64,000 bases of DNA from Panax quinquefolius (taxonomy: Eukaryota > Streptophyta > Magnoliopsida > Apiales > Araliaceae): positions 45,437,409 through 45,501,408 of the forward strand of contig CM035151.1 of NCBI GenBank assembly GCA_020205615.1, in the 5' to 3' direction. The position numbers were made by a program, and so were the translations under genes. Below the pieces are notes generated by a model. That model ran no database searches, was not told the DNA's origin, and saw nothing but the letters and a program-made list of their open reading frames with translations. Below, one piece after another: positions 1 to 64,000 of the stretch (positions within the stretch are counted from its first letter, which is position 1; each line of letters starts with the position of its first letter).

Positions 1-204
1 TACATTTTGGACAGGAGCCGCTCTCGCCTGAAGTTGCACAAATTGCATAAAGCCTCTGAATATTCCATCGTTCATCATTTGGTCAGTGTTGTTGTTTGCA
101 TGAGGATTGTCGCCTTCCTGATGCACATTATCCTGATTATTGATCTGTGGAGACTCAATGGTCTACTGTGCTCCATTGCTATTCTCAACATTCTCGGATG
201 TCAT
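1..204 (-). pseudogene. gag: gag N-terminus of a Ty3/gypsy element, cut by window edge
   Basis: Reading the minus strand, an ATG at 204 opens a frame of about 68 codons to the window edge. It begins MTSENVENSNGAQ and is rich in Asn, Gln and Asp, typical of the start of plant gypsy gag. One in-frame TAG interrupts it at 165-163. It lies about 170 bases after a primer binding site (373-384) that follows an LTR end (388), which is the expected order LTR-PBS-leader-gag for a minus-strand element. No capsid motif is visible because the window ends. The assignment rests mainly on position; the sequence itself is only suggestive. Confidence 0.55.
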
Positions 205-372
205 TTTCAAATACTACCACAAAACAAAGGTTAATTGACATGCAACATAGTATCCCTATACTCTGACCGACCAATTAAATACCAAATAAACTTAGGTAGG
301 TCATACTAGCGAATGAATTCCCGCCTCTCCCCAGGTTCTAGTCTCACATCTTTGCGGGGATCATATCCTAAA

Positions 373-384
373 GCTTTGATACCA
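373..384 (-). other. primer binding site, tRNA-iMet type
   Basis: The minus strand reads TGGTATCAAAGC, one base from the usual plant iMet-complementary TGGTATCAGAGC. It sits three bases inside the LTR end at 388. The same A-for-G variant occurs in the chromovirus at 16,350. Confidence 0.75.
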
Positions 385-387
385 AAT

Positions 388-1097
388 TGTGGCGCCCCCA
401 AAATAGGTATACATCACCCATCTTGAGTTCCCAAATACATGGTACAAAATTCAAATACAACTTAATTATACAACAGTCGTGTAAAATACGACAAAACATA
501 ATGTAAGAGTTTTAATAAGAATATTGTCATCTAGACATTATTCACACTCAATGTAGTACTCATTACATTTATTGTCACACTATTTTATAGAATTGTTAGG
601 ACTACTAAAACAACCATCTGGATCGTCAATCCGTTCCCTGACTCTTCTCAGCTATATTCTCATTTCCTGAAGAGAACAGTGAAAGAAAGGGTGAGCTCAA
701 CTAGCCCAGTAAGAAAAATTATGACTAAGACAATGCAGAATAATTTATCGTTAGCCTTCAACAGTGTTAAACTGATAAAATATAACAACCATCAAGTTTA
801 ACTGCAGCGGAACAAGTAATCCATTAGAAGAGTCAAGTAGAGAATAAAATCTACTATATTCTATAATTTAAAAGGTTTTTCATCACTTTTATCGCTGAGA
901 CTCAGCTTAATAAATAAACCACATCATCCTTGCACTACGGCTAAGGATATTTATTAGTATCACGACCACAACTTATCCATGCACTACGGGCCAATGATAT
1001 TCGTGTATTCATCAATTGTCATGATCATGCCAACAATTGACCATCAATGCACCACGGCCAATGAGGACTTTTACCACATCATTTGTAACATTACGGT
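388..1097 (-). mobile_element. LTR (3' part) of a minus-strand gypsy element, split by the Tat-like insertion
   Basis: On the minus strand this segment ends in GGGGGCGCCACA followed by the PBS, so it is the 3' part of a 5' LTR. It contains the cccgtagtgcatggata-type motifs also found in 34,987-37,126 and 46,900-47,160. It stops abruptly at 1,097 with ACGGT; the missing part continues after the second ACGGT at 34,982. The two parts together give an LTR of about 2.85 kb. Confidence 0.8.
1093..1097. repeat. target site duplication ACGGT (left copy)
   Basis: ACGGT at 1,093-1,097 is repeated at 34,982-34,986, flanking exactly the LTR ends TGTCGACG (1,098) and CTACA (34,981). The flanking sequences join into one LTR that matches the uninterrupted copy near 47,000-47,040. 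Confidence 0.9.
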
Positions 1098-1943
1098 TGT
1101 CGACGTCGGGATTTTTAGTTTTCCATATCCGTTACTTGTTCTTTGGTGTTCTCATTTTAGGTTAGATTTGTTTGAAAAAATAAGTGAAAAAGGTCTGACA
1201 TGTATAATGTCGACGTTGGACTGTTAAGAGTCGCCGGTTAGTTTTTTAAATGGTTGTACCAAAACAACCGAGAAAAGGTTTGCACATTGACCCAGTGATG
1301 TGACACTACTAAACGGGTCGGTGAAATCGAGATTCATTAGGATTCGGGGACTTGATTATGCAGAGGGAAGGTGTTTGGCACCCTCCCCCCACCCCGACAT
1401 CCGTGTTACCACGGTGACCGCCTCTTTTCAAGAAACTATTATCTGAATATGTGTGTGTGGGGGTCAATGTGTTGTTTATTTGGAAGTGGTACGAGGCCCC
1501 GTTCGCACCTATATACACAGGGTTTGAATTTATGTAAAAATTCAATTTTAGCAAGATATGGCAGTGATGTTTTATAAAAGAGGTTTTTCAAACCCTGATG
1601 CTCAATAGTAATTGAGACTTTTTACACTTCCATTTTATTAAGTGCTCGGCTTGATTGATTTTATTTTTGAGATGCGAATCATCTATAAGAAAATAATGTA
1701 CAAAATAATGTCGATTTCCTCGTGGGTATGAAAACCATCTGAGGAAATTTAGACACCACAAAATAATTTAAAAGCTGCTTACATCTGAAAATGTCCATCA
1801 CGGGAACCGAATCTAGATCCAATAGGCTGAATCTGTGATCACATGATTCCTAGGCTCACATGATACCACAATTTACATGAAAGTAGTAAGCAGGTATATA
1901 TATATAAAAGCTGTAACTATATATATATATATATACAAACATG

Positions 1944-2211
1944 ATCAGCCACCACGAAGCACCTCCATGGGGGATCAGAAAATATAAACAAAGCTGAAAA
2001 AGCTATCAACCGCCACAGAGGAAACTCCAGGCAGGACAAAACATAAATAAAGTTATAAAAGCTATCAACTTTCACAGAGGAAACTCCAGGCGAGACGAAA
2101 TGTAAATAAAGCTGTAAAAGCGATCAACTGCCACGAAGTAAACTCCAAGCAGGACAAAACGTAAAGAAAGTCAGAAGCGATCAACCACCACGAAGTAAAC
2201 TCTGGTGGGGC

Positions 2212-2212
<1 letters not shown>
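1944..2212. repeat. ~60 bp tandem repeat in LTR
   Basis: About five imperfect copies contain the core gatcaaccaccacg, aaactcca and taaataaagctgtaaaagc. The array recurs at 32,640-32,895 in the 5' LTR and at 51,478-51,600 in the second element copy. Confidence 0.75.
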
Positions 2213-2214
<2 letters not shown>

Positions 2215-2271
<57 letters not shown>

Positions 2272-2339
2272 GCAATAATATAGGATGTAAAATCTGTGCT
2301 CATCGAACGCAGAGTTACGACAACGCTTAACATATATGA

Positions 2340-2402
<63 letters not shown>

Positions 2403-2453
2403 CGCGGGCATCAAGTCAGGCTCAATCGAGGCATAAATCGATAATGTTAGTCC

Positions 2454-2500
<47 letters not shown>
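2215..2500. repeat. three (TA)n arrays separated by related ~70 bp spacers
   Basis: TA arrays lie at about 2,216-2,268, 2,339-2,391 and 2,453-2,498. The spacers share motifs such as aaacgc, ggctcatcgaac and cgaggcataa. The same TA-spacer organisation is in the 5' LTR (32,896-33,687) and the third LTR (51,422-52,024). Open frames here are only Ile-Tyr runs. Confidence 0.85.
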
Positions 2501-2504
<4 letters not shown>

Positions 2505-3234
2505 AAATAAAACCACGGACCGAAGTTCGGGCAAACACACGCAACACGACTCTCAACGTGAAGAAGGATGTGTGCAAAGATGAAGAGAAAGGCTTTAAAG
2601 TGTGTGAGAAGGCTTACAGTGGGCTGCCAAAGAAGGCTTCTATATCTTTAAAGTGGATGAAACTCGGCTCCCGCTGGTACAAAAGTAGCTATATATGAGC
2701 TCACAAGTGTATAAAATGAGAAAGCACTTAGTATATTATAAGTACGGAGCAAATTTGACAGGGCTTCCTCGCCTCCTCTTTTTATTAAAATGACCACCCC
2801 AAGCCCTTTATTTATAGAGGGGGGAGCCGTAGGTGTACTTGCGTCCAGCCACAGGTGTACCTGAGGCTACCCGGGTTGGCCCGGGTTTCTTGGGTCGGGT
2901 CATCTCGTAGTACGTGTATGTAGGCACTACAATATCCGCTCGAACTTTCAGAATTGCAATCCGGGCATCCGACTGAGGTATATAGGACCTATTTCGGACC
3001 CCCGTTGTCCAGAGTTGTACAATGGCATGGGATTCGAGATTGTACAAAGTCATGAAGATGGGATGGTGCCCTTCGGTCTTCAAGCTTCTAATTCTATCCG
3101 TTACCCTACACAATAGTCACTCGGGATTGGTTTTCCTGGATTCTTGTGGGACATCGTGGTGTAGAAATGTATGTATGAGATGTTTAGACGACGTGATGTG
3201 GCCTTGAGTTGGCGAGATGACGACTTTGCCCCTC

Positions 3235-3720
3235 ACCGGAGTTATCGCCGGTTTGGGCTAGTAAAGCAGACGTTGCTCAGGGTTATCTCTAAGATTGGAC
3301 TGTTGCACGTGTTAAAGGTCCTCAGTATCATCTCTAAGGTGTACCTGTCCTCCCGATATTATCTCCGGGTATGGTCCTGAGTGCCTCGGTGTGAGTGCCG
3401 AGGTTAAAGCTGATTGCATGCATTTGAAACAAGCATTTCCGTGGTTATCGCCGGAACTGCACTCCTTGGGGTTATCTCCAAGGTTGATAGCTGTTATTCC
3501 CAGTGTTAGGACTGAGACTGGATTCCTCGGGGTTATCTCCGAGATTAATCGGTCTTCTCCGATGGAAAATCCAGTGTTGGAACTGCATGCCTTGGGGTTA
3601 TCTCTGAGGTTGGAACTGTTACTCCCGGTGTGTGCTCCGGGGTTGAGACTGAACTTTTGGTAGTATCCGGATTGGATGTGAGCTATCTTCCACGGTTATC
3701 TCTGAAAGATGAATCTGCAT
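3235..3720. repeat. array of covarying stem-loops in the 3' LTR
   Basis: Ten or more short inverted repeats are spaced about 40-70 bases apart, with a loop close to GGTTATCT (or ATCG). Examples are ACCGG/CCGGT at 3,235-3,252, CCTCGG/CCGAGG near 3,385-3,404, CCTTGG/CCAAGG near 3,464-3,483, CTCGG/CCGAG near 3,526-3,543 and CCCGG/CCGGG near 3,624. The stems differ between units yet stay self-complementary. In the element's transcript (minus strand) the loop would read AGATAACC. Confidence 0.8.
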
Positions 3721-3762
3721 TCCTGCAATGTTAATGACAGGTGTGCAGAAAAATTTTGAGTG

Positions 3763-5786
3763 TTCATGCAATGCAATGCATGGATAGGATAAAGAATCCT
3801 AGACACTTGAAAAATGCAACTTAATGCAAATGTATGATGCATGTGTTCGGGGTTGTTGCCCAATATGATGGGGATGATCGCCAAATCCTTATAACTTTTA
3901 CCGAGGATTGGCAACTATGACCTAATTAGATGTGTGATCCGAATCTGTTTGACGTTGACGCTGGGGATATCACCAAAGTCCTTAATCCCTGATACATAAT
4001 TGATTCTGAAGAGGTGCCTCTTATGTGTAAGAGATCTGTCGGGATAAAGTTTTGTCTATATTGAGGATGTGTATAACATATTCCATCGTCGATCCTCATT
4101 GGTGATGCTGACTTTTTCCTGGTTTGTATCGCTGGGATATGTCAATGTTTTGTTGGATTTATTGCCAACAACATATGCTATCAGGGTTGTTTGACCTTCG
4201 TTGACGTGTACTTCACCGATGTGTGCATTAACGAATGAAAACCATGTGGGGTAGATTGTCAAGGCTGCTTGACCTTCGTTGACGCGTGAATGGGCTGATA
4301 TGCGTTGTGACCCCCACCGGGGATCCGCTGGGGAATGTGAATACCACAGAACGCAATCATCGAACAACTTTCGATGCCTCGATGGGTTTACTTGCCATCG
4401 GCTGAAATACCGTCAAGGTTGCTTGACCTTCATTGATACATCAAGGGAAGATAACGAGTGGTGACCCCTAGCCGGGGAATGCATTTTAACCTTGCTGATG
4501 CGTGCTTCAACGACTGATATCATCGGATGGCTTCCGACGCTTCACTGGATTTACTTGTCAATGGTCATACTGATGTCAAGGCTGCTTGACCTTCGTTGAT
4601 ATGTGTGTCAACCGATGAAAATGCATTATAACCCCCGCCAGGGATCCGCTTTTGATATTGCGTTGTGACCCCCGCCGGGGATTTGATTCTCGAGCTTGCA
4701 TTGTGACCCCCGTTGGGGATTGTTAGAGAATTAGGGTGTCGACCTTGAATTGGCGGCATTGGACATGCGTAAGGTATTGCCGAGCGTGGCTGATAACATT
4801 TGAAATCATCGGTATAGTGTACCCTATGTTTGGGCGAATACCAATGAATGATGGACATATCCAAGGTTCAATCTGAGAAGACCAGGATTTTAAGCTATTC
4901 TGCTCAATCGCGTAGCGTTTTTATCCATGATTTGACCTTTTCAGTCTGTAAGAACTCCTTTCCAACTCGAATCGGGCCGAAGTAGGAGGGTGGGACCCAT
5001 ATGAGGTGCTTCTTGTACACTGCTTGATCGCGAGATGGACTGCGGCCAACCATGGATACTAATATCCTGCAGGTTGATTTCATAAGTCATTTTCAACTTG
5101 CGCTGCGAAGAAAAATCTGAGAGCTCTCCTTCAGATCTGCTTAGTTCGAGCAACTTTCTGCAAAAATTCTATCACCGTACAAGTGTTCTTCACTATCCTG
5201 GTAACGTATGCATATACTTTTTTCCAGTTTTTATCCGTTGGAAAATGACTTATCATATGAAATGCATCTAAACACATAGTAGTGATTATGTATGCTCCAA
5301 TGACTTGATAAAAAATATTCAACATAGTAAATGTTAGTATTAAACCATGCTGAACATAATGATGTGAAAAAATTTGACTTTTGAGACAGTCAAATTGACA
5401 CCTTTTTCTGCTATTTTTATCCTATTTGAGGCCCAATGAGCAAAAGGTAAAAAGGCAAAGTACTCCTAATATTGAGGTTAACCTTATGTATTGATGATTT
5501 TGATTTTTAATGCATATATTATGTATATGACTTTGGGCAGGTGTGCTACTGAATGGCCACCTAGTCATGCCTATGTACATGTGGATAGTCCGATTTACAA
5601 AGGGGACTATGGAAAAAAAATTCAAAACGTAGACATTTAATTAGTCATGCAATTTTAACTCCACTGTAGATGTATGTTAAAGTAATGCATGCATGCATGT
5701 AGTCATAAAATGCATTTTGAAAAGCTCCAAGTCACGAAATACCACACCCTTTCTGAGGTGATTTGGAGACTTATTGTCTAGATATT
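3763..5786. other. non-coding 3' region between 3' LTR and the antisense genes
   Basis: No coding frame is convincing. The region aligns with 53,299-55,055 of the second copy. It contains a second family of stem-loops (GTCAAG-loop-CTTGAC at 4,258-4,273, 4,412-4,427 and 4,575-4,590, each followed by cttc[ga]ttga) and five copies of a gacccccgccgggga motif between 4,309 and 4,722, itself a C4/G4 inverted repeat. The last ~400 bases (5,340-5,786) are the best conserved between copies and include cataaaatgcattt at 5,704, a possible TATA-like site for the antisense gene. Confidence 0.7.
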
Positions 5787-6083
5787 ATGGATCTGTATCA
5801 GCCGAGTAGTTCCCGTAGGAAAACTTCTGGTGTACGGAGGAGGGCTTCTGAAGTGCCTCGACCCCATTCTGTTAGATAGCCTCGGTGATTGGTGGTGGAA
5901 GTGATACGTCTAGTCCGAGTTGATGTGCGGGACGTTGAGGACGAGGAGGAGGATGTTCCGGTTGCGGACCCCGCTCCTGCTGCACATATTCCCCGTAGGG
6001 ACCTCCCGAGTATTCAGGTGGCAAACCCAGAGCTTCTGGGTGACTTGAGTCGACATCCCTCGATGTATTTGCATGCTAACGAG

Positions 6084-6164
6084 GTATAACGTTAGATCTT
6101 GATCTTCCTTCTTTCCTATTGATGAGGAGTAAAGGATTTTGATGTTGATCTGCATTTCATGCAG
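6084..6164 (+). other. intron 1 of the PMD gene
   Basis: It begins gtataacg after the codon GAG and ends ttcatgcag before GTT. It is phase 0 and 81 bases. The homologous intron in copy 2 is 55,352-55,429 with gtaaaagc and tgatgtag. Confidence 0.65.
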
Positions 6165-6815
6165 GTTCCCGGCTTCATACAGCCTCGAGGGAATTGGTTT
6201 ACCATACACTCCATGTACCAGGCTCTTCATCCTGACTATAGAGCAATTGTGCACGACTGGGGTTTGGGAGCATTCTTTTCCATCCTTCTCCGTCGTTGTC
6301 CCTGGGGTTATCTCAGGTCATTATTTGAGCGATGGTTTCATCAGACTCGGTCACTCCATCTGTTGGACTGTGAGGTGATGATGACGTTGATGGATTGGCG
6401 ATTTATCACAGGTATAGAGTTTGGAGGGGAGCCAGTGCCTTGCATGGAGAATATTACCCCTACTGCCATCAGATCTTTGTTAGGAGTTCCGGCGGAGGCA
6501 CTCAAAGGCGGGACTGTGCATATAGGTCCTTTGAGCGTGGATACTATGAGTGGGCTGTTGAGCGAGCCCATGCGTGATGATGTCAGAGTCAGGGATTGCA
6601 TTCTTCGGTGATTGTTTCTGATGATCATTAGAGGCTGCTTCATAGAAGATAACTCTTCTACGGTGTCATTCACTTTGGTCAGCGTTATGCGTCATGTGGA
6701 CCGTATTGGAGAGTATGATTGGGGTTTCTATACCTTTGCCTATTTCCTCAAGGGCATGCGTATGCGCTCACAGGGTTTGACTGAGGCTTGGTTAGGATTC
6801 TACCCCTTCCTGCTG

Positions 6816-6894
6816 GTGAGTATTTCTCTTGTCGTTTCCCATGTATAAGTTAAGAGTGATTATTGACCGCAGATGTATGCCTTTGTGTTGGCAG
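6816..6894 (+). other. intron 2 of the PMD gene
   Basis: Donor gtgagtat, acceptor gtgttggcag, 79 bases. Using this acceptor rather than the nearer accgcag at 6,872 joins FYPFLL directly to FWAYERL in phase, matching the family. Copy 2 has the same donor and a gtgttggaag acceptor at 56,160. Confidence 0.65.
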
Positions 6895-7742
6895 TTTTGG
6901 GCCTATGAGAGGCTTCTATGTCTATGCCCTGTGAGCATGTTAGGTTTAGATACATATCCACGAGGACGACGATGGCATCATTCCATACAGGCGGAGGTCC
7001 CTGTAGCTAAGAGTTTCACCCATTGTCGCCTGCAGCTGGAGTTGTTGACAGCTTATATCATCACATGGATTCCCTATTTTGGGGAACATTTGGCCATCGA
7101 TTTTGAGGATGGGTACCCGACTGGCGTCGAGTATGTGATCTCCACCCGGAGAGTTCCTCTCTTTACAGATGGAGGATGGGAGCTCTATTTAGGAGAGCGT
7201 GCTATTAGGAGCACCACATGGGAGATTCATATGCCGGTCTTGTCTCCTGTCAGGCGTCATTGGCCTATATCACAGTCACCCGTCATTGACATCCCATTGT
7301 TGGGGGTAGACGATTTTACATTATCATAGGGCCCCTACACTTAGGAGATATTGCAGCGTTGGTGGTTCCCTCGCACTATTGGAGCTTAGACCCGCGCCAC
7401 TTAGTTTATGGGGGATATGGTTCTAGGATCGTGATAATGACGGATTGGCTAACCTGTGTCCGAGATCTGACTCATGTGACACAGATTGACAGTTTGACCC
7501 AGCGGTTGGACCGGGCATATTTCTTTATCCAGCATTTGGGCAGAGATCTGGCAGAGGCAGATTCATTTGATCCTTCCAGCTCAGGCACTGGCCCCTCAGA
7601 TGACCCATTTTGTTTTGCCGATGCAGATCATCCTTTATATAGGCCAAACATCCCTGTTGATAGAGATCCAGTGACTCAGGAGGAGTTACATCAGGTGGAT
7701 AGGATTGATGATGTAGATATTGACACCATTGTCTTCTTCTGA

Positions 7743-8023
7743 TGTGAATTTTTGTTATATCTTTTGATAGGCCACTATTAGCTATTGGGTGGATGTGCCC
7801 CATTCTCGCTATATCTTTTGATAGACCTCTGTTAGTAGTAGGGCGTATGTGCCCCATTTCCCTGTATTTGTAGTTGTACAGAGATGATGTATTAGATGTT
7901 GATGTACTTAGGAATGTATGCATAGTTTTTTCATTCCCTATATCATATTGCCATCTATTATCTGTATTGCATGTATCATGTTATGCATATGTATGTATGT
8001 CCAGAGATATTCAGCATTGACCC
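7743..8023. other. spacer between PMD and DUF7745-like genes
   Basis: There is no coding frame. It contains a near-direct repeat of about 60 bases (ttgatag..ctattag..gtatgtgcccca, around 7,765-7,850). Copy 2 lacks this spacer and the gene ends on either side of it. Confidence 0.6.
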
Positions 8024-9811
8024 GTGGATGGTCTTATGACACGACCCGTACATATGTGTTCTTCGACAGTTAGCCGTATTAATCATACCCCACCATTATT
8101 GGTGGCATCGGGTATGCGATCATGGTATGATAGTATGTCACCATCAGATAGGGTGATCGTAGATCATTTGTTGAAGCATACTATGACCTTGTTGATGTTT
8201 CAGGTTCCCACAGGATTCGTGGATGGCATGCTAGAGCATTGGGTATCGAAGAGGCGGGTTTTCCGATTTGGGACCCAGGAGTTGACTCCTACCCTGGAGG
8301 AGTATGTATGGTTGACGATGCTGCCATTGGACAGACCTTGCATGCATATGGCTTTGGGGGACATGAGTCGACACTTCATGACCCTCTCTAGATTGAGGCG
8401 TAAGGTGGTGCAGGATGAGCTTACCTCTGGCCACGTTATATCCCAGCATTTTCTGTTTGACAGATTTGGCTCTGAGGATAGTTATACACGACATTCTGGG
8501 GATTTCACCAGACTGGTGGATCATTGGCGTCTAGCCAGGGTTGATGTACTGCTATTGTCCGTACTATCGTATGTCTATATGCCACGGTACATGGATGAGA
8601 TAGACATTGGAGTCATCATGGCAGTGAGAGCTCTTAGGGAGGGTCGTACCACCATTCCTATGATTATAGCAGAGACTACAGGTCACCTACATACAAATTG
8701 TATTTATCTCGACAGGAGAGAATTCTGAGCGACTTTCGGTTATGATGTACGTGTGGTTTATGTCACATTTGAAACTGATCGGCACTTTTAGACAGCATGG
8801 ATATTGTTTCACCCATGATATAGCCATGTCACACTCCTTTCAGTCATCGGAGTATACGGATGCCATGTCTTGGTCTATGTTCTTGGCGGATATCAGAGAT
8901 CCATTTGTCATATTGCCGTGCTCAGGGCTTAGCTCACCCTATAGCTTTATTACTCATGCTACGGACATGGATTATCTCCCTCTGGCTGGTTTGAGGGGTA
9001 TGACTACCTATCAACCGATGCCTGTGATGTCGCAGTTTTACCAGTTTCAGGATTTTCATCCTTTTGAGGGGGCGCTAGGTCAGCGTTTAGCTTCTCGCTA
9101 TCTCTCAGAAGAGGATCGATACCGTGTATACGCTTGTTGGGATAAGTGTGAGGTAGCGGATTTCTCTATTAGCCATTCGGGATGTTTGCCAGAGTATCCT
9201 GCATGGATAGAGACATAGATTTCATCGGCTGCGGCAGTATCCACAGTACCGGATAGTGATTCAGACGATGAGAGCCCATGGAGGACATTGATTCCCACAT
9301 CAAGGAGGAGCTACTTGCTGGGTTGCCAGCATTTCGTTTAGATTCTCCCAGTACCAGCACTGTCGTGATACAGTATTCGGTATAGTACTTCGAGCAGAGT
9401 CTTCATCTGATGACCTTCAAAAGAGACCAGGCTAGAGCCTTGATGTTGACTGCCCTTGATGGGAGAGACACGGCTCTGTAAGAGAGAGACGATGCATTAG
9501 CTAGCATAGACGTCGCTGTTTTCGAGCGAGATTAGGCTAGATCAACCAGAGATGCAGTGATAGTTGAGCGGGATAGTGTCGTATCTGCCCGGGATGTAGA
9601 CGTCACAGATAGTACTGCAGTGAGGTCCCTTACCACTGGCATGATCGCAGAGATGAGCGCTTACATTGATGAGCATATGGTCACCATGCAGATGGTTGCA
9701 GATCTGTTGGGTCGTGTGGATACCCTTGTACAGGAGACTACAGCTTCAACTCCTTCTTCTGAGAGGGATGCCATGTTGGGCTTGTTGGCTCGCATATATC
9801 CTGAGTTGTAG
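8024..9811 (+). pseudogene. antisense DUF7745-like gene with coiled-coil tail, copy 1, broken
   Basis: The first 234 codons (8,024-8,728) are open. FGTQELTPTLEEYVWL, then RVDVLLLSVLSYVYMP, IDIGVIMAVRALREG and IPMIIAETTGHL follow in the order I know from the plant DUF7745 family (function unknown, abundant in retroelement-rich genomes). One extra base near 8,725 moves the frame to 8,742-9,218 (YVWFMSHLKLIGTF onward), where copy 2 is continuous. Past a TAG at 9,216 the C-terminal part is made of ERDxA-type heptads (about 9,420-9,620) ending ARIYPEL at 9,811, a likely coiled coil. Further stops at 9,479 and 9,532. The start could also be a later Met near 8,114 (MRSWYDSMSP), which is the region shared with copy 2. 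Confidence 0.65.
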
Positions 9812-10951
9812 CTGGTGCTTTGATATTTTCCTGCACAGACTAGCGTAGCTATTTTGTCCTGTACAGTTTACATTGTGTATATCAAACAACATTATATATA
9901 ACAGGGAAATATATTTTTGATCACTTCCCTTTCAGATATGTCTTTTGTTTGCTTGATTTTTGCATGTTTCTTCAGGGCTTGTGATCTAGATGTATTCTGA
10001 ATTCCTCCTTGAGGAATGGACATTGAGTTATCACTGGATAGTTAAGAATGGATCATTGATCTGTGTGTATCCCTACCCTCTTTGGTGTCTTGGGACTGGT
10101 TTCTGTATGGATATGTGGAGAGGAGTGTGGCTTTCCTCTCTGAGATTGACCACACCACAGATGGTCGTCAGTACTTCTATTTAGGAGAAGCCTAGTTAAT
10201 TCCATCTCTTATGGATTTGTGTTGCTCTTTGAGGCACAACCGCAGCTTAGATGGTCACCAAATCTCCTATTTAGGAGGAGTTCAGGTAATTCCATCCCTT
10301 CGGTCTGAAGCCGTATGGAATGTAGTGGATTGAAAGATGATCCCAGTAAAAGTTGACAAGGGTTTGTGTTTTGGTAGGGGGGATGAGACCGAACCATAAT
10401 TGGCTGCCTACGTACTCCTATTGAAGAGGAGATCAAGTCTGCGTAGTTCGAACCTGGTGTAAGAGGTTCAACGCTGTATGTGGCAAGAATGGTGTAGGAA
10501 TTTTTTTGTTTTTGTAAGGAGAAGGGAGTCGAAATGTTTTTGTTGTTTTTGTTTTATTGTGATCGGGCCATGTAACATGGTTGCCTACGTACTCCTATTG
10601 AAAAGGAGACCAGGTCGGCGTAGTTCGCCCCTCAGGGCGAGTTAAAAGCGTGATCCAATGGGCAGGTCGGACTGCATGGAGGAGAAAGTTTGATCCTAGG
10701 TTGAGGATAAATTGCAGGCGTGAAAAGTTTGATCCCATGTTTGGGGGGTAACAAACTCTAAACGCGAAAAGGTTCAATCCCTGTTGGGATGACCAAAGTC
10801 ATAGGACCGCGGAGAAGCCAGGTTGCTGGCTCGAAAAGTATGTTTCCCTGAGGGGCAGAGTGTGGAAAAGTTGTAGGTGGTAAAGGGTTAAAGAACCGGA
10901 ATGATTGGTGATCTGATGATCCAACACCAGGATGTTTGCTTGATGGCAACT
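9812..10951. other. hairpin-rich spacer between antisense genes and integrase end
   Basis: No protein is evident; it aligns with 58,673-59,821. It holds many short inverted repeats: ATTCCTC-ctt-GAGGAAT near 9,999-10,015, CTCCT/AGGAG pairs near 10,268, 10,410 and 10,588, ATCCT/AGGAT at 10,693-10,708 and ATCCC/GGGAT at 10,777-10,790. The last two belong to a ~45-50 bp repeat with the core aaaagtttgatccca. Confidence 0.65.
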
Positions 10952-11560
10952 TCAGACGTAATATCGTTTCATGGTGTCCGAGTTGATTAGTTGTGGAAAT
11001 TCATAGCCATCCATTTCTTGCAATCTAAGAGCACCTCTTGTCAATACTTCCTTGACAACAAATGGGCCTTCACAGTTAGGAGCGAATTTCCCCTTAGATT
11101 GATATTGGTTGTCAATGAACTTCTTTAAAACCAAGTCATGTTGTTTAAACTGTCGTAGCCGAACTTTTCTGTTGTAGGATCTGGCGATCCTTTGTTGATA
11201 TAACTGACCATGGAAGATGACGTGATTCGCCTTTCGTCTATTAGAGACAATTGGTGATACCTGTCTTGTACCCATTGGTCTTCATCCAGCTGAGCGTCTA
11301 TCAACACTCTAAGGGATTCCATTTCTACTTCTATTGGGAGCACTGCTTCTGTCCCATAGGTTAATGCGTAGGGGGTTGCCCCAATGGAAGTGCGCATTGA
11401 TGTTCTGTAGGCTAACAAAGTAAAAGGCAATAAGTCAGGCCATTCTTTGTGATTGGCGGACATCTTTTGCATGATCTTCTTGATGTTTTTGTTAGCCGCT
11501 TCAACAGCACCATTCATCTTCGGACGATAGATGATAGAGTTAAGGTTCTTAGCATTGTCT
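10952..11560 (-). pseudogene. pol: integrase C-terminal half of Tat-like element copy 1
   Basis: The minus-strand frame (11,613-11,125, coding from 11,560) reads DNAKNLNSIIYRPKMNGAVEAANK, which holds the second Asp and the Glu of the integrase DDE triad. NIKKIMQKMSANHKEWPDLL and AYRTSMRTSIGATPYALTYG follow. A frameshift near 11,200 moves to 11,275-10,952, with the chromatin-side C-terminal region (FKQHDLVLKK, GKFAPNCEGPFVVK) and a stop at 10,952. Compared with 60,410-60,470 in copy 2, about 48 bases between the second Asp and the Glu are deleted. The N-terminal half lies 10.15 kb away at 21,721-22,209, separated by the chromovirus. Confidence 0.9.
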
Positions 11561-11565
11561 GACAC
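11561..11565. repeat. target site duplication GACAC (left copy)
   Basis: GACAC is repeated at 21,716-21,720. Removing the element and one copy restores the continuity seen in the uninterrupted integrase near 60,470-60,500. Confidence 0.9.
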
Positions 11566-14500
11566 TTTAATTACCCGATATTTTGCATATAAAATAAATA
11601 AGAAATTTTGCATATAATTTTTTTATTATTATTATTATTTTTAATAATGAGAATATGTGTCAAGTAATGTGTATGATAAATGCAAATATATTTATTACCT
11701 ATAAATAATTTTAGAATTATTAATCACTACAAATTATATTCTTATAGTAATTAATTTTTGTGTGCGAAATGTTTTTATTAATTATTTTCCATGAAAACAT
11801 GATTTTATATTATTTAAATAATATATGAAATGATTATTGGAATTATTATAATTACTATTTTATTATATGAATTTTAGTTCAGATTGTTAATTTAATTATT
11901 TTAACTTAATTAATAATGTTATATATGAAAGATAATCGAGATATGGAATTCAAACCCTAATTTTGGATTTTGAGCTACGAATGAGAATAATAATATTATA
12001 TAAAATATAATATTAGTTTTCGAGTGTTATGAATATCTGAGTTCAACACATGTAGTATTGGTGTTATAGGATTTATATTGTGTATTATTAGATTTAATGT
12101 TAATTAGAGAAAATCCTAATTAATATTTGAAAATCCTAATTTAAAATTAGAAACCTAATTTTGCTAATTAGGAACCCTAATTGCAAATTTTAGAAACTCA
12201 AATTACTATTTTAGTAAATTATAATGATAATTAAGAAACCCTAATTGTTAATTTGGAAACCCTAATGATAATTAAGGAACCCTAATTATTTAAACCCTAG
12301 TTTTCTATTAAAAACCCTAATTTCTATTAATAACCATAATTTCTATTAAAAACCTTAATTTAATTAGTGTGTTTAAAATTAAAATTTTATTACACTTTAA
12401 TTTTTAATTGTCCAAACCCTAGCAATTATTTGGGAAACTTTAAGATGTAAAATCTAGTGATTAAACCCTAGATTCAAGCACCTTGGACAAGAATACCCTT
12501 GAGATTATAAGCAAAATTACCAAAGTGCCCTTTTGTCCCATTAGTTGAATTATTGCTAGCCAAATCCTTGCAAAATCTGCAGCCACCCTACCCTAGACCT
12601 ACCTATGAGCCTACAACCTATAACACATCACATGATCATCCATCCCATACATTGCATACATGATTTGTTAGATTTAAGAGAGAGAAAATCCTCATTTTGG
12701 CCTAATTTGTTCACAAATACCTAGCCATACTCTCTCAAGACCAAAGCCACGAAATTGTAGTGTTAGATCAGTCATAAATCAAGCCCCACGAACACCAACC
12801 TCAAATCAGAAGCATAGAAATTAGAATTGGAGCATAAGAGGTAAACCCTAATCTAGAAAGTTGACTTTTGATCTTATGTTAGATGTAAATTTTTTTGTGT
12901 TAAATATGTTGTATAGGGTGTTAATCAATGAGATGTCAAACCCATAACATCTAGAGGCTCAGATTTTTGAAATCTATAATTTAAACCCATAGATCTCTAT
13001 CTGTTATATGTTTTTATGTTTTGAAACTTTGTACTTGTACTCTGTCCGGAGATCTTGAATTTGCAACTTGAATCATGCTCATATCTGTTGTAGATTAAAA
13101 GTTATTTATGGTCAAAGTGGGTTGACCGACATTAACTGGTTGTTCTTGAAGCCCAGAATTTTCCCAGAAAGTCTGACAGGCATTTTGATAGCCTCTGATC
13201 TTGCTCCTTGTAATTCTTTAGGCCATGTTGTTGTTATAGACATGTAGTTTGACACGAATACTACATCTTAAAACCCATAGAACAACCAAATCTGTTACAC
13301 AATCAAAGATATGGGTGGTCAAACTAGGGTTGACCACCAACCTTATGAGTTTCTAGGAAAAACCCAGATTCATGAAGAACAGTTTCTCTGGCATAGTTTG
13401 ACCAAATTATATCTTCTTGTTGTGTTGTTGTTTTAGTGATGTTTTGTAATAGATCTATTTAGTTACATGTGGTCTACAACCTGGAACTTTTAGATCACAA
13501 AAATATTGCACGATCATCATGTAGTGGGAGCTCAAAAGTGAACAGTCGAACTGTTCTTCATTTCTGGGCAACCCCGGAATTGAAGAACAGCTCTGACATT
13601 GTTTTGGTTAGCTTAGATCTTTCATTTGATGCATGATATGACCTTAATTGTTAGTGTATTTTGTAGTATTACATTAGTTCTACAAATTATGATCATTATC
13701 TAGTCCAGAAACACCACGATCTGATATGAAATCTTAGTCAAAGTACCCCACTCGAAATCTGACATGAAAATCTGGGTTTGAGCGAAGAACACCATTAGCA
13801 ACAGTTTTGTCGCCTAATTTACCTTTAGCGACAGTTTAATTTTAAATTAATTATTTTAATTAAATAAATAGAGAAAATTAGTTTTAATTATTAAAAAATA
13901 CAAAATTAATTACTAAAGATTATTTTAAAGTCTAAAAATTAGTTTTTAATTATATTAAGTATATTTCATAAACATTTAATATTTTTGGGATATAAAAGGT
14001 ATTTAATTTATTTAAGTATAATATTAAATTAATTATTTAAAATAATTTTAATACATGAAAAATCATTTAAAAAATATGTTATGATATAAAAAGATATTTT
14101 AAGTTATTTTCTATAATTTTTAATATTTTGTGATGATTTTCATTATTAATTAGATATTAATGATGATTAAGTTATTTAATAAAGATATTAAATAAATGAT
14201 GGAAAATAGAATTAATGATTTAAAATTTATATAAAAATGATTTAGAGATTATAAAATATTTTAAGTTATAAAATATAACTTTTGATATATTGTCATAAAA
14301 ATATTAATATTTTAATATTAAGGATATTAAATTTATTTAATAATTATATTAAATAAAGTAAGGTAAAAATAATTTTAATATTAGAAAAATCATTTTAAAT
14401 GAAAATTAAGTGTTTAAAGATATTTTAATTTATAAAATATAACTTTTAATATTTAAAGGATAATTTCATTAATAATTTAATCTTAATGATATTTATTTAA

Positions 14501-16346
14501 CATTAATGATATTAAATTTATTTAATAATTATATTAGATAAATAGTTTTAAAATGGTTTTAACAAATTTATAAATCATTTAAAAGGATATAAATGAATTA
14601 AAAATATTTTAGTTATAATTAATGACTTTTAATATTTGGATAAATAGTACATTAATACTTAAATATTAATGGTGATTATTTAAAATGATTTTAAATGTTT
14701 TCAAAAATCATTTAAGGGTAATATTAATACGTTAAAAATATTTTGAGTTTTTACACATAACGCTAATATTTTGGCAATGATTTCATTAATAGTTTAATAT
14801 TAATGATAATAGAATTAGTTAATATTTAAATCATTTAATAATAATTTAAGTGTTTAAAAATTCATGATAAAGAACAATAATTATTTAAAAATTATTATAA
14901 GGCTATGAAAAAGAATATGACTGATATTTAAAATATCTAAACGACCATTGAACTACATGATAGAGTCTTAGACTCGATAATTACCGATCATGTAGTCGCT
15001 TAAGACAATCGTATTTCGAAAATGGATCTGAACTTAGATATTTTGATTGTATTAATGATTGTTTGTGATTCAATGATTGTGGGATATGTGTGATAATATG
15101 ATTAGGTTATGTGCTGACTGCAATTAGCAGTACTATGTTATATGATATATTTTTCTAATTGAACGAATGATCTTATTACTGATAGGTCGCTGTATAAAAG
15201 ATTAATCTAAGTTGCGTTATTGTAAGTAGCAGCTTAGGCAAGTATCCTACTCTTGCATTTACTTTGTGCAATGGACATGAGTAAGAAAGCTTCAGAATTA
15301 TATTATTATTGTTCCAGATTGTTAACTCTATTATTATTGATTATGTATCCAATCTTTGTAATCATACAAGTTCTTACATTATCCAATCATTGTATTATTT
15401 TATAATTCAGATATTTATTTATTACTTCATTAATTAAGATATAGGGTTGAATAAGTGTCCCCACTTGGATAACCATTGTATTTAATCATATGTTGATACA
15501 TTCTTATTGATTTCGAGTATGTATACGTTGACTTAAAAGTCGTCTAAGCTATTTGATTCAGCTAGACATAAAAATATTGTTGAGCAAGATAGAAATTTAT
15601 TGTATCTGACCAGATTATTTTGGTTCGGATTCCTGACTAAGTATGAACATCCCAAACCTGGGAAAACTTTTGTGCACCTAAGGTGGATAGAGTGAATGAT
15701 AATATCATTCTTGTATGTAGAATTGATCAATACAGGGCATAACGAGCTGATCACCCCCCGTGCCCGTAAGTTATGACGTTTTATAGATGAATTTCTGTTT
15801 AACCTTTTCGAAAATAAAAAACAATGTTCATAGTATGTTGAATGATCTCCAGTTATAGTTAATACATAGTTTCAAAAATTTCATACAGAAGTGATATGTT
15901 GTTATTATTGGTTCAGCTTACTTCACAACTGTTGATTCGTTGTAGAAGAGTCTTTCAAAGAAAATATTTAATTCTTTCAGCTAATATATATTGTTGTTAT
16001 TACTTGTTGGGCAATCAAATGCTCATTCTTGCTTTAAATTTAAATGCTTTTAGCTAAGTATGAACAACCGTAAGGTTCAAAAAAGAAACAAGGGAAAGGA
16101 AAGTCGCATTGAATGAGATTTATAATATTACGTATAATGATTATAGTTTATTAAGATAATGATACTTATTATTTATGATGTAATCAATGTTTAAAGGTCT
16201 CGTACCTGGGATTTAGACTTTGATATATGTAAATTAAGTTTGATTTTTATATTATTGTTATTATTATTAGTATTATTCCGCTCATAGAAATGGTATCGTG
16301 AAGCAGCGAGTTCGGGTTTCAAGTACCCGGATTTAGGGGTGTCACA
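11566..16346 (+). mobile_element. 5' LTR of the chromovirus derivative
   Basis: It starts tttaattacccgatattttg and ends ggggtgtcaca just before the PBS. It contains a telo-box-rich tract (12,110-12,470), a GCGACAgttttGTCGC inverted repeat near 13,808, a ~1.1 kb extremely AT-rich stretch (13,830-14,930) and a more complex 3' part. No protein-coding frame is credible inside it. Confidence 0.88.
12110..12475. repeat. degenerate telomere-like motifs (AAACCCTAA) in LTR
   Basis: Around fifteen copies of aaccctaa or aaaccctag are scattered with AT-rich spacers rather than in head-to-tail register. The related minus-strand LTR has the same tract as ttagggttt at 38,050-38,660 and 49,415-50,110. Confidence 0.7.
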
Positions 16347-16349
16347 GGT

Positions 16350-16361
16350 TGGTATCAAAGC
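16350..16361 (+). other. primer binding site, tRNA-iMet type
   Basis: TGGTATCAAAGC follows the LTR end (16,346) by three bases and matches the plant iMet PBS at 11 of 12 positions. Confidence 0.8.
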
Positions 16362-16566
16362 TTTAGGGTTAGAAACCTTAGGTGGGATCGACCTTAGGCT
16401 ATAACCTTAGAACAGGGGGAAACGTTGAAAATACAAATAACTCATATAGAGTTTAAAAGGAGATGAGTTGAATAAATTCATCATTAAACAAAATAAAAGA
16501 TAACTCTTATAAAACTATTGTTTACTGTGTGTATACTATTTACTAATCAAGATAAGTTGTGTGTAG

Positions 16567-16992
16567 ATGTCTAGTGGAAAAGATTTAGGACACTCTCTGA
16601 TCGTAAAGAAGGAGCCGATATCAAAGCCAAAAGCTGAAATAGAGGCTCATAGTGCACACAACCTTGATGAGGTGGTGGTATTGGAAAACGTAGTACCAGA
16701 TCCAAAAATGGTAAAACTAACAGATAGTGATTCAGACACTAAAATTAGAGCTGATCAAGCATCAACGGAAGTACAGAATCTGAAGAACAAGGTTTCTTCT
16801 CTAGAAAAGTTGTGGGAAATAGAAAAGTTACTAAATAACCAATTGCGAAAGGTGTTAATAGAAACTATGGAAGAACAAGATAAGCTTAAAATCCAAATTG
16901 ATCAAATGGGAGCCGGAATCAACAAATCGTATGCAGCTCCGAGCAAGAAAGGGAAAAGAAAGATGAAAGACCGTGACTTAGGAAATAAGTAG
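16567..16992 (+). CDS. small pre-gag ORF with coiled coil, 141 aa, unknown function
   Basis: An intact frame between PBS and gag. It opens MSSGKDLGHSLIVKKEP, continues with KPKAEIEAHSAHNLDEVVVLE, has an acidic patch (DSDSDTKI), a predicted coiled coil around residues 68-115 (VQNLKNKVSSLEKLWEIEKLL) and a very basic end (KKGKRKMKD, possible nuclear signal). The related element has a homologous start in the same place at 40,870-40,688. Two elements sharing it upstream of gag argues that it is a real element gene. Chromoviruses are not usually described with such an ORF; Ogre elements do have an ORF1 before gag, but I see no similarity I could claim. Being open in an otherwise decayed element is notable. 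Confidence 0.6.
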   Translation: MSSGKDLGHSLIVKKEPISKPKAEIEAHSAHNLDEVVVLENVVPDPKMVKLTDSDSDTKIRADQASTEVQNLKNKVSSLEKLWEIEKLLNNQLRKVLIETMEEQDKLKIQIDQMGAGINKSYAAPSKKGKRKMKDRDLGNK

Positions 16993-17262
16993 GATTAGTA
17001 GTTGATTATGTATGTTTGATAATGTACGGGTGTAATTTAATATTCTCAAACTTTTGTATAAGTTATTATAGTAATTCTCGACTTTTGTGGTCACAAAGGG
17101 ATAGCAGTATATGTTATGTTATGTAAAGTACTTTGAATTGATGAATACGAATCTATGTTTCATTAATGGAATAAGTTTTGTATAAAACTTCGCGTTATAT
17201 GTTAAACTTATACAATAAGGTTTAGAATGTAAGTTAAATTTATGATTTTATGTAATCAGATA

Positions 17263-17861
17263 ATGCCGCCAAGACGACAAACATGAAATCAAAGGGCAGA
17301 GGAATCTGTCAACAACGCTGAGGGACAATAGTAAGACCCAATGTAAAACTTTGCAAACATGGTTGCTCAGGCTATGCATCACGAAATACAAGCCGCAGGG
17401 AACCGACCAGACAATCGCTTGGCAAACTTCAAAGACTTCAAGGCAGTAGGACCACCAGAATTCAAGGGATCAGTTGACCCTATAGAAGCCCATACATGGG
17501 TTAACGAGATAGAAAAGGCGTTCATAGTTACTAGGGTAGATGAGGGGCAAAAGACCTCTTTTACGACCTATATGATGAAAGGAGAGGCGAACTTTTGGGG
17601 GGAAGCAAATCAAGCGAGGGCAGGAGAAGGAGTAGTTACTTGGGCTAGGTTTAAGACTTTGTTTTTCGAAAACTACCTCTCAACTAGCATGCAGGCTAGG
17701 ATGGAGGTAAAATTTCTAGAGTTAAAGTAGGAGAACATGACTATTGCGGAGTATGCCACAAAGTTTAATGAGTTGGCTAGGTTCGCTCGGCATCAAGTTG
17801 ATACGAAGGCTAGGAAGGCAAGAAGGTTCGAGCTGGGATTAAAACCCTGGCTCTACAACAA
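17263..17861 (+). pseudogene. gag: gag fragment of the chromovirus derivative
   Basis: ATG at 17,263 (MPPRRQT) is followed by an in-frame TGA where the related gag (40,138, minus) has the same stop, then further stops; 17,359-17,730 is open. The capsid region (NFKDFKAVGPPEFKGSVDPI, EANFWGEANQARAGEG, then FELGLKPW) is the retrotransposon gag domain of the Del/Tekay type. A TAG at 17,728 replaces an expected Gln. The frame is cut at 17,861, where sequence jumps into the middle of the 3' LTR. No zinc knuckle, protease or pol remains. Confidence 0.85.
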
Positions 17862-20800
17862 GAATTATTGCTAGCCAAATCCTTGCAAAATCTGCAGACA
17901 CCCTACCCTAGACCTACTTATGAGCCTACAATCTATAACACGTCACATGATCAGCCATCCCATACATTGCATACATGATTTATTAGATTTAAGAGAGAGA
18001 AACTACTCATTTTGGCCTAATTTGTTCACAAATACCTAGCCATACTCTCTCAAGACCAAACCCACGAAATTGTAGTGTTAGATCAGTCACAAATCAAGCC
18101 CCACGAACACCAACCTCAAATCAGAAGCATAGAAATCAGAATTGGAGCATAAGAGGTAAACCCTAATCTAGAAAGTTGACTTTTGATCTTATGTTAGATG
18201 TAAATTTTTTTGTGTTAAATATGTTATATAGGGTGTTAATCAATGATCTGGGTTGCTAGATGTTAAACCCATAACATCTAGAGGCTCAAATTTGATGATT
18301 TTCGAAATCTGGAATTTTTGAAAATAAGGGTCTTACAGTGAATGTCAGGTCCCATAGATCTCGATCTGTTATGTGTTTTTGTGTTTTGAAACTTTCTACT
18401 TGTACTCTGTCCGGAGATCTTGAATCAGGTTCATATCTGTTGTAGATTAAAAGTTATTTAAGGTCAAAGTGGGTTGACCGGCATTTACTGGTTGTTCTTA
18501 AAGCCCAAAATTTGCCCAAAAAGTCTGACAGGCATTTTCATGGCCTCTGATCTTGCTCCTTGTAATTCTTTAGGCCATGTTGTTGTTATAGACTTGTAGT
18601 TTGACACGAATACTACATCTTAAAACCCATAGAACAACCAAATCTGTTACATGATCGAAGATATGGGTGGTCAAACTAGGGTTGACCACCAGCCTTATGA
18701 GTTTCTGGGAAAAACCCAAATTCATTAAGAACAGTTTCTCTGGCATAGTTTGACCAGGTTATATCTTCTTGTTGTGTTGTTGTTTTAGTGATGTTTTGTA
18801 ATAGATCTATTTAGTTACATGTGGTCTACAACCTAGAACTTTTAGATAACAAAAATGTTGCACGGTCATCATGTAGTGGGAGCTCAAAAGTGAACAGTCG
18901 AACTGTTCTTCATTTCTGGGCAAACCTAGAAAAGAAGAACAGCTCTGACAATGTTTTGGTTAGCTTAGATCTTTCATTTGATGCATAATATGACCTTAAT
19001 TCTTAGTGTATCTTGTAGTATTACATTAGTTCTACAAACTATGATCATTATTTAGTCCAGAAACACCACAATCTGATATGAAATCTTAGTTAAAGTATCC
19101 CACTCGAAATCTGACATGAAAATCTAGGTTTGAGCGAAGGACACCATTAGCGACAGTTTTGTCGCCTAATGTATCTTTAGCGACAGTTTAATTTCTAAAT
19201 TAATTATTTTAATTAAATAAATAGAGAAAATTAGTTTTAATTATTAAAAAATACAAAATAAATTACTAAAAATTATTTTAAAGTCTGAAAATTAGTTTTT
19301 AATTATATTAAGTATATTTCATAAATATTTAATATTTTTGGGATATAAAAGGTATTTAATTTATTTAAGTATAATGTTAAATAAATTATTTAAAAATAAT
19401 TTTAACACATGAAAAATCATTTAAAAATATGTTATGATATCAAAAGATATTTTAAGTTATTTTCTATAATTTTAATATTTTGTGATGATTTTCATTATTA
19501 ATTAGATATTAGTGATGATTAAGTTATTTAATAAAGATATTAAATAAATGATGGAAAATAGAATTAATGATTTAAAATTTATATAAAATGATTTAGAGAT
19601 TATAAAATATTTTAAGTTATAAAATATAACTTTTGATATTTTGTCATGAAAATATTAATATTTTAATATTAAGGATATTAGATTTATTTAATAATTATAT
19701 TAAATAAAGTAAGGTAAAAATGATTTTAATATTAGAAAAATCATTTTAAATGAAATAAAGTGTTTTAAGATATTTTAAGTTATAAAATATAACTTTTAAT
19801 ATTTAAAGAATAATTTCATTAATAATTTAATCTTAATGATATTTATTTAACATTAATGATATTAAATTTATTTAATAATTATATTAAATAAATAGTTTTA
19901 AAATGGTTTTAATAATTTAAAATAATTTAAAAGGGATATAAATGAATTAAAATATTTTAAGTTATAATTAATGACTTTTAATATTTGATAAATAGTACAT
20001 TAATACTTAAATATTAATGGTGATTATTTAAAAATGATTTTAAATGTTTTCAAAAATCATTTAAGGGTAATATTAATACGTTAAAAATATTTTGAGCTAT
20101 TATACATAACGCTAATATTTTGGCTATGGTTTCATTAATAGTTTAATATTAATTAAATATTAATGATAATAGAATTAGTTAATATTTAAATCATTTAATA
20201 ATGATTTCAAAGGTGTTTGAAAATTCATGATAAAGTATAATAATTATTTAAAAATTATTATAAGGCTATGAAAATAATATGATCGATATTTAAAATATCT
20301 AAACGACCATATCGAACTACATGATAGAGTCTTAGACTCGATAATTACTTGATAAAGTCGCTTTTGATAATCGCGTATTTCGTAAATTGATCCGAACTTA
20401 GATATTTCGAATTGTATTAATGATTGTTTGTGATTCAATGATTGTGGGATATGTGTGACAATATGATTAGGTTATGTGTTTCGTACGCAATTAGCGCGAT
20501 TACTATGTGATATGATATATTATTCTAATTGAACGAATGATCTTATTACTTGATAGGTCGTTGTATAAAAGATTAATCTAAGTCATGCGTTGTAGTTAGA
20601 AATTGACTCGGCAAGTATCCTACTTTTGTATTTACTTTATCTGATGGACATGAGTAAGAAAGTTTCGTAATTATATTATTATTGTGCTGCATTGTTAACT
20701 CTATTATTATTGATTATTTATCCGGTTTTATATTCATACAGTTCTTACATTATCCAATCATTGTATTATTATATAATTGGGATATTTATTATGTTCGTTA

Positions 20801-21715
20801 ATTCAGTATATAGGTTGCATAAGTGTCCCCACTTGGATAACCATTGTATTTAATCATATGTTGATACATACTTATTGATTTCGAGTATGTATACATTGAC
20901 TTAAAAGCCGTCTAAGCTATTTAATTCAGCTAGACATAAAAATATTGTTGAGCAAGATAGAACTTTATTGTATCCAACCAGATTGTTTTGGTTTAGATTC
21001 CCGACTAAGTATGAACATCCCGAACCTGGGAAAACTTTTGTGCACCTAAGGTGGATAGGGTGAACGATAATATTGTTCTTATATGTAGTATTGATCAATA
21101 CAGGGCATAACAGGCTGATCACCCCTCGTGCCCGTAAGTTATGATGATTTACAGATGAATTTATGTTTAACCTTTTCAAAATAGAAAACAATGTTCATAG
21201 TATGTTGAATGATCTCCAATTATAGTCATTACGTAGTTTCAAAAATTTCATATAGAAGTGATATGTTGTTATTATTGGTTCAGCTTACTTCACAACTATT
21301 GATTCGTTGTAGAATTGTTTTTCAAAGAAAACATTTAATTCTTTCAGCTAATATATATTGTTGTTATTACTTATTGGGCAATCAAATGCTCATTCTTGCT
21401 TTAAATTTAAAAGTTTTTCAGCTAAGTATGAACAACCAGAAGGTTCAGGCAAGAACAAGGGGAAAGGAAAGCTGTTCGAATGTGATTTATAATATTCTGT
21501 GTAACAGTTATAGTTTGTTAAGATAATGATACTTATTATCTATGATGTAATGAATGTTTAAAGGTCTCGTACCTGGGATTTAGACTTTGATATATGTAAA
21601 TTAAGTTTGATATTTATATTATATTATTATTATTATTAGTATTAATCCACTCATAGAAATGGCATCGTGAAGCACCCAGTCCGGGTTTCAAGTACCCGAA
21701 TTTTGGGGCGTCACA
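17862..21715 (+). mobile_element. 3' LTR of the chromovirus derivative, 5' truncated
   Basis: It aligns with 12,547-16,346 of the 5' LTR and ends ggggcgtcaca at 21,715. The first ~980 bases of the LTR are lost together with pol in one deletion, whose junction is at gaattattg. Confidence 0.88.
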
Positions 21716-21720
21716 GACAC
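21716..21720. repeat. target site duplication GACAC (right copy)
   Basis: It pairs with 11,561-11,565 and is followed by the integrase sequence aatcacctctggttgtcc. Confidence 0.9.
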
Positions 21721-22209
21721 AATCACCTCTGGTTGTCCATATCGAGAAATGACATTGTTTTTGATGAAAGCAATGATGACTTCTTTGGTAACCCTGGGGA
21801 ATGAGGCTGTTTCTACCCACTTGGTGAAGTAGTCGATCATGGTGAAGATTAATCGATGTCCATTACTGGCTTTAGGCTCAATGGGCCCGATAATGTCCAT
21901 TCCCCATGTTGAGAAGGGCCAAGGTGAACTCATATTATGGAGTTCCCGTGGAGTGGCGTGGATAGCTTTCCCATGAATTTGGCACTGATAGCATTTCCTG
22001 ACGTGGTCATTGTAGTTAGCTTTGAGAGATAGCCAATAATGTCATATCCTGAGGACTTTCTTGACAAGGAGGGGCCACTCATATGGGGGCCACAGACTCC
22101 GCCATGGATTTCATCCATAAGCCTTTGAGCTTGATCTTTATCTAAACATCTGAGGAGACCTAGTCCTGCATCTCTTTTGTAGAGCGCATCTCCACTCAGG
22201 TAAATTTCA
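21721..22209 (-). pseudogene. pol: integrase N-terminal half of Tat-like element copy 1
   Basis: Minus-strand remnants read MDEIHGGVCGPHMSG (first His of the HHCC zinc site) around 22,118, then after a frameshift SSPWPFSTWGMDIIGPIEPK (first catalytic Asp), TMIDYFTKWVETASFPRV and NNVISRYGQPEV up to 21,721, where the chromovirus interrupts. The frame changes near 22,050 and 21,930. It continues at 11,560. Confidence 0.88.
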
Positions 22210-22234
22210 TAGCAAGTCGATGGATTCGCCTTTT

Positions 22235-22815
22235 CTAAGTCGGGCTCGCCTCAGCGGGTGTAGATCCATCTCGTAGGTATTCCTTGATATGTTGATACCA
22301 AGGATGCTGGATGGGAGATAGCTTATCCGATACTTCTCCAATGTAATTCCCATAGGCTGGGGCTTTGTGCAGGGAAATTGTTACGCTTGGCAAGTGTCCT
22401 TTGTCTGATATGCGAATTAAGGAGGCCAAAGTTGCTAATGCGTCTGCAAAGTCATTCTTATTACGAGAAATGTGTAAAAAGGAGATTTCTTCGAACTCCA
22501 AAACCATATGTAAAACTTGTCGATGGTAAGGCAGCAAATGTTGTTCTTTGGTTTGATAGATTCCGGTGGATTGTCTGATTATCAACTCTGAATCTCCAAA
22601 GACAGTTAACCGCCTGATGCCCATTGAACGGGAAAGTTTTAGCCCCATGAGACAGCCTTCATACTCAGCATGGTCTTTGTTGGTTCTCGACAAACCGCAA
22701 TTTAACAAGAACGGATATCGCTTCCCCCATACCGGATACTAGAACTACTCCAGCTCCAGCACCTTCCATATTAATAGCTCTATCGAAATACATCTTCCAT
22801 ACTTGGCGTGTATCG
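22235..22815 (-). pseudogene. pol: second (archaeal-type) RNase H of Tat-like element copy 1
   Basis: Domain marks in order are KMYFDRAINMEGAGAGVVLV (first Asp), AEYEGCLMGLKLSRSMGIRR (Glu), LTVFGDSELIIRQ (Asp) and NKNDFADALATLASL (last Asp). Plant Tat elements are known for this additional RNase H after the ordinary one. A frameshift near 22,680 separates the first block from the rest. A spacer leading to integrase (APAYGNYIGEVSDKL) ends at 22,235. Confidence 0.85.
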
Positions 22816-22914
22816 TACTGATGGTGTTGCTGAACTATCATTACTCCCTCATCGGGGAAGTATGTCTCCAAGGGTTTGAAATCCCGTGAGGGTGCGGCGG
22901 CAAGTTGATCCATA

Positions 22915-23369
22915 ATTCCTTGACCTTTGATGGACTTTTGAGTCACGTAAACGATATCAAATTGTTGTAGGATCAACTACCATATGGACACCCGGTAATT
23001 TAACATGGGTTTATTGAACACGTACTTGAGAGGATCCGCGCGGGATATGAGATGGGTTATGTGACTATGGAGGAAATGTTGTAAACTCATGAAAGCCCAT
23101 GCTAAAGCACAACACATCTTTTTGATCAGTGTGTACTTGTGTTCACTGATGCTGAATCTTTTGCTGAGGTAATAGATAGCTCGTTCTTGGCCTCAATCGT
23201 CTTTCTGTCCCAGTATGCAGCCCATGGCGTTGTCATTTATGGACAGGTACATGAACATGGGAACATCATCCCTGGGTGGTACTAAAATGGGAGCTTTGAC
23301 AAACTGTTCTTTAATTGTAAGGAAGGCATTCTAGAACTCATCATTCCATTTCATGGAGGAGTTCTTCCT
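22915..23369 (-). pseudogene. pol: RT-associated RNase H of Tat-like element copy 1
   Basis: The minus strand encodes QERAIYYLSKRFS, SEHKYTLIKKMCCALAWAF and HITHLISRADPLKYVF, the ordinary gypsy RNase H tail of RT, broken by several stops (for example near 23,190 and 22,980). Confidence 0.8.
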
Positions 23370-24185
23370 TCATAGCTTGAAGATTGGCTCACAGGTTGCT
23401 GTGAGTTGAGAGATAAACCTGCTAATGAAGTTGATTCTCCCAAAAAATCCCCGTATTTCCTTCTCTGTCTGAGGAATAGGCATTTTTGCGATGGCCTGGA
23501 TTTTTGTAGGATCCAACTCAATCCCTTTTTGGCTTACTAGAAATCCTAGCAACTTGCCTGATTTAACGCCAAAGGCGCACTTGGCTGGATTCAACTTCAA
23601 GTTGTACTTATGCAACCTGTTGAATAGCTTATTGAGATGGTCTAAGTGGTCTTCCTCCTTCCGGGATTCAACAATGATGTCATCCACGTAGATCTCGATC
23701 TCTTTGTGCATTAAGTCGTGGAAGAGAGCCATCATAGCTCGCTGATAGGTGGCTCTGGCATTAATGAGGCCGAATGACAATCGTCTATAACAAAAGGTTC
23801 CCCAAGGCGTGATGAAAGCAGCTTTCTCACGATCTTCCTCAGCAACCATGATTTGATGGTACCCCGCAAAACAATTAGCAAAGGAGTACATGAAGTATTG
23901 AGCAGTATTGTCAATGAGAATGTGGATAAAGGGTACGGGAAAGATATCTTTAAGGCACGCTTTGTTCAAGTCCCGATAATCCACGCAGACTCCCACCTTT
24001 CCTCCAGGTTTAGGCATGGGAACAATGTTGGATATCCACTCAGGATATGTGGACACCATGATGATGCCCGCTTGAAATTGTTTCATAATTTCTTCCTTTA
24101 CCTTTAAACTCAACTCAGGTTTTAATCACCTGAGCTTTTGTTTGACTGGCCTGAATCCCTCTTTAATGGGAAGGCGATGAAGTAT
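23370..24185 (-). pseudogene. pol: reverse transcriptase of Tat-like element copy 1
   Basis: The frame 24,113-23,370 is open for 247 codons. It shows STYPEWISNIVPMPKPGGK, VDYRDLNKAC, then SFANCFAGYHQI, GTFCYRRLSFGLINA, EIYVDDIIVES and GFLVSQKGIELDPTKIQAI. The YVDD pair is intact, but the first catalytic Asp (expected in SFxDxFxGY) is Asn here, so the enzyme would be inactive. Upstream, GFRPVKQKLR is followed by a TGA at 24,128-24,126 where Arg is usual. Confidence 0.92.
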
Positions 24186-24299
24186 AATGTCAGTGCAAAA
24201 ACCCACCATGTCTTCATGAGATCATGCAAACACATCCTGGAATTGGGTTAGTAGCGTAACCATGTCATTCCGCTGGTTTGGGTTAAGGTCTGAACCAAT

Positions 24300-24980
24300 C
24301 TAGATTAACTTAGGGCTTTCTAAGGTTCCGAGATTGAATGAAGTGGTTTGATCAAGGTTGGGTTTAGGTTTGTCTTTGACCCATTCTTGAATTTTTGGGG
24401 GCACCTCAATGTCCTCATGCATTTCCATCAAGGCTGAATTCGTCTCTACATCAAAGTTACAATCTTTGTGGAGAAGAGGCACCATATCAGTAAGTATATG
24501 CACATCTAAATTCAGGGTCCTAAAAGAAAATATGCTTTCACTTAGTATATATGAAAAGGTTTGATCATACAAAGTGTTAGCATGTACTAGCAAAACGACT
24601 GCTAATACTGTACAAAAAAGTAAGCAGTTATGATATCTACAGGGCAGAAATAGTTTTTGCCCGTTTTACCATTGTCGATCAATGCAAGGAGTGATGCTCC
24701 AATTGGTAAGGGCAAAGTCTGGGTGGACTGTAGTGATGGAGGGATTGTCATCGTCCTCCATATCCCGAATGATGGCCATTATGTCCGAGCAATCATCGTC
24801 TGGGGTGTATCTGTTTGTATGCTCGTCATGAACAATGATGCGTATGCCTGACATCATTCGGATGACGTCTTGTTTAATTCTTTGTTTCCCTTCCTCCACA
24901 GTGGGATCTGGAACAAAGACTTCTTTCGCCTTCACCGGTACCGGCTTGGGAAATAACATAGCCATCACGTTAACTGACAC
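24300..24980 (-). pseudogene. pol: pol linker between protease and RT
   Basis: Two open pieces (24,980-24,666 and 24,593-24,300) carry acidic, low-similarity sequence such as DDDCSDIMAIIRDMEDDD and EVPPKIQEWVKDKPKPNLDQ. The second has a counterpart at 63,060-63,300 in copy 2. I cannot assign a domain. Large Tat elements such as Ogre have an intron near this point; I see no clear splice pair. Confidence 0.55.
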
Positions 24981-25271
24981 CTTTACACGAGGTTATACAG
25001 ACTCAACAATTGTACGTGTGGACGAACGTCGTGTAACTGAAGCTGGAGGAATCTGAGGATGTTTATGTGGATTTCTATTATTAGAACTGGCAGAATAGCC
25101 TAGCCTAGCTGTCCCAGTTTGACTGATAACTTGGATGGGGTACTTGATATCCTGATGATCTTTACCCAGCCCTTGTCCTGGCTAATGACCAAAGGATATC
25201 ATTTCTTTAGTGGCTGCCATCACTTCGGCAGAAAACTTGGGTGTGAGAGGTTGCGCTCCAATAGCATGGTA

Positions 25272-26216
25272 CTAAGTGTTGCTCACCTCCAAGGTGTGAA
25301 AACTGACCGGCTCAACATCTGAATTGGCGTTGATGCATGGTATGTCACTTTGTGGAGGACACTTCTGCTCAGCGTTGACTGTGACTAGGCTATCGTTGAT
25401 AATGTATTTTAACTGTTGATGAAGGGTGGAGGGGACTTCCCCAGTAATATGAATCCATGGTCGTCCCAAGAGCAGGTTGTATCCCGAATCTATCTTGAGT
25501 ACATGGAAAGATACAAAATATGTATGGGGACCAATTTCAATTAGCAGTTCAATTACTCCGATCGAATTCCGTCGGGCTCCATCAAAAGCTTTGATGACCG
25601 TATGGCTGCTCTGGATTCGGTTGAGATTGATATTCATCTTCACCAAGGTAGTGTGTGGGCAGATATTTAGAGATGAGCCTCCATCTATCAAGACTCCAGC
25701 TATCATGTATCCGGAGGACAAAACCGCAATGTGAAACGACTTGCAATGACCGGTCCCTTCAGGCGGGATGTCGTCATCAGTGAATGATATCACATTATTG
25801 TTAAAAACGCGATCAACCAAATGTTGAAATTTTTCTGCATCCACTGATTTTGGTAGATAGGCTTCTTCTAAAACCTTCAGCAAGATCGTCCAGTGATCTT
25901 CAGAAGTTAGGACCAAGTCCAAAATTGAGATTTGGTGTGGAGCTTCTTTTAAGCTTAAAACCACCTTGGCTTCATTATGACCCATAGTGCGGAGGAACTT
26001 TTTAATCTTCTCCATGGGTATTTTCCCCTTTGATTTGATGGTAGACTTCATCACCCGTTGGGGAAGATACAATGGATTCTCCTTCGACACTGCAACAGTT
26101 ATATGTGAGGTGGATCCTGCACCTTCTCCATAATTCCATGGCACTTTATATAAGCTAACAATAGGATATTGTGCTCTGCATGGCAAGTTGATTGGCTCGG
26201 GAGCGGCCACTTTCAA
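25272..26216 (-). pseudogene. pol: aspartic protease region of Tat-like element copy 1
   Basis: 314 open codons. FTDDDIPPEGTGHCKSFHIA precedes GVLIDGGSSLNICPHTTLVK, the protease active site (D-G-G in place of the usual D-T/S-G, normal for this group), then FDGARRNSIGVIELLIEIGP and YNLLLGRPWIHITGEVPSTLHQ, all blocks known from Tat-lineage pro. The upstream ISILDLVLTSEDHWTILLKVL is the usual lead-in. This is the longest intact stretch of the element. Confidence 0.9.
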
Positions 26217-26354
26217 AGGATTGTTGCTTCCCCTTAGTTGAATTGTTGGTATTGTGAGTGATTTGTTAGTCCCATCAACTCAGTGGATATGACTGCTATC
26301 AAACCCTTCCATTTAGTAGGATATGTATTCTCACTCTCACGTAAAGCACTCAGA

Positions 26355-28294
26355 TCATCGCTCGCTAGTTGCAGACACACCACCGCCAATTAGATTTTGG
26401 ATAAGGTGGCAGAGTTCCCAACATTCTTCTGTGCTGTGACCGCACGAATAGGAGTGATATTGACATACTCCATCAGAATTAAACTGTCTGGAATGAGGAT
26501 TAACCGGAGGAAGAAGGGAAGTGATTCTTCCTTCATTGATGAGCATCTGCAAGATTTCCTCCATAGGTTGGCCCAGGTGTGTAAATTCCCTTTTATTGGC
26601 AAAATCTCGACGGGCTTTGGCATTTGCTCTCCTTATCACTTTATCTTCCAGCATTTTATTTTCTAAAGGTGACGAGAGTATATTTGTGACAAGATGGAGG
26701 AGACTAGCATGCTCCTGGCTGATTAACTAGCGTGTCACTTGATGCTGATAGGTCACCAGTTCTGCCAATTGTTTAATCTGCTTGCATAGAGCTTTCATCT
26801 TATGTTCCATTGGAAACTGGAATTTAGCATAATCCCACTTGTCAACCCCGTCTTTGGCGGTCTGGGATGATTCGTCGTTAAAATTGGAATTCTGTCCATT
26901 ACTCTAATTAATCATGTTGACCTCCTCTTTTTGTGTTGAGGAAGAGGATTATCATGTACGTGAGGTTGATCTGGTTTGGTGACCATGATCTCACCGTTGT
27001 CTATCAGGTATTGGATCTTGTGTTTCAAGGCCCAACAATCCTGAGTATCATGTCCAGGTGCCCCAGCATAATAAGCACATTTCCTAGCAGCATTGAAACC
27101 CCTTCCAATAGGGCTGGCTGGTGGAAGAAGATGCGTGATTTTCTTCTATGTTGTCAGAAGAGTGAGAATATTCTCAAGTGAGTCCCCTAAGGGTGTGAAC
27201 ACTCGAGGGCGTTTGAATTCTCCACATTTTGGTTTTGGAGGGTTCGAAGACTGTGCTTGCAAGGGAGTGTAACTTCTCATTTGGATTGTCATGTTCTGAT
27301 TACCTTTTTGACCCTGTAGTATCAGGGAAACATCTTCCTCTTTCTTTTTATGGACCTTCCGGGGGTTGTTTCCATAATTCCCGGATTGGATGTGATCAGC
27401 GACAGCTTTAAGGGCAGCTAGGTCTTGAATTTTTTCAGATTTCAATCCCATCTCAGCCATCTCCCCATGTTTGACCTTTTCAGAAAATGGTTTACCGATG
27501 CTAGCTAAAACTCTTTCATATAAAGGAGCTTCTTGTATGTCTATAAAATTCATGACCATTTTTGATTTTGTCATGGAAGGAATAACTTGGGCAGCCAGGC
27601 ATCTCCACCTTTGAGCATACTCTCTGAAAGACTCATTAGACTGTTTCTTGATCTTAGTAATTTGATACTGATCAGGAGCCATCTAAGACTGAAAGTTGTA
27701 TTGTGTGAGGAATGTATGTTCTAGCTCTTCCCAACTATGGATCTTTGAGTTGTCTAATCTTGTGTACCACGAACGGGCTTCTCCAGTCAGACTTTTCTGA
27801 AATAGCTGCATTCTGAGCTTCTCGTCCTCTACATAAGATCCAAGTTCTCTAATAAACACCTTCAAATGTGTGTAAGGATCTCCTAACCCGTCATACTTTT
27901 CGAAGTCAGGAGTCTTAAACTTTTCTGGATAATGGACACCAGGGAAAATGCAAAGGTCAGTATATTAAACACTTCCGTGTGTTCCAATTCCTTTGATAGC
28001 ACGAAGGGTCTCTTCCATTTGGAGGACTTTCTTTTTGATGTCACTGGTGTCTGGATCTCCTGTGAGATGTGTGACATCATGGATTTTGTTGGTCATATCC
28101 AACTGCAGTTCAGGAATTGTAATGATCCGGTTTCCCCCTTGTGTAGAGGATTTAGCATGTACGGGTATCTTTGGACCCTTAGTAGACTAGTGTAGTTCCT
28201 TAAGCAGAACAACCAAATCTGTAATTTGTTTGCTTAATTCGTCGAATTCTTTGTGAGAAACTAGATTAAGGTCAGTCTGGTAAGATGACGGCAT
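26355..28294 (-). pseudogene. gag: gag of Tat-like element copy 1
   Basis: ATG at 28,294 gives MPSSYQTDLNLVSHKEFDEL. Later landmarks are FKTPDFEKYDGLGDPYTHL, GEARSWYTRLDNSKIHSWEE, MAPDQYQITKIKKQSNESFR and EYAQRWRCLAAQV, the standard capsid of Tat elements. Two zinc-like motifs follow: CAYYAGAPGHDTQDCWALKH (near 27,090) and CQYHSYSCGHSTEECWELCH (near 26,450). In-frame stops occur near 28,190, 27,965 and 27,683, and the frame shifts near 27,146 and 26,660. Gag and protease are in one transcript; fusion is likely but the frame is too damaged to prove it. Confidence 0.88.
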
Positions 28295-28849
28295 GATTGA
28301 CTGTAGGCCAGCAACCTTTTGGATTTTGACCAGGTAGTGGGTCCGATTGGTTCCCTGCGAAAGACTTGCATAGTTTAGTCTTTAGGGAATGTATAAAATT
28401 AACATGCTATGTGATGTTTTCGCTTTAGGAATTTTATCCTGCAACACGGATGTCAACTGTTTGTAATACAAGATAGCATGTTAAATTAAATATGTATGTG
28501 CACACATTTCTTCATATTTCTCATTACATGGAGATAGATATGGAATGAAATTACAAGTAATTGTGTTTACAAGTAATTAAAATGAGAAAGTATGAAGAGA
28601 CTTTCCTTCGTTTTGAGTTTATCAGAGGCTGATCTATCTTAGGTTACTCTCGCGACTTTTTGGTATGAAGGTTCCCAAATCATCGCAATTTACTCAACGG
28701 GAAATTAATCCGGTCTTTCAACCGGAGCGAATTTGGTGGTGCCTTTCCGAGCCTCATGAAATTAGTCTTCCTACGAGTCCAGTAATCAAACATCGACAGG
28801 ATAGCCTCCTGGTGGAGGGACCACACAACATACATTCACATACATCGCG
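28295..28849 (-). other. leader of Tat-like element copy 1, proximal part
   Basis: This is non-coding sequence between gag ATG and the solo LTR. It continues at 31,606-31,789 beyond the solo LTR. I see no further structure. Confidence 0.6.
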
Positions 28850-31600
28850 TGTGACGAACGAGATTTTTGTAATTTAATTCTTAATATTTATTGAATTAAA
28901 TAAATATTTTCGATGATTTAATTATTAGAGTAAATAATTAATTGATGAAATTTTGGTAGATTAATTTAATTATATGTGTTATATTTATTAAATTAATGTG
29001 GAGAAATTTTGTTATTCGAAGTATGTCATTATGTGAGCTTATTGTATTAAAAGAAATATTTAATAAGCTAGTGTTATTTTAATTAATTTAATTATTAATT
29101 AGAGATTAATAATTTGATATTATTAATTCATGAAAAATTAATTATATGACTATGTGAATTTATGAGAAATTATTATATTTTATATATATTAAATTAAATA
29201 AATTAATTGAGTTATTTTATAAAGGGTGTGACATTATTTAAACTATATGATAAAAGAGTTTATTAAACTAGTGGAGGTTGAGGACAGTTAACCCATGATG
29301 GGTAACTGACCTCCACAACGCATCAGTTTATTTGAATACGACGTCCTCTTCTCTTTTCTTTTCTTATTATTCTAAGTCTGGAAGAGCAGAGAGGGGGAGA
29401 GTTTGAGAAATTGTCAGAGAAAAATTGTGAGATTTAGAGAAATTGTGAGTGTGTAATCAACAAGTTTTTGTGAAAGAGTCATCTGTGATCATCTTTTCTA
29501 AAGTATACTCTGGGTAATTTCTCCAAACCCGATTTCTATTTCACGTCATTTAGTTTTTATGAAAATGGCTTTCAAGCTTTTGTAAAGTCTCTGTAATTGG
29601 GAAAGGGTATGATTATGAGTTTATATATGTGTTAAATGTTACCATATCTTATTTGAGTATATATATTTTATAGATCATGTCATCAGTTCCATGAAAATAC
29701 GTCGTATATGTTGCTCAAAACTTACAGAGTATGGGTTTTGGCCATATGGCCCTTATACATAAATTTAATGTGTCAAACATAAATGGTCTTATAAAATTTA
29801 TACTCGTATATTATTATGCATGTTAATATGAAGAGACCAAACTTTAAATGAACGGATTCGGTGTTATAACGAATCCGTAGTATTAATTTTCATGATTTAT
29901 GTTCAACACTTCAAGAACATCAAGAACAGTACAATTTGCATAATTTAATTCTGTGATTATGTATTTTAATGGGTTAAAATCACTCTATATTTGTTGGGTA
30001 TTGATTATATATGAATTCTAACATGTGGGTATGTTTAATTTGGAGAATTAATGATTATGTAGTGTTTATTTTGTCAATTCGTGTTCTTCGCTAATCGGGA
30101 ATTCGAGTTCAGAGTATCGCATCGCTAGCTTTCAACTCCTAGTTCATTTCCGCCAACAAATACTAAGTACTGCCTCAATATACTTACCAGGCAATGAGCA
30201 AATACCAAGACTCTAAAGATAAAAGTGGCAGCAAGAACGCCACTTAGCAGAATTTCCAGAAAATGTTTTTTTAAGTATTCAAGTATAGAAATATGATAGT
30301 AACTTAGTCTAATGAATATAAAAACTTGTTAGACATATAATGAGGTGTTAAAATAAATTCTTAACACGTCCATAACACAATTACGTGTGAATTGAATGAT
30401 TGAATACATAGTTAACTTATTGTTCGTGAAGTCTTAATTTTGAACAATAAGTGTAGTAACTGACTAAGTATAGTCATGAATTTGAGTTAGACAAAGAATA
30501 AGCTTGTGATGTTTAGTACGTTATAATTGACTAGTATTGTGAACGTAAATGAATAATAGGATTTAAATCAAAGAACGAGTTTTATTAAAGTGTAATCTAC
30601 GCACAAGGCAAGTTTCCTACCCCTACTTGTTATCATTGTTCAAGTTTATTATTTACCTTGAGTAAATTCTCATTACTATTATTCAAGTTCGAATTGTTAT
30701 ATTAAAGATTGATTATCCTTTCAAAGTATGAATTTGTTATACAATATTTGTTCTATTGTATACTTCTTGAGATTATTATTCAATTTGAATATCATTATTG
30801 TTAAACCTTGTTAGACTAGTGAACCTTATTGATTCGACTAGTTCATAGTTGATGAACGTTCTAAATTTCAGAACCCTTATTGAATTATCTAAACCAAACT
30901 TCATTTGGTGCGGACTCGAATGTCAAACTGAGATGAACAACCCTGCAAAGGGATTTACTTATGTGTTAGAGTTAACATATTGTGCACAGTATGGTACTAA
31001 AGGGTTGATCACCCTAAGTACGAGAAGAAGAGTCCATAGTCTTATGAATGTTAAAGGTTTCAAGTATAACCCTTGATAACCTAGGACATAGTTCAAGGTC
31101 TTATGACCCTCAGAAATCTTTTGATTCTTGTTATTCATTCTTGATTCAAAAGTTGAGCTTTTATTTCAGAAGTCTTTGATTTATTCGCATGTTATTATTA
31201 TTTCATTATTATATTGTTATACTTGTGGGCAATCGTGCTCACTCTTGTATAATAATAACATTGCAATTAAGAACGAAAGAGCAGACGAACCTTTCACTAG
31301 TAAAGGCAAGGGCAAGCTTAGCAAGTAATGAAGATTGATTATTTATGTGATTATGAAATGATAATTAGAATTGATGTTACTTAAGACTTATTTTTTTATG
31401 TTTCCGCACAGATGATTTAAGGTTAGAGTAACCTGGGATTTATTTATTATGTAGTTGATGTAACCCCATAAGGGGAGATTTATTATTATTTCTATCTATT
31501 GCATGGTTTGCATTTATTTATGGGTAGATAGATGGATGATGTTTGTATAGTGAACACCAAATCCTGTGGAAATGGAAGTACCGGATTTGTGGGTGTCACA
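28850..31600 (+). mobile_element. solo LTR, 2.75 kb, with target duplication TCGCG
   Basis: It starts TGTGACGAACGAG and ends GTGGGTGTCACA, flanked by TCGCG at 28,845-28,849 and 31,601-31,605. No PBS or coding sequence follows, so it is a solo LTR left by LTR-LTR recombination. Toward its 3' end, gggcaatcgtgctcactctt and cctgggattta resemble the same positions of the chromovirus LTR (16,010-16,220), so it is probably a related chromovirus in plus orientation. Short open frames inside (30,849-31,328) are not coding. Confidence 0.88.
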
Positions 31601-31789
31601 TCGCGTCTCACCATATGGAAATTATTACATGTGCGAAGCACTAATATCACAAGCAGATATGGTGCAAAACACTAAGTGCAATAAGTAAATACATTCGTAC
31701 ACATTCATCATAAATGTAAATGCAACATCCACACACAAGCAGATAATAGTTTTGAAAAAATTTGAAATAGCGGCTTAAGTCCTCTTACT

Positions 31790-31812
31790 GGAGTCCCCAG
31801 CAGAGTCACCAA
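31790..31812 (-). other. primer binding site of Tat-like element
   Basis: The minus strand reads TTGGTGACTCTGCTGGGGAC and onward, starting one base inside the LTR end at 31,814. I recall this long TGGCGACTCTGCTGGGGA-type PBS from Tat/Ogre elements (tRNA-Arg type); one base differs here. Confidence 0.75.
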
Positions 31813-32892
31813 CTGTCGACGTCGGGATTTTTAGTAGTCCCTTTTCCGTTACTTGTCTTTGATGTTCTCATTTTAGGTGAGATTTGTTTGAAAAAATAAG
31901 TGAAAAAGGTCCGACATGTATAATGTCGACGATGGACTGTTAAGAGTCGCCAGTTGGTTTTTTAAATGGTTGTACCAACACAACCAAGAAAAGTTTTGCA
32001 CATTGACCCAGTGATGTGACACTGCTAAACAGGTCGGTGAAATCGAGATTCATTAGGGTCCGGGGACTTGATTATGCGGAGGGAAGGTGTTAGGCACCCC
32101 CCCCCCCAACATCTGTGTTACCAAGGTGACCGCCTCTTTTCAAGAAACTATTATATGAATGTGTGTGTGTGTGGGTCAATGTGATGTTTATTTGGAAGTG
32201 GTACGAGGCCTCGTCCACACCTATATACACAGGGTTTAAATTTATGTAAAAATTAAATTTTAGCAAGATATGTCAGTGATGTTTTATAAAAGAGGTTTTT
32301 CAAACCCTGATGCTCAATAGTAATTGAGACCATTTACACTTCCATTTTATTAAGTGCTCGGCTTGATTGATTTTATTTTCGTGATGCAAAGCATCACTAA
32401 GAAAATAATGTACAAAATAATGTCGATTTCCTCGTGGGTATGAAAACCATCTGAGGAATTTCAGACACCGCAGAATAATTTACAAGTTGCTTACAGCTGA
32501 AAATATCCATCACGAGAACCGAATCTAGATCCAATAGGCTGAATTTGTGATCACATGATTCCTAGGCTCACATGATACCACAATTTACATGAAAGTAGTA
32601 AGCAGGTATATATATAAAAGCAGTAAATATATATATACAAACATGATCAGCCACCACGAAACACCTCCATGGGGGATCAGAAAATATAAACAAAGCTGTA
32701 AAAGCTATCAACCACCACGGAGGAAACTCCAGGCGGGACGAAACGTAAATAAAGTTGTAAAAGCTATCAACCGTCACGGAGGAAACTCCAAAGTGGACGA
32801 AATATAAATAAAGTCAGAAAAGTGATCAATCGCCACGTAAATACACTCCAGTGAGGATGAAAAATGTAAAGAAAGCGAAAAGCGATCGACCA

Positions 32893-32895
<3 letters not shown>

Positions 32896-32956
<61 letters not shown>

Positions 32957-33011
32957 CGAGTAAACACTTCGGATGTAAAATATAAGCTCATCGAATAAAG
33001 TCCGACACACG

Positions 33012-33048
<37 letters not shown>

Positions 33049-33099
33049 GTAGTAAACGCCTCGCATCAAGTCTAGGCTCATCAACAACGTCGACACAGC

Positions 33100-33145
<46 letters not shown>

Positions 33146-33499
33146 AAATCCGGGGCCTTGATTGGAGTAAAAGACGGACAAATTTTTTTTTTTTGCTTTT
33201 TTGCTTTCTTTTTTTAAAACAACTAAAAAAAATTAATATTTTATGGAACTGAAATTTTTTCATAATACAATGTTTTGGGGGTGATTTGGATACCTATACC
33301 AAAAAATGATGGTATAGTCTACACAGACTGTACATACATGGTTTGTTATACGTACCCAAATCACGCCCAAAACATTGTATTATGAAAAAAAATTCAATTC
33401 CATAAAATATTAAATATTTTTTTTAGTTGTTTTAAACAAAAAAAGTAAAAAAAAAAAAGTTCGGACGGGATAAAATCTAGGTGTCCTGATTGAACTGGA

Positions 33500-33566
<67 letters not shown>

Positions 33567-33625
33567 TAAATAAACGCCCAAACCAAAGTTCAGGCTCAAT
33601 CGAGGCATAACTCGATAATATTAGT

Positions 33626-33687
<62 letters not shown>
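32896..33687. repeat. (TA)n arrays with spacers in 5' LTR
   Basis: TA arrays lie at about 32,896-32,952, 33,014-33,045, 33,102-33,142, 33,502-33,561 and 33,627-33,687. The spacers match those at 2,269-2,453 and 51,671-51,975. The third array is split by the foldback element. Confidence 0.85.
33143..33502. mobile_element. ~360 bp foldback element (MITE-like) inserted in a TA array
   Basis: The 3' LTR and the third LTR lack it. Its arms are about 65-70 bases or more: 33,226-33,289 (ending ttttgggggtgatttgg) pairs with 33,356-33,423 (starting ccaaatcacgcccaaaac). The centre has a further CTATACC/GGTATAG pair. Poly-T and poly-A tracts extend the arms outward. The insertion inside TA repeats hides any TA duplication; Tc1/mariner or PIF-type origin is possible. 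Confidence 0.75.
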
Positions 33688-33688
<1 letters not shown>

Positions 33689-34444
33689 AACCAAAATAAA
33701 ACCACAGCATCGATATCTCGAAAACACACCCAACACGACTCTCAACGTGAAGAAGGGTGTGTGCAAAGATGAAGACAAAGGCTTTAAAGTGTGTGAGAAG
33801 GCTTACAGTGGGCTGCCAAAGAAGGTTTCTATATCTTTAACTTGGATGAAACTCGGCTCTCGCCAGTACAAAAGTAGCTATATATGAGCTCACAAGTGTA
33901 TAAAATGATAAAACACTCTATTTTCGCCGGTACAAAAGTAGCTATATATTGTAAGTACGGAGCAAATTTGACATGGCTTCCTTGCCTCCTCTTTTCTTAA
34001 AATGGCCACCGCAAGCCCTCTATTTATAGAGGGGAGAGCCGCAGGTGTAACTGCGGCCAGCCGCAGGTGTACCTGAGGCTGCCCTAGTTGCCCTGGGTTT
34101 CTCGGGTTGGGTCGCCTTGTAGTACGTGCACGTAGGCACTATAATGTACGCTCAAACTTTCAGAATTGCAATTCGGGCATCCGACTGAGATATATAAGAC
34201 CTATTTCAGACCGCCGTTGTCGAGAGTTGTACAATGGCATGGGATTAGAGGTTTTACAAAGTCATAAAGATGGGACGGTGCCCTCTTGTTTTCAAGCTTC
34301 CAATTATATCCGTTACCCAGTACAATAGTCACTCGGGATTGGTTTTCCTGAATTCTTGTGGGACATCGTGGTGTAGAAATGTATGTATGAGATGTTGAGA
34401 CGACGTGAAGTGGCCTTGAGTTGGCGAGATGATGACTTTGCCCC

Positions 34445-34920
34445 TCACCGGAGTTATCACCGGTTTGGGCAGGTAAATTAGACGTTGTCCAGGGTTATCT
34501 CTGAGATTGGACTGTTGCACATGTTGAAGGTCCTCAGTATCATCTCTGAGGTGTACATGTCCTCCCGGTGTTATCTCCGGGTATGGTCCTGAGTGCCTCG
34601 GTGTGAGTGCCGAGATTGAAACTGATTGCATGCACTTGAAAATAAGCATTTTCGGGGTTATCGCCGGAACTACACTCCTTGGGGTTATCTCCAAGGTTGA
34701 TAGCTGTTATTCCCAGTGTTGGGACTGAGACTGGATACCTCGGGGTTATCTCCGAGATTAATCGGTCTTATCCGGTGGAAAATCCGGTGTTGGAACTGCA
34801 TGCCTCAGGGTTATCTCCGAGGTTGGAACTGTTACTCCCAGTGTGTGCTCCAGGGTTGAGACTGAACTTTTGGTAGTATCCGGACTGGATGTGAGCTGTC
34901 TTCTAGGGTTATCTCTGAAA
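34445..34920. repeat. array of covarying stem-loops in the 5' LTR
   Basis: Same array as 3,235-3,720, better preserved. Perfect stems include CCCGG/CCGGG at 34,564-34,581, CCTCAG/CTGAGG at 34,532-34,551, CCTTGG/CCAAGG at 34,677-34,696, CTCGG/CCGAG at 34,739-34,756 and ACCGG/CCGGT near 34,447. Confidence 0.82.
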
Positions 34921-34981
34921 GATGAATCTGCATTCCTGCAATGTCAGTGACAGGTGTGCAGAAAAATTTCGATTGTCTACA

Positions 34982-34986
34982 ACGGT
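34982..34986. repeat. target site duplication ACGGT (right copy)
   Basis: It pairs with 1,093-1,097. Confidence 0.9.
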
Positions 34987-37126
34987 CATGATTTTACCGA
35001 ATAATCCCTGGTCATAATCATACCAAATCCATCTATGCACTACAGGCCACAAATGACTTTCAATATATTATAAACATGAGGATGATGATAATGATATAAG
35101 AATTCAGTAAAACAAGTTCAAGGATAAATTTTTAAAGATTTATAATTTAATTTATCCAGAAATCAATAACGTTCAAATTGTCAACATGATACTGTTTTGT
35201 AGAGTAAAATTCAAGAATGCTTAGAAGAATAATTCCATGAAAAGATACTAGATGAAGCACAAATATCAAGGATATTCCACTAATTTCATGGAGTATAGAA
35301 GCTAAATTTTTAACCAACTAAGTATAATAGAATATATGAAACTGCAAATGGATTTTTGCCCGCTATGCGGTAATCCACGTTGACAGATCATTTCCACGAT
35401 TTAATAAGGAATGAATACGAATGATCATTCACCGTCCATGCGATAATCCACATAGATAGGTTATTCCAACAGAATAATAAAGAATGGAATAACAAAAGAA
35501 TTCACCAGGCGTGCGTAATCCATTACGCATGTGTTATTCCAATGTAATAATAAAGAATGGAACCAGGTCATACGTAACCCGCACATACAAGATATTCCAA
35601 CAGAATAATAAAGAATGGAACCAGGTCATGCATAATCCTCACAGAGAGGATATTCCAACAGAATAATAAAGAATGGAATAACAACAGAATTCACCAGGCA
35701 TACGATAAACCGTACAGACAGGTTATTCCAACAGAATAATAAAGAATGGAATAACAACCCTTACGAGTATTGAAAGAAAATAACTCTCGTCATGAATACG
35801 AAAGAAATAATACCCCTTACCTTAGAAGAAACTGGATACTGGAATAATGAGGTAGCAGACTTCTCTTCTTCTTTGTCTCTATAATTTCTCTCTATAATAA
35901 TTGCTCTTGTGAGACTTAGTTAATTGGTGAGAATGAAAGAAGAATGAGCTTCTATTTATAGGAAAATATAGTTTCGATAATTGCTCGTTTTGGGGCTTGA
36001 AATATTACAGTATAATACCTTCCTCTTTTTCTTCATTTTTAATTTAGTCATGCAAGTATTATCAAACTTGCACCACCTCCCCTAATAGTAAATAATGTGA
36101 ATCAATAGTTCATTTATGTGACTTAATAGTATAATCATGTGAAAAAACTAATTATAGTATAGTACCTTCATCTATACCTCTATTTTTAATTTAGTCATGC
36201 AAGTATTATCAATCTTGCACCACATCCCTTAATAGTACATGAATGTGAATCAATAGTACACACATGTGAACAAATTGTTATAAGCATGGGAAATAATAGC
36301 AATTAATTGCTAATTTATCTGATTAATTACCCGATTGGACAATATAACCTCCAGACATCAATTATTATCGAAATAAATGTCGATTTCCACTAACACTAAT
36401 AATCTCAACACAATGGAACTATCAATTTCATCTTTAATTAACACGAACTTATTCATCATTAATATTATAACTCACAAAATTTAACAACCAGGTTGTTTCC
36501 CAGGAAAGAGGTGGCTTTTCGATAAGGATTTCTCCTTATTGGCGCGCAATTAGGTGACCAGACATCTCCTTGACAGAACTTCTAGACATTATCAATATTG
36601 CAAATAATAATATGAATAACTTTGTCGTCTTAATTATTAATTGAATAATAATAAATATTATGCAGATGATACTGTGACAATAATTGAATCAATAATATGA
36701 GAGATATGATGTAGCAATTACTATAGCAATAATTTATTATAACTGAGTGACTTCTCACGTAAGTATCAATAATCAATACCGTGTGCTACTATGCAACCAC
36801 GCATATTACTGTACTTTTACTACCGGGTAGTTCAATAGTTTAATGGTAACACTTTCGTCGTTATTTTTATAAAAAGATAATTCTATCGTTTTTTAACTAC
36901 GACAATACTTTCGTTGTGAGGTCCACCAAATATTTTGTCATCGTAGGAATATTCCCTGTTAAAACGAATATTCCCCGACCAATCGAATATTATATAACCA
37001 CTTGCTTACTTTGTAAAATTTGTAAATATTACCCACAACTATAACATTATATCAAATCCACATCATAATATTCAAAAATATATTTCGAGAAAATTATTCT
37101 TTATTCATAAAAGTTGGGGTCTTACG
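34987..37126 (-). mobile_element. LTR (5' part) of the minus-strand element that also owns 1-1,097
   Basis: It is the reverse complement of 45,012-47,040. Its minus-strand start (cgTAAGACCCCAACTTT) lies at 37,126, with the terminal TG changed to CG. At the left it breaks at the ACGGT duplication and continues at 1,097. Confidence 0.82.
35400..35762. repeat. ~65-80 bp tandem repeat with internal inverted repeats
   Basis: Five copies share ttattccaacagaataataa followed by agaatggaa. Several units form GTTATTCC..GGAATAAC stems across this core. Between two units TGCGTAAT/ATTACGCA (35,512-35,529) is perfectly symmetrical. Confidence 0.75.
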
Positions 37127-38001
37127 TAAGGGATATTATTTTTTTTCAGTATTCATAAGGAATAATATTTTCTTCCATACTCTGTAGTATGTGAGTAATA
37201 TTATTTTGTCTCATATTTTTGATTATAGCCTCATTTTGTTAAAGCATTACTTCTATACTCCGTGAAATTAGTAGAATATCCTTGAATTTTGTGCTTCATC
37301 TAGTATCGTTTTACAAGGATATTTTCTGCACATTCTTGTTAAATTTTAAGTTTTAATGTCGGAGTACTGTCCATGAGTAGTATTCATTTTTACGGTACTA
37401 TTCACAAAGTACTATTCACGGGGTACTATTCACAATGTACTATTCATGGATACTATTCACAAAGTATTATTCACGAGTACTATTCACAAATAACTATTCA
37501 TGGGGTACTATTCCCGAAGTACTATTCACGAGGTACTATTCACTCGGGTACTATTCACCCGGAAAATTATTCATGACAAAAATTAATTTCTTTGTTGTCC
37601 AAGTCATTTTTGATACAATATTATTTTTGAATTTTACTCCACAAAGCAGTATCATGTTAACAATTTGGACATTATTGAATTCTGGATAAATTAAATTATA
37701 AATCTTTAAAATTTATCATTTGCTTTCATTTAATTGAATTCTTATATCATTGTCATCATCCTCATGCTTATATTGTGATAAAAGTCATCTGTGGCTTACA
37801 TGCATAGATGTACTATTGATTGGTATGATTATGACCAGGGATTATTTTGTATAATCATGACCGTAATGTTACAAATGATTCGTGTAAAAACTCTAAGCTA
37901 CACTGTTGTCATATTATATAAAAGAAGTTTGTATTTGATTTATGTACCATGTATTTGGCGACTTAGAATGGGTGATGTATACCTGTTTTAGGGGCGTCAC
38001 A
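37127..38001 (+). mobile_element. plus-strand LTR fragment of the same family, 5' truncated
   Basis: It aligns with 46,418-47,590 plus 49,352-49,409 but lacks about 500 internal bases near 37,865. It ends ggggcgtcaca at 38,001. Its left part was cut by the element whose LTR ends at 37,126 and presumably lies outside the window. Confidence 0.75.
37385..37567. repeat. VNTR, unit ~13-16 bp (TACTATTCAC plus variable bases)
   Basis: About thirteen units. The same place has six units at 46,651-46,738 and none in the minus-strand LTR near 35,210. Confidence 0.8.
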
Positions 38002-39204
38002 ATAGGGGCATATAGGTCATTTGACTTAGAAATTTAATGGCATTATGGTAATTATGACAAACCCTTAGAGTTTTAACCCTTAGGGTTTAACCCTAAGGTT
38101 TAACCCTAAGGTTTAACACAAAAATTTGTAGGATTTCTAGTTAGGCCAAAAAATAGAAAATTTAGTTTCTAAAAATTTTAAATTATGATTTTGTAAACAC
38201 ACTTAGCTTCTTAATTACATAGAACATGAAAATTAGATTATAGATTCACTAATTATCATTAGTACTTATAATTAGTAAATTAGGGTTTTCAATTTCATAA
38301 TTAGGGCTAAAATAGAAATTGGGTTTTCTAAATTACAAATTTAGGGTTTCTAAATTAGTTTAGATTTTTAATAATATAAAACATGAAAATTTGGTTTACG
38401 GTTCACTAATTAGCATTAAGATTGCTAAGTTAGTGATTAAGGTTCATAAATAGCAAATTAGAGTTACTAATTTGTCAATTAGGGTTTTAAATTAGGAAAT
38501 TAAGGTTTCCAAATAACAATTAGGATTTCTTATAATTAGGGTTTCCTAATTAAACTAATATCTATAATAGTTAACATTAATCACATAACACAATTTCTTA
38601 CCAATCATAAACTCCGGTTTTAATTTCAAATTAGGGTTTATTACCGTAATATTAAGGTTTGTCATGATACACTAAAACTGTTCCACAAATTAACCTTACA
38701 TATATAACATACATATTTATATCACTTAAATATAAACAATATAATATTATTATTCTCATTCCTTAGCTAGAATCCACAATTAGAGTTTAGATTCCATATC
38801 CGATTTATCTTTTATATTTAACATTATTAATTAAGTTAAAAAAAATAATTAACTAAACTAATCAAATAAATTCATACATTAAAAATAATATAATTATTAT
38901 AATAATTCTATAATAATTTCATATATTATTTAAATAATATAATAATCATATTTTCATAGAAATTGATTAATAAAAAATTTCTACTATAAAATTAATTATC
39001 ATAAGAATATAATTTATAATGATCAATACTTCTTAAATAAAATTATTTGCAATAATTAATGTAATAAATAAAATTTATTTATCACACACACACACATATA
39101 TATACACACACATTACCTGGCACATATTTCCACCTTTAAAATAAAAAACAAATTTATACGCAAAATTTCTCATTTAATTATATAGAAAATATCGGGTTAT
39201 TACA
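38002..39204 (-). mobile_element. 3' LTR (5' part) of minus-strand chromovirus-like element
   Basis: The minus strand starts TGTAATAACCCGATATTTTC at 39,204. It is cut at 38,002 by the plus-strand LTR. The matching place in the 5' LTR is 44,943 onward, and 38,055-39,110 matches 49,411-50,420. It is rich in ttagggttt motifs. Confidence 0.82.
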
Positions 39205-39222
39205 TTCACCCTCCCTTATAAA
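39205..39222 (-). other. polypurine tract
   Basis: The minus strand reads ATAAGGGAGGGTGAA directly before the LTR start at 39,204. Confidence 0.8.
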
Positions 39223-39424
39223 GATTCCGTCCCCAAATCACCATTTTAAAACCTATACATACGAGGGTACATAGCATACACAATCATTGCAAATAGATCT
39301 CGATCATATTCGATAGAACTGATCTTTTACTATTCAGCATAAAGCTTATTTATCTGATCAAACGCAAAATTGATTTCTATAAGAACTCAAATACCTCCTT
39401 CAAAATTTCTTTATAAAATAATTT

Positions 39425-40138
39425 ATTGTATATATAAGAAAATCATATATAAGAAAATAAAAGTTATACGAATAATACCTGGAGTTGCATCCCCAGCTAC
39501 CACGGTATCTTGAACGGTCATGTTGAAGACTCTTGCGGTTGATTCTATTGGATTATTTGTTGAAGTTGGTCCTGTTGTCGCCAATGTCCTGCTTCCTTTT
39601 CCCGTATTTGCATTACTTTCCTCCCTTCTCCTTCTTGGACAGTCTTTCACCTTATGCTCCACTTTAAGACACTCTCCCGAGTGATTCTTTCCGCAATTCT
39701 CACACTGCAAAACTTATTTCTTTCCACCTCCTGGCCTATTTCCATTATTCCCAAAATTATCTCCTTTTTTATCAGTCCTACTACCACTACTCCCTTCTCT
39801 GGCTCTAGCTTGATTTGACTCCCACCAAAAATTTGCATCCCTTTTTATCGTATAGGTGGCAAAAGTTGTTTTTTGCCCGCCGTTACCTAGCTATCACCAA
39901 TGCTTCTACATGGTCAATTGATCCTCTAAATCCTGGTAGTACGACCGCCTTGAACTCTTTGAAGTTTGTCGATCAATTATTTGGCTGATTTCCCGCGGCT
40001 GGTATTCCATTCTGCATAGCTTGAGCGAGCAAATTCGCAAAATTCTGTATCGGGTCTGGTTGTCCTCCAACTTCGTTGACAGGTTCTTCTGTCCTTTGGT
40101 TTCATTTTCGTCTTGGCGGAATTATCATAAATTATTCT
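39425..40138 (-). pseudogene. gag: gag remnant of the minus-strand chromovirus-like element
   Basis: From an ATG at 40,138, the sequence parallels the gag at 17,263: RTEEPVNEVGGQPDPIQNFA, then NFKEFKAVVLPGFRGSIDH. Two TGA codons stand where Arg codons would be expected, and the frame shifts near 39,880. A large part of the capsid is deleted after FWWESNQAR. The zinc knuckle region is kept at 39,710-39,640: CENCGKNHSGEC then HKVKDCPRRRR, the first knuckle with CX2CX3HX3C spacing and the second shortened. VFNMTVQDTVVAGDATPG marks the end of gag. Protease, RT and integrase are absent; only about 220 bases separate this from the PPT. Confidence 0.82.
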
Positions 40139-40687
40139 TTATTAACTTACATTATAAGCTTTATCGTATACGTTGAATATATAAAACAAAATTTTCTACT
40201 CAATAATCATGTATTCATAATATTAGATTTTTAAAACTTGGTTTACTGTATTAACCAGTGTTCAGATAAATAATTACTATCTTTATATCAACTTATTTCA
40301 TTAATCCAACATAGATTAATATTCATAGCACTTGACATACCATAACACATATTACTTTAAACATCCGCTATCCGTTTGTGACTCAAAAGTCAGAATTCAC
40401 TGCCACAACTTATACGAAAGTTGAGAATATTACATTACACAGACATACATATTATATATGCATCATAGAATCATACATATTCAAGTAATACTAATACTAC
40501 TTATTTCTTACGCCTGCACCAGGGATCAATTGCTTAGTATTCTATATATTCATATTATCCTCAATAATCCTTTTACAAATAACTATACCAAATTCGTCAA
40601 ACTTACCACACATTATGAGTTTAAGAACTCACCACAATCATATGAGTTTACGAACTCGAGCTTGACCATATACTCTCTAACTATGCT

Positions 40688-40870
40688 CTACATATCTGCT
40701 ATACTACCGTTTCTGGATCCGGTACTACACTTTCCAAGTATAATCACCTCATTAGGGTTGCTTTCAAAGTGAGCCTTTATTTCAATTATTGGCTTTGACA
40801 TTGGCTCGGTCATGGAGGTTAAATCCTTCTTTATGATCTGAGGGTATCCTAATCCTTCTTTATCTGACAT
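40688..40870 (-). pseudogene. pre-gag ORF remnant, homologous to 16,567-16,992
   Basis: Starts MSDKEGLGYPQIIKKD and has SKPIIEIKAHFESNPNEVII, parallel to MSSGKDLG..IVKKEP and KPKAEIEAHSAHNLDEVVV of the plus-strand element. It lies between PBS and gag as there. It stops after 60 codons; the coiled-coil part is not seen in frame. Confidence 0.6.
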
Positions 40871-41080
40871 CTACACACATAAATTATCCTGATTAGTATA
40901 TAATATATACACATATCAAATAATAGTTTTATATAAGTTATCTTTTATTTTGTTTTATGATGAATTTATTCAATTCATCTCCTTTTTAAACTTTATATGA
41001 GTTATTTGTATTTTTTACGTTTTCGTCTGTTCCAAGGTTATAGCCTAAGGTCTATCCCACCTAAGGTTTTTAACCCTAAA

Positions 41081-41092
41081 GCTCTGATACCA
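41081..41092 (-). other. primer binding site, tRNA-iMet type
   Basis: A perfect TGGTATCAGAGC on the minus strand, three bases from the LTR end at 41,096. Confidence 0.88.
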
Positions 41093-41095
41093 TGA

Positions 41096-44000
41096 TGTAA
41101 CGCCCCCAAATTCATGTACTTGAAACTCGAACTAAGTGCTTTACGATACCATTTCTATGAACAAAATAATACTAATAATATTAACAATAATACGAATATC
41201 AAACTTAATTTACATATATCAGAGTCTAATCCCAGGTACGTGACCTTTACTACTATTCATTACATGATAGATAATAAATATCATTATCTTAATAATGTCT
41301 AACTATTACAAAAGATACCATAACACTTATTCTGTTTGCTTTCCTTTTTCCTTGTTCTTTTCTGAACCTTCTGGTTGTTCACACTTAGCTGAAAACATTT
41401 AAATTAAGCAAGGATGAGAATTTGAGTGCCCAACAAGTAATAGCAACAATAAATATTAGCTGAAAGGATTAAATGTTTTCTTTGAATGACACTTCTACAA
41501 CGAATCAACAGTTGTGAAGTAAACTGAACCAATAATAATAACATAACAATTCTATATCAAATTTTTGAAACTACGTATTGACTATAAATAGAGAGTAGTC
41601 GACAGACTATGAACTTTGTTTTCAATTTTCGATAAGGTTTAGCGGAACTTCATCCGCAAACCGTCATAACTTACTGGTATGCGGGTGATCTCGCCTAATG
41701 TGCAATCAGATTGATCAATCTCGCATGCAAGAACGATATTATCGTTCATCTTTTCCGCCTTAGGAGCATAAAAGTTTTCTCATATTCGAGATGTTCATAC
41801 TTAGTCGGGAATTCGAACCAAAGCAATTTGATTGGAAACAATAAAGTTTTATCATGTTCAACGATATTTCTAAATCTGTGTCTAGCTAGGTCAAATAGCT
41901 TAGACGACTTTGAAGTCAACATATACATACTAGAATTTAATAAGTAGGTATCAACATGTGATTAAATACAATGATTATCCAAGTGAGGACACAGGTATAA
42001 CCAAGTTTAGAAATTAACGAACATAGTAAATATCTGAATTATAATATAATACTATGTTAATAAATAATGATCGGATAATTTAAGAACTTGTATGAATACA
42101 ATTTATTGGATATAATATCGATAATAATAGAGTTAATAATCTGGCACGATAATAATATAATTCTGAAACTTTCTTACTTATGTCCATTGTATAAAGTAAA
42201 TGCAAAGGTAGGATACTTATCCGTCTCTCGCGCTACGCTACGCATGACTTAGTTTTATCTTTTATATCGAGACCTATCATTATTAAGATCATTCTATCGA
42301 TTAGAATAACATATCGTAACACATAATGCTGCTTATTGCAGTAAGCACATAACCTAATCGCATTGTCACATATGTTTAGAAGTCATTTGATCATAAACAA
42401 ATACACATCTAATCAAATTATCTAAGTCCAAATCAATTTCTGAAACATTTCGGTGTATCGACGACTATATCGGGTGTAGTTTAAATAATTTAAATATCAG
42501 TTATATTATTTTTCATAGCCGTATAATAATTTTTAAATAATTATTATAATCTATCATGATTTTTCAAACATCTAATCATTATAAAATTATTTAAATATCA
42601 AATAATTTTATTATCATTGATATTTAATTAATATTAATTTATTAATGAAACCATTGCCAAAATATTAAACTTATTTATAATAACTTATAGTATTTTTAAA
42701 ACATTAATATCACCCTTAAATGATTTTTAAAAATTTAAAATCATTTTTAAATAATTACCTTTAATATTTAAATATTAATGTCTTATTAATCAAAATATTA
42801 AAAGTCATTAATTATAACTTAAAATATTTATATCCTTTTAAATGATTTATAAATTAATAAAATCATTTTAAACTATTTATTTAATATTATTATTAAATAA
42901 CTCTAACATCATTTAATATTAAATTATTTATGAAACTTACCTTTAAATATTGAAAGTTATATTTTATAACTTAAAATATTTTTAAAATCTTTATTTTCAT
43001 TTAAAATGATTTTTATAATATTAAAATCATTTTTAATTAATTTATTTAATATAATTACTAAATAAATCTAATATCATTATTATTAATTAATTAATGAAAT
43101 TTATCTTAAAATATTAAAAGTTATGTTTTATAACTTAAAATATTATTAAATGCCTTATTATCATTTAAAATGATTTTTAATATAATAAAATCATTTTTAA
43201 TTAATTTATTTAATGCATTTAATAAATAAATTAAATATCAATAATATTCAAATTAATACTAATATTTATGAAAATATGTAAAATAACAATAACTTAAAAT
43301 AATTTTTTAAAATAATTTTTGTAATTTTCAGAACATATATTCTATTTCTAAATGATTTTTAGAAAATAAATTAATTAATTTTAATAAGTCTGTCGCTAAA
43401 ACTTTTGGGGACAAAAAGTGTCGCCTTAGGTGTTCTTAGTCACTAAGAACATTCATAAGCAGTTAGCAAGTGACCTACTTTGACCAAGTGTGATTATCAT
43501 ATCTTGATGTTTTTGGGCAAGAGATTTGTTATATTTTGTAGTTCTAGTGTAACACTACATGTAACAATAAATAACAAGGTCATACAACATCACAATTGAA
43601 AGTTACAAGCCAGCAAACTAGTTGTCAGAAGGTTCTTCACGTTTCTGGGCTGCCCAAAAACATAAGTCATGGCCGGTCAACGCTTGTCATGGCCTTATAT
43701 TATGAAATATGTTCATGTTATGGGTGTTCAATACGTCGAGTTGTGTAGAGTAACTAACAGGGTACATGAATCAAGCACGTATCAGGTTTAAAAATCATCA
43801 AGCTAAAAGTTCTAGGCCTCAGAAAATCACGTCAGAAGCTATTCTTCATTTCTAGGTTTTTCAGAAATGAAGAACAGTTCGAGTGTGCTACTTTGGATCA
43901 TTATATCTTGAGTTTTGGGTCTGATTTATGTGATCTAATACGTTCAGTATGTAGCCAACATGTAAGGGTACGGATCTATTACCTAAAACACATATAAAAA

Positions 44001-45011
44001 CAATACAACAAGAAGATCTAGTCCGGTCAAAGTCAGTCAAAAAAATTGTGCATACGGTTTCTGGGTTTTCCAGAAACGCTCAATCAGTGACGAGTGGTCT
44101 ACTTTGACCAGTCACTCAGATCGATATATTGATGTTATGAATGGTATAAAGACATGGATATAGAGTCCATCTTACATACTACAACATGAATGCAGGAACA
44201 AGAACAAAATAACAAAAACCTGACAGATCTGGAGCCTTAAAAATCTTGTCAGACCCTGGAAAATGATTTATGGGTTACCCAGAAATCTTCCCGTCATGCT
44301 CAGTCAACCGAGTTTGACCAAGAATAACATGAAATCTACACATCCCATGACCCTAATTTCAGTTCCAGATTAAAGATATCATAACATACTACAAGTGTAA
44401 ATATTTAAACAACCGAAACACATAACAGACTGAGATTTACAGGGTCTGACATTCGTTGTCAGACCACTTTTTAAATTTTTTCCAAATTTTGAAAATCATC
44501 AATTTCGAGTACTTAGATGTTATGGATCTATCATGTGCCAACCCAGATCACTTATATATACCAATACAACATATTCTAACACTTAAACATAACATCTAAC
44601 ATATGATCTAAAATCAGATTTTGGTTTAAGGTTTTATACCTTGGTTGAACAATTTCTAATTCTGGGGTTCTTGATTTGTTTGTGATGATCAAGGAACTTG
44701 ATATGGGACTGGAATAGTTGTGAATTTCGGAGGTTAGGAGAAAGAGAGAGTTGGTTGGGTGTTTGGAGAAAAATGAGGCAAAATATGAGACTTTTCTCTC
44801 TCATAATCTATATATATGATGTTATAATGCATGTAGCTGAGATATAGAGCTGATTTGCTGGAGATTTGATCACAATGGGGTAGGTAGATTTCGTCACCAA
44901 CTCAATATATAGCAAGATACACAAGTTATCTTCAATAATACAATAGGGGGCATATAGGTCATTTGACTTAGAAATTTAATGGCATTATGGTAATCATGGC
45001 AAACCCTTATG
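41096..45011 (-). mobile_element. 5' LTR (3' part) of minus-strand chromovirus-like element
   Basis: The minus-strand end is GGGGGCGTTACA at 41,096. It aligns in reverse with the plus-strand chromovirus LTR (for example 41,096-43,450 against 16,346 back to about 13,800), including the AT-rich block and the gtcgct/agcgac motif near 43,390. It is interrupted at 45,011 by a solo LTR and continues at 49,411. Confidence 0.83.
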
Positions 45012-46650
45012 TGTAAGGCCCTAACTTTCATAAATAAAGATTAATTTTTCTTGAATTATATTTTTTTAATATCAAGTTGTGAATTTGTTTTAATGTTATA
45101 GTTATGGGTAATATTTATAAATTTTACAAAGTAAGCAAGTTGTTATAAAATATTCGTTTGGCCGGGGAATATTTTTTTTGTCAGGGAATATTCGTACGAC
45201 GACACAATCATTTGTAGACCCCATAACAGAATTATTGTCGGAGTTAGAAAAAGACAAAAATATCTTTTAATAAAAATAACGGTGAAAGTTTTACCGTTAA
45301 CTGTTGAATTACCCGTTGATAAAAGTACAGTAAGACGCGTGGTTGCATAGTAGCACATAGGTGTTATACAGTATCTTTGATTATTGATTCTTACGTAAGA
45401 AGGCACTACTAAATAATTGTTACAGTAATTACTGTTCAATATTTTATTTTATTGGTTCAATAATTGTTGCGTTGATATTTTATATTATTATTATTTTAAT
45501 AATTGTTACTGCACAGTATTTCCCATTATCAGATCAATAATTCATATTATTTGAATAATATTATTAGATAGCATTATTGGCAATGTCTAAAGAAGTTCTG
45601 TCTAGAAAAGGAGTTTGGTCATCTAATTGCGTGCCAGTAAGGAGAAATCCTTATCGGAAAGCCCCCTCTTTCCTGGGAACGACCTGGTTATCATAATTGT
45701 GATTCTGTAATATTATTTGTGAATAATTAATTATTGATTTATATGATAAAGAAATATTTATTTTGTGTGGATATAAATGAAGGAATTTAACATGAGAGAT
45801 TTGTTGAAAGTTTAGCATATTTTTCTGTAGAATTACAATTATCTTCTTCGATAAAATATTCATTTAAATATATTATTACAATAATGTGATAATATAATAA
45901 TATAATTTTTAATGGTATTAATGTTATTATTTTATAAACAAGTGGAATTGTTAAAGGTAAAGTGTAGGTGAGAAGCTTGATGTATTCCTTTATTTTTTTC
46001 AAATTCGGTGTACTTCATTTTCCAAAATCATGTGCCGGAATGTAATTTATTTCTTCCTTGGGACCACTTGAGTGGTGAAGAAATCCTTCCTGCAATACAT
46101 TTTCCAAATGTGTGGGCCCTCTTCCATGAGAAAACAAGAGTTAGGCATTGAAAAATGGAGAGTTAGGCAGGATGTTAGGTTTTGGAAAAAAAAAAGAAAT
46201 TAGGCAGAGTACTTTGTTCTTTTTTTCCTTCCTCCATTGCTATAAACAAGAGGGCAACCCTCCATCCTAAAACACACCAAAACAATCTCAAGCATTTTTA
46301 TTATAGTATTGTGAGTATTTCTTTTGAGTATAAGAATACTTTGAGCATAGTTTTTCTACAAGATTTTCTCATAATAATATCCGATATTCCAATCAAATCT
46401 AGTTTCTACTACGGTAAAGGATATTATTTTATTTCAATACTCGTAAGAAATATTATTTTCTTTCATACTCTATAGTATGGAAGGGATATTATTTCAATTC
46501 ATATTCTTAAATTTAAACTTACTATGGTAAGTATTGCTTCTATAATTCCTGAAATTAGTAGAATATCCTTGATATTTGCGCTTAATCCAGTATCTTTTCA
46601 TGAAAATATTATTCTGAGCATTCTTGATAAGTTTTAACCTTTTTATGCCA

Positions 46651-46738
46651 GAGTACTATTCACGGGGTACTATTCCTGAAGTACTATTCATGGGGTACTA
46701 TTCACTCGGGTACTATTCACCCGGGGTACTATTCATGA
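46651..46738. repeat. VNTR, six TACTATTCAC-type units
   Basis: Same minisatellite as 37,385-37,567, with fewer copies. Confidence 0.8.
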
Positions 46739-48039
46739 TAAAAATTGATTTCTTTTCAGTCCAAATCATTTTTGATTCAATATTATTCTTAAATTTTACT
46801 ACACAAAGCAGTATCATGTTGACAATTTGGACATTATTGAATTCTGGATAAATTAAATTATGAATCTTTAGAATTTATCCTTTGCTTGCATTTAATTGAA
46901 TTCGTATATCATTGTCATCATTCTCATGTTTATATTGTTATAAAAGTCATCTTTGGCCCGTAGTGCATAGATGGACTGTTAATTGGTATGATTATGACCA
47001 AGGATCATTCCGTATAATCATGACCCGTAATGTTACAAATGATGGGGTAAAAGTCCTCATTGCCCCGTAGTGCATTGATGGACAGTGGTTGGCATGATCA
47101 TGACGATTAGTGATAACCCGAATATCCTTGGCCCGTAGTGCATGGATAATTAAGTGATGTGAACTATTTATTGAGCTGAGTCTCATCGATAAAATTGATG
47201 ATAAACTTTTAAAATCATAGAAGATAGTATATATCATGCTCTACTTGACTCTTTTAATGGATTGCTGGTTCCGCTGCAGTTAAACTTGTTGGCTAACGAT
47301 AATTTATTTTGTATTATCTTAGTCAAAATATTCTTTACTGGACTAGTTGAGCTCACCATTTGCTTTCAATGTTCTCTTCAGGAAATGAGATTATAGTTGG
47401 GACTAGTCGGGGAACGGAGTGACGGTCCAGATAGGTGGCTATAGTAGTCCTCACTATTATGTAAAATAGTGTGATAATAATTGTAATGAGGACATTAATT
47501 GAGTTTGTATACTCTCTACGAGACATTATCCGTGTTGAAACTCTCAGCTACGTTTTGTCATACTGTATCAAAGAAGTTTGTATTAAAATTCAGGTTAAAT
47601 GCAAAGTCGACCACTGAACTTTTCTGATATTTGGGTATTGAGCCCATTTCTTCCGGTCAACGCAAACTGAGCCCCTTTCTATTAAAAAATTTGGACTTTG
47701 AACCCCAAGCGCCACATGTGCGTTGACTTGCTGACGTGGCACACGCGGCGCCTACATGACAGATCTGATGTGGTATTTTATATTTTAATTTTACATGTGA
47801 GCATTGCTGACGTGGCGTCTTTTGAATTTTTCCAAAAACTTGCCTTTGCCAAGACTTGAACTCCCAACCTCACCTTTGAAACTTTAGTTTTATGACCACT
47901 GGAGCAACACATGTTTATTGTTAATATTTTGCAAGAATTAATATTTATATCAAAACATAGATTTCCCCCATATATTCATTTCTTCTCCTTCACTACATAC
48001 CATTAATAATAACTCATTAATATTTATATTTGTAGTACT

Positions 48040-48195
<156 letters not shown>

Positions 48196-48788
48196 TATTT
48201 GTATTTTTACTTTGCATTTAACCCTTTCCTATGTCGATAAATCTGACTGTTTCCTATGTACATTAATTATGGATTATTAGGGTCCATCTTAGTATTGTAC
48301 TTTTAATTAATTCTTTTTAATACAATTTTAGCGACATAAATATTATATTAAATTACGTAATAAAGAGTAAGATAAATAATTGTATCACTCAACTTATGAG
48401 TTATTAAATGTGTATTTAAAAAATTGAGCAAAAGTATAATGTAAACAATCCTACCTTAATTAATTGTTTAAAGGGAATAATATTTAAATATTAGTTCGAC
48501 GAGAATTTTTTACACCACGGTAAATCTCACTTGTTATTTATATAAAACAAAACTTGTAAAATTATTATTTTTACCGATAGAATAACAATTACTTTGTTTA
48601 AAATAATCCAGTTTCAACCGAGTTTTTCATCCAATATTTACCGCCAAAATCCTCTTTTTTCAGCTAACCTACGAGGCTATGAGCACTGGAAAAATAAAAT
48701 AAAAAAAGAACTCACCAAAAGTGTGATCGATTGATTTTAAAATTAGAATACTTCGTACCTTTCATATTGTTATAATAATAATTTTTAC

Positions 48789-48933
<145 letters not shown>

Positions 48934-49410
48934 GTATATGTAGTGAATGAGAAGAAAGGAATATATGGGGGAAATCTCATGTTTTGATATAAATATTAAT
49001 ACTTGCAACATATTAAGAATTAACTAATGTTGCTCCAGCGGTCAAGTGACCAAATTTTCAAACAATAGGTTGCAAGTTCAAATTTTTGGAAAAAAATTCA
49101 AAAGACTCGCCACATCAGTAGCTGACACGTGTCAAATGTTAATATTAAATACCACGTCAGACCTGCTGACTTGTGCCACGTAGGCGCCATGTGTGCCACA
49201 TCAGCATGTCAACGCACGAGTGGCGCCTGGGGTTGAAAGTCCAAATTTTTGAATAGAAAGGGGCTTAGTTTACGTTGACCGGAAGAAGGGGGCTCAATAC
49301 CCAAATATCAGAAAAGTTCAGTGGTCGACTTTGCATTTAACTCATTAAAATAATATACCATGTATTTGGCGACTCAAGATAGGTGATATATACCTATTTT
49401 GGGGGCATAA

Positions 49411-50395
49411 TATTAGGGTTTGACCCTTAGGGTTTAGCACAAAAATTTGTAGGATTTCTAGTTAGGTCAAAAAATAGAAAATTTAGTTTCCAAAATTTAA
49501 AATTAGGATTTTGTAAACAAACTAGGCTTCTTAATTACATAGAACATGAAAATTAGATTATATATTCACTATATATCATTAGTACTTATAATTAGCAAAT
49601 TAGGGTTTTCAATTTGACAATTAGGGCTAAAATAGAAATTAGGTTTTCTAAATTACAAATTTAGGGTTTCTAAATTAGTTTAGATTTCTAATAATATAAA
49701 ACATGAAAATTAGGTTTACGGTTCACTAATTACAATTAAGATTGCTAAGTTGGCGATTAGGATTCATAAATAGCAAATTAGGGTTACTAATTTGTCAATT
49801 AGGGTTTTAAATTTGGAAATTAGTGTTTTCAATTAACAATTAGGGTTTCCTATAATAGGGTTTCTTAATTAAACAAATATCTATAATAGTTAACATTAAT
49901 CACATAACAAAATTTATTAACAATCATAAACTCCGGTTTTAGTTTCAAATTAGGGTTTATTACTGTAATATTAAGGTTTGTCATGATAAACTAAAACTGT
50001 TCCACAGATTAACCTTACATAAATAACATACATATTTTTAGCACTTAAATATAAACAATATAATATTATGATTCTCATTCCTTATCCAGAATCCAGAATT
50101 AGGGTTTAGATTTCACATCTGCTTTTATCTTTTATATTTAACATTATTAATTAAGTCAAAAAATAATTACCTATACTAATCAAATAAATTCATACATTAA
50201 AAAATTTATTATAATAATTCTATAATCATTCCATATATTATTTAAATAATATAATAATCATATTTTCATAGAAAATGATTAATAAAAACATTTCTACTAT
50301 AAAATTAATTATCATAAGAATATAATTTATAATGATCAATAATTCTAAAATAAAAATATTTGCAATAATTAATGTAATAAATAAAATTTATTTAT
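49411..50395 (-). mobile_element. 5' LTR (5' part) of minus-strand chromovirus-like element
   Basis: It is collinear with 38,080-39,084. The final ~100 bases with the LTR start are missing; similarity ends at the CA/TA microsatellite. It completes the LTR begun at 41,096, giving about 5 kb in all. Confidence 0.8.
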
Positions 50396-50828
<433 letters not shown>

Positions 50829-51049
50829 ATAGTAATTTTATTCTAAACTTTTATTATAATTATAATAAAAGTTTTACTATAAAAGTTTTATTATAATTAC
50901 TATATAAAAGTTTTATTCTAAATATAATAAAATTAAAAGTAAATTTTCTTAAAAGTATTATAAATTATATATATATATATTTAATTCCACAATTAAATAT
51001 ATAATTCCATAATTAATTATAATAAAGTTTTATTCTTAAAAGTCAAATT

Positions 51050-51080
<31 letters not shown>

Positions 51081-51250
51081 TTTTAATTCCACAATTAAAT
51101 ATATAATTTGACTTTTAAGAATAATTTGACTTTTAAGAATAAAACTTTTATTATAATTATATAGTAATTATAATAAAAGTTTTATTATAATTATAATAAA
51201 ATTTTTATAGTAATTACTATATAATTATAATAAAAGTTTAGAATAAAATT
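50829..51250. repeat. ~420 bp AT-rich palindromic element
   Basis: The left end atagtaattttattctaaac mirrors the right end gtttagaataaaattact. Arms of roughly 200 bases made of ttattataatt-type words meet around a pair of ttaattccacaattaaat direct repeats (about 50,979 and 51,083). It may be a MITE or an expanded foldback; no clear target duplication. Confidence 0.65.
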
Positions 51251-51392
51251 ACTATGTTAGATAGCCATTCGTGGTATGTGGACACCATGATGATGCACGC
51301 TTGAAATTATTTCACAATTTCTTCTTTAACTTTTAAACTCCACTCCTACTTTAATCACTTTGAGATTCTACCGACCGGCTTGAATCTGCTCT
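51251..51392 (-). pseudogene. pol: orphan RT fragment of the Tat-like family
   Basis: It matches 62,785-62,905 and 24,025-24,170: the minus strand covers the RT start around the codons for STYPEW and the preceding KVKEEI block, with the shared gttagatagccattc and gtggacaccatgatgatg words. It adjoins LTR sequence directly, which is not the normal element order, so a deletion or rearrangement is implied. Confidence 0.75.
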
Positions 51393-51419
51393 AAATAAAG
51401 CTTATATATATAAAAGTCA

Positions 51420-51475
<56 letters not shown>

Positions 51476-51629
51476 GCATAATCAACCACCATTAAACTCC
51501 TCCATTGGGGATTGAAAATGTAAATAAAGCAAAGAAAAAACCAATCAACCACCACAAAGTAAACTCCAAAGTGACTAATTATAAAGAAAGCGGTAAAAGG
51601 TCACGAAAGTGAACTCCGAGACTTAGACA

Positions 51630-51672
<43 letters not shown>

Positions 51673-51808
51673 CGATAAACACACGTATGTTATATCCAAA
51701 GCTTAATAAAATAGAGTTTGATGGTAATAATATATATAAGTATTTTTATATATACAAAAGCATTAAACGCCTCGATATAAATACAGGCTCATCGAACAAA
51801 ATTTGACA

Positions 51809-51839
<31 letters not shown>

Positions 51840-51977
51840 GTAATAAACGCTCCGGATATAAATCAAGGCTCATCAAACAGAGTTCGACAAAAGTTTATAT
51901 ATAAGCATATATTTAAAAGCAATAAACGCTCCGGATGTAAATCTCTACTCAATCGAGGCATAACTCAATAATGTTAG

Positions 51978-52026
<49 letters not shown>

Positions 52027-53280
52027 GAAATAAAATCCATGATCAAGTCCGCACACGCACATAACACAACTCTCAATGCGATTAACAATATGTGCAAGAA
52101 GTGTAGAAAAGGCTTTAAATGATGTAAGAAGGCTTATAGTAGACTGCCAAAGGTGACTTCAATAGATTTAAATGGATGAACACTCGGATCCCGCCGGTTA
52201 AAAAGTAGCCAAATATAAACTCACAAGTGTTTGAAATGAGAAAGCACTCAAGTTATAGTGTGTACAGAGCAAATTGTACATGGCTTTCTTGCCTTTTCTA
52301 TATGCAAAATGGCTGCCCCAAGCCCTCTATTTATAGAGGGGGGAAGCCGAAGGTGTACCTGCGGCAGCCGCAGATGTACATGTGGCTGCCCGGGGTGCCC
52401 AAGGCTCCGCAGGTCCCACCGTCTAGAAGTACGTGCGCACGTGCAATGTGTTGTTTGCTCAAACTATCAGAACTTCAATCCAACCATCCGATCGAGGTAT
52501 ATAAGACCTTTTACGGTATGCTATTGTCAAGAGCTACACAATGACATGGGATAAGAGGTTGTATGAAGTCGGGAAGATGGGACCATCCCCAGCTCTTCAA
52601 GCTTCAAATTCTATCTGGTGTGCTGTCTTGTGTAGTTGTCACTCAGAATTTGAGCTATTGGTTCTTGTAGGACACTTATGTATATGTTGAGATGTTGTTG
52701 AGACGACGAGATGGGGAATCGAGGTGGCAAAATGACTATTTTGCCCCTCATCGGGGTTATCTCTGATTCTGGCCTATTTTAGCAGTCGTTGCTCAGGGTT
52801 ATCTCTAAGATTGGGATGCTGCAAGTGTTGAACGTCCTTAGGGTTATCTCTGAGGTATGTCTGACCTCCCAGGTCTGGCCTTATTATTGAGGAAGAAACA
52901 AGAATTTTTGTGGTTATCTCCAGAACTGCAACTACACTCCTCGGGGTTATCTCCGAGGTTGGGTCTGAAACTTTCGGGGTTATCTTCGGGATTGGAACTG
53001 AATATCTAGGGGTTGTCTCCGAGATGGCAAACTTCTCCGGTGTTATCTCCGGAACTAGAACTGTATCCCTTGGGGTTGTCTCCGAGGCTAAAACTGAATA
53101 TCTCGGGGTTGTCTCCGGGACTTCAATTGTATATCTCAGGGTTGTCTCCGAGATGAAAAACTGAGTATCCCAGGGTTATCTTCTGGACTGTGCTGATTTT
53201 ACTTTCAAGGTTATCTCTGGAAGATGATTTTTCCTTCCTGCAAGTTTAGTAACAGGAATGCAAAATTTCGAGTGTCTATA
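51393..53280 (-). mobile_element. 3' LTR (truncated) of Tat-like element copy 2
   Basis: It is collinear with the inner parts of 1,098-3,762 and 31,814-34,981: 60 bp repeats, TA arrays (51,422-51,475, 51,631-51,670, 51,816-51,838, 51,983-52,024) and the stem-loop array. The minus-strand start is TATAGACACTCG at 53,280 (TG changed to TA). The last ~800 bases of the LTR (its minus-strand 3' end) are missing. Confidence 0.83.
52745..53235. repeat. array of covarying stem-loops in copy 2 LTR
   Basis: Same array, with several stems absent from copy 1, such as TCCGG/CCGGA at 53,036-53,053. Loops are GGTTATCT or GGTTGTCT. Several stems have one mismatch or wobble pair, for example near 53,015 and 53,135. 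Confidence 0.78.
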
Positions 53281-53298
53281 GATACCCCTCTTTATCAT
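53281..53298 (-). other. polypurine tract of Tat-like element copy 2
   Basis: The minus strand reads GATAAAGAGGGGTATC immediately before the LTR start at 53,280. Copy 1 has lost this segment. Confidence 0.65.
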
Positions 53299-55055
53299 AT
53301 TCATGCAATGTAATAGCGTACATAGGATAAAGAATACTAGACACTTGAAATGTATCAAGATATTCATGATGCAATGTACAACAACATGATGCAAATGTAT
53401 GATACATGTGGTTTGTTGGACCATTTTCCAACAGGATGTGATGACCGTTTGCTCCCATAATTTATGATGGGGCCTGGAGTTATCACTGATTACCCTGATG
53501 AACTACTTGGATGTGTTCTCCAAAGTCCTCAGGAACTTCCAGTATGTTGACGTTGGGGTTATCACTAAAGTCCTTAATCCTTGGTATAAACTTTCCACCA
53601 TAGTTGTTCCTCTCATGTGTAAGAGACCCTGTGGAATTATGTTTGTCTGATGAAGATTGTGTATAATAGATTCCATCATCGGTCCTCCCCGATGAAGATT
53701 GTCTTCCCTAGTTTGTATCGCTAGGTCTTTCTAATGGTTTGTCTGAGCATCGCCAATAGTCCGTTTGTCGTGGTTGCACGACCCTCACCGAAATGTACAT
53801 CAACTACCAAATCCTCTTTGGGGATGATGTTAAGGCTGTTTAACCTTCGTTGATACGTGAATCGATGGCTGAAATCATTGAATGGCTTTCGAAGCTATGA
53901 TGGGTTTACCTGCCATCGGCTGAGTGTTGTCAAGGTTACTTGACCTTCGTCGACATGTGCATCAACGGTTGAATTGTATGAAGTTCCCACTGGGGAGAAG
54001 TGTTTTTGAGTTATGACCCCAAACTAACGACATTGGACCTTTATGAGGCATTGTTGGATGTAGTTTACAACATTTATGATCATTGGTATAGTAAGCATGT
54101 GTCCAGGAGAATACCAATGAGTGACATGTAGATATGTAGCTTGGTCCATAAAAACCAAAATTTCAGGCTTTTTCGCTCAATCGCATAGCATTCTTTTTCC
54201 TGGTTTGGCCCTTTCAACTTGTGAGATCTCCTTTGCAACTCGAACTGGACCGAACTAGAGGGGTGGACCCCACCCAGGGGAGCCGTGGGTACAATGAAGT
54301 TAGCCGCAGGTACACTTGTGGCCAACCGTGGGTTGTTTTAAATGGCATGTTGCTTTCATAAGTCATTTTCATACTGCGCCACACAAGAAATCCAAGAGCT
54401 CTTCTTCAGATCTGCTGAGTTCGGGCGTCTTTTTGCAAAATCTGGCACCGTACAAGTGTTCTACACTACCCTGGTAACGTATGCATGTCTTCTTTTCCAG
54501 ATTCTATCCATTGGAAAATGACTTATCATATGAAATGCATCTAAACACATAGTATTGAATATGCATGCTCATATGTCCTGATAAAAAATATTCAACATAG
54601 TAAATGTTAGTATTAAACTATGTTAAACATAATGATGTGAAAATTTTGACTTTTGAAACAATCAAATTGGTACCTTTTTCTGCTATTTCTTATCTTATTT
54701 GAGGACAAATGAGCAAAGGTAAAAAAGAAAAGTAATCCGGATAATTAGTTTACCATCATGGATTGTGGCTTTGATTTTTTATGCATGTAGGATGTTTATG
54801 ACTGTGGGTAGGTATGCTACTGAATGGCCACCTAGTCATGCCTATGTGCATGTGGATAGTCATGTTTATAAAGGAGACTATGGCAAAATTTTTGAAAAGT
54901 CTAGGCATTAGGTAGACATGCATTTTTAACTCTACTGTAGGAGTATGTTAAAGTAATGCATGCATACATATAGTCATAAAATGCATTTGAAAAGCTCCAG
55001 GTTAGAATTTACCACACCCTTTCTAAGGTGATTTGGAGACTTGTGTCCATATATT
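53299..55055. other. non-coding 3' region of copy 2
   Basis: Aligns with 3,763-5,786. Stem-loops GTCGTG-gttg-CACGAC (53,767-53,782), GTTAAG-gctg-TTTAAC (53,829-53,844) and GTCAAG-gtta-CTTGAC (53,929-53,944) keep loop position but not stem sequence. No protein is supported. Confidence 0.7.
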
Positions 55056-56980
55056 ATGGATCCGGATCAACCGAGTAGTTCCCGCAGGATCACTTCAGGT
55101 GTGCGGAGGAGGTCTTCTGAAGTGCCTCGACCCCGTTGAGTCAGGCAACATCGTCGTCTAGTGGAGGCAGTGATCCGTCCTATCCGAGTTGATGTACAGG
55201 ATGTCGAGGACGAGGAGGAGGATGTAGCGGCTGCAACTCCAGCTCCTGCTGCTTATGCTCCATGTAGGGATCTTCTAGGCATTCAGGTGGCTATTCCAGA
55301 TCTTTGGGTGATTTGAGTCGCCACCCCTCAGTTTACTTGCAGGCAAATGAGGTAAAAGCTAGGTTTGAATGTTCCTTTTTCCTATTGACGAGGAGTTAGG
55401 ATTTTGACATTGATTTTCATTTGATGTAGGTTCCCGGCTTTACACAGTCTCGTGGGAACTGGTTCAGAATACACTCCATGTATCTGACTCTACATCCAGA
55501 TTTTCGAGGTATTGTGCATGGTTGGGGCTTTGGGGCGTTCTTTTCCATTCTTCCCCGCTGTTGTCCCTTGGGTTACCTCAGGGCGTTGTCTGAGCACTAC
55601 TTTCACCAGACTCAGTCTCTCTATTTGTTGTATTATGAGATGATGATGATGCCGATGGATTGGCGGTTTATCACTGGTATAGAGTTTGGAGGGCCGCCCG
55701 ATGCCGTATCGTCGAACATTACCTCGACCGCCGCCGATCCTTGCTAGGAGTTTCACCGAGGCGCCAAAGGAAGGACCATCTCCGTCTGAAGTTCTTTTGA
55801 GTGTAGATGCTATAAATGGGCTGTTGAGTGAGCCCATGCTCGCTGTTGTGAGAGTCAGGGATCGCATTCTTTGGTGATTGTTCCTGATGATTATCAAGGG
55901 TTGTTTCATAGCAAACAACTCTTCCACAGTGTCATTTGCTTTGATTAGCGCCACTCGGGAGGTGGACCGTATTGGAGAGTATAATTGGGGCTCCTACAAC
56001 TTTGCCTATTTCCTCAGGGGAATGCAAATGCGCTCGCAGGGCTTGACAGATGCTTGGCTAGGATTTTACCCGTTTCTGTTGGTGAGTATTTCTCTTTTGA
56101 TTTCCCATGTACAGGTTAAGAGTGTTCACTGACAGCAGATGTTTGCCTTGGTGTTGGAAGTTCTGGGCCTATGAGAGGCTTCTATGTTTGCGTCATGTGA
56201 GTGTGTTAGGTTTGGAGACCTATCCATGAGGACGGTGATGACATAAATCCATTTTGGTAGAGGTTTCTGTAGTTGAAAGTTTCACCCATTGTCGCTTATA
56301 GTTGGAGTTGTTGACAGCCGATGTCATCACTTGGGTTCCCTACTCAGCGGAACACTTGACCATTGGATTTGAGGATGGATTCCTGACTGGTGTCGAGCAT
56401 GTGATATGCACTCGTAGGATTCCTCTCATCATAGATGGAGGATGGGAGCTCTATTTTGGAGAGCGTGCTATTAGGAGCACCACATAAGAGATTCGTGTAC
56501 CGATCTTGCCTCCTGCTAGGCGTTATTGGCTTGTATTACAGTCGCCCGTCAGTAATATCCCGTTGTTGGGCGTTGATGGCTATAGTCTGTTAGAGGGTTC
56601 ATTTACCCCAAAGGCATTATACCGCTGGTGGTCCCCTCATACCATCCGAGCCCAGACCCGCGCCACTTAGTTCATGGCGGATATGGTTCATGGATCTGTG
56701 ATGATGACGGATTGGATGGCATATGTCTGAGATCCGACTCATTTGACATAGATTGACAGCTTGACCCGGCAATTAGACCGGGCACATTTTTTTCATCCGG
56801 CATCTGGGTAAAGATCCTTCAGAGGCAGATACTTTTGATCCTTCCAGCTCAGGTGCTGACCCCTTAGGTGACCCATATGACTTAGCCGGTGCAAATCCTC
56901 CACTGTATAGGCCTGACATCCCCGTTGATGGAGATCCAATGACTCAGGAGGAGTTACATCAGGTGGACAGGAATGATGAT
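55056..56980 (+). pseudogene. antisense plant mobile domain (PMD) gene, copy 2, three exons, broken
   Basis: Inferred exons are 55,056-55,351, 55,430-56,081 and 56,161 to about 56,980, with the same splice sites as copy 1. Start MDPDQPSSSRR parallels MDLYQPSSSRR of copy 1. PMD blocks: RGIVHGWGFGAFFSILPR, MPMDWRFITGIEFGG, IGEYNWGSYNFAYFLRG, FYPFLL then FWAYERL. Breaks: TGA in the Arg-Pro-Arg region of exon 1, a one-base loss near 55,310, a frameshift between 55,690 and 55,750, TGA at 55,875 at the same place as in copy 1, and several stops in exon 3 (for example 56,226 and 56,299). A deletion near 56,980 removes the gene's last codons and the spacer, joining it to the next gene. Confidence 0.75.
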
Positions 56981-58672
56981 CTTGTTATGATAGTATGTCA
57001 CCTCCAGATAGGGTGACCGTAGATAAGATATTACAACATTCCATGACCCTCTTGATGTTTCAGATTCCCTCGGGCTTTATAGATGGCATGATGGATCATT
57101 GGGTACCGGAGAGGCATGTTTTCCGATTTGGGGCCCAGGAGTTGACTCCTACATTAAATGAGTATGAGCGGTTCACGGCTTTGCCCTTAGACAGACCTTG
57201 CGCTTGGATGGCTGTCAAAGATATGCACCGGTAGTTCATGACCCTAACCGGGTTGCAGTGTAGAGTAGTAGAGAATGAGATTACCTCTTGCCATGTATTA
57301 TCCCAACATTTTCTCGATGAGATGATGATATGGCTCATTGGATACCGTGCACGACACTCGTGTGGATTTTACCACACCGCATTTATCAAGGTGGCGGTGG
57401 CGAGTAGATGTACTCGTGATGTGTGTAGTGGCGTATGTATACATGCCACTATATATGGATGAGTTGGACATCGGTGTTATCAAGGCATTAGGAGCTCTCA
57501 AAGAGGGTAATACCATTGTTTCGATGATTGTGGCAGAGACGTTGAGATCAACCACGTTTTGCCATATCTACCTTGCAGGTGTATTTATAGGCAGTTTGGT
57601 TATGTTGTATGTGTGGTTTATGTCACACTGGAGACCGATTGGCACGTTTCATCGGCATGGGTATTGCTTTTCTCATGAGATAGCCATGTCTTACTCCTTT
57701 CAGCCAGCGAAGTGTATAGACGCTATATCCTAGTCGGTGTTCTTGGCAATGATTGGAGATCCATTTAGCATTTTGTAATGTACATAGTTTAGTTCACCCT
57801 ACAGTTTTATTACTCATGTCCATGGCATGGATTATCTCCCTCTGGCTAGTTTGAGGGGCATGACTACCTACCACCCACTTGTTATGATGTCAAAGTTTGA
57901 CCTATTTTAGGACTTCCATCCTTTTGAGGGGGCATTAGGTCAGCTTGTGGCTTCTCACCATTTATCAGCAGAGGACAAATCTCGGGTGTATGCCTGTTTG
58001 GATCAACGTGAGAGAGTTGATTTTTCTGTTAGCCATCCGGACTGTTCGTCAGAGTATTCTGTGTGGATGGGGATAGAGACTTCATCGGATGTAGTAGTAT
58101 CCACAGTGTCGAGGATTAAGTATGTCAATGAGGAGCCCACAGAGGCTATTAATTTCCCCACCGAGGAGGAGGAGCTATTTATTGATTCGACAACAGCTCT
58201 TGTTGACTCTCCAAGTACTTCTGCAGCTGTGACTCCCCCTTCTGAGTATTTAGTGCAATGTTTTCATTTGAAGACCTTCGAGAGAGATCATGTTAGGGCA
58301 TTAATGTTGACAGCTCTTGATAGGAGAGATGCCGCTCTATTAGAGAGAGATGATGCCTTAGCTTGTATAGATACCACTATTATCGAGCAAGATGAGGTCA
58401 GATCAGCCAGAAATGCAATGATAGTTAAACGAGATAGCGCTATATATTCCCGGGATGTAGCCGTTATAGAATGTATTACAAAGAGGTCCCTTACTATTGG
58501 CATCATTGTAGAGATGAACACGTATATTGATGAGCATAGTGTCACCATGCAGATGGCTGTAGATCTGTTAGCTCGCGTAGAGACCCTTGTACAGGAGATC
58601 ACAGCGCTACCTTTTTCTTCTGAGAGGGATGCCATGTTAGACTTGATAGCTCATATATACACTAACTTGTAG
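56981..58672 (+). pseudogene. antisense DUF7745-like gene with coiled-coil tail, copy 2, broken
   Basis: MSPPDRVTVDKILQ at 56,995 corresponds to MSPSDRVIVDHLLK of copy 1. FGAQELTPTLNEYERFTALP, then VDVLVMCVVAYVYMPLYMDE, VSMIVAETLRST and LYVWFMSHWRPIGTF follow; the last part is continuous here and frameshifted in copy 1. Breaks: TAG at 57,232, a frame change near 57,330, TAG at 57,731 and further damage to 57,910. The last 241 codons (57,947-58,672) are open, with an acidic stretch (FPTEEEELFID), a Ser/Thr-rich linker and a charged ERD-heptad coiled coil (residues ~105-165) ending SSERDAMLDLIAHIYTNL. Between the two copies the whole protein is documented. Confidence 0.63.
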
Positions 58673-59821
58673 ATGGGCTTGTATTTTCCTGCACATATTA
58701 GCTTATCCATTTTGTCATGTACAGTTTATATTGTATATATCAAACAACATTATATATAGCAGGGAAATATATTTTGATTCACTTCCCTTTTAGGTACGCT
58801 TTGTTGCTTGCTTGATATTTGCATGTTTCTTCAGGGCTTGTGATCTCGATGTATTTTGAACTCCTCCTTGATGGATGGACATTGAGATGTCTCTGGATCT
58901 TTCAGAATGGATCGTTGATCTGTGTGTATTCCCTACCATCTTTGGTGTCTTGGGACTGGGTTTTGTATGTAGATGTGGAGAGGAGTGTGGCTTTCCTCTC
59001 TGAGGTTGACCTCACCATAGATAGTGGCCAGTACTCCTTTGTATTGGGGAGCCTAGTTAGTTCCATCTCTTATGGATTGGTATTTCTCTTTGAGGATTCA
59101 ACCGCAACTTAGATGGTCACCGATTCTCCCGTTTACATGAATTGGTCGGGTAGTTCCATCCCTTTGGTCTGAAGCCGATGAAACATGGTGGATTGAAGGA
59201 TGATCCCAGTACCGCTGACAAGTTTTTGTGTTTTGGTAGGGGGTGATATCGAACCATGAATGGAACCACCTACATACTCCTACTGAAGAGGAGATAAAGT
59301 CTGCGTAGTTCGAACCTGGTGTGAAGGTTCAACGATGTATGTGGCAAAGGGGTATAGAGATGTGTTGGTTTATAGTGAGAAGGGTGTAGAGATGTTTTGT
59401 TGTTTTCATTTTATTATGACCAGACCGTATAAAATGGTTGTCTATGTACTCACGTGTATCAAGGAGAACAGGTCGGCGTAGTTCATCCCATGTTTTGGAC
59501 GGTTTGCAGCCAATGAAAAGTTTGATCCCATGTTTAGGACAAATTGCGGGGGATAAAGTTTGATCCCATGTACAGGACAAACTACAGGTGTGAAAAGTTT
59601 TAATTCCTGATGGGACAAAACTGCGGGTGTGAAAAGTTTTGAAGGCAAAGCTGTGTGAAGGATCTACTAATCCAGAACCAGGCTGCTGGTTGGAAAAGTG
59701 TGTTTGTCCCTGATGGGGCAGATGCGTATGATGAAAGGTTATATGTAGTGAAGGGTTAGAAAAACCTGAAATGACTGGGGATCCGGTGATCCAAAACCAT
59801 GATGTTTGCTTGATGGTAACC
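58673..59821. other. spacer between antisense genes and integrase end, copy 2
   Basis: Aligns with 9,812-10,951. Contains a tandem repeat of ~45 bases (59,480-59,720) with the core aaaagtttgatcccatgt and short CCC..GGG inverted repeats. No coding frame. Confidence 0.65.
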
Positions 59822-60971
59822 TCAACCATAGTACCGTTTCACGGTGTCCGAGTTGATAAGCTGGGAAAATTCATCACTGTCCATTTCCTACAATCTGAGA
59901 GCATCTCTTGTCAATATATCCTTGAAAACAAACGGGCCTTCCCAGTTTGGGGCGAATTTTCCCTTAGACTGATCTTGGTTGTCAATGATCTTCTTCAAAA
60001 CCAAGTCATTTCATTTGAACTGTCATAGCCAGACTGTTATAGGATCTGGCGATCCTCTGTTGGTATAACTTACCATGGAAAATAGCATCACTTCGCCTTT
60101 CGTCTATTAGAGACAATTGGTGATACCTGTCTTGTAACCATTGTTCTTCATCCAATTGAGCGTCTATCAACACTCTGAGGGATTCCATTTCCACCTCTAT
60201 AGGGAGTACTGCTTCCATCCTATAGGCTAATGAGTAGGGGGTTGCCCCAGTGAAAGTGCGCATTGATGTTCTGTAGGCTAACAGAGTCAGGGAAAATAAG
60301 GCAGGCCATCCTTTATGGTTGGCGGACATCTTTTGCATGATATTCTTGATATTTTTGTTAGCCGCTTCAACAACACCATTCATCTTTGGATGGTAGATGA
60401 CGGAGTTGAAATATTTGATGTGGAATTTACTGTATAACTCCTCCATCATTTTGTTGTTGAGGTTCTTAGCATTGTCTAATACAATTACCTCTTCTTGTCC
60501 ATATCGACAAATGACATTGTTTCTGATTAAAACAATGATGACTTCTTTGGTAACCCTAGGGAAAGAGGCTGCTTCTACCCACTTGGTGAAGTAGCCAATC
60601 ATGGTGAAGATAAACCAATGCCCATTACTGACTTTAGGCTCGATGGGCCCGATCACGTCCATTCCCCACATTGCAAAGGGCCAGGGAGAACTCATATCGT
60701 GGAGCTCTCTTGGAGGGGCGTGGATAGTATTCCCATGAATTTGGCATTGGTAACATCTCTTGACGTGATCATCACAATCAAATTTGAGAGAGAGCCAGTA
60801 ATGCCCTGTTCTGATGATTTTTTTAACAAGTAGAGGGCCGCTCATGTGTGGGCCACATACTCCGCCATGGATTTCATCCATGAGCCTCTGAGCTTGGTCC
60901 TTGTCCATACATCTGAGGATACCTAGTCCTGCATCTCTTTTGTAGAGTGTGTCTCCGCTCAGGTAGAACAT
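59822..60971 (-). pseudogene. pol: integrase of Tat-like element copy 2
   Basis: The frame 60,971-60,006 is open for 321 codons. MFYLSGDTLYKRDAGLGILR leads to the zinc site (HGGVCGPHMSG, CYQCQIHG: HHCC present), then WGMDVIGPIEPK, VIVLDNAKNLNNKMMEELYS and KMNGVVEAANKN, giving the D-D-E triad. LLAYRTSMRTFTGATPYSLA follows. A small deletion near 60,035 breaks the frame; the tail is readable to a TGA at 59,822 (KFAPNWEGPFVF region). This is the best-preserved integrase in the window and the template that shows where copy 1 was interrupted. Confidence 0.92.
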
Positions 60972-60980
60972 TATAGCCAG

Positions 60981-61600
60981 TCAATGGATCCACTTCCTTT
61001 CAGTCGGGCTCGCCTCAATGGGTGTAGATCCATCTTGTAAGTACTCCTTGATATGTTCATACCAAGGGTATTTGATGGGTGGTAGCTTATCTGATACTTC
61101 TCCAACATAGTTCCCATAGGTTGGTGCCTTTTGTTGGGCAAATGTGAGGGTTGGCATGTTTTCCTTGTCAAGTATGTTGATCAAGGAGGCCAAGGTTGCT
61201 AGTGCATCCGCAAAGTCATTCCTGTTCTGAGGAATGTGGAGGAAGGATATTTCTTCAAACTCTGAGGCCATTTGTAGAACCTGCCGATGGTAAGGCAGTA
61301 AATGTAGAACTTTGGTGTGATAGATTCATGTGGTTTGTCTGATTACCAACTCAAAATCTCCAAAGACAGTTAACCATCTGATGCCCATTGAGTGGGCAAG
61401 TTTTAGCCCCATGATACAGCCTTCATACTCAGCTGTGTTGTTGGTGTTGGCAAACTCTACTTTGACGGTGATGGGATATTGTTCCCCCGTAAGGGATACC
61501 AGAACTGCTCCAGCTCCAGAACCTTCCATGTTTACAGCTCCATCAAAATATATCTTCTATGTTTGGTGTGCATCGTACTGATGGTGTTGTTGAATTGTCA
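60981..61600 (-). pseudogene. pol: second (archaeal-type) RNase H of Tat-like element copy 2
   Basis: MEGSGAGAVLVSLTGEQYPI, NNTAEYEGCIMGLKLAHSMG and LTVFGDFELVIRQTT (61,529-61,326), then a stop and FEEISFLHIPQNRNDFADAL to 60,981. All acidic positions are visible (D before MEGSG, E in AEYEG, D in FGDFEL, D in FADAL). Spacer to integrase: APTYGNYVGEVSDKLPPIKY. Confidence 0.85.
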
Positions 61601-61639
61601 TTACCCCTTCATCGGGGAAGTACATTTATAAGTGTTTGA

Positions 61640-62106
61640 AATCCCCTAAAGGTGCGGCGGCCAGTTGATCTGCAATTCCTTGACCGTTAATGGACTTTTG
61701 CGTCACGTAGACGATGTCAATTTGCGGTAAGATCAACTACCATCTGGACAATCGACAATTTAACATGAGTTTACTGAACACGTACTTGAGAGGATTCACG
61801 TGGGATATGAGATGGGTTGTGTGACCATGGAGGTAATGATGTAACCTCATGGAAGCCCATGCTAAAGCACAACAAGTTTTCTCAATCAGAGTGTACTTAT
61901 GTTCACTATTGCTGAATTTTTTGTTGAGGTAATAGATAGCTCGCTCTTGGCCTCTATCGTCTTTCTGTCCTAGCATGCAACCCAATGGCATTATCATTAA
62001 TGGACAGGTACATGAACAGGGGAACATCATCACTAGGTGGTACCAAAACAAGAGCTTTGACTAGCTGCTTTTTGATTATAAGGAAGGCCTTCTGACATTC
62101 ATCATT
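61640..62106 (-). pseudogene. pol: RT-associated RNase H of Tat-like element copy 2
   Basis: GQERAIYYLNKKFSNSEHKY and TLIEKTCCALAWASMRLHHY, then THLISHVNPLKYVFSK (62,051-61,737), stopped by TAG near 61,737. Confidence 0.82.
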
Positions 62107-62890
62107 TCATTTCATAGAGGAGTTTTTCCTTAACAACTTGAAGATAGGCTCATAGGTTGTTGTGAGTTTGGAGATGAATCTGCTGATGAAGTTGATTCTT
62201 TCCAAAAATCCCCGTATTTCCTTCTTTGTCTGAGGAATGGGCATTTCTATGATGGCCTGGATTTTGGTGGGATCCAGCTCAATCCCCTTGTGGCTGACTA
62301 GGAATCCTAGAAACTTGCCTAATTTAACTCCAAAGGCGCACTTGGCTGGATTCAACTTCAAGTTGTACTTACGCAACCTGTTGAAGAGCATTCTGAGATG
62401 GTCTAAGTGGTCTTCCTCCCTTCGGGACTTGACAATGATGTCATCCACGTAGATCTCTATCTCCTTGTGCATTAAATCGTGGAATAGAGCCATCATGGCT
62501 CGCTGGTAGGTAGCTTCGGCATTGATGAGGCCGAATGACAACCGTCTATAGCAAAAGGTTCCCCAAGGAGTGATGAATGTAGTTTTCTCACGATCCACTT
62601 CAGCAACCATGATTTGATGGTACCCCGTGAAACACTCAGCAAACGAGTACATATCGTATTGAGAAGTATTGTAAATGAGAATGTGGATAAATGGCACGGG
62701 AAAGCTATCTTTAAGGCAAGCTTTATTTAGATCCTGGTAATCCACGTAAACTCTCACCTTTCCTCCTGGTTTAGGCATGGGGACTATGTTAGATAGCCAT
62801 TCAGGGTATGTGGATACCATGATGATGTTTGCTTGAAATTGTTTCACAATTTCTTTTTTAACTTTTAAACTTCACTCCAGCGTTTACCTG
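62107..62890 (-). pseudogene. pol: reverse transcriptase of Tat-like element copy 2
   Basis: 246 open codons (62,847-62,107). STYPEWLSNIVPMPKPGGKV, VDYQDLNKACLKDSFPVPF, SFAECFTGYHQIMVAE, EIYVDDIIVKSRREEDHLDH and KFLGFLVSHKGIELDPTK. YVDD is intact; the first catalytic Asp is Glu here (Asn in copy 1). Upstream the conserved lead-in is shortened by deletion near 62,880. Confidence 0.92.
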
Positions 62891-63340
62891 ACTGGCTTGA
62901 ATCCCTCTTTAATGGGAATGCGATGAATGACTATATCAGTGGACAAACCCACCATATCTTTATGAGACCATGCAAACACATCCTAGAATTAGGTTAATAG
63001 TGTAACCATGTCATTCCTTTAGTTTGAAGTGAGGTATGTACCAATCTGGATTAGTTTAGGGCTTTTTAAGGTTCCGAGATTGAATGAGGTGGTTTGATCA
63101 AGGTTTGGTTTGGGTTTGTATTCGACCCATTCTTTGATCTCCTAAGGTATCTCAATGTCCTCTTGTATTTCCATCAAGTTTGTGTCCAACTTTTCATCAA
63201 AGTTACAATACTTGTGGAGAAAAGACACTTTATCAGCAAGCACATGCACATCTAACTTTAGAGTCTTGAAAAAAATGCTTTCACTTAATATATATGAAAC
63301 TGTTCAATCATACAAAGTGTTAGAATGTAATGACAAAACT
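62891..63340 (-). pseudogene. pol: pol linker of Tat-like element copy 2
   Basis: Homologous to 24,180-24,600 of copy 1, with several stops; no recognised domain. Confidence 0.5.
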
Positions 63341-64000
63341 GAAAGTAGTATGCACACAAGTCAATCATGTTTGATGATAAAAAATATACTTTATAACAAT
63401 CTTATTCATTTATTAATAAAAAGTATTTATTTATTAAAGGCTTTTAAATTATCTACATGATGTTGTTTTATAATATGTGATAAACCCATAGTTTTAAGCA
63501 AGGCTTTTAGAATAATGATGATGATCATTCTAATGAGATCTAAATTCTTAGAAAGCTTAAAACTAAAATAGTTCCCAATCGTTGGATTGCTAAATTGGGG
63601 ATTAGTGAATCCGGATAGATTGGTACATACGTTGCTTGCTCATTGGATGAGGATGATTGATCTCATGATCATTTGTGTGAAGACACTAAAACAAGTATGT
63701 AGGTGCTTATTAGAGAATAAGTTCACTAAACGTGGCTCGCTAAGGAATACCTAATGGAGTTTTACTTGTCTGTCAATAGGAATTCTCAGTAGTGATAGTA
63801 AGTACAAGTAATCCTTGGACTTGAGATCATCATAGTATCTTGTGTATGATGAGTTATACTTTGACTTATTCCTTAAGACCCTTAGGGTATATCAAAGGGT
63901 ATGCTTGGGTATAATAAGTTGTACATGGAGATAATGTATGATCAATAAAGAATCTACCGCTTCTAGTAAAAGAAGAGATATGTCCTATGTGATTCGATAA
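63341..64000. other. unassigned, no feature seen
   Basis: Similarity to copy 1 ends near 63,340. The rest is AT-rich, without a credible frame, repeat or RNA gene. It may be element sequence that copy 1 has lost, an intron-like segment, or another insertion. Confidence 0.35.

Follow-up and report, generated by a model that had tools for sequence, protein, structure and literature searches.

In a 64,000-nucleotide stretch of Panax quinquefolius DNA (hereafter the window) we identify two arrays of short inverted repeats in a Tat-clade LTR retrotransposon. We tentatively read both arrays as regulatory DNA dyads, i.e. sites for dimeric proteins placed between the divergent transcription units of the element. 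This reading draws on the conservation of the arms, spacers whose letters vary at constant length, the scarcity of wobble pairs, the lack of a strand preference and the location between divergent genes. It would make the two arrays one regulatory DNA region of ~1.5 kb, flanked by the U3 promoter and an antisense gene, in which DNA-binding dimers would recognise the symmetric arms and the spacer would do no more than set their distance. Proteins so bound might switch the two genes on or shield them from silencing.

Element A spans positions 1098-34981 and is flanked on both sides by the 5-bp target site duplication ACGGT (1093-1097 and 34982-34986). Self-BLAST, sequence and this duplication place its 3' LTR at 1098-3767 (minus strand; the right end is approximate, and a small deletion has removed the polypurine-tract side) and its 5' LTR, of ~3.17 kb with TG...CA ends, at 31814-34981 (minus strand). 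A second element, B, whose LTR similarity begins near 51.9 kb, extends beyond the window. The coding domains lie on the minus strand: 1) the reverse transcriptase at 23370-24125 in A (PF00078, E=2.9e-26) and 62107-62871 in B (PF00078, E=2.6e-28); 2) an RNase H-like domain at 22235-22738 in A (PF13456, reverse transcriptase-like, E=3.3e-19); 3) the integrase at 60006-60980 in B (PF00665, E=1.6e-4, and PF17921, E=1.8e-4, both under the curated cut-offs). Both elements therefore run from right to left, which reverses the direction that an earlier note on this DNA had assigned. Read from the sequence, a polypurine-tract candidate, AAAGAGGGGTATC, adjoins the LTR start in B (53281-53293, minus strand), and a primer-binding-site candidate, TGGTGACTCTGCTGGGGA, lies just inside the 5' LTR of A (31794-31811, minus strand). 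Given that the element reads on the minus strand, the first array (array 1) falls in U3, upstream of a TATA-like box, and in the element RNA it would sit near the 3' end only. A location in the R/U5 leader, taken from TATA-like words, was dropped when the reverse transcriptase and integrase were found on the minus strand.

The inverted repeats noted earlier in three LTRs proved to be real. They comprise 11, 11 and 13 units at 3235-3706 in the 3' LTR of A, 34447-34919 in its 5' LTR and 52750-53221 in the LTR of B, where the units are partly 33-bp periodic; the dyads are of 5-7 bp with 8-nt spacers. The unit list was curated by hand from a motif scan (38 rows, some of them chance) and holds two units with other loops in each A copy. 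Perfect stems of at least 5 bp with loops of 3-11 number 7, 8 and 3 in the three copies, whereas 300 shuffles of each average 2.8, 3.0 and 3.0; by this count the decayed B copy is at the chance level. With wobble allowed, stems of at least 6 bp barely exceed the shuffles on the plus strand (9 versus 8.3, 10 versus 8.9 and 12 versus 9.0), and on the minus strand the excess is seen in A only (7 versus 3.3 in both A copies, 4 versus 3.7 in B). Permuting the right arms lowers the number of Watson-Crick pairs from 53 to 37.3 of 66 in the 3235 copy, from 52 to 39.8 of 66 in the 34447 copy and from 58 to 43.4 of 78 in the 52750 copy (p<=0.0004 each). When the units are pooled (35, of which 30 are distinct), 88.7% of the cells are paired as against 76.9% upon shuffling, and the covariation score is 0.606 as against 0.344, neither being reached in any of 500 shuffles; sliding the partner reduces the score to at most 0.280. 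The two measures least swayed by relatedness show no excess in these pooled units, namely pairs changed on both sides (4 versus 3.6 shuffled; 298 of 500) and further pair types (10 versus 9.0; 116 of 500).

The clearest mark of array 1 is the length of its spacer. Units with at least five Watson-Crick pairs and a spacer of 8 average 3.98 per copy over 41 A-type copies and 4.17 over 54 B-type copies, about ten times as often as those with other spacer lengths (0.02-0.95 per copy; means of 0.41 and 0.37); this count left out copies covering less than 60% of the query and the window's own L001 and L002. Some A units seemingly keep a stem with another loop length, e.g. TCCCA-gtgt-TGGGA at 34711, and a 6-nt loop is found near 3660 in the A majority sequence. 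Seven stem types recur: ACCGG/CCGGT, CTCAG/CTGAG, CCCGG/CCGGG, CTCGG/CCGAG, TCCGG/CCGGA, TCCAG/CTGGA and CTTGG/CCAAG. All 35 of their pairs match, and of the 5040 permutations of the arms the actual one alone achieves this, a result that is no strict probability for types that were listed by hand and are related by duplication. The prospect that the stems would reduce to a few unit types, which the earlier note had counted against selection, is thus partly borne out, there being about seven types. Array 1 of B is itself a diverged tandem repeat of ~33 bp. In our preferred reading the half-site would mostly be C-Y-G-R-N with an 8-bp gap, tandem duplication would have built the array and its few unit types, and the dyads would be kept in active lineages as cis-regulatory sites for both transcription units; template switching (PMC8794818) is a possible origin of new matched types. 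We also observe that a minus-strand open frame of 125-133 codons crosses each array (52774-53175, 3312-3695 and 34329-34706), and that over the B array it reads as a diverged repeat of ~11 residues. As the distance between units in A is in several cases not divisible by three, this peptide repeat was set aside as probably chance.

Searches of the 3.57-Gb genome with the A and B arrays returned 9,470 and 6,775 candidates, of which 40 were scored in each case, and those with the neighbouring internal region returned 6,889 and 5,147; these counts are first-look matches, and 104 loci were extracted. The main comparison rests on 73 copies, made up of 33 A-type (with the two window duplicates L001 and L002 dropped) and 40 B-type, and the two types differ from each other by ~0.30. 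All 75 stem positions of B (15 units with five positions each) have a Watson-Crick pair as their commonest state, some of these pairs being carried by just 17-18 of the 40 copies. In A, where 11 of the 15 units could be compared (u8, u10, u13 and u15 were omitted), the same holds for 54 of 55 positions; only the last unit departs from it, at its position 4. Across these units A and B share their commonest letter at 107 of 110 arm positions, as opposed to 174 of 230 in the linkers (p=7e-8 versus stem) and 66 of 88 in the loops (p=2e-6 versus stem). Between subfamilies, then, the constraint rests on the arms. The constant loop of the earlier note does not hold at this level: TGTGAGTG, TGTGTGCT and TATCATCT all occur, and the loops differ between subfamilies as the linkers do. 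Wobble pairs are few among the commonest states of the array 1 units. Some stem positions nonetheless show wobble often, as does position 4 of u6, where 13 of 30 A copies have C-G and 12 have T.G.

Within subfamilies the pattern is a different one. At non-CpG C/G positions the deviation in stem, loop and linker is 0.083, 0.034 and 0.086 in A and 0.120, 0.098 and 0.168 in B, so that the loops are less variable than the linkers, and at A/T positions it is 0.013, 0.034 and 0.031 in A and 0.044, 0.044 and 0.083 in B. We read this variation, in which the loops are about as quiet as the stems, as mostly post-insertion mutation. A separate observation concerns the right arms, where C>T exceeds G>A (0.171 versus 0.108 in B, 0.117 versus 0.078 in A); the two are nearly equal in the linkers (0.117 versus 0.119 in B, 0.074 versus 0.068 in A). 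The excess is a strand-asymmetric mutation pattern inside the dyads.

That both sides of the stems change together, as had been reported from the window, is true in one respect: within units the arms match. Between LTRs the changes are mostly one-sided decay. For the double-change, tree and alternative-state counts we excluded L001 and L002, the window's own copies. At stem positions 1-5 there is one fixed compensated difference between A and B, CCTTGG/CCAAGG versus CCTCGG/CCGAGG, located at position 3 of u7, where T-A is found in 32 copies (commonest in A) and C-G in 30 (commonest in B). At all other positions among these, alternative Watson-Crick states are found in 1-4 copies each and are nearly all transitions. 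Compensated changes at orthologous pairs show no clear excess over independence, with 10 double changes versus 13.0 expected in A (9 of the 10 still paired) and 81 versus 67.1 in B (53 still paired), the modest surplus in B being one to which shared descent contributes. Such covariation largely needs no selection, because two transitions turn C-G/G-C into T-A/A-T. Much of the covariation in the window is accordingly transition decay or difference between unit types, and at the level of copies it carries little meaning. Single changes to G.T outnumber those to A.C (121 versus 84 in A, 299 versus 216 in B). On a tree built from the non-stem columns, changes from a pair to G.T versus A.C number 56 versus 54 on internal branches, where no strand preference is seen (at low power, and with parallel CpG decay looking internal), and 319 versus 231 on terminal branches. 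The terminal excess looks like mutation bias, and the surplus of G.T, which might have been taken as a sign of plus-strand RNA, was rejected as such, being confined to terminal branches with the internal ones balanced. Double Watson-Crick switches fall twice on internal branches and 29 times on terminal ones. Decayed transposon copies can thus show covariation from double transitions alone, a point of caution for similar analyses, and the comparison of subfamilies is the better test.

A second dyad array (array 2), absent from the earlier note, lies just inside the element, on the internal side of the LTR junction. It extends over 3746-4760 in A, with dyads of the kind GTCAAG-N4-CTTGAC at 4258, 4412 and 4575, and over 53296-54030 in B, with dyads at 53414, 53676, 53767, 53829, 53929 and elsewhere. 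Its units include a GTCARG-N4-CYTGAC type and a type with an 8-nt loop, with loops ranging over 3-8 nt, and GTCAAG-N4-CTTGAC would be one class of site in the dyad reading. This class resembles an inverted pair of W-box cores. In alignments that omitted L001 and segments of less than 600 bases, group-level dyads of at least 6 bp number 12 for the 26 copies of A (1,024 columns) and 10 for the 21 copies of B (738 columns), and six are common to both. The window's own array 2 copies hold 8 dyads versus 1.3 in shuffles (A) and 4 versus 1.0 (B); ten non-array regions give ratios of 1.0-2.6, with z up to 5.0 in the part of the LTR rich in AT runs. Between A and B the stems are identical at 72 of 74 letters and the rest at 338 of 451, a difference inflated by the choice of dyads as paired in both, and the two differing stem letters form one compensated pair. 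Changes to G.T and A.C are balanced (56 versus 59, 71 versus 67). TTGAC cores per copy stand at 9.3 versus 3.1 shuffled in A and 4.8 versus 2.3 in B, the stricter TTGACY is barely raised (2.9 versus 1.5, 1.7 versus 1.3), and TTGAC is also raised in the control plant mobile domain (PMD) ORF (11 versus 5.7).

The two arrays are placed between two divergent transcription units, the U3 promoter of the element and an antisense accessory gene. On the element side a TATA-like box, which reads TTATTTATAGAGG on the plus strand at 2808-2820 and would be the minus-strand promoter box of the element, lies ~415 bp from array 1, has counterparts at 34020 and 52327, and recurs with at most one mismatch at 28 of 30 loci, two of the 30 being the window's own copies. 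On the plus strand the TATA-like GTATATAGGACC at 2978-2989 (counterparts at 34190 and 52497; at most one mismatch at 23 of 30 loci) points at array 1 and the antisense gene, which this TATATAAG-like word might serve, as might its two counterparts. The gene itself is represented on the plus strand of A by plant mobile domain-like pieces at 6126-7326 (6126-6608 and 6820-7326; PF10536, E=0.0032 and 2.4e-5, the best with 24.1 bits against a curated cut-off of 34.9) and DUF7745-like pieces at 8021-9215 (8021-8725 and 8670-9215; PF24924, E=1.8e-5 and 7.7e-4, with 24.5 bits against a curated cut-off of 26), and in B by a DUF7745-like piece at 57329-57730 (plus strand; PF24924, E=0.004, under the curated cut-off). 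Mismatches between A and B at codon positions 1/2/3 show a third-position excess in all four antisense pieces compared (25/25/49, 30/25/46, 51/26/75 and 41/35/55), on account of which the gene appears to have been kept by selection. Pol pieces show it clearly in two of three cases (32/21/45 and 22/16/59), the third giving 25/8/21 without such an excess.

The foremost alternative to DNA dyads takes the units as selected hairpins in single-stranded nucleic acid, in which pairing matters and the loops are free; they might form in either of two RNAs, that of the element (3' untranslated region) or the antisense mRNA (5' leader), or else near the polypurine tract in DNA that is single-stranded during reverse transcription. 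We regard it as a serious possibility but on balance unlikely. A dimer tolerant of degenerate sites needs no matched arms, yet the seven stem types match throughout, and the compensated differences between A and B, at u7 in array 1 and once in array 2, likewise count for hairpins and against DNA dyads. Also at odds with DNA dyads are arms that within subfamilies are not slower than the loops, the wobble frequent at some stem positions and the A units that seemingly keep a stem with another loop length. The loops of 3-8 nt in array 2 also suit hairpins. Folding of whole copies as RNA (copies starting at 3225, 34437 and 52740) is equivocal and points both ways: in element sense (minus strand) each A copy outdoes all 100 shuffles (z -4.1 and -3.6), but the B copy does not stand out (z +0.2; more precisely 0.16), and on the plus strand all three are modest (z -2.0, -2.4 and -1.8). 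Rfam covariance models run against window positions 3000-5000 gave no match at E<=1. Moreover, the commonest pairs differ between A and B at just 2 of 55 positions and the linkers at 24%, which in our judgement is tighter than pairing alone would suggest; wobble pairs are scarce, and strand asymmetry is absent from the internal branches, at the low power given above. The selected fold of the earlier note is retained in part: a selected dyad, with arms conserved between subfamilies and seven matching types, is upheld, while its reading as an RNA fold or as protein-bound loops is weakened because between subfamilies the loops evolve like linkers, double changes are without clear excess and G.T and A.C are balanced on internal branches. 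It is because the matching of the arms, the compensated differences and the quiet loops within subfamilies count against DNA that we advance the double-stranded reading no more than tentatively beside hairpins.

A further possibility is that mutation alone is at work, with fold-back template switching, in reverse transcription or replication, copying one arm onto the other, along with tandem duplication of a few unit types, and with no function for the result; we consider this decidedly unlikely. PMC8794818 reports that hairpins arise and are maintained through template switching; their likeness to the units described here lies in arms kept complementary, and the ~33-bp tandem repeat underlying array 1 of B fits with duplication. 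However, unbiased copying between arms should not slow the arms, yet they have changed far less than the linkers between subfamilies, which we infer the process alone does not predict. The lack of an excess of double changes in A, their modest surplus in B and the concentration of double Watson-Crick switches on terminal branches also speak against it.

The double-stranded DNA reading could take a more specific form, in which the dyads would be recognition sites of the element's own antisense plant-mobile-domain/DUF7745-like protein, serving an anti-silencing or autoregulatory self-recognition of ~25 symmetric sites between two divergent genes. By analogy with VANC this can be entertained, albeit as a doubtful proposal. 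VANDAL elements are DNA transposons. Their VANC-bound tandem motif arrays, reported as targets of an anti-silencing protein encoded by the element (PMC5735166), make VANDAL/VANC the nearest functional parallel known to us; in both cases tandem repetition has multiplied short motifs in noncoding regions of a plant transposon. They differ in that a VANDAL motif such as YAGTATTAY recurs in a single orientation, and PMC5735166 contains no instance of 'palindrom', 'inverted' or 'stem'; the antisense ORF here has PMD/DUF7745-like matches. Should the dyads indeed bind proteins, a conserved and densely packed regulatory array would lie beside an antisense gene in a family with thousands of first-look candidates, and the role of Tat-clade accessory proteins would become directly testable, beginning with whether they bind their own U3.

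Still less probable is that the variety of stems arose without constraint from a single ancestral palindrome, CTCGG/CCGAG, which decayed through CpG changes and other transitions. CTTGG/CCAAG and CTCAG/CTGAG are indeed double-transition products of it, the alternative states apart from u7 position 3 are rare and nearly all transitions, and neither of the relatedness-robust measures rises above shuffles. Such decay should leave half-changed pairs, yet the commonest pairs are Watson-Crick almost throughout both subfamilies; shuffled arms fall short of the observed pairing, and stem position 5 has three states including a transversion. As the whole story, CpG decay was hence rejected: it explains the variation at the level of copies but fails at that of groups. 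Comparably improbable is that the 8-nt core AGATAACC is the site, bound by a GATA/I-box factor with the arms as mere company: AGATAA is frequent in the window arrays (6.0 as the mean of two A copies and 9.0 in B versus 0.4 and 0.6 shuffled) and C/G positions in loops are less variable than those in linkers within subfamilies, but 8 of the 15 B units have a commonest loop without the TTATCT core, perfect arms in A are found around loops TGTGAGTG or TGTGTGTT, and we discarded the proposal on the finding that the loops are no better conserved than linkers between subfamilies.

Plant LTR retrotransposons are known to carry enhancer repeats in U3, e.g. the box repeats of Tnt1, which are repeated direct motifs upstream of the TATA box. 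Array 1 is like these in consisting of short repeated cis elements upstream of a TATA box, but its ~15 units are symmetric, fall into about seven types and have arms that match. Among the matches listed for such dyads, covered by title and abstract opening and with subscription journals mostly outside their scope, we found no description.

The element fits the Tat clade. It resembles Tat Ogre/Retand elements in the order of reverse transcriptase, RNase H-like domain (PF13456) and integrase, the 5-bp target site duplication and a long region between pol and the 3' LTR with an antisense ORF. The reverse transcriptase precedes the integrase on the minus strand, as in the clade (by PF00078 in both elements and, below the cut-offs, PF00665/PF17921 in B), and the TG...CA ends and the ACGGT duplication are present, these being general to LTR retrotransposons. 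The PF13456 domain of A lies between the reverse transcriptase and the site where homology with B would put the integrase, and may be either the additional RNase H (aRH) that the clade has between RH and integrase or the first RH. TRP28 (PF04195), the domain of the antisense ORF in the Retand lineage, gave no match at E<=0.01 in seven plus-strand pieces of A and B, which are broken ORF fragments. According to PMC6317226, 57% of Ogre elements have an extra ORF with the plant mobile domain, and PMC11963269 describes, for the region from pol to the 3' LTR of Retand, antisense ORFs as well as tandem arrays, the latter being frequent. The LTRs in the latter survey measure 315-1,194 bp as against ~3.2 kb here, and its main text has no occurrence of 'hairpin', 'stem' or 'inverted', while 'palindrom' occurs twice, in the reference list. 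On its plant mobile domain match, itself below the cut-off, the element is perhaps closer to Ogre than to Retand.

The window contains several other repeats. A nested repeat-flanked insertion occupies about 12547-21716, with two repeats of ~3.8 kb that are 91% alike and partly related to 40693-44822 in inverse orientation. Each LTR copy of A (1979-2202 and 32646-32895) has a 59-bp tandem repeat followed by long runs of AT dinucleotides, and two related stretches at 37394-37558 and 46652-46737 contain 14-bp tandem repeats of the type GTACTATTCACGNN.
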